Assembly (NCBI RefSeq): GCF_014235185.1
Contig: NZ_CP060131.1
Span: forward strand, 3,727,501-3,791,500
Reading direction: 5' to 3'
Length of the DNA: 64,000 nt
Origin: Pseudonocardia petroleophila
GTDB lineage: Bacteria > Actinomycetota > Actinomycetes > Mycobacteriales > Pseudonocardiaceae
A program made the position numbers and the translations under genes. The notes under the pieces were generated by a model. The model ran no database searches and was not told where the DNA came from. It saw only the letters and a program-made list of their open reading frames with translations. Shown here in pieces: positions 1 to 64,000 of the stretch; the first letter of the stretch is position 1, and each line of letters begins with the position of its first letter.

Positions 1-925
1 CGCCCGCATCCTGCTGGCCGGGCACCCGTACCGGGATATCGACGACCGGTGTTGGTCGGCGCAACGCCGCCTGACCGACATGGACGCCGAGGGCGTGGCC
101 GCGCAACTGGTCTCGCCGATCCCCGTGACGCTGTGTCACGGGGAGCCCGTCGACGGGGCCGTCGTGCTGGCCGCCGCCCAGAACGAGTTCTTCGCGGAGC
201 TGGTCGGGCGGGGCGGCGGGCGGCTGTTCGGCCTGGGTGCCGTCCCGCTCCAGGACCCGGCCCGGGCCACCACCGAGCTGGTGCGCTGTGTCCGCGAGCT
301 GGGGTTCCTCGGGGTGGAGATCGGCACCCGGGTCGGTGACGCCGAGCTGGCCGACCCGTGCTTCGACGAGTTCTTCGACACCGCTGCCGAGCTGGGTGCC
401 TTCGTGCTGGTGCACCCGGTCGACCAGACGCTCGACCCGCGGCTCGCCGGCCTGGGCATCGGGTTCGGCATGGGCATGCCGGGCGAGACCGCCGTCGCGG
501 CGGCGGCCCTGCTGACCGGCCGGGAGCGGCGGCCCGGGATGCGGCTGTGCCTGGCCCACGCCGGTGGGGCACTGCCGGCGGTGCTGCCCCGGCTCGACCG
601 CGGGGAGCTGCTCGCGGGACGCGCGGGCGAGCGCCCACCCACGGTGCGCGCCCGGGACATGTGGTGCGACTCGCTGACCTACGACGCCGACAGCCTGCGG
701 CTGGCGGTCACCCGGTTCGGTCCCGGGCACGTCGTGCTGGGCACCGACTACCCGTTCGCCGCCCGGGAGGCCCCGGCCGGGGCCGTCCTCGACGGCCTCG
801 ACGACGACCTGCGCAGATCCATCGGTCGTGACAACGCATTGGACATGATCGTCGCCCTCCACCCGGAGAGCCCGGTCCACGACAAGGGAGGCCCCTCGTG
901 GGCGAGATCCTCGGCCTCGGCCTGA
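1..925 (+). CDS. amidohydrolase family 2 (ACMSD-like), 5' end outside window
   Basis: The frame is open from base 2 and has no start in the window, so the N-terminus lies upstream. The visible part has the TIM-barrel layout of PF04909 amidohydrolases: a conserved segment RLTDMDAEGVAAQLVSP, a mid-domain FVLVHPVDQ, LCLAHAGGALP, and a C-terminal LGTDYPF with the metal-linked Asp. Members decarboxylate or hydrolyse ring-cleavage products and hydroxybenzoates. The stop overlaps the next gene by 28 bp, so it is the upstream gene of a coupled ring-cleavage operon and probably acts on the cleavage product or a carboxylated aromatic. Family is clear; substrate is not. Confidence 0.85.
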   Translation, partial: ARILLAGHPYRDIDDRCWSAQRRLTDMDAEGVAAQLVSPIPVTLCHGEPVDGAVVLAAAQNEFFAELVGRGGGRLFGLGAVPLQDPARATTELVRCVRELGFLGVEIGTRVGDAELADPCFDEFFDTAAELGAFVLVHPVDQTLDPRLAGLGIGFGMGMPGETAVAAAALLTGRERRPGMRLCLAHAGGALPAVLPRLDRGELLAGRAGERPPTVRARDMWCDSLTYDADSLRLAVTRFGPGHVVLGTDYPFAAREAPAGAVLDGLDDDLRRSIGRDNALDMIVALHPESPVHDKGGPSWARSSASA

Positions 926-1971
926 CCCACTACCCGCCGCTCGCGGTCACCGACGAGCACATGGCCGACATCCTGCGGCTCACGCTCTCCGACCCGGACA
1001 TCCCGGCGGAGCAGAAGGACCCGGCGAACTGGCCGGAGCGGATGCGCGCCGACTGGGGCGACGACGGCGGCACCGCGGCCGCGGCCCGGCACCGCGCCGA
1101 GCTGGTCGCCGGGATGGCGAGGTGCCGCGAGGCCCTCGACGCGTTCGAGCCCGACGTCGTCCTGGTCTGGGGGGACGACCAGTACGAGACCTTCCGCGAG
1201 GAGGTCGTGCCGTCGTTCTGCCTGATGGCCTACGAGGACATGGAGATCCGGCCGCTCGAGCCCGCCGGGTCGCGCGGGGTGCCCAACCCGTGGGGCCGAC
1301 CGGCCGACATGCCGATGCTGATGCGCGGCGCCCCCGACATCGGCCGGGAGGTCGCGGCGCACCTGCTCGACGCCGGGTTCGACATCGCCTACTCCTACCG
1401 CAAGCCCGACGGCGTGCCGTTCCCGCACGCGATGGCCAACACCCAGCTCTACCTGGACTACGACCACGCGGGCACCGAGTTCCCCTACCCCGTGCTGCCG
1501 ATGGCGGTGAACTGCTACGGCCGGCACGTGATAGCCCGCAAGGGCGGCATCGCGAAGTTCGCCGACATCGCCGCCGAGCGGCTGGACCCGCCCGGGCCCA
1601 CCCCGGCGCGCTGCTACGCCCTCGGCGCGGCACTGGCGTCGGCGTTGCGCGACGGGCCGCACCGGGTGGCGCTGGTCGCGTCGTCGAGCTGGTCGCACGC
1701 CTTCCTCGTCGACGACAACTGGCACCTGCGCCCGGACACGGCCTCGGACCGCGCCCTGTACGAGTCGCTGGCCGCGGGCGACTACGAGGCCTGGCTCAAG
1801 ACCAGCGCCGACGACATCGTGCGGTCCGGCCAGCAGGAGATGCTGCTGTGGTTCTGCCTGGCCGGGGCGATGGCGGAGCTGGGCCACAAGCCCACCTGGT
1901 CGACGTTCGTCGAGACCGAGGTCCTCAACTCCAACAAGTGCTTCGCCGTCTTCGAGGGGAACAAGGCATGA
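898..1971 (+). CDS. LigB-superfamily (class III extradiol) dioxygenase-like protein
   Basis: This 357-aa protein starts at GTG 898, preceded by AAGGGAGG. It resembles subunit-B class III extradiol dioxygenases, which use a non-haem Fe(II) to open catechols. The N-terminal metal-ligand region GLTHYPPL (His11) is present. Where typical members read PDH or NDH, this one reads WGDDQYETF (residues 91-99), with Gln95 at the apparent position of the second His ligand. It lies between an amidohydrolase and a meta-cleavage hydrolase and overlaps the latter by 4 bases (ATGA), which supports a ring-cleavage role. The odd residue leaves open a different chemistry. Confidence 0.8.
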   Translation: MGEILGLGLTHYPPLAVTDEHMADILRLTLSDPDIPAEQKDPANWPERMRADWGDDGGTAAAARHRAELVAGMARCREALDAFEPDVVLVWGDDQYETFREEVVPSFCLMAYEDMEIRPLEPAGSRGVPNPWGRPADMPMLMRGAPDIGREVAAHLLDAGFDIAYSYRKPDGVPFPHAMANTQLYLDYDHAGTEFPYPVLPMAVNCYGRHVIARKGGIAKFADIAAERLDPPGPTPARCYALGAALASALRDGPHRVALVASSSWSHAFLVDDNWHLRPDTASDRALYESLAAGDYEAWLKTSADDIVRSGQQEMLLWFCLAGAMAELGHKPTWSTFVETEVLNSNKCFAVFEGNKA

Positions 1972-2825
1972 CCACCACCGTCGCGGCCACCGAGCTGGCC
2001 GAGAAGTTCGTCGACGTCGGCGGGATCCGCACCCGGTACCTGGAGGCCGGGTCCGGGACGCGGACCGTCGTGCTGCTGCACGGGTCCGGCCCGGGGGTGA
2101 GCGCCTGGGCGAACTGGCGTCTCACCATGCCGGCGCTGGCCCGGGACTACCGGGTGCTGGCCCCGGAGATGGTGGGCTACGGCGCCAGCCGCGGGCCCGC
2201 CGACATCCGGTACGGCGTGGCCACCTGGCTCGACCACATGATCGGCTTCCTGGACGCCCTCGACGTGCCGCGCGCGTCGTTCGTCGGCAACTCGATGGGC
2301 GGGCTGATCACGCTGCACATCGCGATCACCCAGCCGCAGCGGATCGACCGGATGGTGCTGATGGGTGCGCCCGGGGTCGGGATGCGGCCCACCGAGGGCC
2401 TCGCCGCGGTGCGCAACTACGAGCCGTCCCCGGAGAACATGCGCGAGCTGCTCACCACGCACTTCGCCTACGACCCGTCGATCATCGGTGACGACCTGGT
2501 GCAGGCCCGGTACGAGGCCAGCATCGAGGGCGACGCGCACGAGATCTACCGGATGATGTTCTTCGACCCCCGGCACTCGGGCAACGACCTGGCCCTGGAG
2601 GCGGACGCCGTGCGTACCATCACGGCGCCCACGCTGCTGGTGCACGGCATGCACGACAAGGTCATCCCGGTGGACGTCAGCTGGACGATGGCCGGGCTCA
2701 TCCCCGACGCCGACCTGCACGTCTTCGCCCGCTGCGGGCACTGGACCCAGATCGAGCGGGCGGACGAGTTCTCCCGCCTCGTCGCCGGCTTCCTCGGCGA
2801 CCCCGCAACCGAAGGAGAGTCGTGA
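1968..2825 (+). CDS. alpha/beta hydrolase, meta-cleavage product hydrolase type (MhpC/BphD-like)
   Basis: 285 aa. Start ATG 1968 overlaps the previous stop as ATGA. The nucleophile elbow GNSMGG (Ser109), Asp230 in HGMHDKVIP and His258 in CGHWTQIE form the expected triad, and HGSGPG near residue 38 supplies the oxyanion hole. The HGSGPGVSAWANW segment and the C-terminal GHWTQIE are typical of C-C bond hydrolases that split 2-hydroxy-6-oxo-dienoates after extradiol cleavage. Its place directly after the LigB-like gene and before a ring-hydroxylating dioxygenase fits that step. Substrate range cannot be read from sequence. Confidence 0.9.
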   Translation: MTTTVAATELAEKFVDVGGIRTRYLEAGSGTRTVVLLHGSGPGVSAWANWRLTMPALARDYRVLAPEMVGYGASRGPADIRYGVATWLDHMIGFLDALDVPRASFVGNSMGGLITLHIAITQPQRIDRMVLMGAPGVGMRPTEGLAAVRNYEPSPENMRELLTTHFAYDPSIIGDDLVQARYEASIEGDAHEIYRMMFFDPRHSGNDLALEADAVRTITAPTLLVHGMHDKVIPVDVSWTMAGLIPDADLHVFARCGHWTQIERADEFSRLVAGFLGDPATEGES

Positions 2826-4105
2826 CCGTCACCGATTCCGCCCCACCCGCCGTCGGCACCGGCGGCGGGCTCGTCGAGGAGGAGGAGCACCGGTTCCGGG
2901 TGCACCGCTCCAGCATGACCTCGCCGGAGATCCACGCCCTGGAACTCGAGCGGGTCTTCGCCCACAGCTGGCTCTACGTCGGGCACGAGTCCGAGGTGAC
3001 CGAGCCCGGTGACTACGTCCGGCGGCCGGTCGGCGGACGGCCTCTGTTCATGGTGCGGGCGGCCAAGTCCCGCGAGATCCGGGTGTTCCACAACACCTGC
3101 AGCCACCGCGGTGCCGTGGTGTGCCGGAAGGACTCCGGCAACGCCAAGGTCTTCCAGTGCTTCTACCACGCCTGGTCCTTCGACACCGAGGGCAACCTCG
3201 TCGGGGTGCCGGGCCGGGACGCCTACGGCGAGGGGCTCGACTTCTCCGAGCTCGGCCTGCGCCCGGTCGCCCGGATGGCGAACTACCGCGGTTTCGTCTT
3301 CGCCAGCTACGACCCGGACATCGTCGAGCTCGACGAGTACCTGGCCGGGGCGAAGGAGTACCTCGACCTCGCGGCCGACGGCCTCGGCAGCGCGGAGATC
3401 ATCTCCGGCACCAACCAGTACGCGATCGACGCCAACTGGAAGCTGCTGGTGGAGAACAGCATCGACGGCTACCACGCGGTGCCGACGCACGACACCTACT
3501 TCAAGTACCTCGTCGCCCTCGGCACCGATCTCTCGACCGGTGTGGACGGGGTCGGCCGGTCGCTCGGCAACGGGCACGCCGTGATCGACTACCGCGCCCC
3601 GTGGGGCCGGCCGGTGGCGAAGTGGGAGCCGATGTTCGGCGAGGACGCCCGCGAGGAGATCGCGCGGCTGCGCGCCGACCTCGTGGAGCGCTTCGGCGAG
3701 GAGCGGGCCGCGCGGATGGCCGAGACCAACCGGAACCTGTTCATCTACCCCAACCTGATCATCAACGACATCATGGCCGTCACGGTCCGGACGTTCATGC
3801 CGGTGTCGGCCGACCGGATGGAGGTCACGGCCTGGGAGCTCGCGCCGGACGACGAGATGCCGCAGCTGCGGCAGCGGCGCCTGGACAGCTTCCTCACCTT
3901 CCTCGGCCCGGGCGGCTTCGCCACACCGGATGACATCGAGGCGCTGGAGTCCTGCCAGCAGGGCTTCCGCAGCGGAGGCATCGAGTGGAACGACATCTCC
4001 CGCGGAATGGCGCGCGACCCGCACGCCGACGACGAGGAGCAGATGCGGGCCTTCTGGCGCCGCTGGCACGAACAGGTGTCCGGTCGGGACGGGGCCGGTC
4101 GATGA
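2822..4105 (+). CDS. Rieske ring-hydroxylating dioxygenase alpha subunit (system 1)
   Basis: 427 aa, GTG start in a GTGA overlap with the hydrolase. The Rieske [2Fe-2S] ligands are Cys93/His95 (CSHRG) and Cys113/His116 (CFYHAW). The catalytic domain has the mononuclear iron motif DGYHAVPTH (Asp215, His218, His223). Length and order match benzoate/toluate/cumate-type large subunits. With the beta subunit and dehydrogenase that follow it would cis-dihydroxylate an aromatic acid or hydrocarbon. CFYHAW is a small departure from the usual CPYHGW. No ferredoxin or reductase gene is in this operon. Confidence 0.93.
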   Translation: MTVTDSAPPAVGTGGGLVEEEEHRFRVHRSSMTSPEIHALELERVFAHSWLYVGHESEVTEPGDYVRRPVGGRPLFMVRAAKSREIRVFHNTCSHRGAVVCRKDSGNAKVFQCFYHAWSFDTEGNLVGVPGRDAYGEGLDFSELGLRPVARMANYRGFVFASYDPDIVELDEYLAGAKEYLDLAADGLGSAEIISGTNQYAIDANWKLLVENSIDGYHAVPTHDTYFKYLVALGTDLSTGVDGVGRSLGNGHAVIDYRAPWGRPVAKWEPMFGEDAREEIARLRADLVERFGEERAARMAETNRNLFIYPNLIINDIMAVTVRTFMPVSADRMEVTAWELAPDDEMPQLRQRRLDSFLTFLGPGGFATPDDIEALESCQQGFRSGGIEWNDISRGMARDPHADDEEQMRAFWRRWHEQVSGRDGAGR

Positions 4106-4620
4106 CCGCCGACGCCGTGCTCGCCGCGCCGGGCAGGCTCGCCGGGATCGGGCGGGCCGAGGTCGAGGAGTTCCTCTACCGCGAGGCGGCCCTGCTCGAC
4201 GACTGGAACCTCGACGAGTGGATCACGTTGTTCACCGAGGACGCCCGCTACTACGTGCCGTGCAACGACGCGCCGCAGGGCGATGCGGCCCGTGACCTGA
4301 TGCTGATCGACGACACGATGTTCCGGCTCCGGGCCAGGGTCGAGCGCCTCAACAGCCGCAAGGCGCACCGCGAGTACCCGCACTCCAACACCAGCCACCA
4401 GATCGCCAACGTCCGGCTCGGCGAGGTCGAGGGCGACGAGCTCACCGTCCGCGCCGAGTTCTCGGTCTGGCGGTTCCGCGCGGAGCGGGCCATGTGCTAT
4501 GTCGGTCGCTACACCTACCGGCTGCGCGCCGTGGACGGCGGGCTGCGGATCGTGATGAAGCACTGCATGCTGTCCAACACCACCCTGCGTCAGGTCTCCG
4601 ACGTGGCGATCATCCTGTGA
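4102..4620 (+). CDS. ring-hydroxylating dioxygenase beta subunit (system 1)
   Basis: 172 aa, ATG 4102 in an ATGA overlap with the alpha subunit. It has the SnoaL/NTF2-like small-subunit fold signature: an N-terminal VEEFLYREAALLDDWNLDEW segment, then YYVPC, and a C-terminal antiparallel region with VGRYTYRLR. Such subunits structure the alpha3beta3 hexamer and carry no cofactor. Position immediately after the Rieske alpha gene makes pairing with it very likely. Confidence 0.92.
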   Translation: MTADAVLAAPGRLAGIGRAEVEEFLYREAALLDDWNLDEWITLFTEDARYYVPCNDAPQGDAARDLMLIDDTMFRLRARVERLNSRKAHREYPHSNTSHQIANVRLGEVEGDELTVRAEFSVWRFRAERAMCYVGRYTYRLRAVDGGLRIVMKHCMLSNTTLRQVSDVAIIL

Positions 4621-5393
4621 CCGGCCCGCTGACCGGGCGGACGGCCGTCGTCACTGGGGGCGCCACCGGTATCGGGTTCGGGATCGCCCGGCGCCTGCTC
4701 GCCGACGGGGCCCGCGTGCTCATCGGTGGGCGCAGCGACGCGGAGGCGAAGGGCGGGGCCGAGGCGCTGCGCGCCGACGGGTTCGAGGTGGCGGTCTTCG
4801 CCGGCGACCTCTCCGTGGCCGGGGAGGCACAGCGGTTGCTGGAGTCCGCCGTCGGCGCGCTCGGCGGGGTCGACATCCTCGTCAACAACGCCGGCGGCGG
4901 GGTGATCCGCCCGACGCTGGAACACACCGAGGAGACGCTGCGGGCCACGATCGACAACAACCTGTGGACGACCCTGCGCGCCACCCTGGCGATCCTGCCG
5001 CACATGGTGGCGCGGGGCGGGGGCCGGATCGTCAACATCGGTGCCGAGTCGGTCCGCAACGGGCTGACCGACCACGCCGTCTACAACGCGGCCAAGGGCG
5101 GCGTGCACGCGATCGCCACCGGGCTGGCCCGCGAGTTCGCGGCCTCCGGGATCACCGTCAACGTGGTGGCGCCGTCCTACACGACCACCCCGGAGAACGC
5201 CGCGGCCCTCGCGGCGGGGAAGGTTCCCGAGCGGTTCCGGGTGGTGCTCGCCGATGCCGTCGCGCTGATCCCGGCGGGCCGGCCGGCCGAGGTCGACGAG
5301 GTCGCCGCCGCGGTCGCCTACCTGGCCGCGCCCGAGGCCGGGTTCGTCACCGGCCAGGTGATCAGCGTCAACGGCGGCAGCAGCATGGGCTGA
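4617..5393 (+). CDS. SDR dehydrogenase, probable cis-dihydrodiol dehydrogenase
   Basis: 258 aa, GTG 4617 in a GTGA overlap with the beta subunit. Classical SDR features are visible: NAD(P)-binding TGGATGIG (residues 13-20), NNAGGG near 90, Ser145, and YNAAK with Tyr156 and Lys160. Directly following a ring-hydroxylating dioxygenase, the likely job is NAD-dependent rearomatisation of a cis-diol to the catechol that the upstream dioxygenase and hydrolase process. This completes a compact dioxygenation and meta-cleavage operon. Exact substrate is inferred only from context. Confidence 0.85.
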   Translation: MTGPLTGRTAVVTGGATGIGFGIARRLLADGARVLIGGRSDAEAKGGAEALRADGFEVAVFAGDLSVAGEAQRLLESAVGALGGVDILVNNAGGGVIRPTLEHTEETLRATIDNNLWTTLRATLAILPHMVARGGGRIVNIGAESVRNGLTDHAVYNAAKGGVHAIATGLAREFAASGITVNVVAPSYTTTPENAAALAAGKVPERFRVVLADAVALIPAGRPAEVDEVAAAVAYLAAPEAGFVTGQVISVNGGSSMG

Positions 5394-5499
5394 CCCGTCG
5401 GGGGTCCGACCGAGACCGACGGCGTCAGCTGCTCCACGCCGGCCCGACCTGGGACGACGACCCCGGACTGGCCGCACGGGGAACTCGACCTGCCCCGGC

Positions 5500-5634
5500 G
5501 AGATGGTGCGCTTGCCGTGGCTGTCCGACCAGGCGCGGCGCGACATCCTGGGCCTGAACTCGGCGCGGGCGTCCGACCTCGAGGTGCCGGCCGGGACGAG
5601 CGGCGGGGACGGAAGGACCGGCCGCGAGGGGTGA
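5500..5634 (+). pseudogene. amidohydrolase C-terminal remnant, copy 1
   Basis: The stretch between the SDR stop and the convergent aldolase holds an open reading segment encoding GEMVRLPWLS, QARRDILGLNSARASDLE and VPAG before a TGA at 5632-5634. The ILGLNSAR sequence is the C-terminal signature of PF04909 amidohydrolases, but no upstream catalytic domain precedes it. About 90 bp (5543-5634) are strongly similar to 11529-11617. It is best read as a scar of a lost gene at a module border. The rest of 5394-5652 shows nothing I can name. Confidence 0.6.
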
Positions 5635-5652
5635 TGTGCCCGCGGCCGGAAC

Positions 5653-6630
5653 TCAGCCGACGGTGACCCGGTACCGCGCCTCCAGAGCGGCGAGCAGCCT
5701 GCCCGACTCCCGCGCCCCCTCGGCGAAGTCCTCGGGGCAGCGGGCGTAGGGCGGCCGGGCCGGGCCGGCGACCATGTAGCCAGCCTCGTTGATCCTGATC
5801 TTCTCCAGCTGCACGTTGTACGTGGAGAACAGCGCGAAGTCCCCGCGCGGGAAGAACGTTCGCCCGGCCGCCCGCATCTCCTCGCTGATCTGCCGGGCGA
5901 CCTCGGCGTCGCCCGCCGCGATGGCGGCCGCCAGCGCCACCCCGGCGCCGGGGCCGCACGAGGCCGCGCCGCTCCAGCAGGCGCGGACCTGGTCGGGCGC
6001 CCACCGCCAGGTGTAGTACCAGTCGCGCTCGACGGGCAGCAACCGCACCCGGCCCGCGAGGGCGTCGAGGTCGGCGAGGAAGCTCCCGGCCAGTCCCGGG
6101 TACTTCGCCGCGACGACCTGCGGGATCTCGGCGAGCCGCGCGTAGGTGCGGGGGCCGATCTTGCCCTTGAACGCTTCCGGGTTGTCGTAGACGATGATCG
6201 CCAGCTCCGGGACGGCCTCGGCCACCGCCCGGTAGAAGCCGACGGTGGCGTCCTCGTCGCACGCCGACCACATGGGCCGGCCCAGCAGCAGGCCGTCGGC
6301 GCCGATGTCGCGCAGCGTGCGGGCACGGGCGATGGTGTCGCGCGTGTTGAGCGTGGTGGCGCCCACGAACACCGGGACGCGGGACGCGGCGGTCTCCACG
6401 ACCGTGCCGGCGAACGCGCGGTGCTCGTCCCAGGTGAGCGTGGCGCACTCGCCGAAGGTGCCGTTGGTGAGCACCGCGTGCACGCCGTCGGAGATGAGGG
6501 CCTCGACCGCCCGGGCGGTCTCGGCGTGGTCGACGGTGTCGGCCACGGCCGGGTCCTCCGCCTCGGGCACCGCCGGCGTCGGCATGATCGCCAGCAGCCC
6601 GGTGATGTCGTCCTTCGTGAGTCGCGTCAT
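5653..6630 (-). CDS. DapA-superfamily hydratase-aldolase (NahE/PhdJ-like)
   Basis: 325 aa with ATG at 6630. It has the class I aldolase barrel of the dihydrodipicolinate synthase family: GTFGECATLTWDEH (from residue 57), Tyr148 in VYDNPEAF and the Schiff-base Lys176 in VVAAKYPG. GTFGECATL is characteristic of trans-o-hydroxybenzylidenepyruvate and carboxybenzalpyruvate hydratase-aldolases, which release pyruvate and an aromatic aldehyde in naphthalene or phenanthrene catabolism. It is the last gene after a Rieske alpha/beta pair on the minus strand, separated by 13 bp. That fits a polycyclic-type upper pathway; the substrate is inferred. Confidence 0.88.
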   Translation of the reverse strand: MTRLTKDDITGLLAIMPTPAVPEAEDPAVADTVDHAETARAVEALISDGVHAVLTNGTFGECATLTWDEHRAFAGTVVETAASRVPVFVGATTLNTRDTIARARTLRDIGADGLLLGRPMWSACDEDATVGFYRAVAEAVPELAIIVYDNPEAFKGKIGPRTYARLAEIPQVVAAKYPGLAGSFLADLDALAGRVRLLPVERDWYYTWRWAPDQVRACWSGAASCGPGAGVALAAAIAAGDAEVARQISEEMRAAGRTFFPRGDFALFSTYNVQLEKIRINEAGYMVAGPARPPYARCPEDFAEGARESGRLLAALEARYRVTVG

Positions 6631-6643
6631 CGCGGGGTGCCTT

Positions 6644-7186
6644 TCAGTACATCGTGCTGAGGTTGAGCGTGCCGAGCACCGACTGGTCGAGCACCACCGT
6701 GCGGCGGGCCAGCCGCCAGCCGAGGCCGACCCGGCGCAGCAGGTCCTCGCGTCGCCCGGTGAGCTGGTCGAGCGCCGGGTCGGAGCCGCGGGTGCGGGTG
6801 AAGAGCAGGTTGCTCAGCACGCGCATCTCGCGCGGGTCCGCGGTCGCCAGTACCTGGATGTTGGTGACGAAGTGACGGGTACGTGACGGCGGGTCCTCCG
6901 CCCACGCCGACCGCGTGCCCAGCCTCGCCAGCCGCGAGGTGAGGGTGGTCAGGTTCTCCTCGAAGTACGATGAGTCGTCGCGGGTGTCGCTGCCGTCGCG
7001 CTTCTCGCGGGTGACGCGCACGGGCATCCGGTAGCTGATGTCCTCGGTGACCAGGGTGAGCCAGTCGGCGAAGCGACCCTCGTCGAGGATCTGCGCCTCG
7101 GTGTAGAGGAACTGCGTGATCTGCAGGGTGGTCGCCACGTCCACGTCCAGGTCGGAGGCGGCCGCCGTCGGGGTGTCGGTCGTCAT
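6644..7186 (-). CDS. ring-hydroxylating dioxygenase beta subunit (system 2)
   Basis: 180 aa, ATG 7186 with GAGGG upstream. The small-subunit pattern is clear: ITQFLYTEAQILDEGRFADW at the N-terminus, ISYRMPVRVTRE, HFVTNIQV and a closing VVLDQSVLGTLNLSTMY. The SRTRHFVTN segment and the long MPV-T-RE region resemble naphthalene/phenanthrene-type beta subunits. It lies 10 bp after its alpha partner and 13 bp before the hydratase-aldolase, so the three form one minus-strand operon. Confidence 0.92.
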   Translation of the reverse strand: MTTDTPTAAASDLDVDVATTLQITQFLYTEAQILDEGRFADWLTLVTEDISYRMPVRVTREKRDGSDTRDDSSYFEENLTTLTSRLARLGTRSAWAEDPPSRTRHFVTNIQVLATADPREMRVLSNLLFTRTRGSDPALDQLTGRREDLLRRVGLGWRLARRTVVLDQSVLGTLNLSTMY

Positions 7187-7196
7187 CGTCTCGCCC

Positions 7197-8504
7197 TCAG
7201 TCCTTCACCATGAGCTTGTTCCACTGCTCGTAGAACCCGCGTTGCACGGCCTCCAGGTAGCAGGTGGGGTACGCCGTGCCGGGCCCGGGCCAGGCCGGGT
7301 CCACCTCGACCCGGCCCAGCCCCATGACGTAGTTCATGACGTTGTTGTAGTTCATGTTCTTGTCCCGGGCCATGAGCCCATTGCTGGCGTCGGTGATCCG
7401 CGTCCAGATCTCGGTGTCGTCCTGTTCCAGCGTCCCGGCCGGCCCGAAGGTGTTGACGTAGCGCTTGTAGGACTCCTCCTTGAACTCCTCCGGGGCGTCG
7501 CGGTCGGTGAGGAACCACGACCAGATCTCGACGGTGTCGGGGCCGACCGGGCGCCACTGGCGCAACGTCAGGAAGTTCGTCAGGTGCGCGTGGCCGCCGG
7601 TGCCGTGCATCGGGCTGAGGAACGACAGGTTCGGGAAGCAGGTGCCGTCGATCACGGCGGTTCCGCGGAAGACCTCGAGCTGCTCCGGGGTCAGGTTGCG
7701 CTCGAACTCCGGCCAGAGCTGCTCGGGCTGGCCCTGGAACGGCGGGATGGGCGGCGCGACCGGGGAGGGGGTGATGACGTTGAGACCGTGGCCGTCGTTC
7801 ATCACGACCTGGTGGCCGTAGCTGGCGAACATCGGATCCTTCGGCGAGAGCCCCAGCTCGACGGTGGACCGGTGGGTCATGGCGGTGTGGTAGGCGTCGC
7901 CGCCGAAGTTCTCCGCGCCGATTTTCCAGTTGGCCTTGACGACCCAGCGGAAGGGGGCGCCGCGGACCTCCATCTTGTTGTCGCTGCGGCCGACGAGGAT
8001 GTCGAGGTACCAGGCCAGGTCACCCAGGTACTCGCGCAGCGGCACGACGTCGCGGTCGAGGCTCGCGAAGACCAGCCCGTGGTAGGTCTCCACGCGGGGG
8101 ATCGTCCGCAGCTTCCACTCGTCGCGGTTCATCTCCTCCCCGTAGACCCGGTCGCCGGCGACGATCCCGGTGAGCTCGCCCCTGAGGTTGTAGGTCCAGC
8201 CGTGGTACGGGCAGGTGAACGAGCCCTTGTTGCCGGAGTCGGCGGTGCACAGCACGGTGCCGCGGTGCATGCAGGAGTTGAGGTAGGCGCGGATCTCGCC
8301 GCCGCGGTCGCGCACCAGCAGCACCGGATCGTGGACGTACCAGCGGGTGACGTAGTCGCCCGGCTCGGGGATCTCCGACTCGTGGCCCAGGTAGTACCAG
8401 GTTCGGGCGAAGACGCGTTCCACCTCCGCCCGGTAGACGTCCGGGTCGGTCAGTATCCACTGCGGCACCGTCCCGACCGACAGCTTCTGCTGCAGGTCGA
8501 GGCC
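7197..8504 (-). CDS. Rieske ring-hydroxylating dioxygenase alpha subunit (system 2), 5' end probably lost
   Basis: About 430 aa of an alpha subunit: Rieske motif CMHRG and CPYHGW, then the iron motif DAYHTAMTH, and a C-terminal region like naphthalene/phenanthrene dioxygenases (GTVPQWILTDPDVY near the start, PGDYVTRWYV). No ATG, GTG or TTG stands where the family starts; the frame runs upstream as GLDLQQKLSVGTV into the 5' end of an oppositely oriented gene. The first usable codon is GTG at 8468, inside the conserved GTVPQW block, with no ribosome site. The start and promoter were probably removed by a rearrangement at about 8490-8520, so expression is doubtful unless read from outside. Confidence 0.85.
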   Translation of the reverse strand, partial: GLDLQQKLSVGTVPQWILTDPDVYRAEVERVFARTWYYLGHESEIPEPGDYVTRWYVHDPVLLVRDRGGEIRAYLNSCMHRGTVLCTADSGNKGSFTCPYHGWTYNLRGELTGIVAGDRVYGEEMNRDEWKLRTIPRVETYHGLVFASLDRDVVPLREYLGDLAWYLDILVGRSDNKMEVRGAPFRWVVKANWKIGAENFGGDAYHTAMTHRSTVELGLSPKDPMFASYGHQVVMNDGHGLNVITPSPVAPPIPPFQGQPEQLWPEFERNLTPEQLEVFRGTAVIDGTCFPNLSFLSPMHGTGGHAHLTNFLTLRQWRPVGPDTVEIWSWFLTDRDAPEEFKEESYKRYVNTFGPAGTLEQDDTEIWTRITDASNGLMARDKNMNYNNVMNYVMGLGRVEVDPAWPGPGTAYPTCYLEAVQRGFYEQWNKLMVKD

Positions 8505-9299
8505 GGCCCCGGTTACCGCCGGGCCGTCGCGGTGACCAGGGAGTTCGTCGCCGAGTTCGACCCCGAGCTGGTGGTGGTGTTCGCACCCGACCACATGAAC
8601 ATGCTCAGCCGCGTACGGGCCCCGTTCACCGCGGTCCTGTCGGGCCGCACCCTCGCGGAGTTCGGCATCCCGGAGTTCCCGCTGGGTGTGCGCGGCGCCG
8701 TCGCCGCCGAGCTGTGCCGCCGCCTCGTCGAGCGTGACGTCGACGTGGCCGTCGCCGAGGACGTGCAGGTCGACCACGGGATGGGCCTGACCCTGGTACA
8801 GCTGTTCGACGACCCCGCGGCGGTGCCGCTGCTCCCGGTCGTCGTCAACGCGATCGGGTTCCCGCTCCCGCCCGTGCGCCGGGCCCTCGCTTTCGGTACC
8901 GCGGTCGGGGAGGTGCTGGCGGACCTGCCGGAGCGGGTCCTGTTCGTCGGGACCGGCGGCCTGTCGCACCACCCGCCCTTCCCGCCCGCGGCGCCCGGTG
9001 CCGTGCGGCTGACGCCCGAGCAGCGCAAGGACCACCTGGCCACGGCCGCCGGGTACATCGACCCGGAATGGGATCGTGAGCTGCTGAGCCACGTCGAGCA
9101 GGGCGACCCCAGCTGGCTCGCCGGGCTCACCCAGGCCGAGCTCGACACGCGGGGCTGCGGCGCCAACGAGGTGCGGGTGTGGGCCGCGGCGTGGGCGGCC
9201 TGCGGCTCGCCACCCGCGTCGACGACCGACTACGAGCCCGTCCCGGAGTGGATCACCGGGATGGGGGTGGCCTACGGCCGCGCGCGGGCAGTGGTCTGA
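8505..9299 (+). pseudogene. MhpB-like class III extradiol dioxygenase, N-terminus missing
   Basis: The frame encodes the body of a 2,3-dihydroxyphenylpropionate dioxygenase-like protein: FAPDHMNML, QVDHGMG, GTGGLSHHPP, and a C-terminal YEPVPEWITGMGVAYGRARAVV. Compared with the intact paralogue at 16039 it lacks about the first 20 residues, including the SHTPL block with the first metal-ligand His. Upstream the DNA is the 5' part of a Rieske gene on the other strand. An in-frame GTG at 8532 could begin a shortened product, but without that His it should be inactive. Divergent content elsewhere (only moderate similarity to 16039) shows it is not a recent copy. Confidence 0.8.
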
Positions 9300-9648
9300 C
9301 CGGCGTGGCGTCGTCGTCCTCGGCCCGGGCAGCACGGGTCGGGATGCGTGATCGGTGCGAGCCTGGCCGGGGTGGGACGACGATCGTGGTCGCGAAGTCG
9401 TCCGCAGGCACGCGGGATCTCCAGGTCCGTTGAGGTGAGCTTCTTCCGAGCCACCCGGCCACTCGCTCTCGGGTACGTCCCGTCGTACGCGCCTTCTGAC
9501 CAGCTCGTTCACCAGGACGGCGACGGTGAACTGGACACAACCTGCGGTTCTGTCTGGACAGAACCGCAGGTTGTGTCCATCCTGGGTGGAACGCGGATGT
9601 CGACGTGGAGACGGCCGTGATCAAGGCTCGAACGAAGTGGGAGTAGTC
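9300..9648. other. gene-free border segment with a 46-bp inverted repeat
   Basis: This 349-bp stretch separates the truncated dioxygenase from the P450. Apart from the inverted repeat at 9533-9578 and a ribosome-binding GGGAG just before 9649, no frame encodes a protein I recognise. Short minus-strand frames here (for example 9272-9454) show no domain. It may be residue of a deleted mobile element, but that is inference from the repeat alone. Confidence 0.5.
9533..9578. repeat. perfect inverted repeat, 22-bp arms with 2-bp centre
   Basis: The left arm 9533-9554 begins GGACACAACC and the right arm 9557-9578 ends GGTTGTGTCC. The arms are exact reverse complements separated by TG. It sits 71 bp upstream of the P450 start. 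A 22-bp perfect stem is long for an operator and resembles two abutting terminal repeats of an insertion sequence. As RNA it would fold into a strong hairpin. Function unknown. Confidence 0.85.
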
Positions 9649-10953
9649 ATGACTCAGAGCGTGACCAGTACTGCCAGTGGAAACCCGGACCGTCCCTACG
9701 TCGATGTCGATCTGTCGTCGAGAGCGTTCTGGTCCGGGGACATGGTCGAACGGGACAAGAACTTCGCCGTGTTGCGCGAGCGCGACACGATCACCTGGCA
9801 CCCGCCCTTCGAGGACCAGCTCCTCGACGACCCGGACGACCACGGCTTCTGGGCGATCACCTCCTACGACGACCTGATCGAGGTGACCAAGCGGCACGAG
9901 GACTTCCTGTCCGGCCCGGGGATCCTGATGGAGAGCCTGCCCGCCGACTTCGTCGAGGCCGGCCAGTCGATCATCGGCATGGACCCGCCCCGGCACACGC
10001 AGCTCCGCAGGCTGGTGGCCTCGGCGTTCACGCCCAAGCAGATGCGCCGGATCGACGACATGATCCGCCGCAACGCCACCGGCGCCGTCGACAACCTGCT
10101 GGCCAAGGCCGAGGCAGGCGGCGGGCAGACCGACTTCGTCGCCGAGTGTGCCGAGCTGCTGCCGATGAACAACATCGCCGACATGATCGGCGTACCCGAC
10201 GCCGACCGGAAGGAGGCCATGCTGCAGCTGAAGATCGCCACCTCGTGGGACGACCCGGAAGTCGCGGGCGACACCAAGGAGAAGGTCCTGATGGCGATGT
10301 TCGGCGCGCTGACCTACACGCACGGGCTCGCCAACCGCCTCGCTGCCGAGCGCCGGGAGAACCCGACCGGTGACCTGCTCTCCGGGCTGGCCAACGCCGA
10401 GGTCGACGGCCAGCGACTCACCGACCACGAGATCGGCGCCTTCTACGTGCTGCTGACGATCGCGGGCAACGACACGACGCGCCAGTCGATCGCACACGGC
10501 CTCAAGGCGCTCACCGACAACCCGGACCAGCGGGCGTGGCTGCTCGAGGATCTCGAGGGTCGGATGCCCGCGGCGGTGGAGGAGTTCGTCCGGTGGGCCA
10601 CCCCGATCGTCACCTTCCGCCGCACCGCATCGCGTGACCTGGAGTTCCGCGGGCAGCAGATCACCAAGGGCGACAAGGTCGTCATGTTCTACTCCTCCGC
10701 GAACCGCGACGAGCGGCGCATCGAGCGGGCCGACCAGCTCGACCTCTCGCGCAAGCCCAACCCGCACATCACCTTCGGCGGCGGCGGCATCCACCACTGC
10801 CTGGGCAACCAGCTCGCCCGCACCCAGGTCCGGTCGCTGATGACCGAGCTGCTCAGCCGGGCGCCGCAGATCACCTCGGGCCCGGCGGAGTACACCCCCA
10901 GCAACTTCTTCAACATCGTCAAGCGGTTGCCCTGCACCCCGAACCCGGCATGA
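9649..10953 (+). CDS. cytochrome P450, CYP124/125/142-like
   Basis: 434 aa, ATG 9649 with GGGAG upstream. Class I bacterial P450 landmarks are present: I-helix IAGNDTTRQ (oxygen-binding Thr near 276), ExxR in EFVR (Glu312, Arg315), and the haem loop FGGGGIHHCLG with Cys384. The extra-Gly haem loop and MDPPRHTQLRRLVASAFTPK are typical of the CYP124/125/142 group, which hydroxylates terminal or methyl-branched chains of steroids and lipids. The ferredoxin 13 bp downstream is its probable redox partner. No reductase is nearby. Substrate may be a branched side chain or terpenoid (inference). Confidence 0.92.
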   Translation: MTQSVTSTASGNPDRPYVDVDLSSRAFWSGDMVERDKNFAVLRERDTITWHPPFEDQLLDDPDDHGFWAITSYDDLIEVTKRHEDFLSGPGILMESLPADFVEAGQSIIGMDPPRHTQLRRLVASAFTPKQMRRIDDMIRRNATGAVDNLLAKAEAGGGQTDFVAECAELLPMNNIADMIGVPDADRKEAMLQLKIATSWDDPEVAGDTKEKVLMAMFGALTYTHGLANRLAAERRENPTGDLLSGLANAEVDGQRLTDHEIGAFYVLLTIAGNDTTRQSIAHGLKALTDNPDQRAWLLEDLEGRMPAAVEEFVRWATPIVTFRRTASRDLEFRGQQITKGDKVVMFYSSANRDERRIERADQLDLSRKPNPHITFGGGGIHHCLGNQLARTQVRSLMTELLSRAPQITSGPAEYTPSNFFNIVKRLPCTPNPA

Positions 10954-10966
10954 CGGAGGGACCCAC

Positions 10967-11161
10967 GTGAAGATCAGCGTCGACATGACGAGGTGCACCG
11001 GGCACGGCTTCTGCGAGGCGCTGGCCGAGGACGTGTTCGAGGTGCGGTCCGACGGCGTGACGCACCTGCTCGACGACGATCCGGCGGAGAGCCATCGCGA
11101 GGCCGTCCAGGAGGCGGTGGACACGTGCCCGACGAGGGCGCTGAGCCTGCTGGAGGGCTGA
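10967..11161 (+). CDS. small [3Fe-4S]-type ferredoxin
   Basis: 64 aa, GTG 10967 after GGAGGG. The ligand pattern is Cys10-x2-His13-x2-Cys16 and Cys54-Pro, i.e. three cysteines with His replacing the fourth, as in ferredoxins that serve actinobacterial P450s (often [3Fe-4S] or hybrid clusters). It lies directly behind the P450 and presumably delivers electrons to it. The matching ferredoxin reductase must be encoded elsewhere. Confidence 0.92.
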   Translation: MKISVDMTRCTGHGFCEALAEDVFEVRSDGVTHLLDDDPAESHREAVQEAVDTCPTRALSLLEG

Positions 11162-11255
11162 CGCCGGGCACCTCTTGCATTCCCGCGCTAAAGAGGATGA
11201 TGATGACAAGGAATGTGGTCGCACCGTGGCGACCGCCGGGGGAGGGGTACCGACC

Positions 11256-11617
11256 ATGAGCGCAGTCGTGGTGGCCCACCAGCGCCGACGTCGCCGAGGG
11301 CGGCCGCATCGTGGTGGACGTGGACGTGGACGTGGACGTGGACGGTGTCGAGGTCGGCATCTTCCGTCTCGGCGGCGACCTGTACGCGTGGTCGAACCGG
11401 TGCGCCCACGTCGGCGGCCCCGTCTGCCAGGTCAAGATCATGAGCCGCGTCGTCGAGCATCTGGACGGGGAGCGCCGCAGCCTCGGGGACCACTTCTCCG
11501 ACGAGGTGCACGTCGTCTGCCCGACGCAACATCCTGGGCCTGAACTCGGCGCGGGTGTTCAACCTCGAGGTGCCGGCCACGATGAGCGGTGGGGCCGGAC
11601 GGACCGGCGAGGGGTGA
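11256..11617 (+). pseudogene. chimeric pseudogene: Rieske N-terminus joined to amidohydrolase C-terminus
   Basis: An ATG at 11256 with GGGAGG upstream begins MSAVVVA, then the frame shifts by one base (extra C near 11275-11280) into TSADVAEGGRIVVDV and a Rieske segment IFRLGGDLYAWSNRCAHVGG and SRVVEHLDGERRSLGDHFSD, ending HVVCP just before the CPWHGW half of the cluster site should come. At about 11521-11528 the DNA switches, in another frame, to an amidohydrolase end RRNILGLNSARVFNLEVPA with TGA 11615-11617. The second Rieske ligand pair is absent, so no functional product is expected. It also carries five tandem GTGGAC units (11314-11343). Confidence 0.75.
11314..11343 (+). repeat. (GTGGAC)5 hexanucleotide repeat
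   Basis: Five perfect GTGGAC units run in the Rieske frame as a Val-Asp repeat, where related Rieske proteins normally have a single VVDVDG-like step. The unit length is a multiple of three, so copy-number change would not shift the frame. It looks like slippage expansion in a decaying gene. Confidence 0.85.
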
Positions 11618-11655
11618 CCTGCTCGCCCGGCTGCCGCAGGGGGACGACAGCCGGC

Positions 11656-12189
11656 TCACCAGGGGGCGGAGAGCAGCCACTCGTGCGCGGCGGCGCGCTC
11701 CCGGCTCGGGACGGGGAGGTCGAGGAACGCGCCCCGGGCGTAGAGCAACGGGTCGCCCGGGTGCACCGCCAGCGCGTCGACCCGGCCGATGACGATCACG
11801 TGATCGCCGCCGTCGCGCATGTCGTGCACGGCGCAGTCCAGGTGGGCGATCGCGCCCCGCAGGTGGGGGCCGTGGTGACCGGGGGCGTGCGCGACGCCGG
11901 CGAACCGGTCCCCAGGCCGGGCGAAGTCGCGGGCCACCGCAGCCTGGTCCGACGCCAGGATGCTGACGCCGAAACCGGGGGCCGCGGCCAGGGCCCGGTG
12001 CATCGACCGTTCGCGGCCCAGGCAGGCGAGCACCAGGGGCGGGTCGAGCGAGAGCGAGCAGAACGCGCTCACCGTGGCGCCGACCGGCCCGTCGGCGGTG
12101 GTCGTCGTGATCACGGTGACGCCGGTGGCGAACCGGCCGAGCGCGCGGCGGAAGCGATCGGGGTCCACCACCTCGGTCGCCGGTGTCAC
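11656..12189 (-). CDS. flavin reductase-like FMN-binding protein (HpaC type)
   Basis: 177 aa, GTG 12189 overlapping the HpaB-like stop as GTGA. It has the split-barrel flavin reductase domain: ALGRFATGVTVITT at the N-terminus, TVSAFCSLSLDPPLVLACL (flavin-binding strand), then GDHVIVIGRVDAL and LLYARGAFLDL near the end. Such proteins supply FADH2 or FMNH2 to two-component monooxygenases. Coupling with the oxygenase gene upstream makes it the reductase partner. Confidence 0.9.
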   Translation of the reverse strand: MTPATEVVDPDRFRRALGRFATGVTVITTTTADGPVGATVSAFCSLSLDPPLVLACLGRERSMHRALAAAPGFGVSILASDQAAVARDFARPGDRFAGVAHAPGHHGPHLRGAIAHLDCAVHDMRDGGDHVIVIGRVDALAVHPGDPLLYARGAFLDLPVPSRERAAAHEWLLSAPW

Positions 12190-13652
12190 GGCGCCGGGGT
12201 GTCCGGGTCGCCCGCCAGTGCGAGGGCGCGGTCGACGAGGCGGAAGCACTCGGACTTGTCGTAGGACAGGTAGTTCGTGGCCAGCAGCCGCACCGGGTCG
12301 CCCGCGTAGTAGCGCTCGTACTGCGCGGCCCGCTGGCCGAACGCGTCGCCGCACAGGTCCCAGGCGAGCTTGTAGAGCCGGATCCGGTCGACCGCGGACA
12401 GGTCCGCGCCGCGGTAGTAGCGGGCGATGTCGTCGGCGACGGGGGAGGTGAAGTCCTCGACCGAGGGCATCATCAGCAGGCCGCCCGCGCCGAGGGTCTG
12501 CAGCACCTCGACCAGCTTGGGGTACTGCGTGGCCAGCAGCACGCGCAGCGTCTGCAGTGCGTCGAACCGGGGTCGGACGGTGCCGGCGTCGGTGGTCTCG
12601 TACTCGGCCTCGGACGCGACGATCAGGGCGTGCGCCTGCTCGACGGCGGCGATGCACTCACCGAGCTTCTGCTGCACGTGCAGGAACCCGTCGATCTTCA
12701 CCGACTGGCTGAGCTTCATGGCCAGCCCGGTGATGAACTGGAGCTTGACCAGGCCGCGGACGCCGGTCTGGTGCGCGGTGTGCTGGCGCAGGTTCGTCGC
12801 GGAGTAGAGCGCGTTGGCCAGCCCCACATCGCCGTGCAGGAAGACGCGGTCCCACGGCACGAGCACGTCGTCGAACACGACGAGGCAGTCGGCCTCCTCG
12901 AAGTGCGAGGACAGCGGGTGGTCGAAGGGGTGCCGGGTGCCGTCGTCGAACGGGGTGCGGGAGATCAGCCGCAGGCCGGGGGCGTCGATCGGCACGGCGA
13001 AGCACGCGGCGTGCTTCTCGTCCCCGGGACGCAGGCCGGGCAGGCTGTAGACGAGCAGCTCGTCGGCCATCGGGGCGAGCGTCGCGAGCATCCGGGCGCC
13101 CCGGACGACCAGGCCCTCCTCGGACGTCGACACCACGCCCATGTGCAGGAACTGCTCCTGCTGCTCCGATGACCCCTTCGAGCGGTCGACCTGCGGGGTG
13201 ATCAACGCGTGGGTGAGGAACAGGTCGTGGTCCCGGACGTGCTCGTGGTAGCGCCGGATGTTGTCCGCGAAGCGTGGCCCGAGCTCGGCGAACACGCCGG
13301 GTGACTCGGCGAAGGCCATCAGCGTGGTGTTGAGGAAGTCGGGTGAGCGTCCCATCAGACCGAGGGTGGGTTCGGCCCAGGCGCGGAACGCCTCGCGCCG
13401 CGCGCGCAGGTCCGCGGGCGTGCGGCAGGGGAGGAACGCGCGGCCGACCCGCGAGCCGTCCGGACCCTCCCCGGTGAGCACCGGGGCGAGCTCGGGATCG
13501 TGCTGCAGGTCGTAGAGCCCGGCGATCTGCTCGATCGGCCGGCGCAGCGCGGGATGCGTGGTGACGTCCTCGACGCGCTTGCCCCGGAGCCACACCTCCC
13601 GGGGGTGTTTCTGCAGGTTCTCGACGTACTGCGCACCGGTGCGTACGGGCAT
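12186..13652 (-). CDS. HpaB-family flavin-dependent monooxygenase, oxygenase component
   Basis: 488 aa with ATG 13652, preceded by GAGAGGGG on the minus strand; upstream codons in the same frame lie in the promoter region. Length and segments MPVRTGAQYVENLQKHPREV, RGARMLATLAPMADELLVYS, VPWDRVFLHGDV and HQTGVRGLVKLQFITGLAM match the 4-hydroxyphenylacetate 3-monooxygenase family, which ortho-hydroxylates phenols using reduced flavin. The coupled flavin reductase supports this. Its promoter carries a motif shared with two neighbours and is probably under the GntR regulator at 15148. The phenolic substrate is not identifiable. Confidence 0.92.
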   Translation of the reverse strand: MPVRTGAQYVENLQKHPREVWLRGKRVEDVTTHPALRRPIEQIAGLYDLQHDPELAPVLTGEGPDGSRVGRAFLPCRTPADLRARREAFRAWAEPTLGLMGRSPDFLNTTLMAFAESPGVFAELGPRFADNIRRYHEHVRDHDLFLTHALITPQVDRSKGSSEQQEQFLHMGVVSTSEEGLVVRGARMLATLAPMADELLVYSLPGLRPGDEKHAACFAVPIDAPGLRLISRTPFDDGTRHPFDHPLSSHFEEADCLVVFDDVLVPWDRVFLHGDVGLANALYSATNLRQHTAHQTGVRGLVKLQFITGLAMKLSQSVKIDGFLHVQQKLGECIAAVEQAHALIVASEAEYETTDAGTVRPRFDALQTLRVLLATQYPKLVEVLQTLGAGGLLMMPSVEDFTSPVADDIARYYRGADLSAVDRIRLYKLAWDLCGDAFGQRAAQYERYYAGDPVRLLATNYLSYDKSECFRLVDRALALAGDPDTPAP

Positions 13653-13676
13653 CGTCGCCCCTCTCGCGGGAACTGG

Positions 13677-13688
13677 AATGCTAGCGTG
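13677..13688 (-). promoter_or_regulatory. GntR-type operator candidate over the HpaB-like promoter
   Basis: The plus strand reads AATGCTAGCGTG; on the minus strand this places a TAGCAT -10-like hexamer about 25 bp before the ATG at 13652. The same GCTAG/ATGCTAG core occurs at 13767-13774 and 16013-16026, flanking the genes around the GntR regulator. Binding by that regulator is inference. Confidence 0.45.
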
Positions 13689-13731
13689 CCCGACGACCGT
13701 AGCTGGCGCCCTGTCGCGGGGCAAGGCGGCC

Positions 13732-13774
13732 TTGACAACGACCTGCGCCGGCGAGTTGCATGCAAGCATGCTAG
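13732..13774 (+). promoter_or_regulatory. promoter and operator candidate for the luciferase-like gene
   Basis: TTGACA at 13732-13737 is a perfect -35 hexamer; TTGCAT 18 bp downstream (13756-13761) is a weak -10. The palindrome TTGCATGCAA (13756-13765) and CATGCTAG (13767-13774) follow at the expected transcription start. The latter matches the motif seen at the two other promoters of this module. Confidence 0.4.
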
Positions 13775-13816
13775 GAGGCCAATGGGGGCCTCGCAGGCGT
13801 CGAAAGGTGTCCGAGA

Positions 13817-15085
13817 ATGCGGTTGGCATCGTTCCTGCTGCCCAGTGCGGCGGCGACCCCGGAGCAGTTCAGGCAGGGCTACGCCGGGGCGAACCCGAAC
13901 TTCTACCAGCGGGCGCTGTTCGAGAACGGCGCCGTGCTGCGCCAGCTCGACGACCTCGGCTTCGATTTCGCGGCGTTCTCCGAGCACCACTTCCATCTCG
14001 AGGGCCTCGAGATGTCGAACAACCCGATCCTGCTCGGTGCCTGGGCGGCTGGGTTGACCACGCGGTTGCGCATCGCGCAGATGGCCACCGTGCTCCCGGC
14101 CCGCAATCCCGTGCTGGTCGCCGAGGACCTCGCGATGCTCGACCACTTCAGCGGCGGCCGGATGATCGCCGGCTTCGCCCGCGGCTACCAGAGCCGGCAC
14201 GTCACGACCGTCGGGCAGAAGAACGGCGCCGTCGCGACCTATGCGACCGACCCGCAGTACGCCGAGCACGACGCCCAGAACCGCGAGCTCTTCGAGGAGG
14301 CCTACCAGGTCGTGCGCGGGCTGTGGGAGAACCGCGAGTTCTCCTTCCACGGCACGCACTGGCAGGTGCCGCCGCGCGGGATCACGTGGGACCACCCGGG
14401 GACGCGGGAGATGGCACCGGCCACGGTGGGCGCCGACGGCACCGTCCAGAAGATCGGGATCGCGCCCAACACGCTGCAGGACCCGTCGACCATCGAGCTG
14501 GTGGTGCCGTTCACGCTCAGCCCCAACACCATCCGGTGGGCGGCGCGCGAGGGCGGCTGGCCGATCATCTTCAGCCCGATCGAGGAGACGGTCAAGATGT
14601 GCCTCGACGCCTACCACGAGGAGGCGAAGCTGCGGGATCCGGCGATCGGCTGGGGGCGCAACGTCGGGCACTTCCGCGAGGTCGTGGTGGCCGACACCGA
14701 CGAGGAGGCCTTCGCCATCGGCCGGGACGCGCTGGGGTTCATCTGGCCGACCTGGCACGACCACTTCGGGTTCAACGAGGCCCTGCGCCGCCCGGGCGAG
14801 GAAGGGCCGGTGCCCAACGACTACCGCGCCATGGTCGACCGCGGGTTCTCGATCACCGGCTCGGTCGACACCGTGGCCCGCAACCTGGAGAAGGCCGTCG
14901 AGGCGTTCGGCATCGAGCTGCTCGTGCTGTGGATGGGGATCGGTCCCGCGCCGCTGGACAAGATGCTGCGCAGCAACGAGCTGCTGGTGGAGCAGGTCCT
15001 GCCGAAGATCGGCATCAAGCTCGACCGCTTCGAGCCGACCCTGCGTCCCGAGTTCGACACCGCGAAGTGGACCGCCGCTGTCTGA
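13817..15085 (+). CDS. LLM-class flavin-dependent monooxygenase
   Basis: 422 aa, ATG 13817 with GAAAGG 9 bp upstream. It shows the bacterial-luciferase barrel: N-terminal RLASFLLPS, DDLGFDFAAFSEHHFH (residues about 47-62), IAQMATVLPARNPVLVAEDLA and LDHFSGGRMIAGFARGYQSR. Such enzymes use FMNH2 (or F420H2) for monooxygenation or reduction. It is divergent from the HpaB-like gene across a shared promoter region and convergent with the GntR gene. No dedicated reductase is adjacent, so the HpaC-like protein at 11656 may serve both; this is inference. Confidence 0.88.
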   Translation: MRLASFLLPSAAATPEQFRQGYAGANPNFYQRALFENGAVLRQLDDLGFDFAAFSEHHFHLEGLEMSNNPILLGAWAAGLTTRLRIAQMATVLPARNPVLVAEDLAMLDHFSGGRMIAGFARGYQSRHVTTVGQKNGAVATYATDPQYAEHDAQNRELFEEAYQVVRGLWENREFSFHGTHWQVPPRGITWDHPGTREMAPATVGADGTVQKIGIAPNTLQDPSTIELVVPFTLSPNTIRWAAREGGWPIIFSPIEETVKMCLDAYHEEAKLRDPAIGWGRNVGHFREVVVADTDEEAFAIGRDALGFIWPTWHDHFGFNEALRRPGEEGPVPNDYRAMVDRGFSITGSVDTVARNLEKAVEAFGIELLVLWMGIGPAPLDKMLRSNELLVEQVLPKIGIKLDRFEPTLRPEFDTAKWTAAV

Positions 15086-15147
15086 GACGGGCCCGCGGGC
15101 CCGCGGGCGGCGAGGTGTCGGGGACGCGGGGCGGACATCGCCGCGCG

Positions 15148-15903
15148 TCAGGCTCCGGCCGCGTCCCCGACGTCGTCGGGGGACCGCGTGCCCGTCGCCC
15201 AGATGATCTCCAGGGTGCCGACGATGTGGGCCTCGGTCTCCTTGCGGGCCGCGGCGCCGTCGCGCTCGCCGAGCGCGGCGAGGATCTGCTCGTGGTCGGC
15301 ATGGCGCAGGTCGAGCGCCGACGACAGCGGGGCGAGCGCCCCGTGGGTGTTGATCAGGAAGTCGCTGAGGTCCCACATCCGCCGGCTGGTGACGGCCATG
15401 ACGGGGGACGCGGCCATCTCGTGCACCACACCGTGGAAGGTGCGGTTGTGGGTGCGGTAGCCGCGGCTGCGTTCGGCTGGGTCGGTGACCGCGCGCAGGT
15501 CGCCGATCCGGCTCTCGGCCTGGGCGAGCCGGGTGAGCTGGGCGTCGGTGCGCCGGCTCGCGGCGATCTCGGCGATGGTTCCCTCCATGGCGCCGAAGAG
15601 CCTGAAGAAGTCGTCGACCTCCCGCTGCGGATAGCTGCACACCTGGCATCCGACCTGCGGGATGATCTCGACGAGGCCCTCGCCGGAGAGCCGCCTCAGC
15701 GCCTCCATGACCGGCTGCTTGCTCACCCCGAACTCGGTCCGCAGGGCCTCGACCTGAAGCCGTTGGCCCGCGTGGAAGACGCCGTCGAGCAGCTGGTCCT
15801 TGATCTGGGCGTACACCAGCGATCCGAGGCCCTGCGCGCTCGGTCGCCGGCCGGGGCCGGTGACCGGCCGGGGCCGGCCCCTCCCGCCACCGCTGATGGT
15901 CAT
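15148..15903 (-). CDS. GntR-family transcriptional regulator (FCD/FadR-like)
   Basis: 251 aa. The winged-helix N-terminal domain (about 28-95) contains QIKDQLLDGVFHAGQRLQ, EFGVSKQPVMEALRRLSGEG and a wing; the rest is the helical FCD effector domain with EGTIAEIAASRRT and HNRTFHGVVHEMA, where His/Asp residues usually hold a metal and an organic acid. It is transcribed away from the mhpB-like gene. A GCTAG-rich motif in the shared intergenic region and at two further promoters makes it the likely local repressor, released by a pathway intermediate (inference). Confidence 0.92.
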   Translation of the reverse strand: MTISGGGRGRPRPVTGPGRRPSAQGLGSLVYAQIKDQLLDGVFHAGQRLQVEALRTEFGVSKQPVMEALRRLSGEGLVEIIPQVGCQVCSYPQREVDDFFRLFGAMEGTIAEIAASRRTDAQLTRLAQAESRIGDLRAVTDPAERSRGYRTHNRTFHGVVHEMAASPVMAVTSRRMWDLSDFLINTHGALAPLSSALDLRHADHEQILAALGERDGAAARKETEAHIVGTLEIIWATGTRSPDDVGDAAGA

Positions 15904-16012
15904 CGTCCCAGCCTATCCGGGGCCGTGGTCCGGTGCGCCCGGACGCGGCGGCGTCGCGCCCCCGCGAGATCCTTGTCCTCCTCGGCCGGCGGGGCCTACG
16001 ATCTGTTGACAC

Positions 16013-16040
16013 GCTAGAATGCTAGCCGGGAGTCACCGAT
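16013..16040 (+). promoter_or_regulatory. promoter/operator of the mhpB-like gene
   Basis: GCTAGAATGCTAGC (16013-16026) contains a good -10 hexamer TAGAAT (16015-16020) embedded in two GCTAG half-sites. GGGAG at 16028-16032 is a ribosome site 6 bp before ATG 16039. A protein on this motif would block the -10. The divergent GntR gene starts 110 bp away, so the site may also control that regulator. Confidence 0.5.
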
Positions 16041-16983
16041 GACGCTGTCCCTGTGCACGACGTCGCACACCCCGCTGATGGGCCGGGCCGACCCGGGCGC
16101 CGGTGTCCGGGAACGGGTCGAGGCCGCCTTCGACCAGGCGCGTGCCACCATCCGCGACGCCGATCCGGAGCTCGTGATCCTGTTCGCGCCGGACCACTAC
16201 AACGGCTTCTTCTACGAGGTCATGCCGCCGTTCTGCATCGCGGCCGCCGCCGAGTCGGTCGGTGACTACGGCCTGCCCGCCGGGCCGCTGCCGGTCGACG
16301 CCGCTGCCGCCCGCCGGATCGCCGCTGCCGTCCTCGCCGACGGCATCGACGTGGCGGTGTCCGAACGCATGCAGGTCGACCACGGGTTCACCCAGCCGCT
16401 GCACCTGCTCTTCGGCGCGATCGACGCCGTCCCGGTCGTGCCGGTGTTCGTCAACTGTGTGGCCGAGCCGCTGGGCCCGGTGACGCGGGCGCGCCTGCTG
16501 GGTGCCGCGGTCGGGCGCGCCGCGCAGGCCCTCGGCAGACGCGTGCTGATCATGGGCTCCGGTGGTCTGTCGCACGATCCGCCGGTTCCCCGGATCCAGG
16601 ACGCGCCGCCCGAGATCGCCGAGCGGCTGATAGCCGGGCGCAACCCGGCGCCCGAGGTGCGCGCGGCCAGGGAGTCCGGGGTGGTGCGGGCCGTCGCCGC
16701 CTTCGCCGCCGGCGACTCGCACCTGCTGCCGCTCAACCCCGGGTGGGACGCCGATCTGATGGCACTGCTCGCCGGTGGCGACCTGGAGAGCATCGACGCC
16801 CGGCCGAACGACTGGTTCGCCGCGAACGGCGGGCACTCCGCGCACGAGGTGCGCACCTGGATCGCCGCCTACGCCGCGCTCGGTGCCGCCGGCCGCTATC
16901 GGGTCGACACCTCCTTCTACGAGGCGATCCCGGAATGGATCGCCGGATTCGGGCTCACCACGGCCCGCACGCTCCCCGTCTAG
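16039..16983 (+). CDS. mhpB: 2,3-dihydroxyphenylpropionate-type extradiol dioxygenase (MhpB-like)
   Basis: 314 aa, the usual MhpB length. N-terminal CTTSHTPLMGRADPG holds His10, FAPDHYNGFF holds His53, and QVDHGF (His115) and GSGGLSHDPP (His179) fall at the numbers known for the acid-base residues of E. coli MhpB. The enzyme opens 3-(2,3-dihydroxyphenyl)propionate-type catechols with Fe(II). A hydrolase gene follows, as in mhp pathways. The HpaB/HpaC pair upstream could supply the catechol. The in vivo substrate could differ from phenylpropionate. Confidence 0.9.
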   Translation: MTLSLCTTSHTPLMGRADPGAGVRERVEAAFDQARATIRDADPELVILFAPDHYNGFFYEVMPPFCIAAAAESVGDYGLPAGPLPVDAAAARRIAAAVLADGIDVAVSERMQVDHGFTQPLHLLFGAIDAVPVVPVFVNCVAEPLGPVTRARLLGAAVGRAAQALGRRVLIMGSGGLSHDPPVPRIQDAPPEIAERLIAGRNPAPEVRAARESGVVRAVAAFAAGDSHLLPLNPGWDADLMALLAGGDLESIDARPNDWFAANGGHSAHEVRTWIAAYAALGAAGRYRVDTSFYEAIPEWIAGFGLTTARTLPV

Positions 16984-17008
16984 CCACCCACCCGGAGAAG
17001 AGGCCGCC

Positions 17009-17086
17009 ATGGAACCCGACCCCCGGCGCAGCGCACTGTGCCACCGCGACGACGCCGCGCCGCGGACGCCGGCGGACGCGACATGA
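17009..17086 (+). CDS. 25-codon upstream open reading frame
   Basis: ATG 17009 is preceded by GGAGAAGAGG at good spacing and encodes a 25-residue Arg/Pro/Ala-rich peptide beginning MEPDPRRSALCHRDD. Its TGA overlaps the ATG of the hydrolase (ATGA). The hydrolase itself has no other ribosome site, so this short frame may exist to deliver ribosomes by coupling, or may be what is left of a deleted gene. No family recognised. Confidence 0.4.
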   Translation: MEPDPRRSALCHRDDAAPRTPADAT

Positions 17087-17943
17087 GCCGCCCGTCGATC
17101 TGGTCGGCGCTCGCGGGCCTCGCGTTCACCGTCGGCTACGTGCAGGTCGGCGAGTGGCGGACCCGGGTGCTGGAGGCGGGCGCGGGCGAGCCGCTGGTGC
17201 TCATGCACGGCACCGGCGGCCACATCGAGGCCTACGCGCACAATCTGGTGCCCCTCGCGCAGCACTTCCGCGTGATCGCCTACGAGTACCCCGGGCACGG
17301 GTGGACCACCCACGCCACCCGCGACCTGGAGCTGCCCGACTACGTCGCGCATCTGGACGGGCTGCTCGACGCGCTGGGCGTCGGGCGCGCCCACCTGTCG
17401 GGGGAGTCGCTCGGCGGCTGGCTGGCGCTCAAGTACGCGGCCGCCCATCCGGGGCGCGTCGGCCGGGTGCTGCTCAACACCCCGGGCGGCACGATGGCCA
17501 CCCCCGAGGTGATGGAGCGGATCCGCAGCCTGTCGCAGGCCGCTGCCGACGACCCCAGCCACGAGCGGATCAGGGCCCGCCTGGAGTGGCTGATGGCCGA
17601 CCCGTCCTCGGTCACCGAGGAGCTGATCGACATCCGCCGGACGATCTACGCCCGTCCCGGGTTCGCCGGGTCCATGCGGCACCTGCTGTGCCTGCAGGAC
17701 CCCGAGGTCCGCGCCCGCAACCTGGTCACCGACTCCGAGCTGGCCGCCGTCGCCGGGCCCGCGATGGTCGTGTGGACCAGCGACGACCCGTCCGGCCCGG
17801 CCGCCGCCGGGATGGCGATGGCCGAGAAGATGCCGGACGCCCGGTTCGAGGTGATCAAGGACGCGGGCCACTGGCCGCAGTGGGAGCAGCACGAGGTCTT
17901 CAACGCGCTCGCGCTGGACTTCCTGACCGGGAAGCGCGACTGA
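17083..17943 (+). CDS. alpha/beta hydrolase, probable ring-fission product hydrolase
   Basis: 286 aa, ATG 17083 overlapping a 25-codon frame. HGTGGH (oxyanion region, about 42-47), nucleophile motif GESLGG with Ser109, and a C-terminal AGHWPQWEQHEVFN with the catalytic His are clear. GHWPQWE is typical of meta-cleavage product hydrolases, and its place after the MhpB-like dioxygenase fits an MhpC role. The acid residue is less obvious (WTSDDPSG segment). It ends 5 bp before the convergent DUF35 gene. Confidence 0.88.
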   Translation: MSRPSIWSALAGLAFTVGYVQVGEWRTRVLEAGAGEPLVLMHGTGGHIEAYAHNLVPLAQHFRVIAYEYPGHGWTTHATRDLELPDYVAHLDGLLDALGVGRAHLSGESLGGWLALKYAAAHPGRVGRVLLNTPGGTMATPEVMERIRSLSQAAADDPSHERIRARLEWLMADPSSVTEELIDIRRTIYARPGFAGSMRHLLCLQDPEVRARNLVTDSELAAVAGPAMVVWTSDDPSGPAAAGMAMAEKMPDARFEVIKDAGHWPQWEQHEVFNALALDFLTGKRD

Positions 17944-17948
17944 GGAGC

Positions 17949-18359
17949 TCAGCCCACCGGGCGGAACTGCGGTACCTGCCCGCCCCCGCCCCGCGCCTCG
18001 AAGGTGAGCTCCACCCGCTGCCCGACCGCGACCGCGCCAGGGTCAGGCACGTCCACGAGGTTGGTCATCAGCTGGGGCCCGCCGTCGAGGGCGACGATCG
18101 CCACCACGTAGGGCTGGTCGTCGCGGTAGGCCTCGTAGGCGGCCTGGTGCACGACCGAGAACGTGACGACCTCACCGGTGGTGGCCGGGGGGCGCCAGCC
18201 CATCTCGGAGCCGCCGCAGCGCGGGCAGCGCGGCCGTGGCGGGAACACCCAGTCCGCGCACGGCTCGCACCACGGTGCGGACAGCTCACCGCGGGCCGCC
18301 GCGGCCCAGTAGAGCGCCGACAGTGCGGTGGGTTCGGGGGCGGGCTTCGCGGGGGCCAT
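17949..18359 (-). CDS. DUF35 OB-fold/zinc-ribbon protein, partner of the thiolase-like aldolase
   Basis: 136 aa. N-terminal helix ALSALYWAAAARGEL, a rubredoxin-like zinc ribbon CEPC-x10-CPRC, then the OB-fold with VVTFSVVHQAAYEAYRDDQPY. Start ATG 18359 touches the thiolase stop. DUF35 proteins pair with Cys-less thiolase homologues (ChsH2/Ltp2, IpfE/IpfD) to form CoA-thioester retro-aldolases. With the upstream thiolase this would release a short acyl-CoA from a hydroxylated substrate. Confidence 0.9.
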   Translation of the reverse strand: MAPAKPAPEPTALSALYWAAAARGELSAPWCEPCADWVFPPRPRCPRCGGSEMGWRPPATTGEVVTFSVVHQAAYEAYRDDQPYVVAIVALDGGPQLMTNLVDVPDPGAVAVGQRVELTFEARGGGGQVPQFRPVG

Positions 18360-19537
18360 CAGGACTCCGCCCGGTCGCCGAGGATCAGCGTGGCGTGCTC
18401 GGAGAGCATCCCGCCGTGGGTGTGCACGAGCGCCGTGGACGTCCTCGGGGCCTGGCGGTCCCCGGCACGCCCCATCACCTGCAGCGCGCCCTCGACGACC
18501 ATGCTCATCCCGGACGCGTCCCCGGTGTGCCCGAACGACATCAACCCTCCGTACGTGTTGACCGGCAGCGACCCTCCGGGCGCGGTGGCGCCGCTGCGGT
18601 AGAGCTCGGGAGCCTTGCCCCGCCCGGCGAGACCGCATTCCTCCAGGTACATCAGCGGGTTCGAGGAGAAGGAGTCGTAGAGCTGGGCGACGTCGATCTC
18701 CGAGGGGGCCAGTCCGGACATCGCGAAGGCCTGCCGGGCCGCGTCCGTCGCGCCGCCGGTGTCGAAGGTCGACCGCATGCTGACCGCACCCTCCATGTGC
18801 ACCTCCCCGTAGCCCAGCAGGTAGGCGGGGCGCTCGTTGACCGCGCGTGCCCGCTCCCCGCTGGTGACCAACAGTGCGGCACCTCCCTCCAGCGGCACCG
18901 AGCAGTCGTAGAGGTGGAACGGGCTCGCGATCATCCGCGAGCCCAGCACGTCGGCGACGGTCAGCGGGCCCTTGTCGCGCATGAACGCGTCCGGGTGCAG
19001 CAGCGCCCACTGCCGCTGGGCCACCGCCACCGCGGCCAGGTCCTCCCCGGTGGCGCCGGTCTCGGCCATCCAGCGCTGCGCGAACAGCGCGTAGAGCACC
19101 GGGATGTAGGTGCCGTAGGGGTACTCGAACTCCGGATGGCTGACGAACTTGGCGATCTTCTCACCGCTGGCCGCGCCCACCTTGGGGAACTTGCCGGCGG
19201 AGATGCACAGCACGGCGTCCGCGCGCCCGGCCGCGATGGCCTCGGCGGCGCGGGCGACCATCAGCGCGTAGCCCGCGCCACCGGCGTACATCGTCTGGGA
19301 GAACCGGGGCCGGATGCCCAGCTCGTCGGCGACCTTCTCGTGCACCGCGACGTCCGCGCCGCCCTCGGTGAGCACCCCGGTCGGTGCGGCCAGCACGCCG
19401 TCGATGTCACCGGGGCGGACGTCCCACTGGTCGAGGAACGCGGAGATCACCGCGGAGTGCAGGGCGAGCTCGTCGAGCTCGGGATAGCGGCCGGGCCGGA
19501 TCTCGGTGACGGCCGCCAGGGCCGGGTCGTTGCGCAC
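18359..19537 (-). CDS. thiolase-superfamily aldolase (Ltp2/IpfD-like), no nucleophilic Cys
   Basis: 392 aa, GTG 19537 with GAGGGAG upstream. The fold is that of SCP-x/lipid-transfer thiolases, but at the nucleophile loop it reads QTMYAGGAGYAL (about 81-92) with no Cys. The QLYDSFSSNPLM segment matches the region of the catalytic Tyr of Ltp2-type aldolases, and LPVNTYGGLMSFGHTG closes the active site. Together with the coupled DUF35 protein it should perform retro-aldol cleavage rather than thiolysis. It lies 44 bp after a dioxygenase beta subunit, as in ipf-type clusters. Confidence 0.88.
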   Translation of the reverse strand: MRNDPALAAVTEIRPGRYPELDELALHSAVISAFLDQWDVRPGDIDGVLAAPTGVLTEGGADVAVHEKVADELGIRPRFSQTMYAGGAGYALMVARAAEAIAAGRADAVLCISAGKFPKVGAASGEKIAKFVSHPEFEYPYGTYIPVLYALFAQRWMAETGATGEDLAAVAVAQRQWALLHPDAFMRDKGPLTVADVLGSRMIASPFHLYDCSVPLEGGAALLVTSGERARAVNERPAYLLGYGEVHMEGAVSMRSTFDTGGATDAARQAFAMSGLAPSEIDVAQLYDSFSSNPLMYLEECGLAGRGKAPELYRSGATAPGGSLPVNTYGGLMSFGHTGDASGMSMVVEGALQVMGRAGDRQAPRTSTALVHTHGGMLSEHATLILGDRAES

Positions 19538-19581
19538 GTGCTCCCTCTCGGGTCGGGGTGGCTGATCGTCGGGGCTGGTCT

Positions 19582-20079
19582 TCAGAGCAGGAACGCCATC
19601 GACGGGACGGCTCCGGTGCGGTCCACGAGCAGCACCTTCTTGCGGGTCATCCGCAGCCCGCCGTCACCGGCCGGGTCCACCAGGTCGAACTCGAGCCGCC
19701 CGGCCCAGACGTGCGTGCGGTCCATCCGGAACTCGTGCAGCGCGAACGCGGCGTGCACGGTGACGGCTCCCGGCCCGGCGTGCTCGCGCTCGACACCGGA
19801 GACGATGCGCACCGTCCGGGAGAACGGCACCTGCGAGTAGCGCTCACCGGTCAGCAGCTGCCGCACCCGGGTGTTCATCCGGCGGCCGTTGTCGTAGACG
19901 TAGGAGATGACGCCGGTCCCGTCGTGGTCGTCCCCGGCGGGGACCCAGTACAGGACGTCGCGGTCGTCCGCCCACAGCCCGAGCCAGTCGTCGTAGCGGC
20001 GCTCGTCGAGCAGCCGGGCCTCCCGGTAGACGAACGCCTGCGCCGCGTCCGGTGAGACGTCGAGCACCGAGCCGGTCAT
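19582..20079 (-). CDS. ring-hydroxylating dioxygenase beta subunit (system 3)
   Basis: 165 aa, ATG 20079 overlapping the ligase stop (ATGA). It carries the small-subunit signature AAQAFVYREARLLDERRYDDWL, LYWVPAG, FSRTVRIVSGVE and a closing VLLVDRTGAVPSMAFLL. Its partner alpha subunit is at 21958, separated by a CoA ligase and a 75-aa gene, an unusual order for Rieske systems. No other unpaired alpha is near, so the assignment is strong. Confidence 0.9.
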   Translation of the reverse strand: MTGSVLDVSPDAAQAFVYREARLLDERRYDDWLGLWADDRDVLYWVPAGDDHDGTGVISYVYDNGRRMNTRVRQLLTGERYSQVPFSRTVRIVSGVEREHAGPGAVTVHAAFALHEFRMDRTHVWAGRLEFDLVDPAGDGGLRMTRKKVLLVDRTGAVPSMAFLL

Positions 20080-21734
20080 CGCGTTCCCACCGCGGCGGTG
20101 CGGTGCCAGGGAAGGCGTTCGGGATGCTCCGCCAGGTCGGCGATGATGGTCGGCTTGAGCACCTTGCCGGTGACTCCGCGGGGCAGCGCGTCGACGACCG
20201 CGACGTGCTTGGGCACCTGGAACGCGCCGAGCCGCTCCCGGCAGAAGGTCAGCAGCCCGGCCGGGTCCGGGGTGGCGCCCCGTCGGGCCTCGACGATCGC
20301 GACCACGGCCTCGCCCCACTCCTCGTGCGCGGCGCCGACCACCGCGACGTCGGCCACGTCGGGGTGCTGGGCCAGCACGTTCTCCACCACGCTCGGGTAC
20401 ACGTTCATCCCACCTGTAATGATCATGAAGTTCTTGCGGTCGGTGAGGTAGAGGTAACCCTCGTCGTCCATCCGGCCGATGTCGTGGGTGCGGATCCACT
20501 CACCGTCCAGTAGCCCGGCGGTGAGCTCGGGAAGCCGGTGGTAGCCCAGGCAGTTCATCGGGGACCGCAGCCGGACCTCACCGCTCTCACCGCGGGCCAC
20601 CTCGCGGCCGTCGTCGTCGGTCACCGCGACGTCGACCCAGGGTCCGGGCCGGCCGCAGGACGTCAGCAGGCCCGGCTCGCCCCCGAGCCCGCGCAGGTGG
20701 TCGGCGTGGGTGAGCACGGTGACCCAGCCGCCCGAGCACTCGGTGATGCCGTAGATCTGCACCAGCGCCGTGGCGGGCAGCGCGGCGTGCACCCGGTGCA
20801 GCAGCGCCGGGGGAGCGGGCGAGGAGCCGTAGACCAGGGTCCGGAAGCTCGACAGGTCGTGGCTCCCACCGTCACCGTGGTCGAGCTCGTCGAGCACGCG
20901 GCGGATCATCACCGGGGCCAGCACCGTGCCGGTGACCCGGTGCCGCCCCACGGTGTGCAGGAAGTGCGCGGCGTCGAAGCCGCCCGGCCCGCCGGGCAGC
21001 ACCACCGTCATCCCGTTCACCAGCCCGAGCAACGCGAGCAGGCTGGCGATCCAGGCCAGCGAGGTGGCCTGGAACCACACGTCGTCCGGACCCAGGCCGG
21101 TCATCAGGACGGTGTGCACCAGCACCGCGGCGACCGCGGCCTGGCTCACCAGCACACCCTTCGGCATGCCGGTGGTGCCGGAGGTGTAGCTGATCAGCGC
21201 CAGGTCGCCGGGGCGCGGCGCGGGCAGGTCCAGCGCCGGGCCGGCGGACAGCTCGCCGAAGGAGGCGTCGAAGTCCGCGAGGCGCGGCGCGGCCGGGTCC
21301 CCAGGGGTCAGGGAGACCAGCAGCCGGCCCTCCGCGCGCAACGCGCGCTCCTCGCCGCCGAGCAGGTCCGCCAGCGCGGCCTCGACCACCACCATCCGGG
21401 CGTCGCAGTCGCGCACGACGTGCAGCACCTCCCGGGCGGCGAAACGGGCGTTGATCCCGACCCGGACCGCGCCCAGGCGCAGGCAGGCCAGGTAGTGCAC
21501 GAACACCTCGAGCCGGTCACGCGCCAGCATCCCGACCGCGTCGCCCGGCGCGACGCCCAGCGCAGCCATCCCCGACGCGAGCGCGCCGACCTGCGCGTCG
21601 AGCTCGGCCCAGGTCAGCGAGCGGCCGTCCTCGCGCACGGCGGTCTTGTGCGGGGCCCGGCGGGCCCACCCGGCCAGCAGTTCCCCGGCCAGCACCGGCC
21701 CGGCGGCCCCCGCCGGGCCCGTCGCGCCGGTCAC
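20076..21734 (-). CDS. AMP-forming acyl/aryl-CoA ligase (IpfF-like position)
   Basis: 552 aa, GTG 21734 in a GTGA overlap with the 75-aa gene. Adenylation-domain motifs: YTSGTTGMPKG, QIYGITECSGG, WIRTHDIGRMDDEGYLYLTDR and a C-terminal RGVTGKVLKPT with the catalytic Lys. It sits between dioxygenase alpha and beta genes and shares the operon with a thiolase/DUF35 aldolase, so it probably activates an arylalkanoic acid before ring dioxygenation. Start choice follows the coupling pattern; the frame upstream lies in the neighbouring gene. Confidence 0.88.
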   Translation of the reverse strand: MTGATGPAGAAGPVLAGELLAGWARRAPHKTAVREDGRSLTWAELDAQVGALASGMAALGVAPGDAVGMLARDRLEVFVHYLACLRLGAVRVGINARFAAREVLHVVRDCDARMVVVEAALADLLGGEERALRAEGRLLVSLTPGDPAAPRLADFDASFGELSAGPALDLPAPRPGDLALISYTSGTTGMPKGVLVSQAAVAAVLVHTVLMTGLGPDDVWFQATSLAWIASLLALLGLVNGMTVVLPGGPGGFDAAHFLHTVGRHRVTGTVLAPVMIRRVLDELDHGDGGSHDLSSFRTLVYGSSPAPPALLHRVHAALPATALVQIYGITECSGGWVTVLTHADHLRGLGGEPGLLTSCGRPGPWVDVAVTDDDGREVARGESGEVRLRSPMNCLGYHRLPELTAGLLDGEWIRTHDIGRMDDEGYLYLTDRKNFMIITGGMNVYPSVVENVLAQHPDVADVAVVGAAHEEWGEAVVAIVEARRGATPDPAGLLTFCRERLGAFQVPKHVAVVDALPRGVTGKVLKPTIIADLAEHPERLPWHRTAAVGTR

Positions 21735-21958
21735 CGGCGGCCCGGTCCGTCGGCGGCACGTTCGGTGCGGGCGATGATCCGGTCCGGGTCGCTGAACCGG
21801 GCCAGCTCCGCCGGATCGGTCCACACCAGCGCCTCGAGCTGCATCGGGTCGAGGTACACCGCCGCGCCACCGCGCAGCAGGTCGCGGATCCGCAGCCGGG
21901 CGCCGTGGCCGGTCTCGTCGAGCTCCACCTCGACGGCGGCGAACTCGTTGGACAGCAT
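21731..21958 (-). CDS. 75-aa protein of unknown function between dioxygenase alpha and CoA ligase
   Basis: ATG 21958 overlaps the alpha-subunit stop (ATGA), and its own stop overlaps the ligase start (GTGA), so it is tightly coupled on both sides. Sequence features: an acidic N-terminal strand EFAAVEVELDETGHGARLRI, then MQLEALVWTDPAELARFSD and a basic tail. No cysteine, no signal peptide, no membrane segment. I do not recognise a family. Coupling suggests an accessory or subunit role for the oxygenase or ligase, but this is inference. Confidence 0.7.
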   Translation of the reverse strand: MLSNEFAAVEVELDETGHGARLRIRDLLRGGAAVYLDPMQLEALVWTDPAELARFSDPDRIIARTERAADGPGRR

Positions 21959-23253
21959 CACCGGCCCGACCCCCCGCCGGTCATCAGGCGCAGGTAGTTG
22001 CGCCAGAACGCGCGGTGGCTGGTGTCGTCGGTGGCGTTGGAGACCTCGACGCCGTCGGGCAGGGTCTGCTCCCGGTGCAGCCCGCGGCTGCGCAGCAGCC
22101 ACTCCGGTTGCCGCGCGGCCATCCCGCGGAAGTTGCGCTCGTACATCGCGCTGTCGTCGGCGATCACCATGCCGGCCGGGCCGATCGACCCACCGGTCAG
22201 CTGGAAGGCGCGCCGGTTGAGCTGCTCGGCGCCCTTCCAGCGGATCGGGGCCTGGTGCTGGATCGTGCCGCCGGCCGCGAGCGGCTCGATGACCAGGATG
22301 AACAGCTCGGCGATGAACAGGTTGGGGAAGATCATCGTGTGCGGCGGGCCGTCGACGAGCAGCTCGTCGGCGTGGTCGCGGCCGTGCCGCTGCGCGAGCG
22401 CCGCGGCGTAGTCGGACAGCTTCTCCTCGGCGCTGGCACCGAGCCAGAGGTACTTGCGCCCGACCTTGCGGAACTGCGGGCGCCAGTCCATGTCGGTGTG
22501 CCCGTTGCCGAGGTAGCGGGTCTGCGACAGCGCCTTCTCGCTGGTGACGTCGGCGTCGGCGACCAGTGACCAGTTGCCCATCATGGTCAGCGACCGGTGC
22601 ACGAAGTTGCCGTGGTAGGCGTCGATCTCGTTCTCGAACGCGATCTTCCAGTTGGTCTCGGTGCGGTGGTGCAGCCAGCCCGCGGTCAGCTCCACCTCGC
22701 CCTCGGGGGACAGCTCGCAGAGCCGGTCGATGGTCTCCCGGGCCGGCCCGAGGAACTCCGCCAGCGTCGGGACGTCGGCGGCGACGCTGGCGAACAGGAA
22801 GCCGCGGTAGTCCTGCGCGTGCGCCGGGCGGGCCAGGCCGTGGTCGGCGCGGGCGAAGTCGGGCCCGTAGCCCGGCCGGAACGGCACCCCGACGAGCTCG
22901 CCGTCGTTGCGGAAGGTCCACCCGTGGTACGGGCAGCGGAACGACGAGGAGTTGCCCGTCCGGTCGTGGCAGAGCAGGTTCGCCAGGTGGCTGCACCGGT
23001 TGAACAGGACGTGCACCTCGCCGTCGGCGCCGCGGCTCACGATCACCGGCTGGGTGCCGATGGTCTTGAGGACGTAGTCGCCGGGCTGCGGGACCTCGCT
23101 GGTGTGGGCGACGTACACCCACCCGGAGTGGAAGATCCGGTCCATCTCGTCGGCGAAGACCTGCGGGTCGGTGTAGAGCCGGGAGTGCACGCGGTCGGTC
23201 CGGACCAGCTCCGCGTACGGGACGCCGGTGGCGGCGTCGGTGGCGGCGCTCAC
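21958..23253 (-). CDS. Rieske ring-hydroxylating dioxygenase alpha subunit (system 3)
   Basis: 431 aa, GTG 23253 in a GTGA overlap with the catechol dioxygenase gene. Rieske ligands Cys87/His89 (CSHLANLLC) and Cys107/His110 (CPYHGW); mononuclear iron motif DAYHGNFVH within NEIDAYHGN. Within an operon holding a CoA ligase, beta subunit, Cys-less thiolase and DUF35 protein, it is a candidate for ipso,ortho-dioxygenation of an arylacetyl- or arylpropionyl-CoA, as known for IpfAB. The catechol product would go to the coupled 2,3-dioxygenase. Confidence 0.92.
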   Translation of the reverse strand: MSAATDAATGVPYAELVRTDRVHSRLYTDPQVFADEMDRIFHSGWVYVAHTSEVPQPGDYVLKTIGTQPVIVSRGADGEVHVLFNRCSHLANLLCHDRTGNSSSFRCPYHGWTFRNDGELVGVPFRPGYGPDFARADHGLARPAHAQDYRGFLFASVAADVPTLAEFLGPARETIDRLCELSPEGEVELTAGWLHHRTETNWKIAFENEIDAYHGNFVHRSLTMMGNWSLVADADVTSEKALSQTRYLGNGHTDMDWRPQFRKVGRKYLWLGASAEEKLSDYAAALAQRHGRDHADELLVDGPPHTMIFPNLFIAELFILVIEPLAAGGTIQHQAPIRWKGAEQLNRRAFQLTGGSIGPAGMVIADDSAMYERNFRGMAARQPEWLLRSRGLHREQTLPDGVEVSNATDDTSHRAFWRNYLRLMTGGGSGR

Positions 23254-24164
23254 GTGAGCGCCGACACGAAGGTGTCCTTGACCTCCCGGCCGATGTAGAA
23301 GATCCCTTGCGCGAGCTTGTCCGCCGTCCAGGTGATGGTCGGGAAGTCGGGGTAGACCAGGTAGCCGCCGGAGAACACCTCGTTGCGGTTCCCGGCCGGG
23401 TCGAAGAAGTAGATCGTCTGGCCGCGGGTGATGCCGTGCCGGGTCGGGCCGGCGTCCACCGGTACGTCGTCCATCGAGAACAGGTCGCCGGCGTGCCGGA
23501 TGGCGTTCCAGTCCTCGAGCAGGTACGCGAAGTGGTGCAGCTTGCCGTTGGGGCCCTGCAGGAACGCGATGTCGTGCGGGGTGTTGGAGCACGACATCCA
23601 GGAACCGATCAGCGCGCCGTCGTCGCTCTGGTCGGTGACCAGGCGCTCCACGGCGCGGAAGTCGAGCACCTCGGCGAAGTAGCGCTCCAGCGTCACCGGG
23701 TCCTCCGCGGTGATGGCGGCGTGGTCGATCCGCGGGACGCCCACGCCGACGAGGTGCCGGGGGAACGGGGCCGGGTTCAGCGCGCCCACCTCCGTGCCCA
23801 CGCACTCGGTGTCGGAGTAGAGCTCCATGACGTGCTCGCTCGGCATCACGATGCGGACCCCGTCGCCGACGGCCAGGTTGTCCCCGGCACTCATCCGCTC
23901 GGTGATGCAGCCGAACGCCTGGGCCCGCTTCTCGTAGACGTCGAGGTCCTCGGAGCGGGCGACCTTATAGCCCAGCTTGGCCAGCCCGACCCCACCGGGC
24001 TCGACGACCACGGAGTGGTGGTCCCACTCGTCCCAGGCCTTGAAGTACAGCTTGCCGTCCTGCTCGGCGGTCAGCCGCATCCCGAGGGTGTCGCCGTAGT
24101 GCGACTTGGCCTCCTCGACGTCGGTGACCCGCAGATGTACGTACCCCAGTCGCATGACGGCCAT
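23250..24164 (-). CDS. catechol 2,3-dioxygenase, VOC family (XylE-like)
   Basis: 304 aa, near the 307 of XylE, with two VOC modules. Iron ligands are visible as His148 (RIDHAAI), His210/211 (KLHHFAYLLE) and Glu262 (GNRNEVFSGG). The N-terminal MRLGYVHLRVTDVEEAKSHY is XylE-like. It opens catechols next to the hydroxyls. It is followed by coupled dioxygenase genes and preceded by a plant-type ferredoxin, which in xyl pathways reactivates the oxidised iron of this enzyme. Confidence 0.94.
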   Translation of the reverse strand: MAVMRLGYVHLRVTDVEEAKSHYGDTLGMRLTAEQDGKLYFKAWDEWDHHSVVVEPGGVGLAKLGYKVARSEDLDVYEKRAQAFGCITERMSAGDNLAVGDGVRIVMPSEHVMELYSDTECVGTEVGALNPAPFPRHLVGVGVPRIDHAAITAEDPVTLERYFAEVLDFRAVERLVTDQSDDGALIGSWMSCSNTPHDIAFLQGPNGKLHHFAYLLEDWNAIRHAGDLFSMDDVPVDAGPTRHGITRGQTIYFFDPAGNRNEVFSGGYLVYPDFPTITWTADKLAQGIFYIGREVKDTFVSALT

Positions 24165-24201
24165 GTCCGTGCTCCTCGTTGCCTCGTGGTGGTGGTGGAG
24201 A

Positions 24202-24552
24202 TCAGGTGGTGTCGGGCCCGCCGCGGGCCCGCCGGGCCGCCGCGGCGTGCAGGAACGGCAGGACGACCTTCAGACGCTCGTCGCGCAGCCGGACCACCAC
24301 GTCACCGCGCGGCACGGCGCGGCAGGTCAGGCAGGTCCCGTCGCGGCGCTCCTGGTCGGTGAGGACGGTGGCGGCCACGACGGCCGGGTAGTCGACCGCA
24401 CCCTCGATGAGGTCGACCTTGCACAGCGCGCAGCCGCCGCGGCGGCAGCCGACGCGGTAGCCGTATCCGGAGCGGAACAGCGCCGCCAGCACCGTCTCGC
24501 CGGCCCGGGCGGTGACCCGGACCCCGTCGGGCTGGACCTCGATGTCCGCCAC
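24202..24552 (-). CDS. plant-type [2Fe-2S] ferredoxin (XylT-like)
   Basis: 116 aa from GTG 24552; a GTG two codons upstream (24558) lies too close to the GGGAG ribosome site, which favours 24552. Cluster ligands follow CX4CX2C (CRRGGCALC) with a later CLTC. The short beta-grasp domain and position before a catechol 2,3-dioxygenase match XylT, which rereduces inactivated dioxygenase iron. It could also feed the Rieske oxygenase of the same operon. An Ala/Arg-rich tail extends the usual length. Confidence 0.85.
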   Translation of the reverse strand: MADIEVQPDGVRVTARAGETVLAALFRSGYGYRVGCRRGGCALCKVDLIEGAVDYPAVVAATVLTDQERRDGTCLTCRAVPRGDVVVRLRDERLKVVLPFLHAAAARRARGGPDTT

Positions 24553-24650
24553 GTCCACTCCCGTCCGGCGAGTTCGTTCGACCTATCAGTCAGGAGAATT
24601 ACACTCGATTCGGGGCCGGTCAAGAGCCGGCCGGTCCCGGGCGACGGCGC

Positions 24651-25424
24651 TCAGCGACCCGGGAACCGGGGGGCCCGCTTCTCCTGGAACGCCGTGATCC
24701 CCTCGAGATGGTCGGCGGAGCCCATCGCGAGGGTCTGGTGGGCGATCTCCAGCTCGAGGTAGCTCTCCAGGTCGCCGCTGACCGACCGGTGGGCCAGCGC
24801 CTTGCCCAGGCCGAACGCCCGGGTCGGGCCCTCGGCGAAGCGGTGCGCCATGGCCATCGCCGCCGCCAGCAGCTCGTCGGGCGGGTGGATCTCCCGCACC
24901 AGGCCGAGCCGCTGCGCCTGGGTCGCGTCGAGCGTCTCGGCGAACAGGAACATCTCCTTGGCGCGGTGCAGGCCGACCATCCTCGACAGCAGCCACAGAC
25001 CGCCGCCGTCGGGCACCAGCCCGACGTTGGCGAAGCTGGCGATCATGCGCGATCCCGTCGCGGCGAGCCGCACGTCCCCGGTGAGGGTGATCGAGAAGCC
25101 GACCCCCGCCGCCACCCCGTTGACGGCCACGATCAGGGGTTTCTCGATGGCCAGCAGCGCGAGGGTGGCGGCGTTCGCGCTGCGCATCCAGGTGCGGGCG
25201 GCGCCCGGGTCGGGACGCGCGCTCATCGCCGCGATGTCGCCGCCCGCGCAGAAGGCCCGCCCGGCGCCGGTGAGCACCACCGCCCGCACCGCGGGGTCGG
25301 CCTGCACCTGCGCGGCCCGGTCCGCGAGCTCGCTGCGCATCGCGTGGTCGAGTGCGTTGAGCTTCTCGGGCTTGTTCAGGGTCAGGACGGCGACCGCGCC
25401 GTCGCGGTCGAGGGTGACGCTCAT
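24651..25424 (-). CDS. enoyl-CoA hydratase/isomerase, PaaG-like
   Basis: 257 aa, ATG 25424 overlapping the dehydrogenase stop (ATGA). Crotonase fold: AFCAGGDIAAMS oxyanion loop, NGVAAGVGFSITLTGDVR, then SFANVGLVPDGGGLWLLSRM. Asp in VPDGGG stands where classical hydratases have the second Glu; the same replacement is typical of PaaG-type isomerases. It closes the igr-like side-chain module and may isomerise or hydrate an intermediate there. Confidence 0.88.
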   Translation of the reverse strand: MSVTLDRDGAVAVLTLNKPEKLNALDHAMRSELADRAAQVQADPAVRAVVLTGAGRAFCAGGDIAAMSARPDPGAARTWMRSANAATLALLAIEKPLIVAVNGVAAGVGFSITLTGDVRLAATGSRMIASFANVGLVPDGGGLWLLSRMVGLHRAKEMFLFAETLDATQAQRLGLVREIHPPDELLAAAMAMAHRFAEGPTRAFGLGKALAHRSVSGDLESYLELEIAHQTLAMGSADHLEGITAFQEKRAPRFPGR

Positions 25425-27802
25425 CGAACGTCCACCGGTAGCGAGGAGGGACCGTTATCGGGGTGCATGGTGCCTCCGTCGGAGCGCTGAGGTGGATCGA
25501 CCGGGCGGTCGAGGGCGTCGAGACCGAGGGTGCTCGGCCGGTCGGCCCGGTAGCGACGGGCGAGGACCGCCAGGTGCTCGGCCGCCGTCCCGGCGGACAG
25601 CGCGACGGCGGTCGCGCGGCGCGAGTACAGGTACAGGTCGGACTCCGTCACGTAGCCGATGGCGCCGTGCAGCTGGTGGGCGAGCCTACTGATCGCGGTC
25701 GCGGCACGCCCGGCCCGGGATTTTGCCGCCGCGACCGACCTCCGCGTCGGACGTCCGGCGCCGAGGTCGGCGAGGGCGGCGTCGACCAGCAGCCGCGCGC
25801 ACTCCAGCGCCGAGCCCATGTCGGCGACGTGGTGGGCGACGGCCTGGAAGGTGCCGATCGGGCGGCCGAACTGCTCGCGCCCGCCGACGTGGGCGACCGT
25901 CCGCTCCAGCAGTTCCTCGGCGAGGCCGACCAGCTCGACGGCGGCCAGCAGCGCGCACACGTCGGCGACGCCGTCGGCCCGGTCCGGGCGCAGGGGCGCC
26001 GAGACGTCCGCGGTCCGCAGGGCCACCGCGGTGCAGACGACGGTGCCGAGCGACTCGCCGGAGATCGACCGCAGCGGCACCACGGTGAGCCCGTCGGCCG
26101 CGGTGTCAACGATGACCAGCCGGGGCGCGCCGGCGTCGTCGGCGGCGAGTGCCACCACGACGGCACCTGGCGTGGCGTCCTCCAGCCGGTGCAGGTCGCC
26201 GTCGAGCCGGTACCCCGCGCCGTCCGGGCGCAGAGCCAGCCGGCCCGGCGGCGCGGCGACGGTGGCGGCGCCGGTCGCGAGCCGGGGCAGCCACCGCCGC
26301 TGCTGCTCGGCCGAGCCGGCTCCGGTCAGGGCCAGCGCCGCCGCGGCCGTGCAGCGCAGGGTGCTGGGCAGCGCGGCCCGCGCGGCTTCCGCGAGCACGA
26401 CGGCGAGGTCCGCCGGCGCGGCCCCGGCGCCGCCGTACGCCTCGGGGACGGCCAGCGCCGGCCAGCCCTGCCGGCACACCGCGGTCCACAGCTCGGCGCG
26501 GTGACCGGCGTCGTCGCGGGCCAGGCGGCGGCGGTCGACGTGGTCGCGCAGGAAGGCCGCCGCGGACCCGCGCAGCGCCCGGTGTTCCGGGCTCTCGCCG
26601 GTCCGGGGCCTGGCCCGCCCGACCGCGGCCGGCGCGGACCGCGCCGAGGTGGGCAGGCCGTAGCGGCGCTGCGCGACCATCGTGCGCTGCACCTCGTTGG
26701 TGCCGCCGCCGAAGCGCAGGTAGGGAGCTCGCCGGTAGGTCAGCTCGGCGAACCCGTCGAGCGGCGATCCGGGCTCGCCCAGTGCCAGCCGGGAGCGCTC
26801 TCCGCACATCTCCAGTGCGGCGTCGGAGAGCTCGGCCACCAGCTCGGTGGCGGCGACCTTGAGCATCGCGGCGTCGGCGTCGGACAGCCGGCCGGCGTCG
26901 ATCTCGCGCAGCGTGCGCAGCGCGAGCAGGCGCACCGCGCGCACCCGGGTCTCCAGCTCGGCGAGCCGGACCGCGGTGGCCCCGTCCGGCCCGGCGCCGC
27001 GGCTCAGCTCGGCGGTGAGCCCGTCGAACAGGCGGCGCAGCACCCCAACCCCGGCGATGCCGACCCGTTCGAGGGCGAGCGCGGTGGTGACGTAGGTCCA
27101 GCCCTGCCCGGCCTCGCCGATCAGGTGGTCGGCGGGCACCCGGACCCCGGTGAAGGTGACCTCGTTGGTGCGCAGCCCGCCCCAGGTGGGCAGCGCCCGG
27201 ACCGCGATGCCCGGCGAGTCGAGCGGGACGGCGATGATGCTGATCCCGCGGTGCCGCGGTGCGTCGGGGTCGGTACGGCAGGCCAGCCACTCGTGGGTTG
27301 CGTGGTGGGCCCCGGTGTTCCACAGCTTGTGGCCGTCGATCACCCAGTCGTCGCCGTCGCGGACCGCGCGGCAGCGCAGGTTCGCGAGGTCGGTGCCCGC
27401 GACGTCCTCGCTGTAGCCCAGCGCGAACTCGGTCTCACCGGAGACGATCCCCGGCAGCCAGCGGCGGCGCTGCTCGTCGGTGCCGATGCGGGCGATCGTC
27501 GGGCCGATCGACACCGTCGTCATCAGGTCCGGGTGCGGAGTGCCGAGGTAGTCGCACGCCTCGAAGAACAGGAACTGCTCGACCGCGGTGCGGCCCTGGC
27601 CGCCGTACTCGGCCGGCACCCCGATCCCGAACCAGCCCCGCGCGACCATCGTCTCCAGTATTCCGCGGACGGCCGGGTGCCGGTCGGCGACGGCGGTCTC
27701 CCGCCAGTCGGGCAGCGCGGCCCGCAGCTCGGGGGTCAGGTGCTCCAGCAGGACGTCGCGCACCTCGCGCTGCCAGGCGTCCTCGGCGGGGGTCAGGTCC
27801 AT
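25421..27802 (-). CDS. double-domain acyl-CoA dehydrogenase (fused FadE pair)
   Basis: 793 aa, twice the usual length. Domain 1 (about 1-390) is complete: ALGYSEDVAGTDLANLRCRA flavin loop, WGGLRTNEVTF, and FGGGTNEVQRTMVAQRRYG. After a Pro/Arg-rich linker, domain 2 (about 430-760) repeats the fold but its flavin loop is degenerate (PPGRLALRPDGAGYRLDGD), while EQFGRPIGTFQAVAHHVADM and LHGAIGYVTESDL remain. This resembles steroid-side-chain dehydrogenases that work as alpha2beta2 pairs (FadE28/FadE29) or as a fusion (FadE34). Coupled to MaoC, DUF35 and aldolase genes, it should start beta-oxidation of a bulky acyl-CoA. Confidence 0.88.
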   Translation of the reverse strand: MDLTPAEDAWQREVRDVLLEHLTPELRAALPDWRETAVADRHPAVRGILETMVARGWFGIGVPAEYGGQGRTAVEQFLFFEACDYLGTPHPDLMTTVSIGPTIARIGTDEQRRRWLPGIVSGETEFALGYSEDVAGTDLANLRCRAVRDGDDWVIDGHKLWNTGAHHATHEWLACRTDPDAPRHRGISIIAVPLDSPGIAVRALPTWGGLRTNEVTFTGVRVPADHLIGEAGQGWTYVTTALALERVGIAGVGVLRRLFDGLTAELSRGAGPDGATAVRLAELETRVRAVRLLALRTLREIDAGRLSDADAAMLKVAATELVAELSDAALEMCGERSRLALGEPGSPLDGFAELTYRRAPYLRFGGGTNEVQRTMVAQRRYGLPTSARSAPAAVGRARPRTGESPEHRALRGSAAAFLRDHVDRRRLARDDAGHRAELWTAVCRQGWPALAVPEAYGGAGAAPADLAVVLAEAARAALPSTLRCTAAAALALTGAGSAEQQRRWLPRLATGAATVAAPPGRLALRPDGAGYRLDGDLHRLEDATPGAVVVALAADDAGAPRLVIVDTAADGLTVVPLRSISGESLGTVVCTAVALRTADVSAPLRPDRADGVADVCALLAAVELVGLAEELLERTVAHVGGREQFGRPIGTFQAVAHHVADMGSALECARLLVDAALADLGAGRPTRRSVAAAKSRAGRAATAISRLAHQLHGAIGYVTESDLYLYSRRATAVALSAGTAAEHLAVLARRYRADRPSTLGLDALDRPVDPPQRSDGGTMHPDNGPSSLPVDVR

Positions 27803-28200
27803 CCGAGCTCGACCGTTCCCTCGCCGGTGGTGGTGGTGCGCCCGTCGGCGGTGGCCAGCCAGACCTCGCAGCGGACCGTCCGGCCGTCGGTACCGACCTC
27901 GAGCACCCGCCCGTGGGCGAGCAGCTCCTCGTCGACGTAGGCCGACGCCCGGTTGCGGTAGCGGAGTTCGACCAGCCGGCCCGGCCGGGCCCACCCGGTG
28001 AGCAGCTGTTCGAGGTAGGTGCCCTGCAGCGGCCCCGGCACCACGACCGCGGGATGGCCGGCGACGTCGCGGGTGTAGTCGGCGTCGTAGTGGATGCGGT
28101 GGGAGTTCCACAGCACGGCCGAGTACTGGAACAGCTCGACGGCGTCGGGCCGGTGGCCGACCGGCCCGAGCGGGTCGCCGACCAGGGGGTGGTCGCTCAT
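27793..28200 (-). CDS. MaoC-family dehydratase, ChsH1-like
   Basis: 135 aa hot-dog protein. The segment FQYSAVLWNSHRIHYDADY carries the His-rich hydratase loop of this family, followed by VVVPGPLQGTYLEQLL. ATG 28200 overlaps the upstream MaoC stop (ATGA), and its end overlaps the dehydrogenase start by 10 bp. In igr-type operons such a subunit pairs with a second MaoC domain to hydrate a bulky enoyl-CoA. Confidence 0.85.
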   Translation of the reverse strand: MSDHPLVGDPLGPVGHRPDAVELFQYSAVLWNSHRIHYDADYTRDVAGHPAVVVPGPLQGTYLEQLLTGWARPGRLVELRYRNRASAYVDEELLAHGRVLEVGTDGRTVRCEVWLATADGRTTTTGEGTVELGWT

Positions 28201-28691
28201 CGCAGGATCCGGGAGTAGTCCTCCACCACGACCTCCTCGCCGAGCTGGTTGGTGAGCCGGTGCCGCAGTCCCATGAGCACGAACGGGCCCGACGAGCCGG
28301 ACTTCTCGGTCAGCCCGGTGATCGTCTTCTCCAGGGTGATCCGGTCGCCGGCGTGGATCCGGCCGGGGAACCGGGCCCGGGTCTCCCCTGCCATCACCTG
28401 GGTCACGGCCATCGGGGGGAGGTCGGCGTCGGGGGTGCCGTCCTCGGCGAGTGCGGTGCGCGGCCGGATCAGCGCCGCCGAGATGCGCACGGCCACGTAG
28501 AACCCCGGCGGGGCCACGATCGTGCGGTACCCGGCGGCGTGGGCGGCAGCCTCGTCGAAGTGCTCGGGCGCGGTCTCACCGACGGCGTGGCAGTACTTCG
28601 CGATGTCGGTGGCGCTCACCTGCACCGTCACCGGCGGGTCGCTGCGTCCGATCCAGGCCCGCGCCTCGTCGGTGACCAGCCCGCCGGTCAC
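28197..28691 (-). CDS. MaoC-like dehydratase, N-terminal ChsH2-like domain
   Basis: 164 aa, GTG 28691 in a GTGA overlap with the DUF35 gene. It has the FAS1-type hot-dog N-domain: VSATDIAKYCHAVGETAPEH, TIVAPPGFYVAVRI, INAGDRIT-like RIHAGDRITLEKTITGLTEK and VVVEDYSRILR. In mycobacterial igr operons this domain is fused to DUF35 in ChsH2; here the two are separate but coupled genes. It probably forms the hydratase with the 28200 MaoC protein. Confidence 0.85.
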   Translation of the reverse strand: MTGGLVTDEARAWIGRSDPPVTVQVSATDIAKYCHAVGETAPEHFDEAAAHAAGYRTIVAPPGFYVAVRISAALIRPRTALAEDGTPDADLPPMAVTQVMAGETRARFPGRIHAGDRITLEKTITGLTEKSGSSGPFVLMGLRHRLTNQLGEEVVVEDYSRILR

Positions 28692-29122
28692 CGGGAACCG
28701 CTCCCGGCGGGCTGCCAGACCGGCAGCGCGATGCCCGGGGCGACCGGCTCGAACGCCACCTCCAGCGGCATGTCGATCTCCAGCTGCCCCGGTGGCACGC
28801 CGCGCAATCGGCCGAGCATCCGGGCCGGCGCGTCGTCGAGCTCGACCGCACCGACCGCGAACGGCAGCGCATCGGCGTAGGCCGCGATCGTGGTGTGGTG
28901 CACGACCGTCCACGTGAACAACGAGCCGGTGCCCGCGACGGGCAGCCAGCGCAGCTCGGCCGGACCGCACCCCCCGCAGGTGTCGCGCGGCGGCCACTGC
29001 ACCCGGTCGCACGCGGCGCACCGCTGCACCACGAGCGAGCCGCGGGCGGCGGCGGCCCAGTACCCGCCCAGCACCGGGTCGTCCGGGTCGGGCAGCGGTG
29101 GTGTGGCCCGCTGCGCGCTCAC
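28688..29122 (-). CDS. DUF35 OB-fold/zinc-ribbon protein (split ChsH2 C-terminal part)
   Basis: 144 aa, GTG 29122 overlapping the thiolase stop. N-terminal PVLGGYWAAAARGSL helix, zinc ribbon CAACDRVQWPPRDTCGGCG, then OB-fold GSLFTWTVVHHTTIAAYADA. Pairing with the Cys-less thiolase immediately upstream predicts a CoA retro-aldolase of the Ltp2/ChsH2 type. Its downstream neighbour is the MaoC domain that is fused to it in the mycobacterial homologue. Confidence 0.88.
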   Translation of the reverse strand: MSAQRATPPLPDPDDPVLGGYWAAAARGSLVVQRCAACDRVQWPPRDTCGGCGPAELRWLPVAGTGSLFTWTVVHHTTIAAYADALPFAVGAVELDDAPARMLGRLRGVPPGQLEIDMPLEVAFEPVAPGIALPVWQPAGSGSR

Positions 29123-30261
29123 CGGGTCAGCACCGCGATCGCGCCGTCGCCCATGTCGCCCCATCCGGTCACCGCGACCACCTCCGCCCCGGGGACCTGG
29201 CGGTCCCCGCCGTCGCCGCGCAGCTGCACGACCGCCTCCACCACGTGGTTCATCCCGGCGATGTGCCCGTCGGAGAGCAGCCCGCCGTGCGGGTTGACCG
29301 GGAGCCGCCCGCCGAGCGCGATGCCGCCGTCGGCCACGAACGGGCCGCCGTCGCCGCGGGCGCAGAACCCGGCCTCCTCCAACTGCTGGATCACCTCGAA
29401 GGTGAAGCAGTCGTAGATCATCGCCGCGTCCACGTCCGACGGGGTCACCCCGGCCATCGCGAACGCGCGCGGTGCCGCCCTGGTCAGCCCGACGGTGAAG
29501 AAGTCGCGGCGGTTGACCAGGTCGTCGGGCGAGTCCGGGTGGCCCTCGGCCAGCCCGGCCAGGTGTACCGGGCGGTGGCGCAGGTCGCGCGCCCGGTCCG
29601 CGGCCACCACCAGCACCGCACCGGCACCGTCGGTCTCCTGGCAGCAGTCGAGCAGCAGGTAGGGCTCGGCGATCGGCCGGCTGCTGCGGTACTGCTCCAT
29701 CGTCATCGGCCGCCCGTGCATCTGCGCGTGCGGGTTCAGCTGGGCGTGCGCGCGCATGGCCAGCGCGACGGCGCCCAGGTGCTCGCGGGTGGTGCCGAAC
29801 TCGTGCATGTGCCGGCGGGCGATCATCGAGTACCACTGCGCGGGCGTGCTGAACCCGTGCGGGTGCTCCAGCTGGCGGCGGTAGCGCTGGCCGGGCAGCA
29901 GCACCCCGATCCGCTGCTCGACCCGCGACCCCGAGCGGCCGTTGCGCGCGACGAACACGAGCACGCAGCGGGCCGCGCCGCTGGCCACGGCCAGTGCGGC
30001 GAGCCGCAGCCCGGCGACCGTGCTGGCCCCGCCCAGGTGCGGCACCGCCGTGAACGTCACGTCGGGCAGCCCGAGGCCCGCGATCAGGTCCTCGGCCGAG
30101 GGCCCGAACGGGAACGGCACGATGCCGTCCACCGCCGAGGTGGGCAGGCCGGCGTCGGCGCACGCCGCCCTGGCGGCCTCCACGGCGAGGCGCTCGGCAC
30201 TGCGGCCGCTGGCCCGGGAGAACTCGGTCAGCCCGATCCCGGCCACGCACGTCCCGGTCAC
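29119..30261 (-). CDS. thiolase-superfamily aldolase (Ltp2-like), no nucleophilic Cys
   Basis: 380 aa, GTG 30261 in a GTGA overlap with the upstream oxygenase gene. SCP-x thiolase fold, but the nucleophile loop reads VPHLGGASTVAGLRL without Cys. MIYDCFTFEVIQQLEEAGF aligns with the catalytic-Tyr region of Ltp2, and LPVNPHGGLLSDGHIAG follows. With the coupled DUF35 protein it probably releases acetyl- or propionyl-CoA from a hydrated side chain. It is a different sequence type from the copies at 18359 and 51608. Confidence 0.87.
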   Translation of the reverse strand: MTGTCVAGIGLTEFSRASGRSAERLAVEAARAACADAGLPTSAVDGIVPFPFGPSAEDLIAGLGLPDVTFTAVPHLGGASTVAGLRLAALAVASGAARCVLVFVARNGRSGSRVEQRIGVLLPGQRYRRQLEHPHGFSTPAQWYSMIARRHMHEFGTTREHLGAVALAMRAHAQLNPHAQMHGRPMTMEQYRSSRPIAEPYLLLDCCQETDGAGAVLVVAADRARDLRHRPVHLAGLAEGHPDSPDDLVNRRDFFTVGLTRAAPRAFAMAGVTPSDVDAAMIYDCFTFEVIQQLEEAGFCARGDGGPFVADGGIALGGRLPVNPHGGLLSDGHIAGMNHVVEAVVQLRGDGGDRQVPGAEVVAVTGWGDMGDGAIAVLTR

Positions 30262-31262
30262 GGCGCCACCCGCTCGGTGAGCCCGCACAGCGCCCGCTCG
30301 GCCCCGCCCACCAGGTCGGCCAGCACCGCCGCGGCGCCGTCCACCCGGTCCACCAGTGCCGTGGACTGGCCGAGCGGGATCGGTGAGCCGACGACGTCAC
30401 CGTCGCGCAGCCCCTTCAGGACCAGACCCTGCCGGTTGATCTCGACCGCCTGCTCCGGGAAGGGTTTGATCTCCCGGGTCGCCCAGTGGGCGGTGAAGTC
30501 GTTGGTGGCCAGGCGGCAGGTCTTCCCGGACAGCGCCCGCGAGATCACGGTCTGGTCCTCGGTGCGCGCCACCGCCTCCTTGCGGACGTCGTCGTGCACG
30601 GCGGCCTCGTGGGTGGCCAGGAACCGGGTGCCGACCCAGACGCCGTCGGCGCCGAGCGCCAGCGCGGCGGCGACACCGGCCCCGGTGGCGATCCCGCCCG
30701 CGGCGACCACCGGGATGTCGACCTCCCGGACCACGGCGGGGACCAGCACCGACAGCGCGACGGCGCCGGTGTGCCCGCCCGCCTCGGTACCGGTGGCGAT
30801 GACCGCGTCCGCGCCGAGCTGCTGCGCGCGTGCGGCGTGCCGGGCGGTGCCCACCAGCGTCATCACCCTGATGCCGTGCTCGTGCGCCTCGTCGGCCGCA
30901 CCGGCGGGCAACTTCATCGCGTAGACGATCAGCGGCACCCGCCTGCGGTAGACGATCTCGAGCAATTCCGCGCGCAGCGCCGGGTCGACCGCGTGCGAGG
31001 TGCCCTCGCCGGGCCCGGCGGAGCGCTCGCCGAGATCCGGGAACAGGAAGTCGACCCCGAACGGGGCCGAGGTCGCCGCCTGCACGAGCGCGATCTCCTC
31101 GTCCAGCTCAGCCGGGCTCATCCGCGACGCCCCGATGCACCCGACGCCGCCGGCGTCCGACACCGCGGCGGCGAGCCGCCCACCTGCCACCACCCCCATC
31201 CCGGCCTGCATGATCGGGTAGCGCACCCCGAGCAGATCGGTGATACCGGTCCTCCACGCCAT
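30258..31262 (-). CDS. NPD-family flavoprotein (nitronate monooxygenase-like)
   Basis: 334 aa, ATG 31262 with AGGAGG at ideal spacing, which marks it over upstream codons in the frame. FMN-barrel signatures: ITDLLGVRYPIMQAGMG, GTEAGGHTG (phosphate and active-site His loop) and VVAAGGIATGAGVAAALALGADGVWVGTRF. Family members oxidise nitronates or act as enoyl reductases; many actinobacterial copies in acyl-CoA gene clusters have no nitro substrate known. Role here is not clear. Confidence 0.85.
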   Translation of the reverse strand: MAWRTGITDLLGVRYPIMQAGMGVVAGGRLAAAVSDAGGVGCIGASRMSPAELDEEIALVQAATSAPFGVDFLFPDLGERSAGPGEGTSHAVDPALRAELLEIVYRRRVPLIVYAMKLPAGAADEAHEHGIRVMTLVGTARHAARAQQLGADAVIATGTEAGGHTGAVALSVLVPAVVREVDIPVVAAGGIATGAGVAAALALGADGVWVGTRFLATHEAAVHDDVRKEAVARTEDQTVISRALSGKTCRLATNDFTAHWATREIKPFPEQAVEINRQGLVLKGLRDGDVVGSPIPLGQSTALVDRVDGAAAVLADLVGGAERALCGLTERVAP

Positions 31263-31267
31263 CGCTG

Positions 31268-33394
31268 CTACCTCCTCCGCTCGTGGTCGAGTGCGACCAG
31301 GCCGTCGACGACGGACACCCCGTGCCCGTCCGGGTGCACCAGCACCGGATTGAGATCGATCTCCTCGACGCCGGGCAGCCCGCAGGCCACCAGCCGCGAG
31401 AGCCGGGCGACCAGGGCGCACAGGGCGCCGATGTCGGCGCCGTGGAGCAGTCGGATCAGCCGGGTGCCGTCGAGCAGGCGTCGGACGGCCTCGGGGGTCG
31501 CCGGGGGCAGCACGATCGTGACGTCGTCGACGAGCTCGGCGAGCACCCCGCCGGGTCCGACGGCCAGCACCCGCCCGTACACCGGGTCGGTGGCCACCCC
31601 GACGATCACCTCGACGCCCGGCGGTGCCATCCGCTCGACCAGCACGCCCTGCACCTGCGCGGCGCCGACCGCGGCGACCCCGGCGGCGTACACCTGACGC
31701 GTGGCGGCCCGCAGGGCTGCCGCGTCGGCCACGCCCACCAGCACGCCGCCGACCGCGCTCTTGTGGGCGAGGTCGCGCGCCAGCACCTTCACCGCCAGCG
31801 GGAACCCGAGCCCGGGGTCGTCACCCGCGGCGGCCTGGGTGGGGGTCAATACCCGCCGCGCCGGCAGGCCGGTGATGCCGGCCAGCTCGAGCAGGGTCTT
31901 GGCGGCGTCCTCGTCGAGCATCCGGTGGCGCTGGGAGTCGAGGAACCGGGTGAGCGCGGGCGGGGGAGGCTCGGGCGGGGGCACCTCGGCCGGTGGGTGC
32001 GGCCCGGCGGCCGCGGCCAGTGCGGCCAGCGGCCGGATGCACTCCTCGATGCCGCCGAAGACGGCGACCCCGCCCGCGTGCAGGATCTCGGCCACCTCGG
32101 CGGAGGCACCCAGCCAGATCACCGAGCAGCGCTTCCCGAGCAGCGCCGCCTCCGCGACGATCCGCCGGGCCAGTCCGGGCCCGAACGAGCCGCCGCCGCC
32201 CATGAACACGACCACCTCGTCGACGCCCTCGTCCTCGGCCACCACCCGCAGGCACCGGTCGAACGGCGAGTCCGGGTCGATCAGCACGGTGGCGGTGACG
32301 TCGACCGGGTTGGCCGGGCTCGCCCACGCCGGCAGCAGCTCACCGAGCCGCGCGGTGGTGTCCGGCCGCAGCGGCGGGACCGTCAGACCCCACCGGTCGC
32401 ACGCGTCGCTGACCAGCACGCCGCCGCCGCCGGAGCCGGTCAGCACCCCGATCCGGCGCCCGCCCCGCGGCGGCCCGGCCACCACGGCCCGGCAGGCGGT
32501 GACCAGGTCCTCGGGGGTGGCCACGCCGACGACGCCGTAACGGCGCAGCACGGCGTCGCTGACCCGGGCCGACCCGGCCAGCGCGCCGGTGTGCGACCGG
32601 GCCGCGGCTTGTCCGCGCTCGGAGTCGCCCGCGCGCAGCAGCACCACCGGGACCCCGCGGTCCCGGGCCGCGGCGAAGAAGGCGGTGAGGCCGGCGCCGT
32701 CGCGGACCCCCTCCAGGTAGAGCGCGACCGCCCGGACCCGCGGGTCGTCGAGCACCGCGACGGCCAGCTGCGCGGCATCGAGGACCGCCTCGTTGCCGGT
32801 GCTGATCATGAGCGCGAGGCCGAACCCGCGGGCGTGCGCCATCGCGGCGACGTAGCTGCCGATGGCGCCGCTCTGGGTGATCAGGGCGACCGGACCGTCC
32901 GGGAGCTCGGCGTCGCCGTCGACCAGCGAGGCGAAGGTGCAGTAGGAGCGGGATCCGAAGTCGATGACGCCCAGCGAGTTGGGGCCGACCACGGCGAGCC
33001 CGCGCTCGCGCGCGAGCGCGGTCAGCGCCCGCTCGCGCGCGGCCCCGGCGTCGTCGAGTTCGGCGAACCCGGAGCTGAACACGAGGAACGTCCGCGCGCC
33101 GCGGTCGGCTGCCGCGGCGACGGTGTCCAGCACCGCCTCGGCCCGCACGGCGACCACCGTCAGGTCCGGCACCTCGGGCAGGGCCGCGGCGTCGGGCAGG
33201 CAGGCGACGCCCGCGACGGCGGCGTGCCGCGGGTTGACCGGGTGCAGCCGTGGCGGCGGGTCGCGGCGCAGCAGGCTGCGCAGCGCCCGGGTGGCCGGCC
33301 GGGCCGGGTCCGGGGACGCGCCGAACAGCGCGACCGACTCCGGCCGCAGCAGGCAGCGCAGCAGCTCGGGCCCGGTGGGCGCGTCCGCGGTCAC
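31268..33394 (-). CDS. NDP-forming acyl-CoA synthetase (ACD type)
   Basis: 708 aa, GTG 33394 overlapping the lyase stop. Order of domains: CoA-binding Rossmann domain (VALFGASPDPARPATRAL, HPVNP), VVGPNSLGVID, succinyl-CoA-ligase-like domain with RSHTGALAGS holding the phosphorylated His, and a C-terminal ATP-grasp domain (GITGLPARRVL, FPLAVKVLARDLAHKSAVGG). It converts an acid, CoA and NTP to acyl-CoA, or runs in reverse to conserve energy. It sits in a run of CoA-ester genes; substrate not known. Confidence 0.88.
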   Translation of the reverse strand: MTADAPTGPELLRCLLRPESVALFGASPDPARPATRALRSLLRRDPPPRLHPVNPRHAAVAGVACLPDAAALPEVPDLTVVAVRAEAVLDTVAAAADRGARTFLVFSSGFAELDDAGAARERALTALARERGLAVVGPNSLGVIDFGSRSYCTFASLVDGDAELPDGPVALITQSGAIGSYVAAMAHARGFGLALMISTGNEAVLDAAQLAVAVLDDPRVRAVALYLEGVRDGAGLTAFFAAARDRGVPVVLLRAGDSERGQAAARSHTGALAGSARVSDAVLRRYGVVGVATPEDLVTACRAVVAGPPRGGRRIGVLTGSGGGGVLVSDACDRWGLTVPPLRPDTTARLGELLPAWASPANPVDVTATVLIDPDSPFDRCLRVVAEDEGVDEVVVFMGGGGSFGPGLARRIVAEAALLGKRCSVIWLGASAEVAEILHAGGVAVFGGIEECIRPLAALAAAAGPHPPAEVPPPEPPPPALTRFLDSQRHRMLDEDAAKTLLELAGITGLPARRVLTPTQAAAGDDPGLGFPLAVKVLARDLAHKSAVGGVLVGVADAAALRAATRQVYAAGVAAVGAAQVQGVLVERMAPPGVEVIVGVATDPVYGRVLAVGPGGVLAELVDDVTIVLPPATPEAVRRLLDGTRLIRLLHGADIGALCALVARLSRLVACGLPGVEEIDLNPVLVHPDGHGVSVVDGLVALDHERRR

Positions 33395-34335
33395 CGGGCC
33401 ACCGCCCGGGGGGCCGTGGCCCGCTCGGCCACCGCCCGCGCCCTGGCCAGCACCGCCTGCGACAGCGTGACGTGGGCCGCGTCCACCAGGACGCCGCCGA
33501 TGCCGACGGCCCCGAGACCGCGGGCCTCGCCGTCGCGGTAGGCGGCGATGTCGCGCTCGGCCCGCGCCACCTCATCCGCGGTCGGGGCGTAGACCTCGTT
33601 GGCGATCGGGACCTGCGACGGGTGGATCGCCCACTTCCCGGTGTAGCCCAGCAGCCCGGCGCGGCGGGCCTGCACGGTGTAGCCGGCCGCGTCCCGGTAG
33701 TCGGGGTAGGGCGCGTCGACCGCGACCAGCCCGCCGATCCGGGCCGCGGCGAGCACCTTGCACCGGGCGTAGTGCCAGAAGTCGCCGGGGTAGTCCCCGA
33801 GCGGGGCGAAGTTCGTGTCCACCCTGGCCCCCACCGACACCGAGAAGTCCCCGGCCCCGAAGATCAGCGCGTCGAGCCGGGGGCTGGCCACCGCGATCTC
33901 CTCGACGGCGGCCAGCGCGGCGACGTCCTCGATCAGCACCTCCAGGCGCACCGGCCTGGTCCGGCCCAGCTGCGCCTCCAGCTGGGTCAGCAGGACGTCG
34001 AACCACCAGACGTCGCGGGCCGAGGTGACCTTGGGCAGGATCAGGGTGTCCAGCGCGTCCACCGCGCCGGTCAGCACCTCGACCACGTCGCCGTGCGCCC
34101 ACGGCGTGTGCAGCCCGTTCACCCGCACCGCCCGCACGGTCGAGCCCCAGTCCCGGCCGGTCAGCGCGGCCACGGCGCCCGCCCTGGCCTCGACCTTGCG
34201 GGCCGGGGCGACGGCGTCCTCCAGGTCGAGGAACACCAGGTCGGCACCGCTGGCCGCGGCCCGGTCGAACATCCGGTCGCTGGTGGCCGGGGTGGCCAGC
34301 TCGGAGCGCCGCAGCAGCGGGGCGGCCGGGGCCAT
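33391..34335 (-). CDS. HpcH/HpaI-family CoA-ester lyase (citrate lyase beta/malyl-CoA lyase-like)
   Basis: 314 aa, ATG 34335. Barrel motifs: RSELATPATSDRMFDRA, DLVFLDLEDAVAPARK (metal-binding Glu/Asp), LEVLIEDVAAL, LIFGAGDFSVSVGAR and GYTGKWAIHPSQVPIAN. These fit malyl-/methylmalyl-CoA or citramalyl-CoA lyases that split a 3-hydroxyacyl-CoA into an acyl-CoA and a 2-oxo acid. Neighbouring CoA transferase and CoA synthetase genes are consistent with a short-chain dicarboxylate or branched-acid route (inference). Confidence 0.85.
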   Translation of the reverse strand: MAPAAPLLRRSELATPATSDRMFDRAAASGADLVFLDLEDAVAPARKVEARAGAVAALTGRDWGSTVRAVRVNGLHTPWAHGDVVEVLTGAVDALDTLILPKVTSARDVWWFDVLLTQLEAQLGRTRPVRLEVLIEDVAALAAVEEIAVASPRLDALIFGAGDFSVSVGARVDTNFAPLGDYPGDFWHYARCKVLAAARIGGLVAVDAPYPDYRDAAGYTVQARRAGLLGYTGKWAIHPSQVPIANEVYAPTADEVARAERDIAAYRDGEARGLGAVGIGGVLVDAAHVTLSQAVLARARAVAERATAPRAVAR

Positions 34336-34336
34336 C

Positions 34337-35533
34337 TCAGATCACGCCCTTTCCGCGCAGCTGCGCGATCTCCGCGGCGGTCAGCCCGAGCAGCCCGCCG
34401 TACACCTCGTCGTTGTGCGCGCCCAGCGCCGGCCCGAGATGGTCGACGCGGCCGCGGGCCGCGGAAAAGCGCGGCACCGGCGCCTGCACCCGGACCGGCC
34501 CGAGCCGGTCGTGCGGGACCGACATGAACACCCCCCTGGCCCTCATCTGCTCGTCGGCCACCAGGTCGGACACGTCGTACACCGGAGCGGCGGCCACCTC
34601 GGCGCGCTCGAACACCGCCATCGCGTCGTCGAGGTCGTGCCGTGCGACCCACTCGGCGACGGCGGCGTCGACCTCACCTGCCCGGGCCAGCCGCCGTTGC
34701 GGGTCGGCGAAGTCCGCCTGGTCGGTCAGGTCGGTGCGGCCGATCGCGGAGAACACGCGGAGGGCGACGGTGGGGGAGCTGCCCGACATGGCCAGCCACC
34801 GCCCGTCGCGGGTGCGGTAGGTGTTGCGCGGCGCGCTGATGTCCCAGCGGTTACCTGCCCGGGCGGCGACCACACCGAGCTGGTCGAAGGCCAGCAGCGA
34901 CTGCTCCAGCAGCCGGGCCAGCGGGTCCACCAGGTTGACGTCGACGAGCTGGCCGCCGCCGCCGTGCACGTCGCGGTGGTACAGCGCCATCAGCACGGCG
35001 TAGGCCGCGTTGAGCGAGGCGACGCCGTCGGCCAGCATGAACGGCGGCAGCGTCGGCGGTCCGGTGGCCTCGCCGACCGTGTGCGCGAAACCGCTCATCG
35101 CCTCGCCGAGGGTGCCGAAGCCGGGACGCTCGCTCTTCGGGCCGGTCAGCCCGAAGCCGGTGACGTGCAGCATTACCAGGCCCTCGTTGACCGAGCGCAG
35201 CGCCGGGTAGTCCAGACCCCATCCGCGCAGCGTGGCCGGGCGGGTGTTGGCCACCACCACGTCGGCGGTGGCGGCCAGCCGTCGGGCCAGCTGTTGCCCC
35301 TCGGTGGTCCGCAAGTCTAGCGTGACCGACTTCTTGTTCCGGCCGATGCTGGTCCATACCAGCCCGACGCCGTCGACCTGGTGGCCCCAGCCGCGGATCG
35401 GATCGCCGCCGCGCGGGTCCTCCACCTTGACCACCTCGGCGCCGAATTCGCCGAGGTAGGTGGCGGCGAGCGGTCCGGCGGCCAGCGTGGCCAGCTCGAG
35501 CACCCGGATCCCGCCCAGCATCGCGGAGCTCAC
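34337..35533 (-). CDS. class III (CaiB/BaiF) CoA transferase
   Basis: 398 aa from GTG 35533, which overlaps the previous stop as GTGA; an internal ATG at 35521 would only remove four residues. Typical features: IRVLELATLAAGPLAATYLGE, AEVVKVEDPRGGDP, NKKSVTLDLRT, and the catalytic Asp region in PPFMLADGVASLNAAYAVLM. It moves CoA between organic acids. Placed before the lyase and CoA synthetase, it probably starts or ends a CoA-ester branch of the cluster. Confidence 0.88.
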   Translation of the reverse strand: MSSAMLGGIRVLELATLAAGPLAATYLGEFGAEVVKVEDPRGGDPIRGWGHQVDGVGLVWTSIGRNKKSVTLDLRTTEGQQLARRLAATADVVVANTRPATLRGWGLDYPALRSVNEGLVMLHVTGFGLTGPKSERPGFGTLGEAMSGFAHTVGEATGPPTLPPFMLADGVASLNAAYAVLMALYHRDVHGGGGQLVDVNLVDPLARLLEQSLLAFDQLGVVAARAGNRWDISAPRNTYRTRDGRWLAMSGSSPTVALRVFSAIGRTDLTDQADFADPQRRLARAGEVDAAVAEWVARHDLDDAMAVFERAEVAAAPVYDVSDLVADEQMRARGVFMSVPHDRLGPVRVQAPVPRFSAARGRVDHLGPALGAHNDEVYGGLLGLTAAEIAQLRGKGVI

Positions 35534-36879
35534 GCGAGGCGCTCCGGGCGCGGCAGGCCCAGGTGCTCGCGCAGCGTGGTACCGGTGTAGCGCTCGCGGA
35601 ACAGGCCGCGGCGGCGCAGCGTCGGGACCACCAGGCGGACGAACTCCTCGAACGCGCCGGGCAGGTGCGTGGCGGCGACCACGAACCCGTCGCACGCCCC
35701 GCCGGTGAACCAGTCGCCCATCTGCTCGGCGACCTGGTCCCCGGTCCCGACGAACCGCGGCCCCTGCAGCAGGGTGGCCCGGTGCGCGGCCAGCGTGCGC
35801 AGGGTCAGCGTGCCCGGCCCGACGTGCCGTCGCACGCCCTGCACCAGGCCGCGCACCCCGGTGACGGACTCGATCAGCTCGTCGGTGATCTCCTCGTCGA
35901 GCCCGTGGCCGGCGAAGTCGTGGTTGGTCACCTCCGAGAGCAGCGTCAGCGACGCCATCGGGTGCACCAGCCGCTCCAGCAGCATGTGTTCCTTCTCCTT
36001 GGCATGGGCCTCGCTCTCCCCGACCACCGGGTAGGCCATCGGGAGCACCCGCACCAGGTCGGTGTCGCGGCCGATCGCGGCGATGCGTTCCTTCTGGTCG
36101 CGGTATTGCTCCGCGGCGACCTCCCGGCTGGGATCGCCGGTGAAGATGAGGTCGGCCCAGCGGGCGGCGAAGTCGCGCCCGCGCCCGGACTGACCCGCCT
36201 GGATGATCGGCGGGCGGCCCTGCGGGGTGCGGGGCACGGTGAGCGGTCCGCGCACCCGGAAGTGCTCGCCGCGGTGCCGCAGCTCGTGCACCCGGTCCGG
36301 GTCGGCGAAGATCCCGGCGTCGCGATCGAGCACCAGCGCGTCGTCCTCCCAGCTGTCCCACAGCCGGGCGACGACCTCGACGAACTCCTCGGCGCGGTCG
36401 TAGCGCGCGTCGTGGTCGAGGTGGGTCTCGGTCCCGAAGTTCTGCGCCTCGGTGTCGTTGACCGAGGTCACCACGTTCCACGCGACCCGGCCCGCCGACA
36501 GGTGGTCGAGCGTGGCGAACGTCCTGGCCACGTGGTAAGGCGGGTAGTAGGTCGTGGAGTACGTCGCACCCAGCCCGATGGAGCGGGTGGACGCCGCGAG
36601 TGCGCCCAGCACCGCGGTGAGGTCCAGCTTCACCGGTCGCGCGCCGTAGCGCACCGCGTCCGCGCAGGAGTCTCCGTAGATCGACGGCATGGCCAGCCGG
36701 TCGTCGAAGAACACCAGGTCGAACGTGCCGTCCTCGAGGGTGGCGGCGATCCGCTGGTAGTAGCGCAGGTCCAGGAAGTCCGCCGCGCCGCCGGGATAGC
36801 GCCACGATCCGGCGTAGACCGTGCTGTTGGAGGCCTGCATGAACGCGACCAGTGCCATCTGGCGAGCGGTTGCTCCCAT
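35530..36879 (-). CDS. LLM-class flavin monooxygenase, NtaA/DmoA type
   Basis: 449 aa. ATG 36879 has GAGAGGA upstream; longer frames start inside the spacer. Signature segments: FFDDRLAMPSIYG, IGLGATYSTTYYPPYHVARTFA, LDHLSAGRVAWNVVTSVNDTEAQNFG, PPIIQAGQSGRGRDFAARWADLIFTG. These are typical of the long nitrilotriacetate/alkanesulfonate-type monooxygenases that need FMNH2 from a partner reductase, absent here. It is the first gene of the long minus-strand run, downstream of a TetR gene. Confidence 0.88.
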   Translation of the reverse strand: MGATARQMALVAFMQASNSTVYAGSWRYPGGAADFLDLRYYQRIAATLEDGTFDLVFFDDRLAMPSIYGDSCADAVRYGARPVKLDLTAVLGALAASTRSIGLGATYSTTYYPPYHVARTFATLDHLSAGRVAWNVVTSVNDTEAQNFGTETHLDHDARYDRAEEFVEVVARLWDSWEDDALVLDRDAGIFADPDRVHELRHRGEHFRVRGPLTVPRTPQGRPPIIQAGQSGRGRDFAARWADLIFTGDPSREVAAEQYRDQKERIAAIGRDTDLVRVLPMAYPVVGESEAHAKEKEHMLLERLVHPMASLTLLSEVTNHDFAGHGLDEEITDELIESVTGVRGLVQGVRRHVGPGTLTLRTLAAHRATLLQGPRFVGTGDQVAEQMGDWFTGGACDGFVVAATHLPGAFEEFVRLVVPTLRRRGLFRERYTGTTLREHLGLPRPERLA

Positions 36880-36984
36880 CGACGATCCTCTCGACCCAGG
36901 CAGTCCAGCACGGCGGCCGGTGTCGCGGGTGCCTCGCTTCGCGACAGTCCGCCCGCGGCCGGCCCGCACCCGCTCCGCCGGGAT

Positions 36985-37620
36985 TCACGAGATAGTGAGG
37001 TCCAGTTCACTCTCGGCACCGCTGCGGGGGAGCACGCCCAGACACGCGTGGGCGGTCACGTCGAGCAGTTCTGCGAGCCGCTGCTCGGTCAGCCCGCTGC
37101 GGTAGAACAGCGTTGCCTGCACCGCGCCGATGGCGGCGTGCACGAGCAGCCGCAGCTCGCCGTCGCCGAGGTCGGGCCGCAGCGGCCCGAGCACACCCAC
37201 CCACTCCTCGATGTAGTGGCGCTGCTCGCGGCGCAGCCGTCTGCGGTCGGCGTCGGGCAGGCTGTGCACCTCGCGGTGGTAGACGGCGAGGATGTCCCGG
37301 TCGTGGAGGGCGACCCGGATGTGGTCGCGGACCAGCAGAGACAGCGCGACGTGGTCGTCGTCGCACCGGGCGACGATCGTGGCGGCCCGGTTCTGCAGCC
37401 GCTGCATCGCCTGGTCGAGCAGGGCGACGAGAAGGTCGTTCTTGCTGGCGAAGTGTCGGTAGACCCCCGAGCCGACGATGCCCGCCTCAGCGCCGATCTC
37501 GTCCATGGCCACGGCGTGAAAGCCGCGCCGGGACACGAGGTCGGCGGCGGCGGCCAGGATGCGACGGCGACGGTCCGGATCTCGTCGCCGAACGCCGTCG
37601 GCCGATGTCCCATTCGCCAT
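36985..37620 (-). CDS. TetR-family transcriptional regulator
   Basis: 211 aa. N-terminal helix-turn-helix: RRRRILAAAADLVSRRGFHA, VAMDEIGAEAGIVGSGVYRHFASKNDLLVALLDQ. The C-terminal domain has the KsdR/KstR2-like helical layout with no special motif. It is divergent from the enoyl-CoA hydratase at 37707 and upstream of the minus-strand flavin monooxygenase run, so it could govern both. A palindrome at 37656-37673 lies in the divergent region. Confidence 0.92.
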   Translation of the reverse strand: MANGTSADGVRRRDPDRRRRILAAAADLVSRRGFHAVAMDEIGAEAGIVGSGVYRHFASKNDLLVALLDQAMQRLQNRAATIVARCDDDHVALSLLVRDHIRVALHDRDILAVYHREVHSLPDADRRRLRREQRHYIEEWVGVLGPLRPDLGDGELRLLVHAAIGAVQATLFYRSGLTEQRLAELLDVTAHACLGVLPRSGAESELDLTIS

Positions 37621-37655
37621 CTGGTCATCATGGCAGGTGAGACGGTACGGTCGCG

Positions 37656-37673
37656 AGTGAAGCGTTCCTCACT
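37656..37673. promoter_or_regulatory. operator candidate AGTGA-N8-TCACT
   Basis: A dyad of two 5-bp arms separated by 8 bp lies midway between the divergent TetR gene and the enoyl-CoA hydratase. Size and location fit a TetR-family operator, but the arms are short and could arise by chance. Confidence 0.35.
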
Positions 37674-37706
37674 AATGTGGGGTTGGAACGATCAGGATGG
37701 GGACCG

Positions 37707-38474
37707 GTGAGCGAGGAAGCGATCACGTACGAGGTCGATGACGGTGTGGCCTGGGTGACCATCAACCGACCCGACGCCCGCAACGCGCTCAACGCGGCGG
37801 CCCGCGAAGGCCTGTTCGCCGCGACGCACCGGTTCAACGCCGACGACTCGGCCAAGGTCATGGTGTTGACCGGGGCAGGCGACCGGGCGTTCTGCGCCGG
37901 GGGCGACCTCAAGGAGATGTCCGAGACGGCGCTCACCGTCCCGCCGCCCGACTTCGCCCCCCAGTTCGGCCGCAACATCGACGTCATCAAGCCGACGATC
38001 GCCGCGGTGAACGGTGTCGCGTTCGCGGGTGGCTTCCTCCTGGCCCAGCAGTGCGACCTCGTCGTGGCCGCCGAGCACGCCACGTTCGCCGTCAGCGAGG
38101 TCAAGGTGGGCCGTGGGTCCCCGTGGGCGGCACCCTTGTCGTGGCTGCTGCCGCCGCGGCTGGCGCTGCAGATCCTGCTGACCGGCGATCCGATCTCCGC
38201 GGAGCGCGCACGCGAGGTCGGCATGGTCAACGAGGTGGTCCCCGCGGCCGAGCTCCGGGCCCGGACGCAGGAACTCGCCGTGCGGATCGCCTCGAACGCC
38301 CCGTTGTCGGTGCTCGCGGCCAAGCGCACCGCGTACCTGTCGGCCGAGTACCCGCTCGCCCGGGCCTACGAGCTGGCCGAGGACATCTGGGAGCCGGTCT
38401 ACCTCAGCGCGGACGCCCAGGAGGGCCCCACCGCGTTCCGTGAGAAGCGCACACCGGTTTGGAAGGGGCGGTAG
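37707..38474 (+). CDS. enoyl-CoA hydratase/isomerase family protein
   Basis: 255 aa from GTG 37707; a frame start 30 bp upstream would lie in the promoter region. Crotonase motifs: DRAFCAGGDLKEMSE, NGVAFAGGFLLAQQCDLVVA and AEHATFAVSEVKVGRGSPWA. The usual Glu pair is not fully kept (SEVKVGRGSPW), so it may be a hydratase, isomerase or a related activity. It leads a plus-strand run with TIGR03084, AtuA-like and SDR genes. Confidence 0.87.
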   Translation: MSEEAITYEVDDGVAWVTINRPDARNALNAAAREGLFAATHRFNADDSAKVMVLTGAGDRAFCAGGDLKEMSETALTVPPPDFAPQFGRNIDVIKPTIAAVNGVAFAGGFLLAQQCDLVVAAEHATFAVSEVKVGRGSPWAAPLSWLLPPRLALQILLTGDPISAERAREVGMVNEVVPAAELRARTQELAVRIASNAPLSVLAAKRTAYLSAEYPLARAYELAEDIWEPVYLSADAQEGPTAFREKRTPVWKGR

Positions 38475-38476
38475 CC

Positions 38477-39289
38477 GTGGCCGTGTCCATGGAGTCCGTT
38501 ATCGCCGACATCGAGGCGGAGACGGCCGATCTGCGAGAGCTGCTCACCGGCCTGCCGGAGGGTCCCGACGGCTGGGACGCCCCGACGCCCGCTGCGGGCT
38601 GGGCCGTCCGGGACCAGATCAGCCACCTGGCCTTCTTCGACGACGTGGCCGTCCGTTCGGCCACCGACCCGGACGGCTTCACCGCCGAGGTGCTGCCCCA
38701 GCTGGCCGACGGGACGATCGCGCCGGACACCATCGCCGAGCGGTACCGGGCGATGCCGGGCGCGGAGCTGCTGGCCTGGTTCGACGGTGCGCGGGCCGCG
38801 CTGGTCACCGCGTTCGCCGGGATCGACCCCTCGGTGCGGGTGCCGTGGTTCGGCCTGCCGATGAGCGCGGCGTCGTCGTTGACGGCGCGGATCATGGAGA
38901 CCTGGGCGCACGGCCAGGACGTGGCCGACGGGCTGGGCCGCGAGCGCGTCCCGTCGTCCCGGCTGCGGCACGTGGCCCACATCGGGGTCGGGGCGCGGGC
39001 GTTCAGCTACCTGGCCAACGGCCGCGAGGTGCCCACCGATCCGGTCCGGGTGGAGCTCACCGCACCCGACGGCAGCCGGTGGACCTGGGGGGCCGAGGGG
39101 GCGCCCGACCGGGTCACCGGTCCCGCGCTCGACTTCTGCCTGCTGGTCACCCAGCGCCGCCACCGCGACGACACCGCGCTGCTCGCCGAGGGCCCGCTGG
39201 CCGACGAGTGGCTCTCGATCGCGCAGGCGTTCGCCGGGCCACCCGGCGGGGGCCGCAAGCCGGGCCAGTTCGCGGGGGGTGCGGAATGA
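38477..39289 (+). CDS. TIGR03084-type DinB/mycothiol-fold protein
   Basis: 270 aa. GTG 38477 has AAGGGG about 9 bp upstream; GTG 38483 and ATG 38489 are alternatives. The four-helix DinB/MDMPI fold shows in GWAVRDQISHLAFFDDVAV and RIMETWAHGQDVADGLG, whose His residues form a metal site in this fold. Family members are actinobacterial and often precede AtuA-like genes, as here, with a 4-base overlap. Biochemical role is not established to my knowledge. Confidence 0.85.
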   Translation: MAVSMESVIADIEAETADLRELLTGLPEGPDGWDAPTPAAGWAVRDQISHLAFFDDVAVRSATDPDGFTAEVLPQLADGTIAPDTIAERYRAMPGAELLAWFDGARAALVTAFAGIDPSVRVPWFGLPMSAASSLTARIMETWAHGQDVADGLGRERVPSSRLRHVAHIGVGARAFSYLANGREVPTDPVRVELTAPDGSRWTWGAEGAPDRVTGPALDFCLLVTQRRHRDDTALLAEGPLADEWLSIAQAFAGPPGGGRKPGQFAGGAE

Positions 39290-41010
39290 GGCCCCCGGTC
39301 TGCATCGGCAACTGCTCGGGCTTCTACGGCGACCGGATCTCCGCGGCGCGGGAGATGGTCGAGGGTGGCCCGATCGACGTGCTCTGCGGGGACTACCTCG
39401 CCGAGCTGACCATGCTGATCCTGGCCAAGGCCCAGGCGAAGGACCCGGCGGGCGGCTACGCCCGCACCTTCCTCACGCAGATGGAGCAGGTGCTGGGCAC
39501 CTGTGCCGACCGTGGGATCAAGGTGGTCGCCAACGCCGGCGGGCTCAACCCGGCCGGGCTGGCCGCCGCCCTGCGCGAGATGGCGCAGCGGCTCGGGGTG
39601 CCGGTCCGGGTGGCCCACGTCGAGGGTGACGACCTGCGCGGCGACCTCGCCGCGATCACCCCGCCGGTCGGGGAGGCCAAGCCGGTCTCGGCCAACGCCT
39701 ACCTGGGCGGCTGGGGCATCGCCGAGGCGCTCGGCGCCGGGGCCGACGTGGTGGTCACCGGACGGGTCACCGACGCCTCCCTGGTCGTCGGGCCGGCCGC
39801 CTGGTGGCACGGGTGGGCGCGCACCGACTGGGACCGCCTCGCCGGAGCCGTCGCGGCCGGCCACGTGATCGAGTGCGGCCCCCAGGCGACCGGCGGCAAC
39901 TACGCGTTCCTCGACGAGGTGACCGACCGCCGCTACCCGGGCTTCCCGATCGCCGAGGTGGCCGCCGACGGCTCGTCGGTGATCACCAAGCACGACGGCA
40001 CCGGCGGGCTGGTGTCGGTGGGCACCGTGACCGCGCAGCTGCTCTACGAGATCGCCGAACCGGCCTACCTGGGCCCGGACGTGGTGGCGCACTTCGACAC
40101 GATCGCGTTGCGCCAGCAGGCCGAGCACCGGGTGGAGATCAGCGGGGTGACCGGGAGCCCGCCGCCGGAGACGCTGAAGGTGGCGCTCAACGACGTCGGC
40201 GGGTTCCGCAACACGATGACGATGGTGCTCACCGGGCTCGACGTCGAGGCCAAGGCGGCCTTCGCCGAGCAGCAGCTGTTCGACGTGCTGGGCGGCCGCG
40301 ACCGCTTCGCCGAGGTCGACGTGCGGCTGCTGCGCTTCGACAGTACCGATGCGCCCACCAACGAGCAGGCCACCGCCCACCTGCGGGTCACGGTGAAGGA
40401 CTCCGACCCGCGCAAGGTCGGACGGGCGTTCTCCAGCGGGATCATGGAGGTCGCGCTGGCCGGCTACGCCGGCTTCCACACGACCACCCCGCCGACGTCG
40501 GAGTCGGCCTACGGGGTCTACCGGCCCGCGGCCGTTCCTCGGTCGTCGGTGACCCAGCTGCTCGTCCTGCCCGACGGCGAGCAGCGGGTGATCGCGGATC
40601 CGCCCACCGCGCCGGCTGCGGCCGGTGCGGCCGAGCCCGCCGCGGAGCCCCCGGCACCCGCCGGGCCCACCCGCCGCGCCCCGCTGGGCGCCGTGCTCGG
40701 TGCCCGCTCGGGCGACAAGGGCGGCAACGCCAACGTCGGCCTGTGGGCGCGCGACGACGCCGGGTACGCGTGGGCGCGTGCGCACCTGACCGTCGAGCGG
40801 CTCCGCGGGCTGCTCGGCCCGGAGGCGTCCGACCTGCGGATCGAGCGGTTCGAGCTGCCGAACATCCGGGCGCTCAACGTCGTCGTGCACGGCCTGCTCG
40901 GCGAGGGCGTGGCGTCCTCCACCCGTCCCGACGCGCAGGCGAAGGGACTGGGGGAGTACCTGCGGTCCCGTCTGGTCGACGTGCCCGACTCGCTGCTGAC
41001 GGGGATCTGA
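39286..41010 (+). CDS. AtuA-family protein (DUF1446) with C-terminal AtuA-like domain
   Basis: 574 aa, ATG 39286 overlapping the TIGR03084 stop (ATGA). The N-terminal DUF1446 domain (about 1-440) starts CIGNCSGFYGDR and includes GDYLAELTM and VVTGRVTDASLVVGP; a Pro/Ala-rich linker leads to a C-terminal domain with LGARSGDKGGNANVGLWARD. AtuA is needed for acyclic terpene and branched acyl-CoA use in pseudomonads, with unclear chemistry. Its neighbours suggest a branched-chain acyl-CoA branch of this region. Confidence 0.87.
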   Translation: MRPPVCIGNCSGFYGDRISAAREMVEGGPIDVLCGDYLAELTMLILAKAQAKDPAGGYARTFLTQMEQVLGTCADRGIKVVANAGGLNPAGLAAALREMAQRLGVPVRVAHVEGDDLRGDLAAITPPVGEAKPVSANAYLGGWGIAEALGAGADVVVTGRVTDASLVVGPAAWWHGWARTDWDRLAGAVAAGHVIECGPQATGGNYAFLDEVTDRRYPGFPIAEVAADGSSVITKHDGTGGLVSVGTVTAQLLYEIAEPAYLGPDVVAHFDTIALRQQAEHRVEISGVTGSPPPETLKVALNDVGGFRNTMTMVLTGLDVEAKAAFAEQQLFDVLGGRDRFAEVDVRLLRFDSTDAPTNEQATAHLRVTVKDSDPRKVGRAFSSGIMEVALAGYAGFHTTTPPTSESAYGVYRPAAVPRSSVTQLLVLPDGEQRVIADPPTAPAAAGAAEPAAEPPAPAGPTRRAPLGAVLGARSGDKGGNANVGLWARDDAGYAWARAHLTVERLRGLLGPEASDLRIERFELPNIRALNVVVHGLLGEGVASSTRPDAQAKGLGEYLRSRLVDVPDSLLTGI

Positions 41011-41071
41011 CCGCACTACCGACGCCGACCGGGCATGGCGCCGCCGTGCCCCGACCGAGAGGTGGAACCAC

Positions 41072-41902
41072 GTGGGTACGTTGGACGGCAAGGTCGCTCT
41101 AGTGTCCGGGTCCGGGCGCGGGATCGGGCGCGCGATCGCCGAGAAGCTGGCCGGGGAGGGTGCCAGGGTCGTGGTGAACGACCTGGACGCCGATCCGGCG
41201 AAGGAGGTCGTGGCGGCGATCGAGGCGGCCGGTGGCGTCGCGGTCACCTGTGCCGGGAGCGTCACCGAGGACGGCTTCGCGGAGCGGTTCGTCGCCACCG
41301 CGGTCGACGAGTTCGGCGGGGTCGACATCATCGTCAACAACGCCGGCTACACCTGGGACTCGGTCGTGCAGAAGATGAGCGACGACCAGTGGGACGCCAT
41401 CCTCGATGTGCATCTCAAGGCGCCGTTCCGGATCCTGCGAGCCGCCCAGCCGGTGATCAGCGCCGCGGTCAAGCAGGCCAGGGCGGCCGGTGCCGAGGTG
41501 CCGTGCCGGAAGGTCGTCAACATCTCGTCGATCGCGGGTACGGGCGGCAACGCCGGTCAGGCCAACTACTCCGCGGGCAAGGCCGGGGTGATCGGGCTGA
41601 CCAAGGCGCTGTCCAAGGAATGGGGCCGCTACAACGTGACGGTCAACGCGGTGGCCTTCGGCCTGATCCGCACCCGGCTCACCGAGGTGCCGGCCGGGGG
41701 CGACGGCAAGATCGACATCGCGGGTCGCCAGCTCGCGGTCGGGGTGAACCCGGAGCTGCTCGACACGATGGAACGGGGCATCCCGCTGGGCCGGGCGGGC
41801 ACACCGGCCGACGCCGCGGGTGCGGTCTACCTGCTCTGCATCCCCGAGTCCGACTACGTCAGCGGCCAGGTCGTCATCTGCGGTGGGGGATTCACCGCCT
41901 GA
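41072..41902 (+). CDS. SDR oxidoreductase (3-hydroxyacyl-CoA dehydrogenase/FabG-like)
   Basis: 276 aa, GTG 41072 after GAGAGGTGG. SGSGRGIGRAIA cofactor loop, NNAGYTWDS, the catalytic NISSIAG and YSAGK. The preserved pattern resembles the SDR domain of multifunctional 3-hydroxyacyl-CoA dehydrogenases (HSD17B4 type). It ends the enoyl-CoA hydratase/TIGR03084/AtuA run, 61 bp after AtuA, and may supply the hydroxyacyl oxidation step. Confidence 0.87.
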   Translation: MGTLDGKVALVSGSGRGIGRAIAEKLAGEGARVVVNDLDADPAKEVVAAIEAAGGVAVTCAGSVTEDGFAERFVATAVDEFGGVDIIVNNAGYTWDSVVQKMSDDQWDAILDVHLKAPFRILRAAQPVISAAVKQARAAGAEVPCRKVVNISSIAGTGGNAGQANYSAGKAGVIGLTKALSKEWGRYNVTVNAVAFGLIRTRLTEVPAGGDGKIDIAGRQLAVGVNPELLDTMERGIPLGRAGTPADAAGAVYLLCIPESDYVSGQVVICGGGFTA

Positions 41903-41915
41903 CGGTGCGGCCGTC

Positions 41916-41936
41916 CGGACCGCGCGTCACGGTCCG
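41916..41936 (+). terminator. possible terminator hairpin after the SDR gene
   Basis: CGGACCG and CGGTCCG form a 7-bp stem with a 7-base loop, 14 bp after the SDR stop. There is no U-run, as is common in high-GC genomes, so this is only a candidate. Confidence 0.35.
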
Positions 41937-41948
41937 TATCGACCCGCA

Positions 41949-41965
41949 TGTCCCGTTCCGGGACA
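41949..41965. promoter_or_regulatory. 17-bp palindrome TGTCCCG-N3-CGGGACA
   Basis: Perfect 7-bp arms around TTC lie 58 bp before the esterase start at 42024. Size and position fit an operator for the esterase and perhaps the transporter genes behind it. No cognate regulator gene is adjacent. Confidence 0.45.
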
Positions 41966-42023
41966 CCCATTCGTGTGACGTCGACCATATGGTGCGCTCC
42001 GACCTCAGGGAACGGAGCCACCG

Positions 42024-42935
42024 ATGGCGAGTGCCGAGTCCACGTACCTCACCGACCTCTACGCCGACTGGTCGGCGCGGATGGCGGCCGATCCCGAGAT
42101 GGGTCTGCCGGCGCTGCGTGACCTGTTCGAGGAGTGGCACCTGCCCACGGTCGAGCCGGAGGGTGTGACCTACGCCGAGGTCACCGCCGGCGGCGTGCCG
42201 GCGCTGTGGTGCCGGCCGGTCGACGCCGCCGCCGACCGGGTGCTGCTCTACACCCACGGGGGCGGCTTCGTGGTCGGCTCCCGGCACAGCCACCGCAAGC
42301 TGGCAGGTCACCTGGCCCGCGCCATCGGCTGCCACGCGCTGGTCGTTGACTACCGGCGGGCCCCCGAGCACCCCTTCCCCGCCCAGCTCGACGACTGCGT
42401 GAGCGCCTACCGCTGGCTGCTCGCCGAAGGCATCGCGCCCGGTCACATCGCCACCTGCGGTGACTCGGCCGGCGGCAACCTCGCGATCAGCGTCGCGCTG
42501 CGGCTGCGCGCGGACGGGGACCCGCTCCCCGCCGCCCTCGTCCCGATGTCGCCGTGGCTCGACATGGAGCACAAGGGCGAGACGCTCGACACGAACGCCG
42601 GGTCCGACGCGCTGGTCCAACGGCCCATCCTGACGGCGATGTCGACCATGTTCCTCGGGCCGGACGGCTCGGCGGTCGACCCGCTGGCCAACCCGCTGCT
42701 GGCCGATCCCGCCGGGCTCCCCCCGATGTTCATCAACGCCGGTGGGGCGGAGACGCTGCTCGACAACGCGGTGCGCTTCGGGGAGAGCGCCCGCCGGGCG
42801 GGTGTCGACGTGACCGTCGACGTCGTTCCCGGGATGCAGCACGTGTTCCCGTTCCTGGCCGGTCGCGCCCCCGAGGCGGACCGCGCCGTCGCCGACATCG
42901 CGCAGTGGGTCCGGCCCCTGCTCGGCCTGGCCTGA
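42024..42935 (+). CDS. alpha/beta hydrolase of the hormone-sensitive lipase family
   Basis: 303 aa, ATG 42024. HGGGFVVGS oxyanion motif, GDSAGGN nucleophile motif, and a C-terminal GGAETLLDNA...GMQHVFP region holding the acid and His. These are the marks of family IV carboxylesterases. It could hydrolyse ester substrates or lactones made by the Baeyer-Villiger enzyme at 61134, but it is far from that gene. No signal peptide, so cytoplasmic. Confidence 0.9.
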   Translation: MASAESTYLTDLYADWSARMAADPEMGLPALRDLFEEWHLPTVEPEGVTYAEVTAGGVPALWCRPVDAAADRVLLYTHGGGFVVGSRHSHRKLAGHLARAIGCHALVVDYRRAPEHPFPAQLDDCVSAYRWLLAEGIAPGHIATCGDSAGGNLAISVALRLRADGDPLPAALVPMSPWLDMEHKGETLDTNAGSDALVQRPILTAMSTMFLGPDGSAVDPLANPLLADPAGLPPMFINAGGAETLLDNAVRFGESARRAGVDVTVDVVPGMQHVFPFLAGRAPEADRAVADIAQWVRPLLGLA

Positions 42936-43042
42936 CCCGCCCGTCCCCGCGGCCGGGCGACGGTCGGCGACCAGGCTGCCGCGGCCGGATCGCCCCGTCC
43001 GTCCGACGCCCACCCCGCGCGCTGATCGATCCAGGAGACCGG

Positions 43043-43843
43043 ATGCCGGACATCGTACTGTCGGTACGCAACCTCGAAGTGGTCTACAACGACGTCGCCT
43101 TGGTGCTGCGCGGGATCAGCCTGGACGTGCCGTCGGGCGCCGTCGTGGCGTTGCTCGGCGCCAACGGAGCAGGCAAGACGACCCTGCTCCGGGCGGTCAC
43201 CGGCCTGCTGCCCACGCATCGCGGGCGCATCACGAAGGGCACCGTCGCCCTCGACGGGCAGCCGATCACCGGCCTGGACGCCGCCGCGGTGGTGCGGCGC
43301 GGCATGTCGCAGGTGATGGAGGGCCGTCGGATCTTCGCCGAGCTCAGCGTGGAGGACAACCTGCGGGCCGGCGCCTACACGCGCCGCTCGCGCGTCGAGG
43401 TGGCGGCGAACCACGCCCGGGTGATGGACCTGTTCCCGGTGCTCGCCGCGCGCCGGCGGTCGACGGCGGGCTACCTCTCCGGTGGTGAGCAGCAGATGTT
43501 GGCGATCGGGCGGGCGTTGATGGCCTCGCCGAAGGTGCTGCTGCTCGACGAGCCGTCGCTGGGGCTCGCGCCGAAGGTGGTGGAGCAGGTGCGCGACATC
43601 CTCGTCACGATCAACGCGGCCGGCACCAGCGTCCTGCTCGTCGAGCAGAACGCGATGATGGCGCTGTCCATCGCCACCACCGGGTACGTGCTGGAGACCG
43701 GGAAGGTGGTGCGCGACGGCCCGGCGAGCGAGCTCCTCGCAGACGAGGACATCCGTGAGTTCTACCTCGGCTCGACGTCGGACGAGCGCGGCTCGTTCGC
43801 CGATGTGAAGAGCTACCGGCGGCGGAAGCGGTGGAGCGCATGA
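43043..43843 (+). CDS. livF: branched-chain-type ABC transporter ATPase LivF
   Basis: 266 aa, ATG 43043 after CCAGGAGA. Walker A GANGAGKTT, signature LSGGEQQ, Walker B KVLLLDEP and the VEQNAMMAL H-loop region typical of LivF. First of five importer genes. The stop overlaps the livG start (ATGA). In a catabolic region the importer may take up aromatic or other acids, not only amino acids. Confidence 0.92.
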   Translation: MPDIVLSVRNLEVVYNDVALVLRGISLDVPSGAVVALLGANGAGKTTLLRAVTGLLPTHRGRITKGTVALDGQPITGLDAAAVVRRGMSQVMEGRRIFAELSVEDNLRAGAYTRRSRVEVAANHARVMDLFPVLAARRRSTAGYLSGGEQQMLAIGRALMASPKVLLLDEPSLGLAPKVVEQVRDILVTINAAGTSVLLVEQNAMMALSIATTGYVLETGKVVRDGPASELLADEDIREFYLGSTSDERGSFADVKSYRRRKRWSA

Positions 43844-44631
43844 CCGGGGTCGGGTCCGACGCGCCGGAGCCGCTGCTCACCGTCGACGGGCTGACGCTGC
43901 GGTTCGGCGGCGTGCACGCCCTCGACGGCGTCAGCTTCACCGTCGGCTCCGGCGAACTGTTCGCCGTGATCGGGCCGAACGGCGCCGGTAAGACGTCGAT
44001 CTTCAACTGCATCAACGGCGTCTACCGGCCGCAGCAGGGCAGCATCACCCTGGACGGTGCGCGGCTGGACGGGAGCCGTCCCACGGCGATCGCGAACCGC
44101 GGGGTCGCTCGCACCTTCCAGAACATCGGTTTGTTCCCGGCGGTCAGCCTCGTGGACAACCTCATGCTCGGCCGCCACCACCTCATGCGGTCGGGATTCC
44201 TCAGCGGGATGTTGTGGTGGGGCCGCGCCCGGCGCGAGGAGCTGGAGGGGCGCGCCGCGGTCGAGCGGGTGATCGAGCTCCTCGAGCTCGAGCCGTTCCG
44301 GCACCAGCCGGCCGGCCTGCTGCCCTACGGGGTGGCCAAACGGGCCGAGCTCGCCCGGGCGCTGGCGATGGAGCCCAGGCTGGTGCTGCTCGACGAGCCG
44401 GTGGCGGGGATGAACCACGAGGAGACCGAGGACATGGCCCGCTACATCGTCGAGGTCCGCCGTGAACTGGGGCTGGCGATGATCCTCGTCGAGCACGACA
44501 TGCGCCTGGTGATGGACCTCGCGGACCGGGTGCTGGCACTCGACTTCGGCCGGGTGATCGCCACCGGGACCCCGGCGCAGGTCCAGCGCAACCCCGCGGT
44601 CGTCGAGGCATATCTGGGAGGAGCCGCGTGA
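43840..44631 (+). CDS. livG: branched-chain-type ABC transporter ATPase LivG
   Basis: 263 aa from ATG 43840 (ATGA overlap). Walker A GPNGAGKTS, GVARTFQNIGLFP with the LivG-specific ARTFQN, Walker B RLVLLDEPVAGMNHEET and LVEHDMRLVMDLADRV. The signature motif is unusual, LLPYGVAKRAELARAL in place of LSYGQQR; many LivG proteins of this group show similar change. Its stop overlaps the acyl-CoA synthetase start by 4 bases. Confidence 0.92.
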   Translation: MTGVGSDAPEPLLTVDGLTLRFGGVHALDGVSFTVGSGELFAVIGPNGAGKTSIFNCINGVYRPQQGSITLDGARLDGSRPTAIANRGVARTFQNIGLFPAVSLVDNLMLGRHHLMRSGFLSGMLWWGRARREELEGRAAVERVIELLELEPFRHQPAGLLPYGVAKRAELARALAMEPRLVLLDEPVAGMNHEETEDMARYIVEVRRELGLAMILVEHDMRLVMDLADRVLALDFGRVIATGTPAQVQRNPAVVEAYLGGAA

Positions 44632-46475
44632 GCACCGTGGAGAAGGCCGGGAACCCGCAGATCGGCACGGCGGCGCACGGGGCCGACCCGCCGCGCACCC
44701 TGCCCGCGCTGCTGCTGCGGCACGCCGTGACGCGGCCGGAGGCGGTGGCACTGCGGCACAAGGTGCGCGGCCGCTGGGTCGAGACGACCTGGTCCGGCTA
44801 CGCCCGGCGGGTCGCGGCCGTCGCCGCGAGCCTGCGGGCCCTCGGTGTCGGGCCGGGTGACCGGGTCGCCGTGCACGCGGAGAACCGGCCGGAATGGGTG
44901 ATCGCCGACCTGGCGGCCCAGGGCATCGGCGCGCAGACGGTCGGCATCTACCCGACCTCGCCCGCGAAGGAGGTGGAGTACCTGCTGCAGCACTCCGGCG
45001 CGTCCGTGCTGGTGGCCGAGGACGAGGAGCAGCTGGACAAGGCGCTCGAGGTGCGGGCCGGGCTACCGCGTCTGGAGCACCTGGTCGTGATCGACCCGAC
45101 CGGCCTGCGGGACATGACCGGGATCCAGACCTTCGACGAACTCGAGTCGTCGGACGGCGACGTGGCGGCCTACGCGGCATCGGTCGAGGCGCTCGACCCG
45201 CGGAGCACCGCGGTCATCGTCTACACCTCGGGCACGACCGGTCCGCCGAAGGGTTCGATGATCTCCCACCACAACCTGATGGTGTCCGGCGAGGCCTTCA
45301 ACGACTGGTTCGGCACCGGGCCGCGCGACGAGATCCTGTCCTACCTGCCGCTGTGTCACATCGCCGAGCGGCTGATGTCGGTGGTCCTGGCGCTGATGTC
45401 GGGATGCGTGGTCAACTTCGGTGAGGGCGGGCCGACGTTCGCCACCGACCTGCGCGACGTCCAGCCGACCGTCTTCCTCGGGGTCCCCCGGGTCTGGGAG
45501 AAGATGTTGGCGAGCGTCGAGGTCCGGATGGGCGACGCGACCCGGCTGAAGCGGACGGTCTACCGCATCGCGTCGGCCCGGTCGCGGGCGATCGCGCGGC
45601 GGCGGATGGACGGCGCGGTGACCCCCTGGGACCGGGTCGTGGCCGGCCTGTGTGACGTGCTCGTGCTCGCCGCGCTGCGCAACAAGCTGGGGCTGGCCCG
45701 GGTGCGGGTCGCCATGTCGGGTGCGGCTCCGGTCGCCCCGCAGGTGCTGGAGTTCTTCTGGTCCATCGGTGTCCCGGTGCGCGAGGGATACGGCCAGACC
45801 GAGTGCAGCGGCCCGTGCACGCTCACCCCGATGGACGACGTGCGGCTGGGCACCGTCGGCGTCGCGCTGCCGGGGGTGGAACTGCGGATCGCCGAGGACG
45901 GCGAGGTGCTGATCCGCTGGGAGGGTGTGTTCCGGGGCTACCTCGACGACCCCGACGCCACCGCGGCCGCCGTCGACCCCGACGGCTGGCTGCACACCGG
46001 CGACGTCGGCGAGCTCGACGGGGACGGTCACCTGAAGATCACCGACCGGAAGAAGGACATCATCATCACCGCCGGCGGCAAGAACATCTCGCCGAGTGAG
46101 ATCGAGAACCGGCTGAAGGTGTCGCAGCACATCCGCGAGGCGGTCGTGATCGGCGACGGTCGCAAGTACCTCGTCGCGTTGATCGGCATCGAGGGGGACA
46201 CCGTCGGGGACTGGGCGAGCCGCCGGGGCATCGCCTACACGACCTATGCCGACCTGTCCGGCAAGCCGGAGGTGGTCGAGCTGGTCCAGGGTGTGGTGAA
46301 CGAGGTCAACACCGAGTTCGCGCAGGTAGAGACGATCAAGAAGTTCCGGCTGATGACCAAGGAGCTCGACCACGAGGACGGCGAGCTGACCGCGACGCAG
46401 AAGGTGAAGCGCGTCTCGCTCGCCCGCATCCTCGCCGCGGACATCGAGGCCATGTACGCCGGAGGTGCGTCGTGA
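44628..46475 (+). CDS. long-chain-type AMP-forming acyl-CoA synthetase inside the importer operon
   Basis: 615 aa, GTG 44628 in a GTGA overlap. Long FadD form with YTSGTTGPPKGSMISHHNL, GYGQTECSGPCTL, WLHTGDVGELDGDGHLKITDR and GKNISPSEIENRL. Residues about 100-120 of extra C-terminal domain continue to LARILAADIEAMYAG. It is coupled both to livG and livH, so import and CoA activation of the substrate are probably co-made, a vectorial acylation idea. The fatty or aryl acid used is unknown. Confidence 0.9.
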   Translation: MSTVEKAGNPQIGTAAHGADPPRTLPALLLRHAVTRPEAVALRHKVRGRWVETTWSGYARRVAAVAASLRALGVGPGDRVAVHAENRPEWVIADLAAQGIGAQTVGIYPTSPAKEVEYLLQHSGASVLVAEDEEQLDKALEVRAGLPRLEHLVVIDPTGLRDMTGIQTFDELESSDGDVAAYAASVEALDPRSTAVIVYTSGTTGPPKGSMISHHNLMVSGEAFNDWFGTGPRDEILSYLPLCHIAERLMSVVLALMSGCVVNFGEGGPTFATDLRDVQPTVFLGVPRVWEKMLASVEVRMGDATRLKRTVYRIASARSRAIARRRMDGAVTPWDRVVAGLCDVLVLAALRNKLGLARVRVAMSGAAPVAPQVLEFFWSIGVPVREGYGQTECSGPCTLTPMDDVRLGTVGVALPGVELRIAEDGEVLIRWEGVFRGYLDDPDATAAAVDPDGWLHTGDVGELDGDGHLKITDRKKDIIITAGGKNISPSEIENRLKVSQHIREAVVIGDGRKYLVALIGIEGDTVGDWASRRGIAYTTYADLSGKPEVVELVQGVVNEVNTEFAQVETIKKFRLMTKELDHEDGELTATQKVKRVSLARILAADIEAMYAGGAS

Positions 46476-47368
46476 CCGGCCTGCTGCAGAACCTGTTCGC
46501 CGGGTTCTCGCTCGGCGCCACCTACGCCCTGATCGCCCTCGGGTTCGTGATCATCTACAAGGCGACCGGCGTGATCAACTTCGCGCAGGGGGGGTTGCTC
46601 GCCCTCGGCGCCTACCTGGGTTACGCCTTCACCGACAGCGTCGGCGTGGGGTTCGCCGTGGCGATCGTGCTCGCCTGCGTCAGCACCGCGCTGTTCGGGG
46701 CCGCGTTCCAGCGCGTCGTGCTCACCCGGATGGTCGGGCAGCCGCCGTTCGCCGTCGTCATGATCACCATCGGCCTGCTGTTCGTGATCGACCCGCTGAT
46801 CACCGCCATCTGGGGTTTCGACCAGTTGCTGCTGACCAACCCGTGGAACGTGCTCAGCCTGGACGCGGGCGGGGTCGTGTTCGGCCTCCGTGACCTGTGG
46901 ACCATCGGCATCACCGCGGCGGTCGTCACCGCGTTCTTCCTGTTCTTCCGCTTCTCGCGGCTGGGCGTGGCGATGCGGGCGACCGCGTTCGACCCGGAGG
47001 CGGCCATCGCGCACGGCATCAGCGCCCGGCGGGTCTTCGCGGCGTCCTGGGCGATCTCCGCGGCGCTCGCCGCGCTGGCCGGGATCACCCTGGCCGCCGG
47101 GCCGGGCGGGCTCTCCCCGTCGATCGGGGCGATCGCGCTGACCGCGTTCCCGGCCATGATCGTCGGCGGTCTGGACTCGCCGGCGGGAGCCGTACTGGGC
47201 GGGTTGGTGATCGGCCTGGCCGAGTCGCTCACCCGGGGCTACCAGGACCTGTTCTTCGCCTGGGCCGGTCCGAACGTCTCGTCGATCGTCCCCTACGTGA
47301 TCATGATCGTGATCCTGCTGGTGCGTCCCTACGGCCTGTTCGGTACACCCGAGATCCGGAGGATCTGA
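46472..47368 (+). CDS. livH: branched-chain-type ABC transporter permease LivH
   Basis: 298 aa, GTG 46472 overlapping the synthetase stop. Multiple hydrophobic helices, with GVINFAQGGLLALGAYLGY near the N-terminus and the LivH hallmark LAGITLAAGPGGLSPSIG and GLDSPAGAVLGGLVIGLAES. Inner-membrane channel of the importer. The stop touches the livM start. Confidence 0.93.
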   Translation: MTGLLQNLFAGFSLGATYALIALGFVIIYKATGVINFAQGGLLALGAYLGYAFTDSVGVGFAVAIVLACVSTALFGAAFQRVVLTRMVGQPPFAVVMITIGLLFVIDPLITAIWGFDQLLLTNPWNVLSLDAGGVVFGLRDLWTIGITAAVVTAFFLFFRFSRLGVAMRATAFDPEAAIAHGISARRVFAASWAISAALAALAGITLAAGPGGLSPSIGAIALTAFPAMIVGGLDSPAGAVLGGLVIGLAESLTRGYQDLFFAWAGPNVSSIVPYVIMIVILLVRPYGLFGTPEIRRI

Positions 47369-48567
47369 TGGCCAGCCCCCCGGAGACCGCGCCCGCGTCG
47401 GACCGGTCCGCGACACCCCCCACGCCGGCCCGCCTCCCGGTGCCCTCGGCCGCGAGGGCCGCCGAACGGGGAGGGCGCCCACACCGCAGGCTCTCCCGCA
47501 GCTACGCCCAGGACCTGCGGCTGTTCCACACGCGGGGCTCGAAGGTCGGACTCGCGCTGCTGCTCACCGGCTACCTGGTGTTCCCCACGGTGGTGCAGGA
47601 CGACTTCTGGCTGTCGGTGCTGATCTACTCGGGGGTGACCGCCATCGGGGCGACCGGCCTCAACCTGCTCACCGGGTTCTGCGGCCAGGTCTCGCTCGGG
47701 CACGCCTTCTTCGTCGGTGCCGGCGCGTACTGCGCCGCGGTGTTCGGCGGTGACCTCGGGCTGCCGCTGCCGTTGTGGCTGCTCGGCGCGGCCGTCGTCG
47801 GGGCGATCGTCGGTGCGCTGGTCGGCCCGTTCGCGCTGCGGCTGCGCGGGCTCTACCTGGCCATCGTCACGCTCGGCCTGGTCTTCGTCGGCGCCCACCT
47901 CTGGCGCAACCTGACCCCGTTGACCGGAGGCAACTTCGGCACCTCGATCACGGCGGACGTCTCCATCGGTCCGTTCGACCTCGACGACCTGTCGTTGTTC
48001 GGTGAGCAGTTCTCGCGCAACCAGGGCTGGTTCTGGCTGGTCTGGGGCCTGGTGCTGGTGACGACGTTGCTGACCAGGAACCTCATGCGGACCAGGGCCG
48101 GCCGGGCGATGCAGGCGGTGCGCGACCGGGACGTGGCGGCCGAGGTGATCGGGGTGTCCGCCGGACGCTACAAGATCGGCACGTTCGCGGTGTCGAGCGC
48201 CATCGCCGCCGTCGCCGGGTCGCTCTTCGGGGCCTACCAGCAGTTCATCAGCCCCGAGGAATGGGGTCTGATCCTGTCGGTCCAGTACATCGCCGTGATC
48301 ATCGTCGGCGGGATGGGGACCGTCATGGGACCGATCCTGGGCGCCCTGTTCGTCGGGGCCCTCCCGGCGCTGATCGACCGGTACTCCGACGTGATCCCCG
48401 GGGTGTCCGACGGTGTCGGCAGCGACGGCTTCATCAGCGTCTCCGCGCTCAACCAGGCCGTGTTCGGCCTGCTCATCGTGGTCTTCCTGGTCGTGGAGCC
48501 GCGGGGGCTGGCCGGGATCTGGTTGCGGGTCAAGGCGTACTTCACGTCCTGGCCCTTCTCCTACTGA
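47368..48567 (+). CDS. livM: branched-chain-type ABC transporter permease LivM
   Basis: 399 aa, ATG 47368 with GGAGGA upstream. A Pro/Ala/Arg-rich cytoplasmic N-terminus of about 60 residues precedes the membrane helices; LNLLTGFCGQVSLGHAFFVG, LRLRGLYLAIVTLGLVF and VGGMGTVMGPILGALFVGAL are LivM marks. Second channel subunit. The long N-terminus is more than typical and of unknown use. Confidence 0.92.
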   Translation: MASPPETAPASDRSATPPTPARLPVPSAARAAERGGRPHRRLSRSYAQDLRLFHTRGSKVGLALLLTGYLVFPTVVQDDFWLSVLIYSGVTAIGATGLNLLTGFCGQVSLGHAFFVGAGAYCAAVFGGDLGLPLPLWLLGAAVVGAIVGALVGPFALRLRGLYLAIVTLGLVFVGAHLWRNLTPLTGGNFGTSITADVSIGPFDLDDLSLFGEQFSRNQGWFWLVWGLVLVTTLLTRNLMRTRAGRAMQAVRDRDVAAEVIGVSAGRYKIGTFAVSSAIAAVAGSLFGAYQQFISPEEWGLILSVQYIAVIIVGGMGTVMGPILGALFVGALPALIDRYSDVIPGVSDGVGSDGFISVSALNQAVFGLLIVVFLVVEPRGLAGIWLRVKAYFTSWPFSY

Positions 48568-48595
48568 TCTGTGCTCCGCCGACAAGGAGGTTCGC

Positions 48596-49879
48596 ATGTG
48601 GTACCGACGATCACGGGTGATCGCGACGGTGAGCGTCGTCGCGCTCGCCGCGCTGGCCGGATGTGGTGGCGCGGGGGGTGACGCGGCCGACGGGGGGGAG
48701 ACGGTGGCCGGCCAGCCGGCCGTCACCGCCGGCTTCGACGGGACGACGATCCGGCTGGGCGCGATCTCGACGCTGACCGGGCCGGTGGCGGTGGCCGGAA
48801 CGCCGTTGACCGCGGGGAACCAGGTGTGGTTCGACCACATCAACGCGACCGGCGGTATCGCGGGCAGGTATCCCGTCGAGCTCGTGGTGGAGGACAACCA
48901 GTACAAGCCCGACGTCACCGTCCAGCAGTACCAGAAGATCAAGAACGACGTCGTGGCGTTCACCCAGATCCTCGGCACCCCGTCGGTGCTGGCGGTCCTG
49001 CCGCAGCTCGCGGCGGACGGGGCGCTGGCCTCGCCCGCGTCCTTCGACGCGACCTGGGTGCGGCAGGAGAACCTGCTGCCGGTGGGCGGTCCGTACCAGG
49101 TCCAGGCGATCAACGCTGTCGACCACTACCTGCGCAACGGCGGCAGCCCGACCGACACGCTCTGCAGCATGATCCAGGACGACGCGTTCGGCGAAGCGGG
49201 CCAGCAGGGACTGGACCACATCGCGGCGAGCCGGGGTCTGAGCTACGCGACGACCCAGCGCTTCAGCGTCGGCACGAACGACCACACCGGGGCGATCGGC
49301 GCGTTGAGCAGCGCAGGCTGTGACATGGTCTTCCTCGGCGCCACCCCGTCGGACGCCGCCAAGATCTGGGGCGCCGCCGCGCAGGTGAACTTCCCGGGCC
49401 TGTGGTACGGCCAGTCACCGAGCTGGTCGGGCAGCTTCACCGGCCTGCCGTTCGCGGACTACCTGGTCAGCAACGTGCGGATCGCATTGGAGGGCACGGA
49501 GTGGGGCGACCCGACCATTCCGGGAATGGTCGACATGGTGGAGCGGGCCGGCATGTACGCCCCCGACCAGAGCCCGGACACGTTCTTCATACTCGGCTAC
49601 AACCTGGCCCGGGCCATGACGGCGGTCCTGGAGGAGGCGGTAGCACGCGGTGACCTGAGCCGCGAGGGGATCCTGGCCGCGTCCAACGGCCTGGGCACCG
49701 TCGGCTTCGACGGGCTCAGCGGCGACTACGGATACGGACCCGCCGCGGACCGGACGCCCCCCCGGACGTCCACGATCTACGCCGTGGACCTCGCCAAGCC
49801 GCTGGGTCTCGCGGTGCTGGAGTACGACTTCACCAGCCCGGAGGCCGAGTCCTTCGAGATCGTGGCGGCCGACCTGTAG
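48596..49879 (+). CDS. livK: substrate-binding lipoprotein of the Liv-type importer
   Basis: 427 aa, ATG 48596 with AAGGAGG. A lipoprotein signal peptide ends at LAGC (Cys23) after a hydrophobic stretch. The mature part is a type I periplasmic-binding fold: IRLGAISTLTGPVAVAG, VWFDHINATGGIAG, VELVVEDNQYKPDVTVQQYQ, and AGCDMVFLGATPSDAAKIWG. Such proteins bind amino acids but also aromatic acids in catabolic clusters. It is last in the importer operon, followed by a strong hairpin. Confidence 0.92.
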   Translation: MWYRRSRVIATVSVVALAALAGCGGAGGDAADGGETVAGQPAVTAGFDGTTIRLGAISTLTGPVAVAGTPLTAGNQVWFDHINATGGIAGRYPVELVVEDNQYKPDVTVQQYQKIKNDVVAFTQILGTPSVLAVLPQLAADGALASPASFDATWVRQENLLPVGGPYQVQAINAVDHYLRNGGSPTDTLCSMIQDDAFGEAGQQGLDHIAASRGLSYATTQRFSVGTNDHTGAIGALSSAGCDMVFLGATPSDAAKIWGAAAQVNFPGLWYGQSPSWSGSFTGLPFADYLVSNVRIALEGTEWGDPTIPGMVDMVERAGMYAPDQSPDTFFILGYNLARAMTAVLEEAVARGDLSREGILAASNGLGTVGFDGLSGDYGYGPAADRTPPRTSTIYAVDLAKPLGLAVLEYDFTSPEAESFEIVAADL

Positions 49880-49888
49880 GCGGCAGCC

Positions 49889-49919
49889 GGGTCCGGACCC
49901 CGAACCGGGGTCCGGACCC
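49889..49919. terminator. bidirectional terminator hairpin
   Basis: Perfect 14-bp arms (49889-49902 and 49906-49919) with a 3-base AAC loop, starting 10 bp after the livK stop and ending 8 bp before the convergent thiolase stop. Position between convergent operons and stem strength support a two-way terminator, though without a U-run. Confidence 0.75.
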
Positions 49920-49926
49920 GCGCCGG

Positions 49927-51081
49927 TCAGCCGACCAGCTCGACGACGGTCGCGTTGGCCATCCCGCCACCCTCGCACATGGTCTGCAGCCCGTAGCGGA
50001 TGCCGCGGTCGCGCATGTGGTGGACCAGGCGGGTCATCAGGATGGCACCGGACGCACCGAGCGGGTGCCCGACGGCGATCGCCCCGCCGAGCGGGTTGAC
50101 CCGCTCGGGATCGGCGCCGGTCTCGGCCAGCCAGGCCAGCGGGATCGGGGCGAACGCCTCGTTGACCTCGAAGGCGCCGATGTCGTCGATCGACAGCCCG
50201 GCCCGGCCGAGCACCTTCGCGGTGGCCGGGATCGGCCCGGTGAGCATCATGACCGGGTCCGCCCCACCCACGGCCCCGGAGTGGTAGCGGGCGATCGGGG
50301 TGAGCCCCAGCTCGCCCGCCCGGGTCGGGGTGGTGACCAGCAGGGCGGCCGCGCCGTCGGAGATCTGGGAGGCGTTGCCGGCGTGGATCACGCCGCCGGC
50401 GTCGAACGACGGCGTCAGCGCCCCGAGCTTCTCCGCGGTCGTGCCCCGGCGCAACCCTTCGTCGACGGTGTGCCCGGGAGCCTCCGGGATCGTGACGAGC
50501 TGGCCGTCGAACGCGCCGGAGTCGATGGCGGCCGCGGCCCGGGCATGGCTGAGCGCGGAGAACTCGTCGAGCACGGAGCGGGTGAGGCCCCACTTCGCGG
50601 CGATCAGCTCGGCGCCACGGCCCTGGTGGAAGGTCCCGCCCCCGAGCTCGGTCTCATAGCGGCCCAGCAGCCGAGGGCCGTAGGGCAGGCCGACGTCCCG
50701 CCCGGCACCTAGCGGAACCCGGCTCATCGACTCCACCCCGCCCGCCACGACGAGGTCGTACTGGCCCGACATCACCATGCCGGCCGCGAAGTCGAGTGCC
50801 TGCTGGCTCGAGCCGCAGGCCCGGTTGACCGTCGTGCCCGGAACCGTCTCGGGCCAGCCGGCCGCCAGCACGGCCGAGCGGGCGGGGTTCGCGGACTGGT
50901 CACCCACCTGGCTGACGCAGCCCCACACGACGTCGTCGACGAGCGCGGGGTCGATGCCGGTCCGCGCGGCGAGGGCCTCGAGCACCCTCGCTGCGAGGTC
51001 GACGGGGTGCACCCCCGCGAGCGCGCCGCCGCGCTTGCCGATCGGCGTGCGGACGGCCTCGACGATCACTGCTTCGGGCAT
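49927..51081 (-). CDS. acetyl-CoA acetyltransferase (classical thiolase)
   Basis: 384 aa, ATG 51081 after AAGGAGG. It keeps all thiolase residues: NRACGSSQQAL with the nucleophilic Cys near 89, EAFAPIPLAWLAE-type NEAFAPI, and GGAIAVGHPLGASGA, plus a closing CEGGGMANATV with the second Cys. It cleaves 3-oxoacyl-CoA in beta-oxidation. It lies 98 bp downstream of the DUF35 gene on the same strand, so it may have its own promoter. Confidence 0.93.
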   Translation of the reverse strand: MPEAVIVEAVRTPIGKRGGALAGVHPVDLAARVLEALAARTGIDPALVDDVVWGCVSQVGDQSANPARSAVLAAGWPETVPGTTVNRACGSSQQALDFAAGMVMSGQYDLVVAGGVESMSRVPLGAGRDVGLPYGPRLLGRYETELGGGTFHQGRGAELIAAKWGLTRSVLDEFSALSHARAAAAIDSGAFDGQLVTIPEAPGHTVDEGLRRGTTAEKLGALTPSFDAGGVIHAGNASQISDGAAALLVTTPTRAGELGLTPIARYHSGAVGGADPVMMLTGPIPATAKVLGRAGLSIDDIGAFEVNEAFAPIPLAWLAETGADPERVNPLGGAIAVGHPLGASGAILMTRLVHHMRDRGIRYGLQTMCEGGGMANATVVELVG

Positions 51082-51179
51082 GCCGACCTCCTTGTCGCTG
51101 GACCTGATGGTTCCGCCTAATCATCATGAGGATAACCCGACTGGCTCCGCGGGTGAACAGTGCTCGCCGCGGTGGCCGG

Positions 51180-51611
51180 TCAGTCCTCGAACAGCTCGCT
51201 GACCGGCAGCGACACCCCGGGCGCCACCTGGTCGAAGGCGATCCTCGCCCGCAGGTCGACCCGGGGCGCCATATCGCCGCGCACGTTCGTGACCAGCGTG
51301 ACGCCCGGCACGTGCACGAACTTGACCAGCACGATGTGCCGGGCCTGCTCGCCGTCCTCGCCGGGGACGAAGCTGCGCCGCAGCGTGGTGTGGCTGAACA
51401 CGTAGCCCTCCCGGCGGACTTCGTCCCACTCGAAGGCCATCGCCCGGCAGGCCGGGCACATCGCCTGGGGATACCACTGGTACCGACCGCACGCCGTGCA
51501 GCGCGGGAAGACCAGACGCCCCTCGCGGGCGGCGGCCCAGAACGCCTCGAGGATCGGCCAGGTGATGTCGGGGAGCCAGGGCCCGGAGTCCGGCGCGGTG
51601 GTGGCGCTCAT
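51180..51611 (-). CDS. DUF35 OB-fold/zinc-ribbon protein (third copy)
   Basis: 143 aa, ATG 51611 overlapping the thiolase-like stop (ATGA). N-terminal helix PILEAFWAAAREGRL, zinc ribbon CTACGRYQWYPQAMCPAC, then OB-fold YVFSHTTLRRSFVPGEDGEQ. Expected partner of the Cys-less thiolase upstream in a CoA aldolase. Sequence differs clearly from the copies at 17949 and 28688. Confidence 0.9.
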   Translation of the reverse strand: MSATTAPDSGPWLPDITWPILEAFWAAAREGRLVFPRCTACGRYQWYPQAMCPACRAMAFEWDEVRREGYVFSHTTLRRSFVPGEDGEQARHIVLVKFVHVPGVTLVTNVRGDMAPRVDLRARIAFDQVAPGVSLPVSELFED

Positions 51612-52771
51612 GCGGTCAGCACCAGGCTGGCGTGCTCCCAGCCCGCGTACCCCGACACGAGCCCGACCTCCGCGCCGGGTACCTGCCGGTCGCCACAGCC
51701 GCCCCGCAGCTGCGCGACCGCCTCGACGACGTGGTTGATGCCCAGCACGTAGGAGTGTGACAGCAGGCCGCCGTGGGTGTTTATGGGCAGCGACCCGCCC
51801 GGCGCGGCGTGCCCGTCGGCGAACAGGGTGGCGCCGGCGCCCTTGGGTGCGAAGCCGAGGTCCTCGGCCTGCAGCAGGCAGCTGATGGTGAAGCAGTCGT
51901 AGATCTCGGCGAAGTCGACGTCCTCCGGACCGACCCCGGCCATCCCCAGCGCGCGTGGCCCGGTCACCTGGGCCGGCGTGGACAGGTAGTCCTCGTGCTG
52001 GGCCAGGTAGGAGTGCCCGGACATGGCCGCCCCGCTGAACGACACGCCGGCCACCGAGACCGGGCGGTGCCGGCAGTCCCGCGCCCGCGCCGTCGAGGTC
52101 ATCACGAAGGCGGCGGCGCCGTCGGTGAGCAGGCAGCAGTCCAGCACCCGTAGCGGGTCGGCGATCATCGGCGAGGACAGGTGGTCCGCGCGGGTGAGCG
52201 GCGTGCGCTTCATCGCCCCTGGGTGCAGTGCAGCCCAGGCGCGGGTCGAGATCGCGACGTCGGCGAGATCCTCGGGGGTGAGCCCGTAGCGGTGCATGTA
52301 GCGGCGCGCCACGGCGGCGAAGTAGACCGGCTGCCCGTAGAAGCCGAACGGCATCTCGAGGCCGGCCTTGTACGGGTCGGTGCCGTGGAACCGGTACGGA
52401 CCGCCGGGTGCCGAGCCCCAGTCGACGCCGAAGTAGCACACCACGGTCGTGGCCGCACCGGTCGCGATCGCCTGGGCCGCGAGCAGGGGCGCCCCGACGC
52501 TTCCCGCGCCGCCCACCGACATCTGCGCGGTGAAGACCCGGTCGCTCAGCCCGAGGTTGGCCGCGAGCTCGTCGGCGGGCAGCAGGTGGGGGGCGACGGC
52601 GGCGTCGGAGACGATCCCGTCCACCTCGTCGATGTCGATCCCGGCGTCCGCGATGGCGTCGCGCACCGCCTGGACCATCAGCGTCGGCACCGGCACCGTG
52701 GACCGGCGCGAGTAGGCGGACTCCCCGACGCCGACGATGGCGATCGCGTCCCGTAGCGGACTGACGGTCAA
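51608..52771 (-). CDS. thiolase-superfamily aldolase (third Cys-less copy)
   Basis: About 387 aa. I choose TTG 52771: AAGGAG sits 9 bp before it, 5 bp after the synthetase stop; ATG 52789 is in frame but has that AAGGAG downstream and no ribosome site upstream. The nucleophile loop reads QMSVGGAGSVGAPLL without Cys, EIYDCFTISCLLQAEDLGF fits the aldolase Tyr region, and LPINTHGGLLSHSYVLG follows. With the coupled DUF35 protein it should act as a retro-aldolase on a CoA thioester. Confidence 0.87.
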   Translation of the reverse strand: MTVSPLRDAIAIVGVGESAYSRRSTVPVPTLMVQAVRDAIADAGIDIDEVDGIVSDAAVAPHLLPADELAANLGLSDRVFTAQMSVGGAGSVGAPLLAAQAIATGAATTVVCYFGVDWGSAPGGPYRFHGTDPYKAGLEMPFGFYGQPVYFAAVARRYMHRYGLTPEDLADVAISTRAWAALHPGAMKRTPLTRADHLSSPMIADPLRVLDCCLLTDGAAAFVMTSTARARDCRHRPVSVAGVSFSGAAMSGHSYLAQHEDYLSTPAQVTGPRALGMAGVGPEDVDFAEIYDCFTISCLLQAEDLGFAPKGAGATLFADGHAAPGGSLPINTHGGLLSHSYVLGINHVVEAVAQLRGGCGDRQVPGAEVGLVSGYAGWEHASLVLTA

Positions 52772-52775
52772 CCCG

Positions 52776-54429
52776 TCACGCTCCTTCATCGATGGGCCTG
52801 GTGTCGATGGTCGCCACCTGCTCGCGCAGGGCGAATTTCTTGATCTTCCCGCTCGGGGTGACGGGGAACTCCGGGTAGACCTGCACGTACTCGGGCCAGA
52901 AGTGTCGGGTGACCTTCTTCTCCGCCAGCCAGCGGCGCAGCTCGGCCAGGTCGAACGAGGCGCCGTCACGCAGAACGAGGCAGGCGCAGGCCTTCTCGTG
53001 GAGCCGCTCGTCCGGCACGGCCACCACGGCAGCGGACCAGACGTCGGGGTGCTCGATCAGGACGTTCTCGACCTCCAGAACAGGTACGTTCTCGCCGCCT
53101 CGGATGATGATGTCCTTGCTGCGGGCGGTCATCACCAACCGGCCGTCGGAACGGATCCGGCCCCGGTCGCCGGTGACGTACCAGTCGCCGTCGAGGAAGT
53201 GCGACGGTGGCAGGCCGGGCTGGAGGAAGCCGCGACGGGCCGCGGACGACCATCTCGCCCTCATCGTCGGGTCCGAGCTCCTCGGTGAGGTCGTCGCTGC
53301 GGATCGCCACCTCGATCGGGAGCACGGCGTGGCCGTCGGTGTCGCACACGATCCCGGTCGGGTCGCCGGGGGAGTGCGCGGTGGCCAGACCGACCTCGGT
53401 CATCCCCCAGATCCCGTAGAACTCGACGCCGGGCAGCATCTGCACGGCCCGCCGGGCCAGCGGGCTGGGGAAGCCCGACCCGAAGCATCCGACCTGCCGC
53501 AGCGTCGAGGTGTCCCTGGCCGTGAAGTCGGCGTGCTCCAGGGTGTCCTGCAGGTAGGGGGTCGCCCCGTTGGTCATGGTGACGCCGTTCGCCTCGACCA
53601 TGTCCAGGTAGTCGCCCGCGTCCCAGACGTCCTGCAGGACCATGGTCGCTCCGAGCTGGACCGGGGCCAGTACGCCGAACAGGATGCCGGTCTGGTGCCC
53701 GAGGGTGGAGGCCATGTGGTAGACGCCGTCGGGGGTCAACCCGCGCCGCTCGACGATCACGCGCCCGCCGTAGTAGAGGCTGTTGTGGGTGTGCAGGATG
53801 CCCTTGGGCTCACCCGTGGTGCCCGAGGTGAACGCGAGCTGGGCAACGGCGTCGGCGCTGGTCCCGGCGTCGACCAGGCCCTCGGCGTCGAGCCGGGCCT
53901 GCCCGCTCGCCAGCAGCTGCGGCCAGCCGAGGTCGCCGCCGGCTCCCTCGATGACCACCACGGTGGGCACGTCGGACAGGTCCTGGGCGATCGCGCTCAT
54001 CATCTTGGCGTGGCCGAAGTCGCGGAAGGACTCCACGGTGACGACGACCTTCGGGGCGCCCAGTGCGAGCATCGTCGACACCTCGCGTTCGCGGAAGATC
54101 GGCGCCAGCGAGTTGAACACCCCACCGAGGCGGGTGCAGGCCACCATCAGCACGACCACCTCGAGCCGGTTCGGCAACTGCCAGCTCACCACGTCACCGG
54201 GCTCGACCCCGAGCCCGCCCAGGCCCGCCGCGACGACATGGCTCAGCCGTTGCAGCTCCCGGTAGCTGGTGACGCCACCCCGGTCCACGACGGCGGCCCG
54301 GTCCGGCGTTGCCGACGCCGCCTCGTCGACGTGGTGGCAGAGCCGCCGCTCGCCCCAGTACCCCTGCGCCCGGAGTCCGGCCGCCTTCTGCGGAGTGAGC
54401 TGGGTGAGCAGTCCGTTCCAGTCGCGCAT
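52776..54429 (-). pseudogene. AMP-forming acyl-CoA synthetase interrupted by a one-base frameshift
   Basis: Two frames together make one 550-aa synthetase: the first (from ATG 54429) holds LAFTSGTTGEPKGILHTHNS and FYGIWGMTEVGLATAHSPGD and ends sense at VVRGPS; the second resumes GFLQPGLPPSHFLDGDWYVT, TGDRGR, KDIIIRGGENV and SGKIKKFALREQ to TGA 52776. Removing one base near 53232 restores the frame, and the total of 1654 bp is one over a multiple of three. It is either a recent mutation or a sequencing error. If real, the C-terminal domain with the catalytic Lys is lost. Confidence 0.85.
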
Positions 54430-54450
54430 CGTCGTCTCCCGTCCGTGCGG

Positions 54451-55263
54451 TCAGGCGTGGGCTGTGCCGTTGCGGTAGCGGGGCCGGCGCTTCTCGGCGA
54501 ACGCGCTGAGCCCCTCGATGCCGTCGGGGGTGCCGGTTCCCTCGCGGAAGTCGCCCATCTTGCCGGTGGGCGCGATGTCGTTGATCGTCTGCTTGTAGGA
54601 CCGACGCACGTCGGGTGACGTGCCGCGGACCTCCTCGATGATCTCGCCGACCCGGCGGTCGAGGGCCTCGGCGTCGGGCACGACCTCGGTGATCAGGCCC
54701 CAGCGCTCGGCCTTGTCGGCCGGGATCGCGGTGCCGGTCAGGACGAGGTAACGCATCTTCGCCATGCTCACCCGCCCGAACATGACCGCCGGCATCCACC
54801 CCTCGGCGACACCGACCTTGCCCTCGGGAGCGGCGAACACCGCATCGGCCACCGCCACCGAGATGTCGCACGACATCGTCGTGATGAGCCCCCCGGCCAT
54901 GCAGATCCCGTTGACCGCCGCGATCGTGACCTTCGGGCACTGCCGCACCGTCTCGAAGGGCAGGTTGTCCTCGAAGCGGTAGATGTCGAGCGGGTCGGCA
55001 TCGGGCCGGAGGTAGGCCAGCACCTCCTTGAGATCGCCGCCGGTGGCGAAGGCCCGCCCGTTGCCGGTGATGACGACGATGTCGACCGCGTCGTCGATGG
55101 TGGCCAACCGGACGGCGTCGCGGAGTTCGCGGTAGAGGTTGGTGCTGAAGGAGTTGAGTTCCGCGGGACGGTTCAGGGTGATCCGGGCGACGCCGTCGGT
55201 GACGTCGTAGAGCAGTTCGGCGAAGCGCGACTGTTCGAGCGGGACCTCGCGTAGTTCTGTCAT
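54451..55263 (-). CDS. enoyl-CoA hydratase/isomerase family protein
   Basis: 270 aa, ATG 55263. Crotonase features: VTDGVARITLNRPAELNSFS, GRAFATGGDLKEVLAYL, NGICMAGGLITTMSCDISVA and FAAPEGKVGVAEGWMPAVMF. A one-residue change in the usual FCAGGD oxyanion loop to FATGGD is minor. It stands 37 bp after the TetR gene and before the synthetase, as part of one leftward operon. Confidence 0.9.
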   Translation of the reverse strand: MTELREVPLEQSRFAELLYDVTDGVARITLNRPAELNSFSTNLYRELRDAVRLATIDDAVDIVVITGNGRAFATGGDLKEVLAYLRPDADPLDIYRFEDNLPFETVRQCPKVTIAAVNGICMAGGLITTMSCDISVAVADAVFAAPEGKVGVAEGWMPAVMFGRVSMAKMRYLVLTGTAIPADKAERWGLITEVVPDAEALDRRVGEIIEEVRGTSPDVRRSYKQTINDIAPTGKMGDFREGTGTPDGIEGLSAFAEKRRPRYRNGTAHA

Positions 55264-55300
55264 GCCACTCCTTCGTGGTTCGACGTGGCGGGTGCGGCGG

Positions 55301-55945
55301 TCAGCCCCCGGCTGTGTCCGGCCCGGTTCCGATGCCGTTGATCAGGTGGTCGACGAGTTGCTCCGCGATGGAGTCGGTCAGCACCGCGGTGGCCTGGGAA
55401 CCGGCCCACCGCGGCACGCCGTTGAGGGCGCCGAGGACGAACCGGGCGGTGTTGTGCGGGTCGGGAGCGCGGAAGACCTGTTCCGCGGCGCCATCCGCGA
55501 TGATCGACTCGAGTCGTCGCTCGTGGCGGCGGCGTGCCTCACGAATGGTGTCGCTGTAGGTGTCGCTGACCACGATGTCCTGATGGTTGCTCAGCACGCG
55601 CCCGGCCGGCGTGGTCACCGCGACCCGCAGGTGCGCACGGACGAAGGCCCGCAGCAACACCAGCGGGTCGACGGAGCCGTCGGCGAGCCGGTCGGTCTCG
55701 CGGCCGATCTCCTCGATCGTGTCGGTCAGCAGCTGGGCGAGGATGTCCTCCTTGCCGCTGACGTAGTGGTAGAGGCCCGTGGCCGAGAGCCCGACCTGCT
55801 CGCCGATCTGCTCCAGGGTCACCCGCTCGTAGCCGTGCAGGGCCATCGAGGTGGCGGCGGCGTTGAGGATCATGGTGCGCCGGGTCGCCGCGCGCCGACC
55901 GCGCCGGTCCGGACCGGTCACGTCCGGGTCGCGGGTCCTGGTCAT
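55301..55945 (-). CDS. TetR-family transcriptional regulator
   Basis: 214 aa, ATG 55945 with AGGAGG upstream, which rules out the longer frame. DNA-binding domain: RRTMILNAAATSMALHGYER, VTLEQIGEQVGLSATGLYHYVSGKEDILAQLL; C-terminal helical ligand domain with PHNTARFVLGALNGVPRW, typical of KstR2-like regulators of CoA-ester pathways. Its promoter holds a 19-bp motif that recurs over the -10 of the oxygenase gene at 59305, so it probably represses both itself and that operon. Confidence 0.92.
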   Translation of the reverse strand: MTRTRDPDVTGPDRRGRRAATRRTMILNAAATSMALHGYERVTLEQIGEQVGLSATGLYHYVSGKEDILAQLLTDTIEEIGRETDRLADGSVDPLVLLRAFVRAHLRVAVTTPAGRVLSNHQDIVVSDTYSDTIREARRRHERRLESIIADGAAEQVFRAPDPHNTARFVLGALNGVPRWAGSQATAVLTDSIAEQLVDHLINGIGTGPDTAGG

Positions 55946-55996
55946 GCGCCCTCCTGGGTCGGTCGCGACTGGGCCTGCCGATGCTAGCACCCGATG

Positions 55997-56015
55997 TCGA
56001 ATGTCATTCCATATG
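55997..56015. promoter_or_regulatory. operator candidate upstream of the TetR gene
   Basis: TCGAATGTCATTCCATATG, with the dyad GAATG-T-CATTC, lies about 50 bp before the TetR start. It matches 15 of 19 positions of the element at 59231-59249, the promoter of the KshA-like gene. Autoregulation is inferred. Confidence 0.6.
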
Positions 56016-56052
56016 TCGCACGGCCCGGCGCGATGACGCGCCGGCGCCGCCG

Positions 56053-57216
56053 TCACCCGACGGCGGCCAGGATCGTGACGACGCAGGCGGCGGGCCCGTC
56101 GCCCAGGGAGCCACCGGCGTTCTCGGCGAGGCCGATCCGTGCCTGCCGCACCTGGCGAGCCCCGCCCCGCCCGCGCAGCTGGTCGGCGAGCTCGACGATC
56201 TGCGCCGCCCCGGTGGCGCCGATCGGGTGGCCCCGGGCCAGCAGTCCGCCGGACACGTTCACCGGCCGCGTGCCGCCGATGCCCGTGGCGCCGTCACGGG
56301 CGAGCCGGGCGCCCTCGCCGGCCGCGGCGATGCCGATCTCCTCGGCGATCACCAGCTCGGCGGGCGACGCGGCGTCGTGCACCTCGAACAGGTCGATCCC
56401 GTCCGGGCCGACGCCGGCCTGTTCGTAGGCGGCCCGCGCGGTGCGCCCGACCACGTCCCCGGCGTCGCCGACGCGGGCCGCCCCGACCGCCGAGGCCAGC
56501 ACCCGCACGGACGGCCGGTCGCGTCGGCGGGCCAGGTCGGTCCGGGTCAGCACGCAGGCGGCCGCCCCGTCGCCGATCGAGGAGCACATCGGCCGGGTCA
56601 GCGGGGCCACGATCGTCCGCGCGGCGAGGATCTCGTCCGCGGTGAGCGCCGTGCGGTTCTGCGCGATCGGGTTGAGGCTGCCGTTGAGCAGGCTCTTGGC
56701 CGCGACCAGCGCCAGGTCGCGGGCCGACGCACCGGTCCGTTCCAGGTAGGCGCGAGCCTCGGCCGCATAGATCTCCATGAACACCGGGCGCGACCCGTCC
56801 TGCTCCCCGGTCAGCTCGACGTCGACGGCCGTGGCCAGTGCCCGCCCGGCGCGCGTCCGGTCGGTGCCGGTCATCTTCTCCGCACCGACCACCAGGACGT
56901 GGTCGTAGGCGCCGGAGGAGACCGCCATCGCCCCGAGGTGGAACGCGCTCGAACTCGACGCGCAGGCGTTCTCGACCGACACCATCGGCCGTCCGGCGAC
57001 GCGCGATCCGCCCAGCGCCGTGTGGGCCCGGATCATCTCCTGTCCGGTGAGGACGCCGGCCGCGGCGTTGCCGAACACGACCAGCCCGATCTCGTCGGGC
57101 TGCACCCCGGCATCGGCCAGCGCCGCGTCGGCGGCCTCGGCGGCCAGCTCGCGCAGCCGGGTGCCGACGAACATGCCGAACCGGGTGATGCCGGTACCCA
57201 CGATCGCTACGTCCAT
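56053..57216 (-). CDS. thiolase family acyltransferase (lipid-transfer/SCP-x type) with Cys
   Basis: 387 aa, ATG 57216 with AAGGA upstream; it overlaps the GntR stop by 10 bp. Unlike the three aldolase-type copies it keeps VENACASSSSAF with a nucleophilic Cys near residue 89 and LARGHPIGATGAAQ with the active-site His. It should be a true 3-oxoacyl-CoA thiolase, perhaps for cyclic or branched substrates. It forms an operon with the GntR regulator. Confidence 0.9.
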   Translation of the reverse strand: MDVAIVGTGITRFGMFVGTRLRELAAEAADAALADAGVQPDEIGLVVFGNAAAGVLTGQEMIRAHTALGGSRVAGRPMVSVENACASSSSAFHLGAMAVSSGAYDHVLVVGAEKMTGTDRTRAGRALATAVDVELTGEQDGSRPVFMEIYAAEARAYLERTGASARDLALVAAKSLLNGSLNPIAQNRTALTADEILAARTIVAPLTRPMCSSIGDGAAACVLTRTDLARRRDRPSVRVLASAVGAARVGDAGDVVGRTARAAYEQAGVGPDGIDLFEVHDAASPAELVIAEEIGIAAAGEGARLARDGATGIGGTRPVNVSGGLLARGHPIGATGAAQIVELADQLRGRGGARQVRQARIGLAENAGGSLGDGPAACVVTILAAVG

Positions 57217-57995
57217 GTCGCGACGTCCTTCCTGTCCTCGATGTCGGGCAACTCGTCGACGTCGGGCCACAGCACCCGCTCGTCGAGGGCTCGCGCCGCG
57301 CCGTCACGCAGCCGGCCGGTCGTGGCGGCGAGCACGGTCGCCGCGTGCCCGGCCGCGCCGGCGGCGTCGCCCGCCCCGATCGCCGCCAGCAGGGCGCCAC
57401 GCGCCTCGTCGGATCCGTCCCCCGGCCCCGGCCCCGTCCGGTCCAGCGCGTCGCCCATCCAGGCCAGCGCCGTGAGGACCAGCTCCAGCACGTCGTTCCC
57501 GGTGGCCGCGGCCAGGAGCCGGTGGAACTCCAGGCGCTCGCGCTGCCGGTGCGCGGCGGTCGAGGAGGCGGCGAGACGGTCGTGGCAGGCGCGCAGCATC
57601 GCGAGGTCGGACGTGTCCCCCCGCTGCGCGACCAGCCGGGCCGCGACGGGCTCCAGCACCGCTCGCGCCTCCAACAGCCCGCGCAACGTGGTGCCGCGGA
57701 ACTGCAGCGCAATGGCCAGCGCGCTGCCCACGACACGCGGCCCCGGCCGAGCGATCCGGGCGCCGCCGCCCGGTCCGCTGCGCACGTCGATGGCGCCGAG
57801 GTAGGACAGCACGCGCAGCGTCTCCCGCAGCGAGCCGCGCGAGACGTCGAAGTAGCTCATCAGGGTCGGCTCCGACGCCAGCCGGTCGCCGGGGACGAGT
57901 CGCCGCGCGACGGCCTCGCGCATCATTCGGCGCGCCGTCACCCGGGGGACGGAGCCACCGGCGGCCCGGCTCTCGGCGCTCGACAGGCCTCCCAC
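57207..57995 (-). CDS. GntR-family regulator (FCD/FadR-like)
   Basis: 262 aa from GTG 57995 (a start some residues later cannot be excluded). Winged helix: RMMREAVARRLVPGDRLASE, FDVSRGSLRETLRVLSYLGA; FCD domain with LLEARAVLEPVAARLVAQRG and LEFHRLLAAATGNDVL. It is divergent from the acyl-CoA dehydrogenase at 58015 with only 19 bp between starts. The TCTGGT-N2-ACCAGA palindrome at 58021-58034 is a plausible binding site, being of the TGGT/ACCA type known for this family. Confidence 0.92.
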   Translation of the reverse strand: MGGLSSAESRAAGGSVPRVTARRMMREAVARRLVPGDRLASEPTLMSYFDVSRGSLRETLRVLSYLGAIDVRSGPGGGARIARPGPRVVGSALAIALQFRGTTLRGLLEARAVLEPVAARLVAQRGDTSDLAMLRACHDRLAASSTAAHRQRERLEFHRLLAAATGNDVLELVLTALAWMGDALDRTGPGPGDGSDEARGALLAAIGAGDAAGAAGHAATVLAATTGRLRDGAARALDERVLWPDVDELPDIEDRKDVATWT

Positions 57996-58034
57996 GGTCT
58001 CGTACCCTAGATCAATGCAATCTGGTACACCAGA
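57980..58034 (+). promoter_or_regulatory. leaderless promoter and GntR-type operator of the dehydrogenase gene
   Basis: TCGACA (57980-57985), a 17-bp spacer and TACCCT (58003-58008) place the transcription start at about 58015, the A of the ATG. There is no ribosome site. The dyad TCTGGT-AC-ACCAGA (58021-58034) lies just inside the coding region, where a bound FCD-GntR protein would block initiation. Confidence 0.6.
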
Positions 58035-59181
58035 TAGTCTCTTCGTCTTCTCGCGCGAGCACGCCGACTTCGAGGCCTCGGTCGCGGCGCTGGGCCGCCG
58101 CGAGTTCTACGACGGCTACCTCGCGCGGGCGACCACGGAGGAGATGTGCTGGGACGAGCTCAAGGCCCTGGGGCGCCACGGGTTGCTCGGGATGACGCTC
58201 CCGGCTGCTCACGGCGGACAGGACGCGGACCCCGTCACGGTCGGCATCGCCTGCGAGCAGATGGCCCGTTCGGACTTCAACCTGGCCTACCTGATCTTCG
58301 GGTCGGTACTGCTCGACGGCCTCCTCGCGGGGTTGCCGGCGCACGTCGGCGAGCCGGTGGTGCACGCGGTGGCAGCCGGCGAGCAGGTCGTGTGCCTGGC
58401 ACTGACGGAGCCCCGCGGTGGTTCCGACGCCTCCGGGCTCTCGGTGCGCGCCCGGCCCGTCGAGGGCGGTTTCCGGTTGTCGGGGGAGAAGACCTCGGTC
58501 ACGTTGGGTGCGCACGCCACCCACGCGATCGTCGTCGGCACCGTCGACCCCGCGCTGCGGTCGCGCGGGACGAGGCGCCTGCTGGTGCCGCTGGACGACC
58601 CGAGCATCGGCCGGCAGCGGTTCGCCGACCCCGGCTTCCGACCGCTGAGCCGGGTCGGGCTGAGCTTCGACGACACGTTCGTCCCCGCCGAGCACGAGAT
58701 CACCGACGGCGGCAGCGGCCTGGCCGCGCAGCTGGCCGACTTCGACTTCACCCGCGCACTGCTGGGACTGATGGTGATCGGCGCCGCCCGCCGCGCCATG
58801 GACACCACGATCGACTGGGTGCGCCGGCGCGAGGCGTTCGGCGCGCCGATCGCCACCTACCAGGGCGTGTCGTTCACCCTCGCCGAGTGGGACACGCAGC
58901 TCGAGGCGGCCCGCTGGCTGTGCTACCGGACGCTCGGCCTGCGCGCCGCGGGCCTGCCGCACACGCGGGAGGCCGCGATGTGCAAGTGGTGGGCGCCGCG
59001 GATCGCGGTGCAGGCCATCAACGACTGCATCGTGCTGCACGGCCACGTCGGGTGGTCCACCGAGATGCCGTTGCAGCAGCTGTTGCTCGACGTCAGCGGC
59101 CTGCAGATCGGCGACGGCACCCCGCAGATCCAGAAGCTCGTGATCGCCCGCCAGCTGATCGGCCGCGAGCACGTCGGCTGA
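58015..59181 (+). CDS. acyl-CoA dehydrogenase
   Basis: 388 aa, ATG 58015; the N-terminal SLFVFSREHADFEASVAAL starts soon after, and no other start codon fits. Flavin-binding LALTEPRGGSDASGLSVRA, LSGEKTSVTLGAHA, RREAFGAPIATYQGVSFTL, and LHGHVGWSTEMPLQQLLLDV are standard. It oxidises an acyl-CoA, perhaps an alicyclic one given the KshA-like and Baeyer-Villiger genes downstream. It appears to be translated from a leaderless message and regulated by the adjacent GntR protein. Confidence 0.93.
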   Translation: MQSGTPDSLFVFSREHADFEASVAALGRREFYDGYLARATTEEMCWDELKALGRHGLLGMTLPAAHGGQDADPVTVGIACEQMARSDFNLAYLIFGSVLLDGLLAGLPAHVGEPVVHAVAAGEQVVCLALTEPRGGSDASGLSVRARPVEGGFRLSGEKTSVTLGAHATHAIVVGTVDPALRSRGTRRLLVPLDDPSIGRQRFADPGFRPLSRVGLSFDDTFVPAEHEITDGGSGLAAQLADFDFTRALLGLMVIGAARRAMDTTIDWVRRREAFGAPIATYQGVSFTLAEWDTQLEAARWLCYRTLGLRAAGLPHTREAAMCKWWAPRIAVQAINDCIVLHGHVGWSTEMPLQQLLLDVSGLQIGDGTPQIQKLVIARQLIGREHVG

Positions 59182-59207
59182 CCGTGGGCGCGGTCGGTTC
59201 CGGCGCC

Positions 59208-59249
59208 TTGACAGCGGATCGCCTCGATGTTCGAATGGCCTTCGATATC
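59208..59249 (+). promoter_or_regulatory. promoter with TetR-type operator for the KshA-like operon
   Basis: TTGACA (59208-59213), 17-bp spacer, TCGAAT (59231-59236). The -10 is the start of TCGAATGGCCTTCGATATC (59231-59249), which shares 15 of 19 bases with the site before the TetR gene. A repressor here would cover the -10. The leader to ATG 59305 is about 60 bases. Confidence 0.65.
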
Positions 59250-59304
59250 ACGAGTTACATTGCACCCGGCGTGGCGGCCGGTCGTGATCGACGGAGGCTC
59301 TCGA

Positions 59305-60363
59305 ATGGTCAACACCGCGTCACCGCCGATGGTGAGTGCATCGAGCCGCGGGTTCCCCTACCGCAGCCATCCCACCGGCTGGTTCCACGTGGGCTGGTCG
59401 GCGGAGTTCGTGGCCGGCGAGGTGGTGCCGCTGCGCTACTTCAGTCGCGACCTCGTCGCCTTCCGCGGTGAGTCCGGCACGTTGTCGATCATGGATGCGC
59501 ACTGCCCGCACCTCGGGGCGCACATGGGCTACGGCGGGTCGGTGTGCGGCGACGAGCTCGTCTGCCCGTTCCACGGCTGGCAGTGGAACGCCGAGGGGCA
59601 CAACACCCGGATCCCCTACAGCAGCAGGCCCAACCGGGGGCAGCGGGTCACCGTCTGGCCGGTCCAGGAGGTCAACGGCCTGGTCATGCTCTGGTACGAC
59701 GCGACCGGCGCCGAGCCCACCTGGGAGCTGCCCCTGATTCCCGGCTACGACACCGACACCTTCTACCCGGTGCACCCGCACTGCACCGGCGAGTGGCTCA
59801 ACCGCCCGGTGGCACCGCAGTTCCTCGGCGAGAACCTCGCCGACTCGGCGCACCAGAAGTACGTCCACGAGGCGACGGACGTGCCGGAGATCGTCGAGTT
59901 CTCCGGGGAGGGCCCGCTGTGGCACTCCCGGCAGCGGATGGTCTGGGGACGAGGCAAGGGCGACACCTGGTTGACCCCCTCCGGTGGGAAGGTCGGTCAC
60001 CTCGACATCCAGGGCTGGGGGATCGGCATCGCCCTGTTCCGCTTCGAGGGCATCGACGACACCGTCCAGATCCAGTCGATCACGCCCGTCGACGACACCG
60101 TCTCGGACCTCCGGATGACCAACTTCGTGCCGCGTCACGAACCCGGCGCCGTGGTGCCGACCGAACGTGCGGCCAAGCGCATCGAGCACCTGCGACGGCA
60201 GGTGGGCCGGGATCTCGTGGTGTGGGAGCACATGACTTACATCGCGCGGCCCCCGCTGCCGCCGGAGGAGGCCAAGCCGTACCTGGCATACCGGCGGTGG
60301 GCGGACCAGTTCTACCCCGAGGCGGCGGCACCCGCGGTGTCGTCCGCGACGGGTCGGTCGTGA
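59305..60363 (+). CDS. KshA-like Rieske monooxygenase terminal oxygenase
   Basis: 352 aa; ATG 59305 has ACGGAGG 8 bp upstream, so the longer frame from 59227 is rejected. Rieske ligands Cys67/His69 (CPHLGAHMG) and Cys87/His90 (CPFHGW); iron motif ENLADSAHQKYVH with Asp180, His183, His188. Spacing and FHVGWSAEFVAGEVVPLRYF are like 3-ketosteroid 9-alpha-hydroxylase KshA, which needs the reductase KshB, not encoded here. It likely hydroxylates a steroid, terpenoid or alicyclic compound. Confidence 0.9.
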   Translation: MVNTASPPMVSASSRGFPYRSHPTGWFHVGWSAEFVAGEVVPLRYFSRDLVAFRGESGTLSIMDAHCPHLGAHMGYGGSVCGDELVCPFHGWQWNAEGHNTRIPYSSRPNRGQRVTVWPVQEVNGLVMLWYDATGAEPTWELPLIPGYDTDTFYPVHPHCTGEWLNRPVAPQFLGENLADSAHQKYVHEATDVPEIVEFSGEGPLWHSRQRMVWGRGKGDTWLTPSGGKVGHLDIQGWGIGIALFRFEGIDDTVQIQSITPVDDTVSDLRMTNFVPRHEPGAVVPTERAAKRIEHLRRQVGRDLVVWEHMTYIARPPLPPEEAKPYLAYRRWADQFYPEAAAPAVSSATGRS

Positions 60364-60393
60364 CCGGTACGGCGCCGCGTCGTCGTCGCTGAG

Positions 60394-61137
60394 ATGGGCA
60401 CGGACACGGACCCGGTGGGCACCGGAACCCACGTCGCCCAGGTCTTCACCCGGGACCCGCTCACCGGTCCCGACACACCGGCCCGGCTGTTCGCGATCCT
60501 GGCGCGGCACGCTCCCGGGGCGGTCCCCGGGCCGCGCGGCGACGGCGGTTCGGCGCGGGCACTGCGCTCCACGCACGGCGAGCCCGCCGGGGAGATCTTC
60601 TGGGAGTCCCCGCCGCCCGGGCGGGTCCGGGGAGGTGTGCATCCGATGTTCTATCCCACCGACACGCACGCGACGGTCACGCTCGAGTGCGACGCCGCCG
60701 CGGCGGGCCCGGACGCCATGGTCGGCTTCGTGCGGGAGGCCTCGACGGCGTTCGGGGCCGACTTCGGCTATGTCGACGTCCTGCCCGCCCCGGCGACGGA
60801 CGGCGAGCCGCCCGGCTTCGTCTACCTGACGCCGCAGAACCTGCAGGCCTGGCTCCCGGAGATCTGGTGGGGAATGGTGCTCGGGCCCGCCTACGTCGAC
60901 CTGATCGGGGCCGATGTCGTGGCGTCGGCACCGGCGCACGTGGTGACCAGGATCGGCCCGGCGACCTACTGGCTGCAGCTGACCGAGCATCTCGAGCAGC
61001 CACCGGCCGGTGCCGACCCGCTCGGCAGGCAGCGTCGCGAGGTGGCCGCCCACCTCGGCGAGTGGTTGTTCTGGAAGGCGGGCCGCACGGCCTTCGTCGC
61101 GCCCCGGTTCGCCGCCACGGGAGCGGGGCGGCGGTGA
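60394..61137 (+). CDS. protein of unknown function in the oxygenase operon
   Basis: 247 aa, ATG 60394, 30 bp after the Rieske gene; its stop overlaps the next start by 4 bases (GTGA). N-terminal third is Pro/Arg-rich; the middle reads HPMFYPTDTHATVTLECDAA; then YLTPQNLQAWLPEIWWGMVL, GPAYVDLIGADVVASAPAHV and YWLQLTEHLEQPP. This latter part faintly resembles Imm52/DUF3396 proteins, but I am not sure. No cofactor motif, signal peptide or membrane helix is visible. Confidence 0.7.
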   Translation: MGTDTDPVGTGTHVAQVFTRDPLTGPDTPARLFAILARHAPGAVPGPRGDGGSARALRSTHGEPAGEIFWESPPPGRVRGGVHPMFYPTDTHATVTLECDAAAAGPDAMVGFVREASTAFGADFGYVDVLPAPATDGEPPGFVYLTPQNLQAWLPEIWWGMVLGPAYVDLIGADVVASAPAHVVTRIGPATYWLQLTEHLEQPPAGADPLGRQRREVAAHLGEWLFWKAGRTAFVAPRFAATGAGRR

Positions 61138-62810
61138 GCACGGCGGGCGCCCCGGCCGCCGACCCCACCGGCGGTGACGAGATCGTCGACGCGGTCGTCG
61201 TCGGAGCCGGGTTCGCGGGCCTCTACATGCTTCACCGGCTGCGCCGGCTCGGCCTCAGCACGCGTGGCTACGAGGCGGGCGCCGGGGTGGGTGGCACCTG
61301 GTACTGGAACCGCTACCCGGGTGCCCGCTGCGACTCCGAGAGCGTCTACTACTCCTACTCCTTCTCCGCGGAGCTGCAGCAGGAGTGGGAATGGAGCGAG
61401 CGGTACGCGTCGCAGCCGGAGATCCTGCGCTACCTCGAGCATGTCGCGGACCGGTTCGACCTACGTCGCGATTTCCGGTTCAGCACCCGGGTCGTGGCGG
61501 CGAGGTTCGACCAGGCGGGATCGTGCTGGTCGGTCCGGACGGACACCGGCGAGCAGGTGCGGGCCCGCTTCCTGGTCTCCGCGGTCGGCTGCCTGTCGCT
61601 GCCGAACGTCTCCGCGCTGCCCGGCGTCGGGAACTTCCGCGGCCCCGTGCTGCACACCGGTCGGTGGCCGCACGAACCGGTGGACGTCGCCGGTCGCCGG
61701 GTCGGGGTGCTCGGCACCGGCTCGTCGGGGGTGCAGGCGATCCCGCTGCTCGCCGAGCAGGCCGGGCACCTGACGGTCTTCCAGCGCACCCCCAACTACA
61801 GCGTTCCGGCGCGCAACGCACCGGCCGACCCGGTGACCGGTGCGGCGGTGAAGGCCGACTACGACGCGATCCGCGAGCGCTGCCGGCGTTCCCTGGGTGG
61901 CTTCCCGTTCGACGTCGACCCGCGCTCGGCGCTGTCGGTGTCACCCACGGAGCGGGAGGACCTCTACCGCGGCCTCTGGGACACCGGGGGGATGCGGTTC
62001 GTCTTCGGCGGGTTCGCCGACGTGCTGACCGACCGCGCCGCCAACGACGTGGCCGCGGACTTCGTGCGGGCCCGGATCGGCGAGGCGGTGCGCGATCCGG
62101 CCACCGCAGAGGCGCTCACCCCGCGTGACCATCCCTTCGGTACCCGGCGCCCGGCCCTCGACACCGGCTACTACGAGACCTACAACCGCGACGACGTGAC
62201 GTTGGTCGACCTGCGCCGGACCCCCGTGGTGGAGGTGACCGAACGTGGTCTGCGCACCACGGAGGCCGAGTACCCACTCGACGTGCTCGTGCTGGCGACC
62301 GGATTCGACGCCATGACCGGATCCATGCTGGCGATGGACGTCGTCGGACGCGACGGTGTCGCGCTCCGGCAGAAGTGGATCGACGGGCCCCGCACCCTCC
62401 TTGGCCTGATGTCCGCGGGCTTCCCGAACCTGTTCACGATCACCGGCCCGCTCAGCCCGTCGGTGTTCTCCAACATGCCCACCTGCATCGAGCAGCACGT
62501 CGACTGGATCGCCGGGTGCCTCGATCACATGCTCCGCAACGGTCACGTCCTGATCGAGCCGACGGTCGAGGCCGAGGACGGCTGGGTCGAGCACGCCGCG
62601 CGCGTCGCGGCGCGCACGCTGCTCGGCGCGGTGGACTCCTGGTGGACCGGCGCCGACGTGCCCGGCAAACCGCGCGTCGGGTACCCCTACGTCGCCGGTG
62701 TCGGGGCCTACCGCACGGCGTGTGACGCGGTCACGGCGAGCGGCTACGACGGTTTCGTGCTCACCCCCAGCGCGCCGGTACGGCGCCGACCGGAAGGTGC
62801 CCCGGCATGA
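61134..62810 (+). CDS. Baeyer-Villiger flavin monooxygenase
   Basis: 558 aa, GTG 61134 (GTGA overlap). FAD-binding VVVGAGFAGL (Gly24-Gly29), GGTWYWNRYPGARCD, the fingerprint FRGPVLHTGRWP (168-179) and NADPH-binding LGTGSSGVQ (194-199), then VLATGFDAMTG. This is the type I BVMO pattern of cyclohexanone and steroid monooxygenases, which turn ketones to lactones or esters. Coupled to a CoA ligase downstream, it would open a ring and pass the acid to CoA activation. Confidence 0.93.
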   Translation: MSTAGAPAADPTGGDEIVDAVVVGAGFAGLYMLHRLRRLGLSTRGYEAGAGVGGTWYWNRYPGARCDSESVYYSYSFSAELQQEWEWSERYASQPEILRYLEHVADRFDLRRDFRFSTRVVAARFDQAGSCWSVRTDTGEQVRARFLVSAVGCLSLPNVSALPGVGNFRGPVLHTGRWPHEPVDVAGRRVGVLGTGSSGVQAIPLLAEQAGHLTVFQRTPNYSVPARNAPADPVTGAAVKADYDAIRERCRRSLGGFPFDVDPRSALSVSPTEREDLYRGLWDTGGMRFVFGGFADVLTDRAANDVAADFVRARIGEAVRDPATAEALTPRDHPFGTRRPALDTGYYETYNRDDVTLVDLRRTPVVEVTERGLRTTEAEYPLDVLVLATGFDAMTGSMLAMDVVGRDGVALRQKWIDGPRTLLGLMSAGFPNLFTITGPLSPSVFSNMPTCIEQHVDWIAGCLDHMLRNGHVLIEPTVEAEDGWVEHAARVAARTLLGAVDSWWTGADVPGKPRVGYPYVAGVGAYRTACDAVTASGYDGFVLTPSAPVRRRPEGAPA

Positions 62811-64000
62811 CGATGAACCTCGGGCGTTTCATCACCTCGCACGCGCAGGAGTTCCCCGCCAAGTCCGCGATCACGGTCGGCGACTGCTCGCTGACCTACC
62901 CCGAGCTGGAACTGCGGACCACCGGGTTGGCCGGTGGCTTCGCCGGGCTGGGTCTCGGGCGCGGCGACGTCGTCGCGGCGGTCCTGGAGAACTGCGTGGA
63001 GATGCCGGAGCTGTTCTTCGCCTGCGCGAAGGCCGGCACGGTCCTGGCGCCGATGGTCACCCGCCGCGTCGACGACGAGATCGACGCACTGGTCGCCAAG
63101 TGCGGCGCCCGGGTTCTGGTGGTCGGTCCCGACCACCGCGACCGCGTCGCGGCGATGCGCGCCGCCGGGATGCTGGCCGGGATCGCGACGGTCGTGGAGA
63201 TCGGGCCACCGCCCACCGCGGACGGCGTGCTGGCCTACGAGGACCTGGTGGCCTCGGGTGCGGGGGTGCCGCTCCCGGTCGGCGTCGGCGACGACGACCC
63301 GGTGATCCTGTTCTCCACCGGCGGCACGACCGGCCTGCCCAAGCTCGGCGTGCACACCCACGCGACCGTGCTGCAGAACCACTACGCGTTCCAGTGGAAC
63401 ATCGGCTTCCGGCCGCAGGACGTCTGCCTGCACCCGATGCCGCCCTACCACGCCTCCATCCTGGTCACCACCCTGACGCACATGATCGTCGGGGCCTCCA
63501 CGATCGTCACGCCCAAGTTCGACCCCACCGAGTTCCTCTCGATCATCGACCGGGAGCGGGTCAGCTACGTCTTCCTGATGCCGCCGGTGCTGTTCAACTG
63601 GCTCGTCGACGCCGGCATCGACGACTACGACCTGTCGAGCATCACGAAGCTGTTCGTGCCCGGCGGCAACTTCTTCAACCGCGACGTCGTCGCGAAGTAC
63701 CTGCCCGACACCGAGCTGTTCTACCTGTACTCCCAGACCGAGAACACCACGACCTGCCTGCTGCGCGGCAAGGACATCTTCGAACGCCGCCAGTCCGTCG
63801 GGCGGCTGGATGCGCGGCTCGAGTGGCGCCTGGTGGACGACGAGGACCGTGACGTGCCCCCCGACACCCCCGGTGAGCTGTTGCTGCGCGGCGCGTCGGT
63901 GATACCGGAGTACTTCGCCGATCCCGAGGAGACCGCGCGCGCCTGGCGTGGCGGGTGGTTCCACACCGGCGACATGCTGCGCCGCGACCCGGACGGGTAC
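62807..64000 (+). CDS. AMP-forming acyl-CoA synthetase, 3' end outside window
   Basis: ATG 62807 overlaps the BVMO stop (ATGA). About 398 codons are visible with ILFSTGGTTGLPKLGVHTHA, LYSQTENTTTCLLRGKDIFE and WFHTGDMLRRDPDGY; the C-terminal domain is cut off. The phosphate loop FSTGGTTGLPK has Gly for the usual Ser in TSGTT. It likely activates the acid made after Baeyer-Villiger ring opening. Confidence 0.88.
   Translation, partial: MTMNLGRFITSHAQEFPAKSAITVGDCSLTYPELELRTTGLAGGFAGLGLGRGDVVAAVLENCVEMPELFFACAKAGTVLAPMVTRRVDDEIDALVAKCGARVLVVGPDHRDRVAAMRAAGMLAGIATVVEIGPPPTADGVLAYEDLVASGAGVPLPVGVGDDDPVILFSTGGTTGLPKLGVHTHATVLQNHYAFQWNIGFRPQDVCLHPMPPYHASILVTTLTHMIVGASTIVTPKFDPTEFLSIIDRERVSYVFLMPPVLFNWLVDAGIDDYDLSSITKLFVPGGNFFNRDVVAKYLPDTELFYLYSQTENTTTCLLRGKDIFERRQSVGRLDARLEWRLVDDEDRDVPPDTPGELLLRGASVIPEYFADPEETARAWRGGWFHTGDMLRRDPDGY

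Follow-up and report, generated by a model that had tools for sequence, protein, structure and literature searches.

Gene content and conservation of the operon

The window analysed here, a stretch of 64,000 nucleotides from Pseudonocardia petroleophila, contains an eight-gene operon that lies entirely on the minus strand, from 24558 to 17949. In this direction, the genes are:

24202..24558, minus strand: plant-type [2Fe-2S] ferredoxin, 118 aa (Fer2, 54.5 bits), a probable XylT-like helper of the catechol 2,3-dioxygenase
23250..24164, minus strand: catechol 2,3-dioxygenase (C23O), 304 aa (TIGR03211, 364.7 bits)
21958..23253, minus strand: Rieske oxygenase alpha subunit, 431 aa (Rieske and Ring_hydroxyl_A domains)
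21731..21958, minus strand: conserved small protein of 75 aa, a Rieske companion with homologues in other alpha loci
20076..21734, minus strand: AMP-forming acyl-CoA ligase of the IpfF clade, 552 aa (AMP-binding, 268 bits)
19582..20079, minus strand: Rieske oxygenase beta subunit, 165 aa (Ring_hydroxyl_B, 81.8 bits)
18359..19537, minus strand: SCP2-thiolase-fold aldolase of the Sal lineage, 392 aa (Tyr287, Ser289, His337)
17949..18359, minus strand: DUF35 aldolase partner with zinc ribbon and OB fold, 136 aa (OB_ChsH2_C, 73.7 bits; zf-ChsH2, 31.6 bits; two CxxC pairs)

This order confirms the one proposed by the sequence-only reading, including the position of the ligase and 75-aa genes between alpha and beta, an arrangement unlike that of ipf. 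The proposed end at 17949 is exact, but the other boundary moves from 24552 to 24558, where the ferredoxin frame has its first start codon. The junctions had been described as mostly 4-base overlaps, which holds for only three of the seven (C23O/alpha, 75-aa/ligase, and ligase/beta); two others overlap by 1 base (alpha/75-aa and thiolase/DUF35), and gaps of 37 bp and 44 bp separate ferredoxin from C23O and beta from thiolase, respectively. The complete gene order also occurs in the genomes designated G024 (98-100% identical) and G059 (90-100%), and dN/dS values against G059, ranging from 0.01 to 0.34 across the eight genes (0.15 for the 75-aa gene), point to purifying selection. A profile search detected neither a Rieske ferredoxin nor a reductase among the genes of the operon. 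No SDR or dihydrodiol dehydrogenase occurs in the operon either, the nearest SDR among the scanned ORFs (the window short of parts of its ends) being located at 41072-41902.

Rieske oxygenase, small companion protein and ring-cleavage genes

Residues C87, H89, C107 and H110 of the alpha subunit, together with D211, H214, H219 and D367, are invariant across five aligned alphas. Phylogenies were built from 64 of 102 extracted alphas with the window sequence and 6 references, then from 45 rows after removal of the longest branches, except HcaE, L048_1 and L050_1, and finally as a quick tree from which these three were removed and to which three plasmid rows were added. In the 45-row tree, the window alpha and IpfA belong to one large CoA-linked clade (100/99), in which the former represents a lineage of its own, and in the alpha trees both HcaE and XylX, a benzoate/toluate-type enzyme, fall outside this clade. 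Consistently with the affinity to IpfA assumed by the sequence-only reading, the alpha subunit is thus placed away from benzoate-type dioxygenases; its score with the benzoate 1,2-dioxygenase large subunit model TIGR03229 (185.6 bits) is far below the curated cut-off of 780.95. Within the clade, the window alpha is nearer to other CoA-cluster alphas than to IpfA (84/69 in the 45-row tree, 98 in the quick tree). A clade joining it with proteobacterial IpfA alone was rejected in the quick tree (p=3.8e-5); a joint clade of window, Ipf and DK17-type alphas was not rejected in the 45-row tree (p=0.396). The second-best PDB match to alpha (186.9 bits) is the Rieske oxygenase 7yls/8h2t, which we take to have a role with indole-3-acetate and which falls outside the clade, on a long branch. 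To our knowledge, IpfA is the only tested member of this large clade, and the alpha lineage of the window yielded no tested representative in a limited literature search.

The 75-aa protein has no Pfam or NCBIfam match, although AlphaFold2 models it with a pLDDT of 84.8. Its homologues are found at 51 of 98 alpha loci, with the small gene typically following beta in this Rieske group, and none was found in the proteobacterial loci compared. Judging from this distribution, it is a conserved companion of actinobacterial Rieske genes.

The C23O exceeds the curated TIGR03211 cut-off of 320.2 bits and is 40.5% identical to XylE, with conservation of the residues at XylE positions H153, H199, H214, H246, Y255 and E265, which we take to have roles in enzymes of this type. 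The adjoining ferredoxin is 33% identical to XylT and 32.5% identical to the XylZ N-terminus, the latter giving the better score. Elsewhere in the genome, at 6.11 Mb, a 4-hydroxy-2-oxovalerate aldolase gene above its cut-off adjoins a semialdehyde-dehydrogenase-like gene below its own.

Origins of the aldolase and the ligase

The thiolase-fold protein had been called Cys-less, which is not literally true, as Cys111, Cys212 and Cys301 are present, but which is correct for both catalytic positions: the canonical SCP2 thiolase nucleophilic Cys and the HDCF Cys are replaced by Gly87 and Ser289. The Tyr base position is kept (Tyr287 in the alignment), an assignment based on the residue roles described for this aldolase family (PMC12329534, available text). 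Tyr287 and His337 stand where IpfD has two Tyr, the FYLQG Tyr motif being missing, and relative to Tyr302 and Cys304 of the steroid aldolase CtSal, the Tyr is retained and the Cys changed to Ser289. The aldolase tree comprised 34 of 47 rows, leaving out own_T56, own_T51, L124, L081_2, several DK17-type or w_T51-type near-duplicates, and five Rq/Mav-type thiolases. In this tree, the window aldolase groups with Myc_T, Cup_T and Sph_T (100/98) and, distantly and with moderate support, with CtSal (83/89). Its expected clustering with IpfD therefore fails, a single clade with the IpfD/DK17 type being rejected by the AU test (p=1.8e-5). Placed outside the IpfD clade and without the Tyr pair of that clade, the enzyme might cleave another substrate.

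One alternative that builds on this placement holds that oxygenase and aldolase serve separate substrates, the former producing an ordinary diol and the latter acting with DUF35, and with the genes upstream of the operon, to take a branched side chain off an alicyclic acyl-CoA of steroid- or terpenoid-like structure. Cup_T and Sph_T, the nearest relatives of the window aldolase, do adjoin DUF35 genes, nothing matching the window alpha occurs in the fetched 12-kb flanks, and a limited literature search found no tested Sal-lineage aldolase adjoining a Rieske oxygenase. Yet aldolase and DUF35 are also directly behind alpha/beta in the congener G028, the operon has no diol dehydrogenase, and its C23O requires catechol. 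We regard this alternative as unlikely, even with the upstream genes described below. The DUF35 gene (17949-18359) is directly beside the thiolase gene, as in the ipfABDEF cassette.

Two trees place the ligase within the IpfF clade with 100/100 support; they were derived from 38 rows less 11 or 13 (long branches and second ligases of DK17-type loci), the latter tree with three plasmid rows added. The relative L042 has the order alpha-small-beta-aldolase-DUF35 with no ligase in between, so that the window ligase looks inserted. In G028, this five-gene core lies on one contig and a ferredoxin-C23O pair (71% and 85% identical) on another, and the best of 4 G028 ligase matches is outside the IpfF clade in a quick tree; the modules are thus seen apart. 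None of the best 80 of 590 matches was a locus of the window type, in a search that may omit genomes very near the window's own.

Comparison with the Ipf set therefore gives a divided answer: the ligase belongs with IpfF, but orthology does not extend to the whole set, the aldolase being Sal-sided and alpha forming its own lineage. By these placements, the operon is a mosaic: the aldolase derives from the Sal lineage, the ligase from the IpfF lineage, and alpha from a lineage distinct from that of IpfA within their common oxygenase clade. Transfer of a plain ipfABDEF operon as a whole from Proteobacteria to an actinomycete would explain the ligase and the occurrence of alpha in the same large clade as IpfA. 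It is nevertheless very improbable, considering the two rejected topologies, the small protein not found in proteobacterial loci, and the G028 core present without an IpfF-type ligase.

Neighbouring genes, proposed pathway and known systems

Upstream of the operon, on the same strand (24651-34335), lies a module resembling beta-oxidation gene sets, which includes a separate Ltp2-like thiolase (an Ltp2 sister), MaoC-like genes, fused acyl-CoA dehydrogenases, ECH and CitE-like genes. This module suggests that the true substrate may be larger, and its content, along with a CitE-like gene in L042 that is 63% identical to that of the module, is compatible with the separate-substrates alternative; against it, the 15.5-kb contig of G028 has no module gene other than a CitE-like one. 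On the other strand, and convergent with the operon, are genes for an MhpB-like class III dioxygenase (458 bits, cut-off 291) and an HsaD/BphD-like hydrolase (below cut-offs), both of which remain beside it in G024 and G059. Combined with the upstream ECH/dehydrogenase module, they raise the prospect that the same chemistry is applied to a 3-arylpropionic or cinnamic-type acid. IpfF was reported to accept 3-phenylpropionate too, from which strain RW412 can produce catechol upon ipf induction (PMC9956071, available text). However, both neighbours are on the opposite strand, and the G028 locus shows only a 34% hydrolase match, which makes this substrate a rather improbable choice.

We instead consider it likely that the operon serves the catabolism of a substituted arylacetic or 2-arylalkanoic acid, ipf-like in function and mosaic in origin. 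The sequence-only reading had proposed that one operon combines the activities encoded by ipfABDEF with a C23O of its own, and the gene families and ligase clade agree. From the genes, families, residues, phylogeny and conservation observed, we infer the substrate class (arylacetic or 2-arylpropionic) and the following reactions. The ligase would produce an aryl-acyl-CoA, which the alpha/beta oxygenase, using a reductase from outside the operon, would dihydroxylate at the ring carbon bearing the side chain and at its neighbour. The resulting non-aromatic cis-diol would be a tertiary beta-hydroxyacyl-CoA, open to retro-aldol cleavage by the thiolase-fold protein and DUF35, with Tyr287 as base and His337 as probable acid. 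Acetyl-CoA or propionyl-CoA would be released and the ring rearomatised as catechol, making a diol dehydrogenase unnecessary; meta cleavage would follow, by a C23O whose activity the XylT-like ferredoxin would sustain. Phenylacetate itself probably takes the paa route.

More tentatively, and with somewhat less than even confidence, we propose that this CoA-dependent chemistry, dearomatisation followed by retro-aldol cleavage, was assembled more than once. Alongside a separate-lineage Rieske oxygenase, a Sal-lineage Tyr/His aldolase would have taken on the rearomatising cleavage that elsewhere falls to the Ltp2-side IpfD; a proteobacterial cassette would later have contributed the inserted IpfF-type ligase; and actinobacterial Rieske oxygenases would have in the 75-aa protein an accessory subunit that has gone unrecognised.

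If the pathway proposed above is right, actinomycetes possess at least two additional forms of ipf-like chemistry, the window type and the DK17 type, of which the former relies on an aldolase of the steroid-related Sal side. This would provide more gene markers for arylalkanoic acid degradation, including that of profen drugs, extend a heterogeneous enzyme family by a Tyr/His aldolase, and highlight a large CoA-linked Rieske clade.

The ipf genes have been reported from Sphingomonadaceae, where the route acts on ibuprofen, and from other Proteobacteria (PMC9195938 and PMC9956071, available text). Like the window, ipfABDEF of Rhizorhabdus wittichii MPO218 and Sphingomonas Ibu-2 (L008) clusters an IpfF-clade ligase, a two-subunit Rieske oxygenase, a retro-aldolase and DUF35, and identities to the pIBU218 proteins are 37% (IpfA), 45% (IpfB), 38% over 234 aa (IpfD), 32% (IpfE) and 39% (IpfF). 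The window differs in aldolase lineage and active-site pair, in alpha lineage, in its extra 75-aa gene, and in the ligase between alpha and beta. In MPO218, the C23O gene ipfL, with a ferredoxin gene beside it, is described in a cluster apart from ipfABDEF (PMC9195938, available text); the Ipf-type loci L126, L127 and L129 also carry a C23O match (41-44%). A plant-type ferredoxin likewise adjoins C23O in xylT-xylE of TOL plasmid pWW0 (L132), there, unlike in the window, within a toluate meta operon that also encodes a diol dehydrogenase.

Among characterised aldolases, CtSal-Shy(DUF35) (9myr), which acts on steroid side chains, shares with the window enzyme its side of the tree, the Tyr base position and a DUF35 partner. 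The window differs by YDSF and His337 instead of YDCY and Gln352, a partner without hydratase domain, and its Rieske context. TcLtp2-ChsH2(DUF35) (6ok1) resembles it in fold, DUF35 partnership and Tyr base, but its second catalytic Tyr344 is His in the window, and Ltp2 belongs to the IpfD side of the tree.

By its genus, M. aubagnense HPB1.1 is presumably an actinomycete. Its genome is reported to encode homologues of IpfA (45%), IpfB (44%), IpfD (36%), IpfE (38%) and IpfF (32%); these are identity-based candidates, and their gene numbers place A/B and D/E apart (PMC11347016, available text). DK17-type clusters, found in Rhodococcus DK17 (pDK3), Mycobacterium, Frankia, Tomitella and Pseudonocardia parietis, resemble the window in grouping a small protein, aldolase, DUF35, alpha, beta and ligase in actinobacteria. 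Unlike the window, they have an IpfD-side aldolase (44% to IpfD), a separate ligase clade and the order s-T-O-A-B-L, and no match to the window C23O was seen in these loci. The DK17 type is a closer actinobacterial relative of ipf.

Gene content and apparent modular build of the operon

The gene set, strand and order described by the sequence-only reading were recovered, with eight genes in one run:

24558 to 17949, minus strand, in order of transcription
first gene, minus strand, ferredoxin, 118 aa
second gene, minus strand, catechol 2,3-dioxygenase (C23O), 304 aa
third gene, minus strand, Rieske alpha, 431 aa
fourth gene, minus strand, 75-aa protein
fifth gene, minus strand, AMP-forming ligase, 552 aa
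sixth gene, minus strand, Rieske beta, 165 aa
seventh gene, minus strand, SCP2-type thiolase (aldolase), 392 aa
eighth gene, minus strand, DUF35/OB protein, 136 aa

Among the seven junctions, three overlap by 4 bases and two by 1 base, while two are gaps (37 and 44 bp). The genome is a single 6.49-Mb contig, with the window at 3,727,501-3,791,500. The same gene order occurs in two related genomes, G024 (identity 98-100%) and G059 (90-100%), and dN/dS between the window and G059 ranges from 0.01 to 0.34 across all eight genes. The operon is rare within the searched genomes, since a family-wide search recovered the alpha at E<=1e-155 in 4 of 390 genomes, including the window's own, and a phylum draw recovered the aldolase at E<=1e-100 in 1 of 396, the window's own.

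In the congener G028 (380 contigs, 94% complete), alpha, small protein, beta, aldolase and DUF35 genes lie together (alpha 69% and aldolase 77% identical to those of the window), on a contig shared with CoA-transferase III, aldehyde dehydrogenase and CitE-like genes. The beta gene directly follows the small gene, with no ligase between them; the best ligase match anywhere in G028 reached 40%, and a quick tree placed it not in the IpfF clade but among paralogues from the window genome. The closest C23O (85%) and ferredoxin (71%) of G028 form a pair on a contig other than that of the core. As core and pair are seen apart, the window operon reads as three joined modules, namely a ferredoxin-C23O pair, a Rieske/aldolase core of five genes, and a ligase that would have been inserted. 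We infer insertion in the window type, rather than loss in G028, because the kin of this ligase are proteobacterial. XylT is a helper of XylE; since the ferredoxin here keeps company with the C23O, it more likely assists that enzyme in the same way than serves as donor to the Rieske oxygenase.

The 75-aa protein (window 21731-21958) had no family match in Pfam or NCBIfam, and its predicted structure, three strands followed by helices (pLDDT 84.8), gave no convincing match in the PDB. When 98 alpha loci were scanned, 51 contained a homologue, each of them actinobacterial by record title or kinship; the family consensus is NEFAxVxVxxD...RLRLEDLRTGRVRYLDALELE...LLDPS. Their usual site is directly after beta, or the head position in DK17-type clusters, an actinobacterial kind that includes Rhodococcus DK17 pDK3. 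Another homologue adjoins Rieske genes on a Thermus plasmid, and a weaker match was found on a Geobacillus plasmid. Given these neighbours, the protein probably has an accessory role for the oxygenase.

Relationship to the Ipf proteins

The ipf reference cluster was that of pIBU218 (L008), the plasmid named in PMC9195938. Identity to the Ipf counterparts was 37% for alpha, 45% for beta, 32% for DUF35, 39% for the ligase and 38% across 234 aa for the thiolase. Alphas from other clusters come closer to the window alpha, with 48-50% identity for Pseudonocardia, Mycobacterium and Rhodococcus plasmid alphas. The thiolase shares 53% identity with a Cupriavidus protein and 50% with a Sphingobium protein, and the DNA fetched around these two contained no match to the window alpha.

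The proposed kinship of the ligase with IpfF was borne out: the window and G059 ligases both belong to the IpfF clade (100/100), where their closest neighbour is a ligase from an Immundisolibacteraceae MAG (83/68 and 88/82 in two trees). Grouping window-type with DK17-type ligases was rejected (p-AU 4.6e-6).

For the alpha, the outcome was mixed. The alphas of the window, G024, G059 and G028 form one branch within a 100/99 clade that also includes IpfA, DK17-type alphas and many actinobacterial and proteobacterial CoA-cluster alphas. XylX and HcaE lie outside, as do BphA1, NdoB, a Thermus alpha and the 7yls chain in a larger tree, several of them long branches. However, the window branch groups with CoA-cluster alphas in the free tree (84/69; 98 in a quick tree), not with IpfA, and a clade of the window alpha and proteobacterial IpfA alone was rejected (p-AU 3.8e-5). 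A constraint uniting window, Ipf, DK17-type and Binatota-type alphas was not (p-AU 0.396).

Membership of the thiolase in the IpfD lineage, a test set beforehand, had to be abandoned. The window, G059 and G028 aldolases group with the related Cup_T and Sph_T (95/94), joined next by Myc_T and a paralogue of the window genome (100/98), then by the reference aldolase CtSal (83/89). TcLtp2 is joined by IpfD and the DK17-type thiolases (92/88), and forcing the window type with IpfD and the DK17 type was 54 log units worse (p-AU 1.8e-5). PMC12329534 likewise describes Sals and Ltp2s as separate clades, TcLtp2 using Tyr294 and Tyr344, and CtSal Tyr302 and Cys304.

Set against the canonical SCP2 thiolases that occur in other clusters (motifs ENxC and HDCF), the window aldolase has lost the thiolase cysteines and carries an aldolase-type Tyr: the two cysteine positions are Gly87 and Ser289, and Tyr287 replaces the His of HDCF. 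At the position of Tyr344, a Tyr is retained in IpfD and in the tabulated aldolases of the DK17 type and the proteobacterial Ipf type, all of which share one three-residue deletion. In that column, the window has His337 without the deletion, as do Cup_T, Sph_T and Myc_T. Since the His of GHPxGAS occupies it in canonical thiolases, His337 may be a retained ancestral residue rather than a novelty; its proposed role in the aldolase is that of an acid.

Genes surrounding the operon

16039-16983 or 17038-17943 (pair listed jointly), plus strand, MhpB-like class III extradiol dioxygenase (458 bits, over cut-off)
16039-16983 or 17038-17943 (pair listed jointly), plus strand, HsaD/BphD-like hydrolase (below cut-offs)
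24651-34335, minus strand (that of the operon), upstream module, side-chain degradation-like

The first two genes are convergent on the operon, and further left lies an HpaB oxygenase above the HpaB-1 cut-off. The upstream module encodes an enoyl-CoA hydratase, a fused acyl-CoA dehydrogenase pair (896 aa), a MaoC-like protein, an Ltp2-sister thiolase, a nitronate-monooxygenase-like protein, an ADP-forming acyl-CoA synthetase and a CitE-like lyase, and is similar in logic to igr, which removes steroid side chains. At 6.11 Mb, the genome encodes a 4-hydroxy-2-oxovalerate aldolase over cut-off, adjoined by a semialdehyde-dehydrogenase-like gene below its own. A PaaE above its cut-off is present, so phenylacetate is probably handled by the paa route, and the operon probably serves acids beyond its reach.

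A second Rieske set in the window (5653-9512, minus strand) comprises an alpha within a 771-aa frame, then a beta and a DHDPS-family gene. Another alpha (2888-4099, 34% to the operon alpha), with a beta match downstream, lies at 2888-4620 on the plus strand.

Comparison with ipf and ipf-like clusters

The functional reading of the operon, ipf-like side-chain removal, is the best available and fairly probable. The observation itself is correct. Membership of the ipf family fails on one defining comparison, aldolase lineage, and the operon is therefore called here ipf-like in mechanism and not an ipf operon.

When the best 80 of 590 loci were sorted by cluster type, none was window-type, seven were Ipf-type (L122, L124-L129) and nine DK17-type (L106-L109, L112, L114, L118, L120, L123). 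Among the Ipf-type loci, L125 stops after the aldolase, L128 showed no ligase match, and L126, L127 and L129 also have a C23O match. Three further Ipf-type clusters lie on plasmids of Nitratireductor (DUF35 gene not listed), Variovorax WDL1 and Paraburkholderia aromaticivorans.

Many uncharacterised actinobacterial clusters (L005-L007, L052, L064, L068, L089 and others) combine ECH genes with a ligase, alpha and beta, the small protein, an OB-fold fusion and SCP2 thiolase, with a proteobacterial version ordered alpha-beta-ECH-SDR-OB-thiolase; their alphas, where placed in trees, fall in IpfA's clade.

Further DK17-type clusters are those of Rhodococcus DK17 pDK3 and the genome G105. The order small-aldolase-DUF35-alpha-beta-ligase is seen in L010 (8051-13445) and in all nine surveyed loci, and hosts include Mycobacterium, Frankia, Tomitella, Rhodococcus and Pseudonocardia parietis. 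Literature searches, not directed at DK17 by name, found no description of these clusters. With aldolases 44% identical to IpfD, the DK17-type clusters resemble ipf more closely than the window operon does and are its nearer counterpart in actinobacteria.
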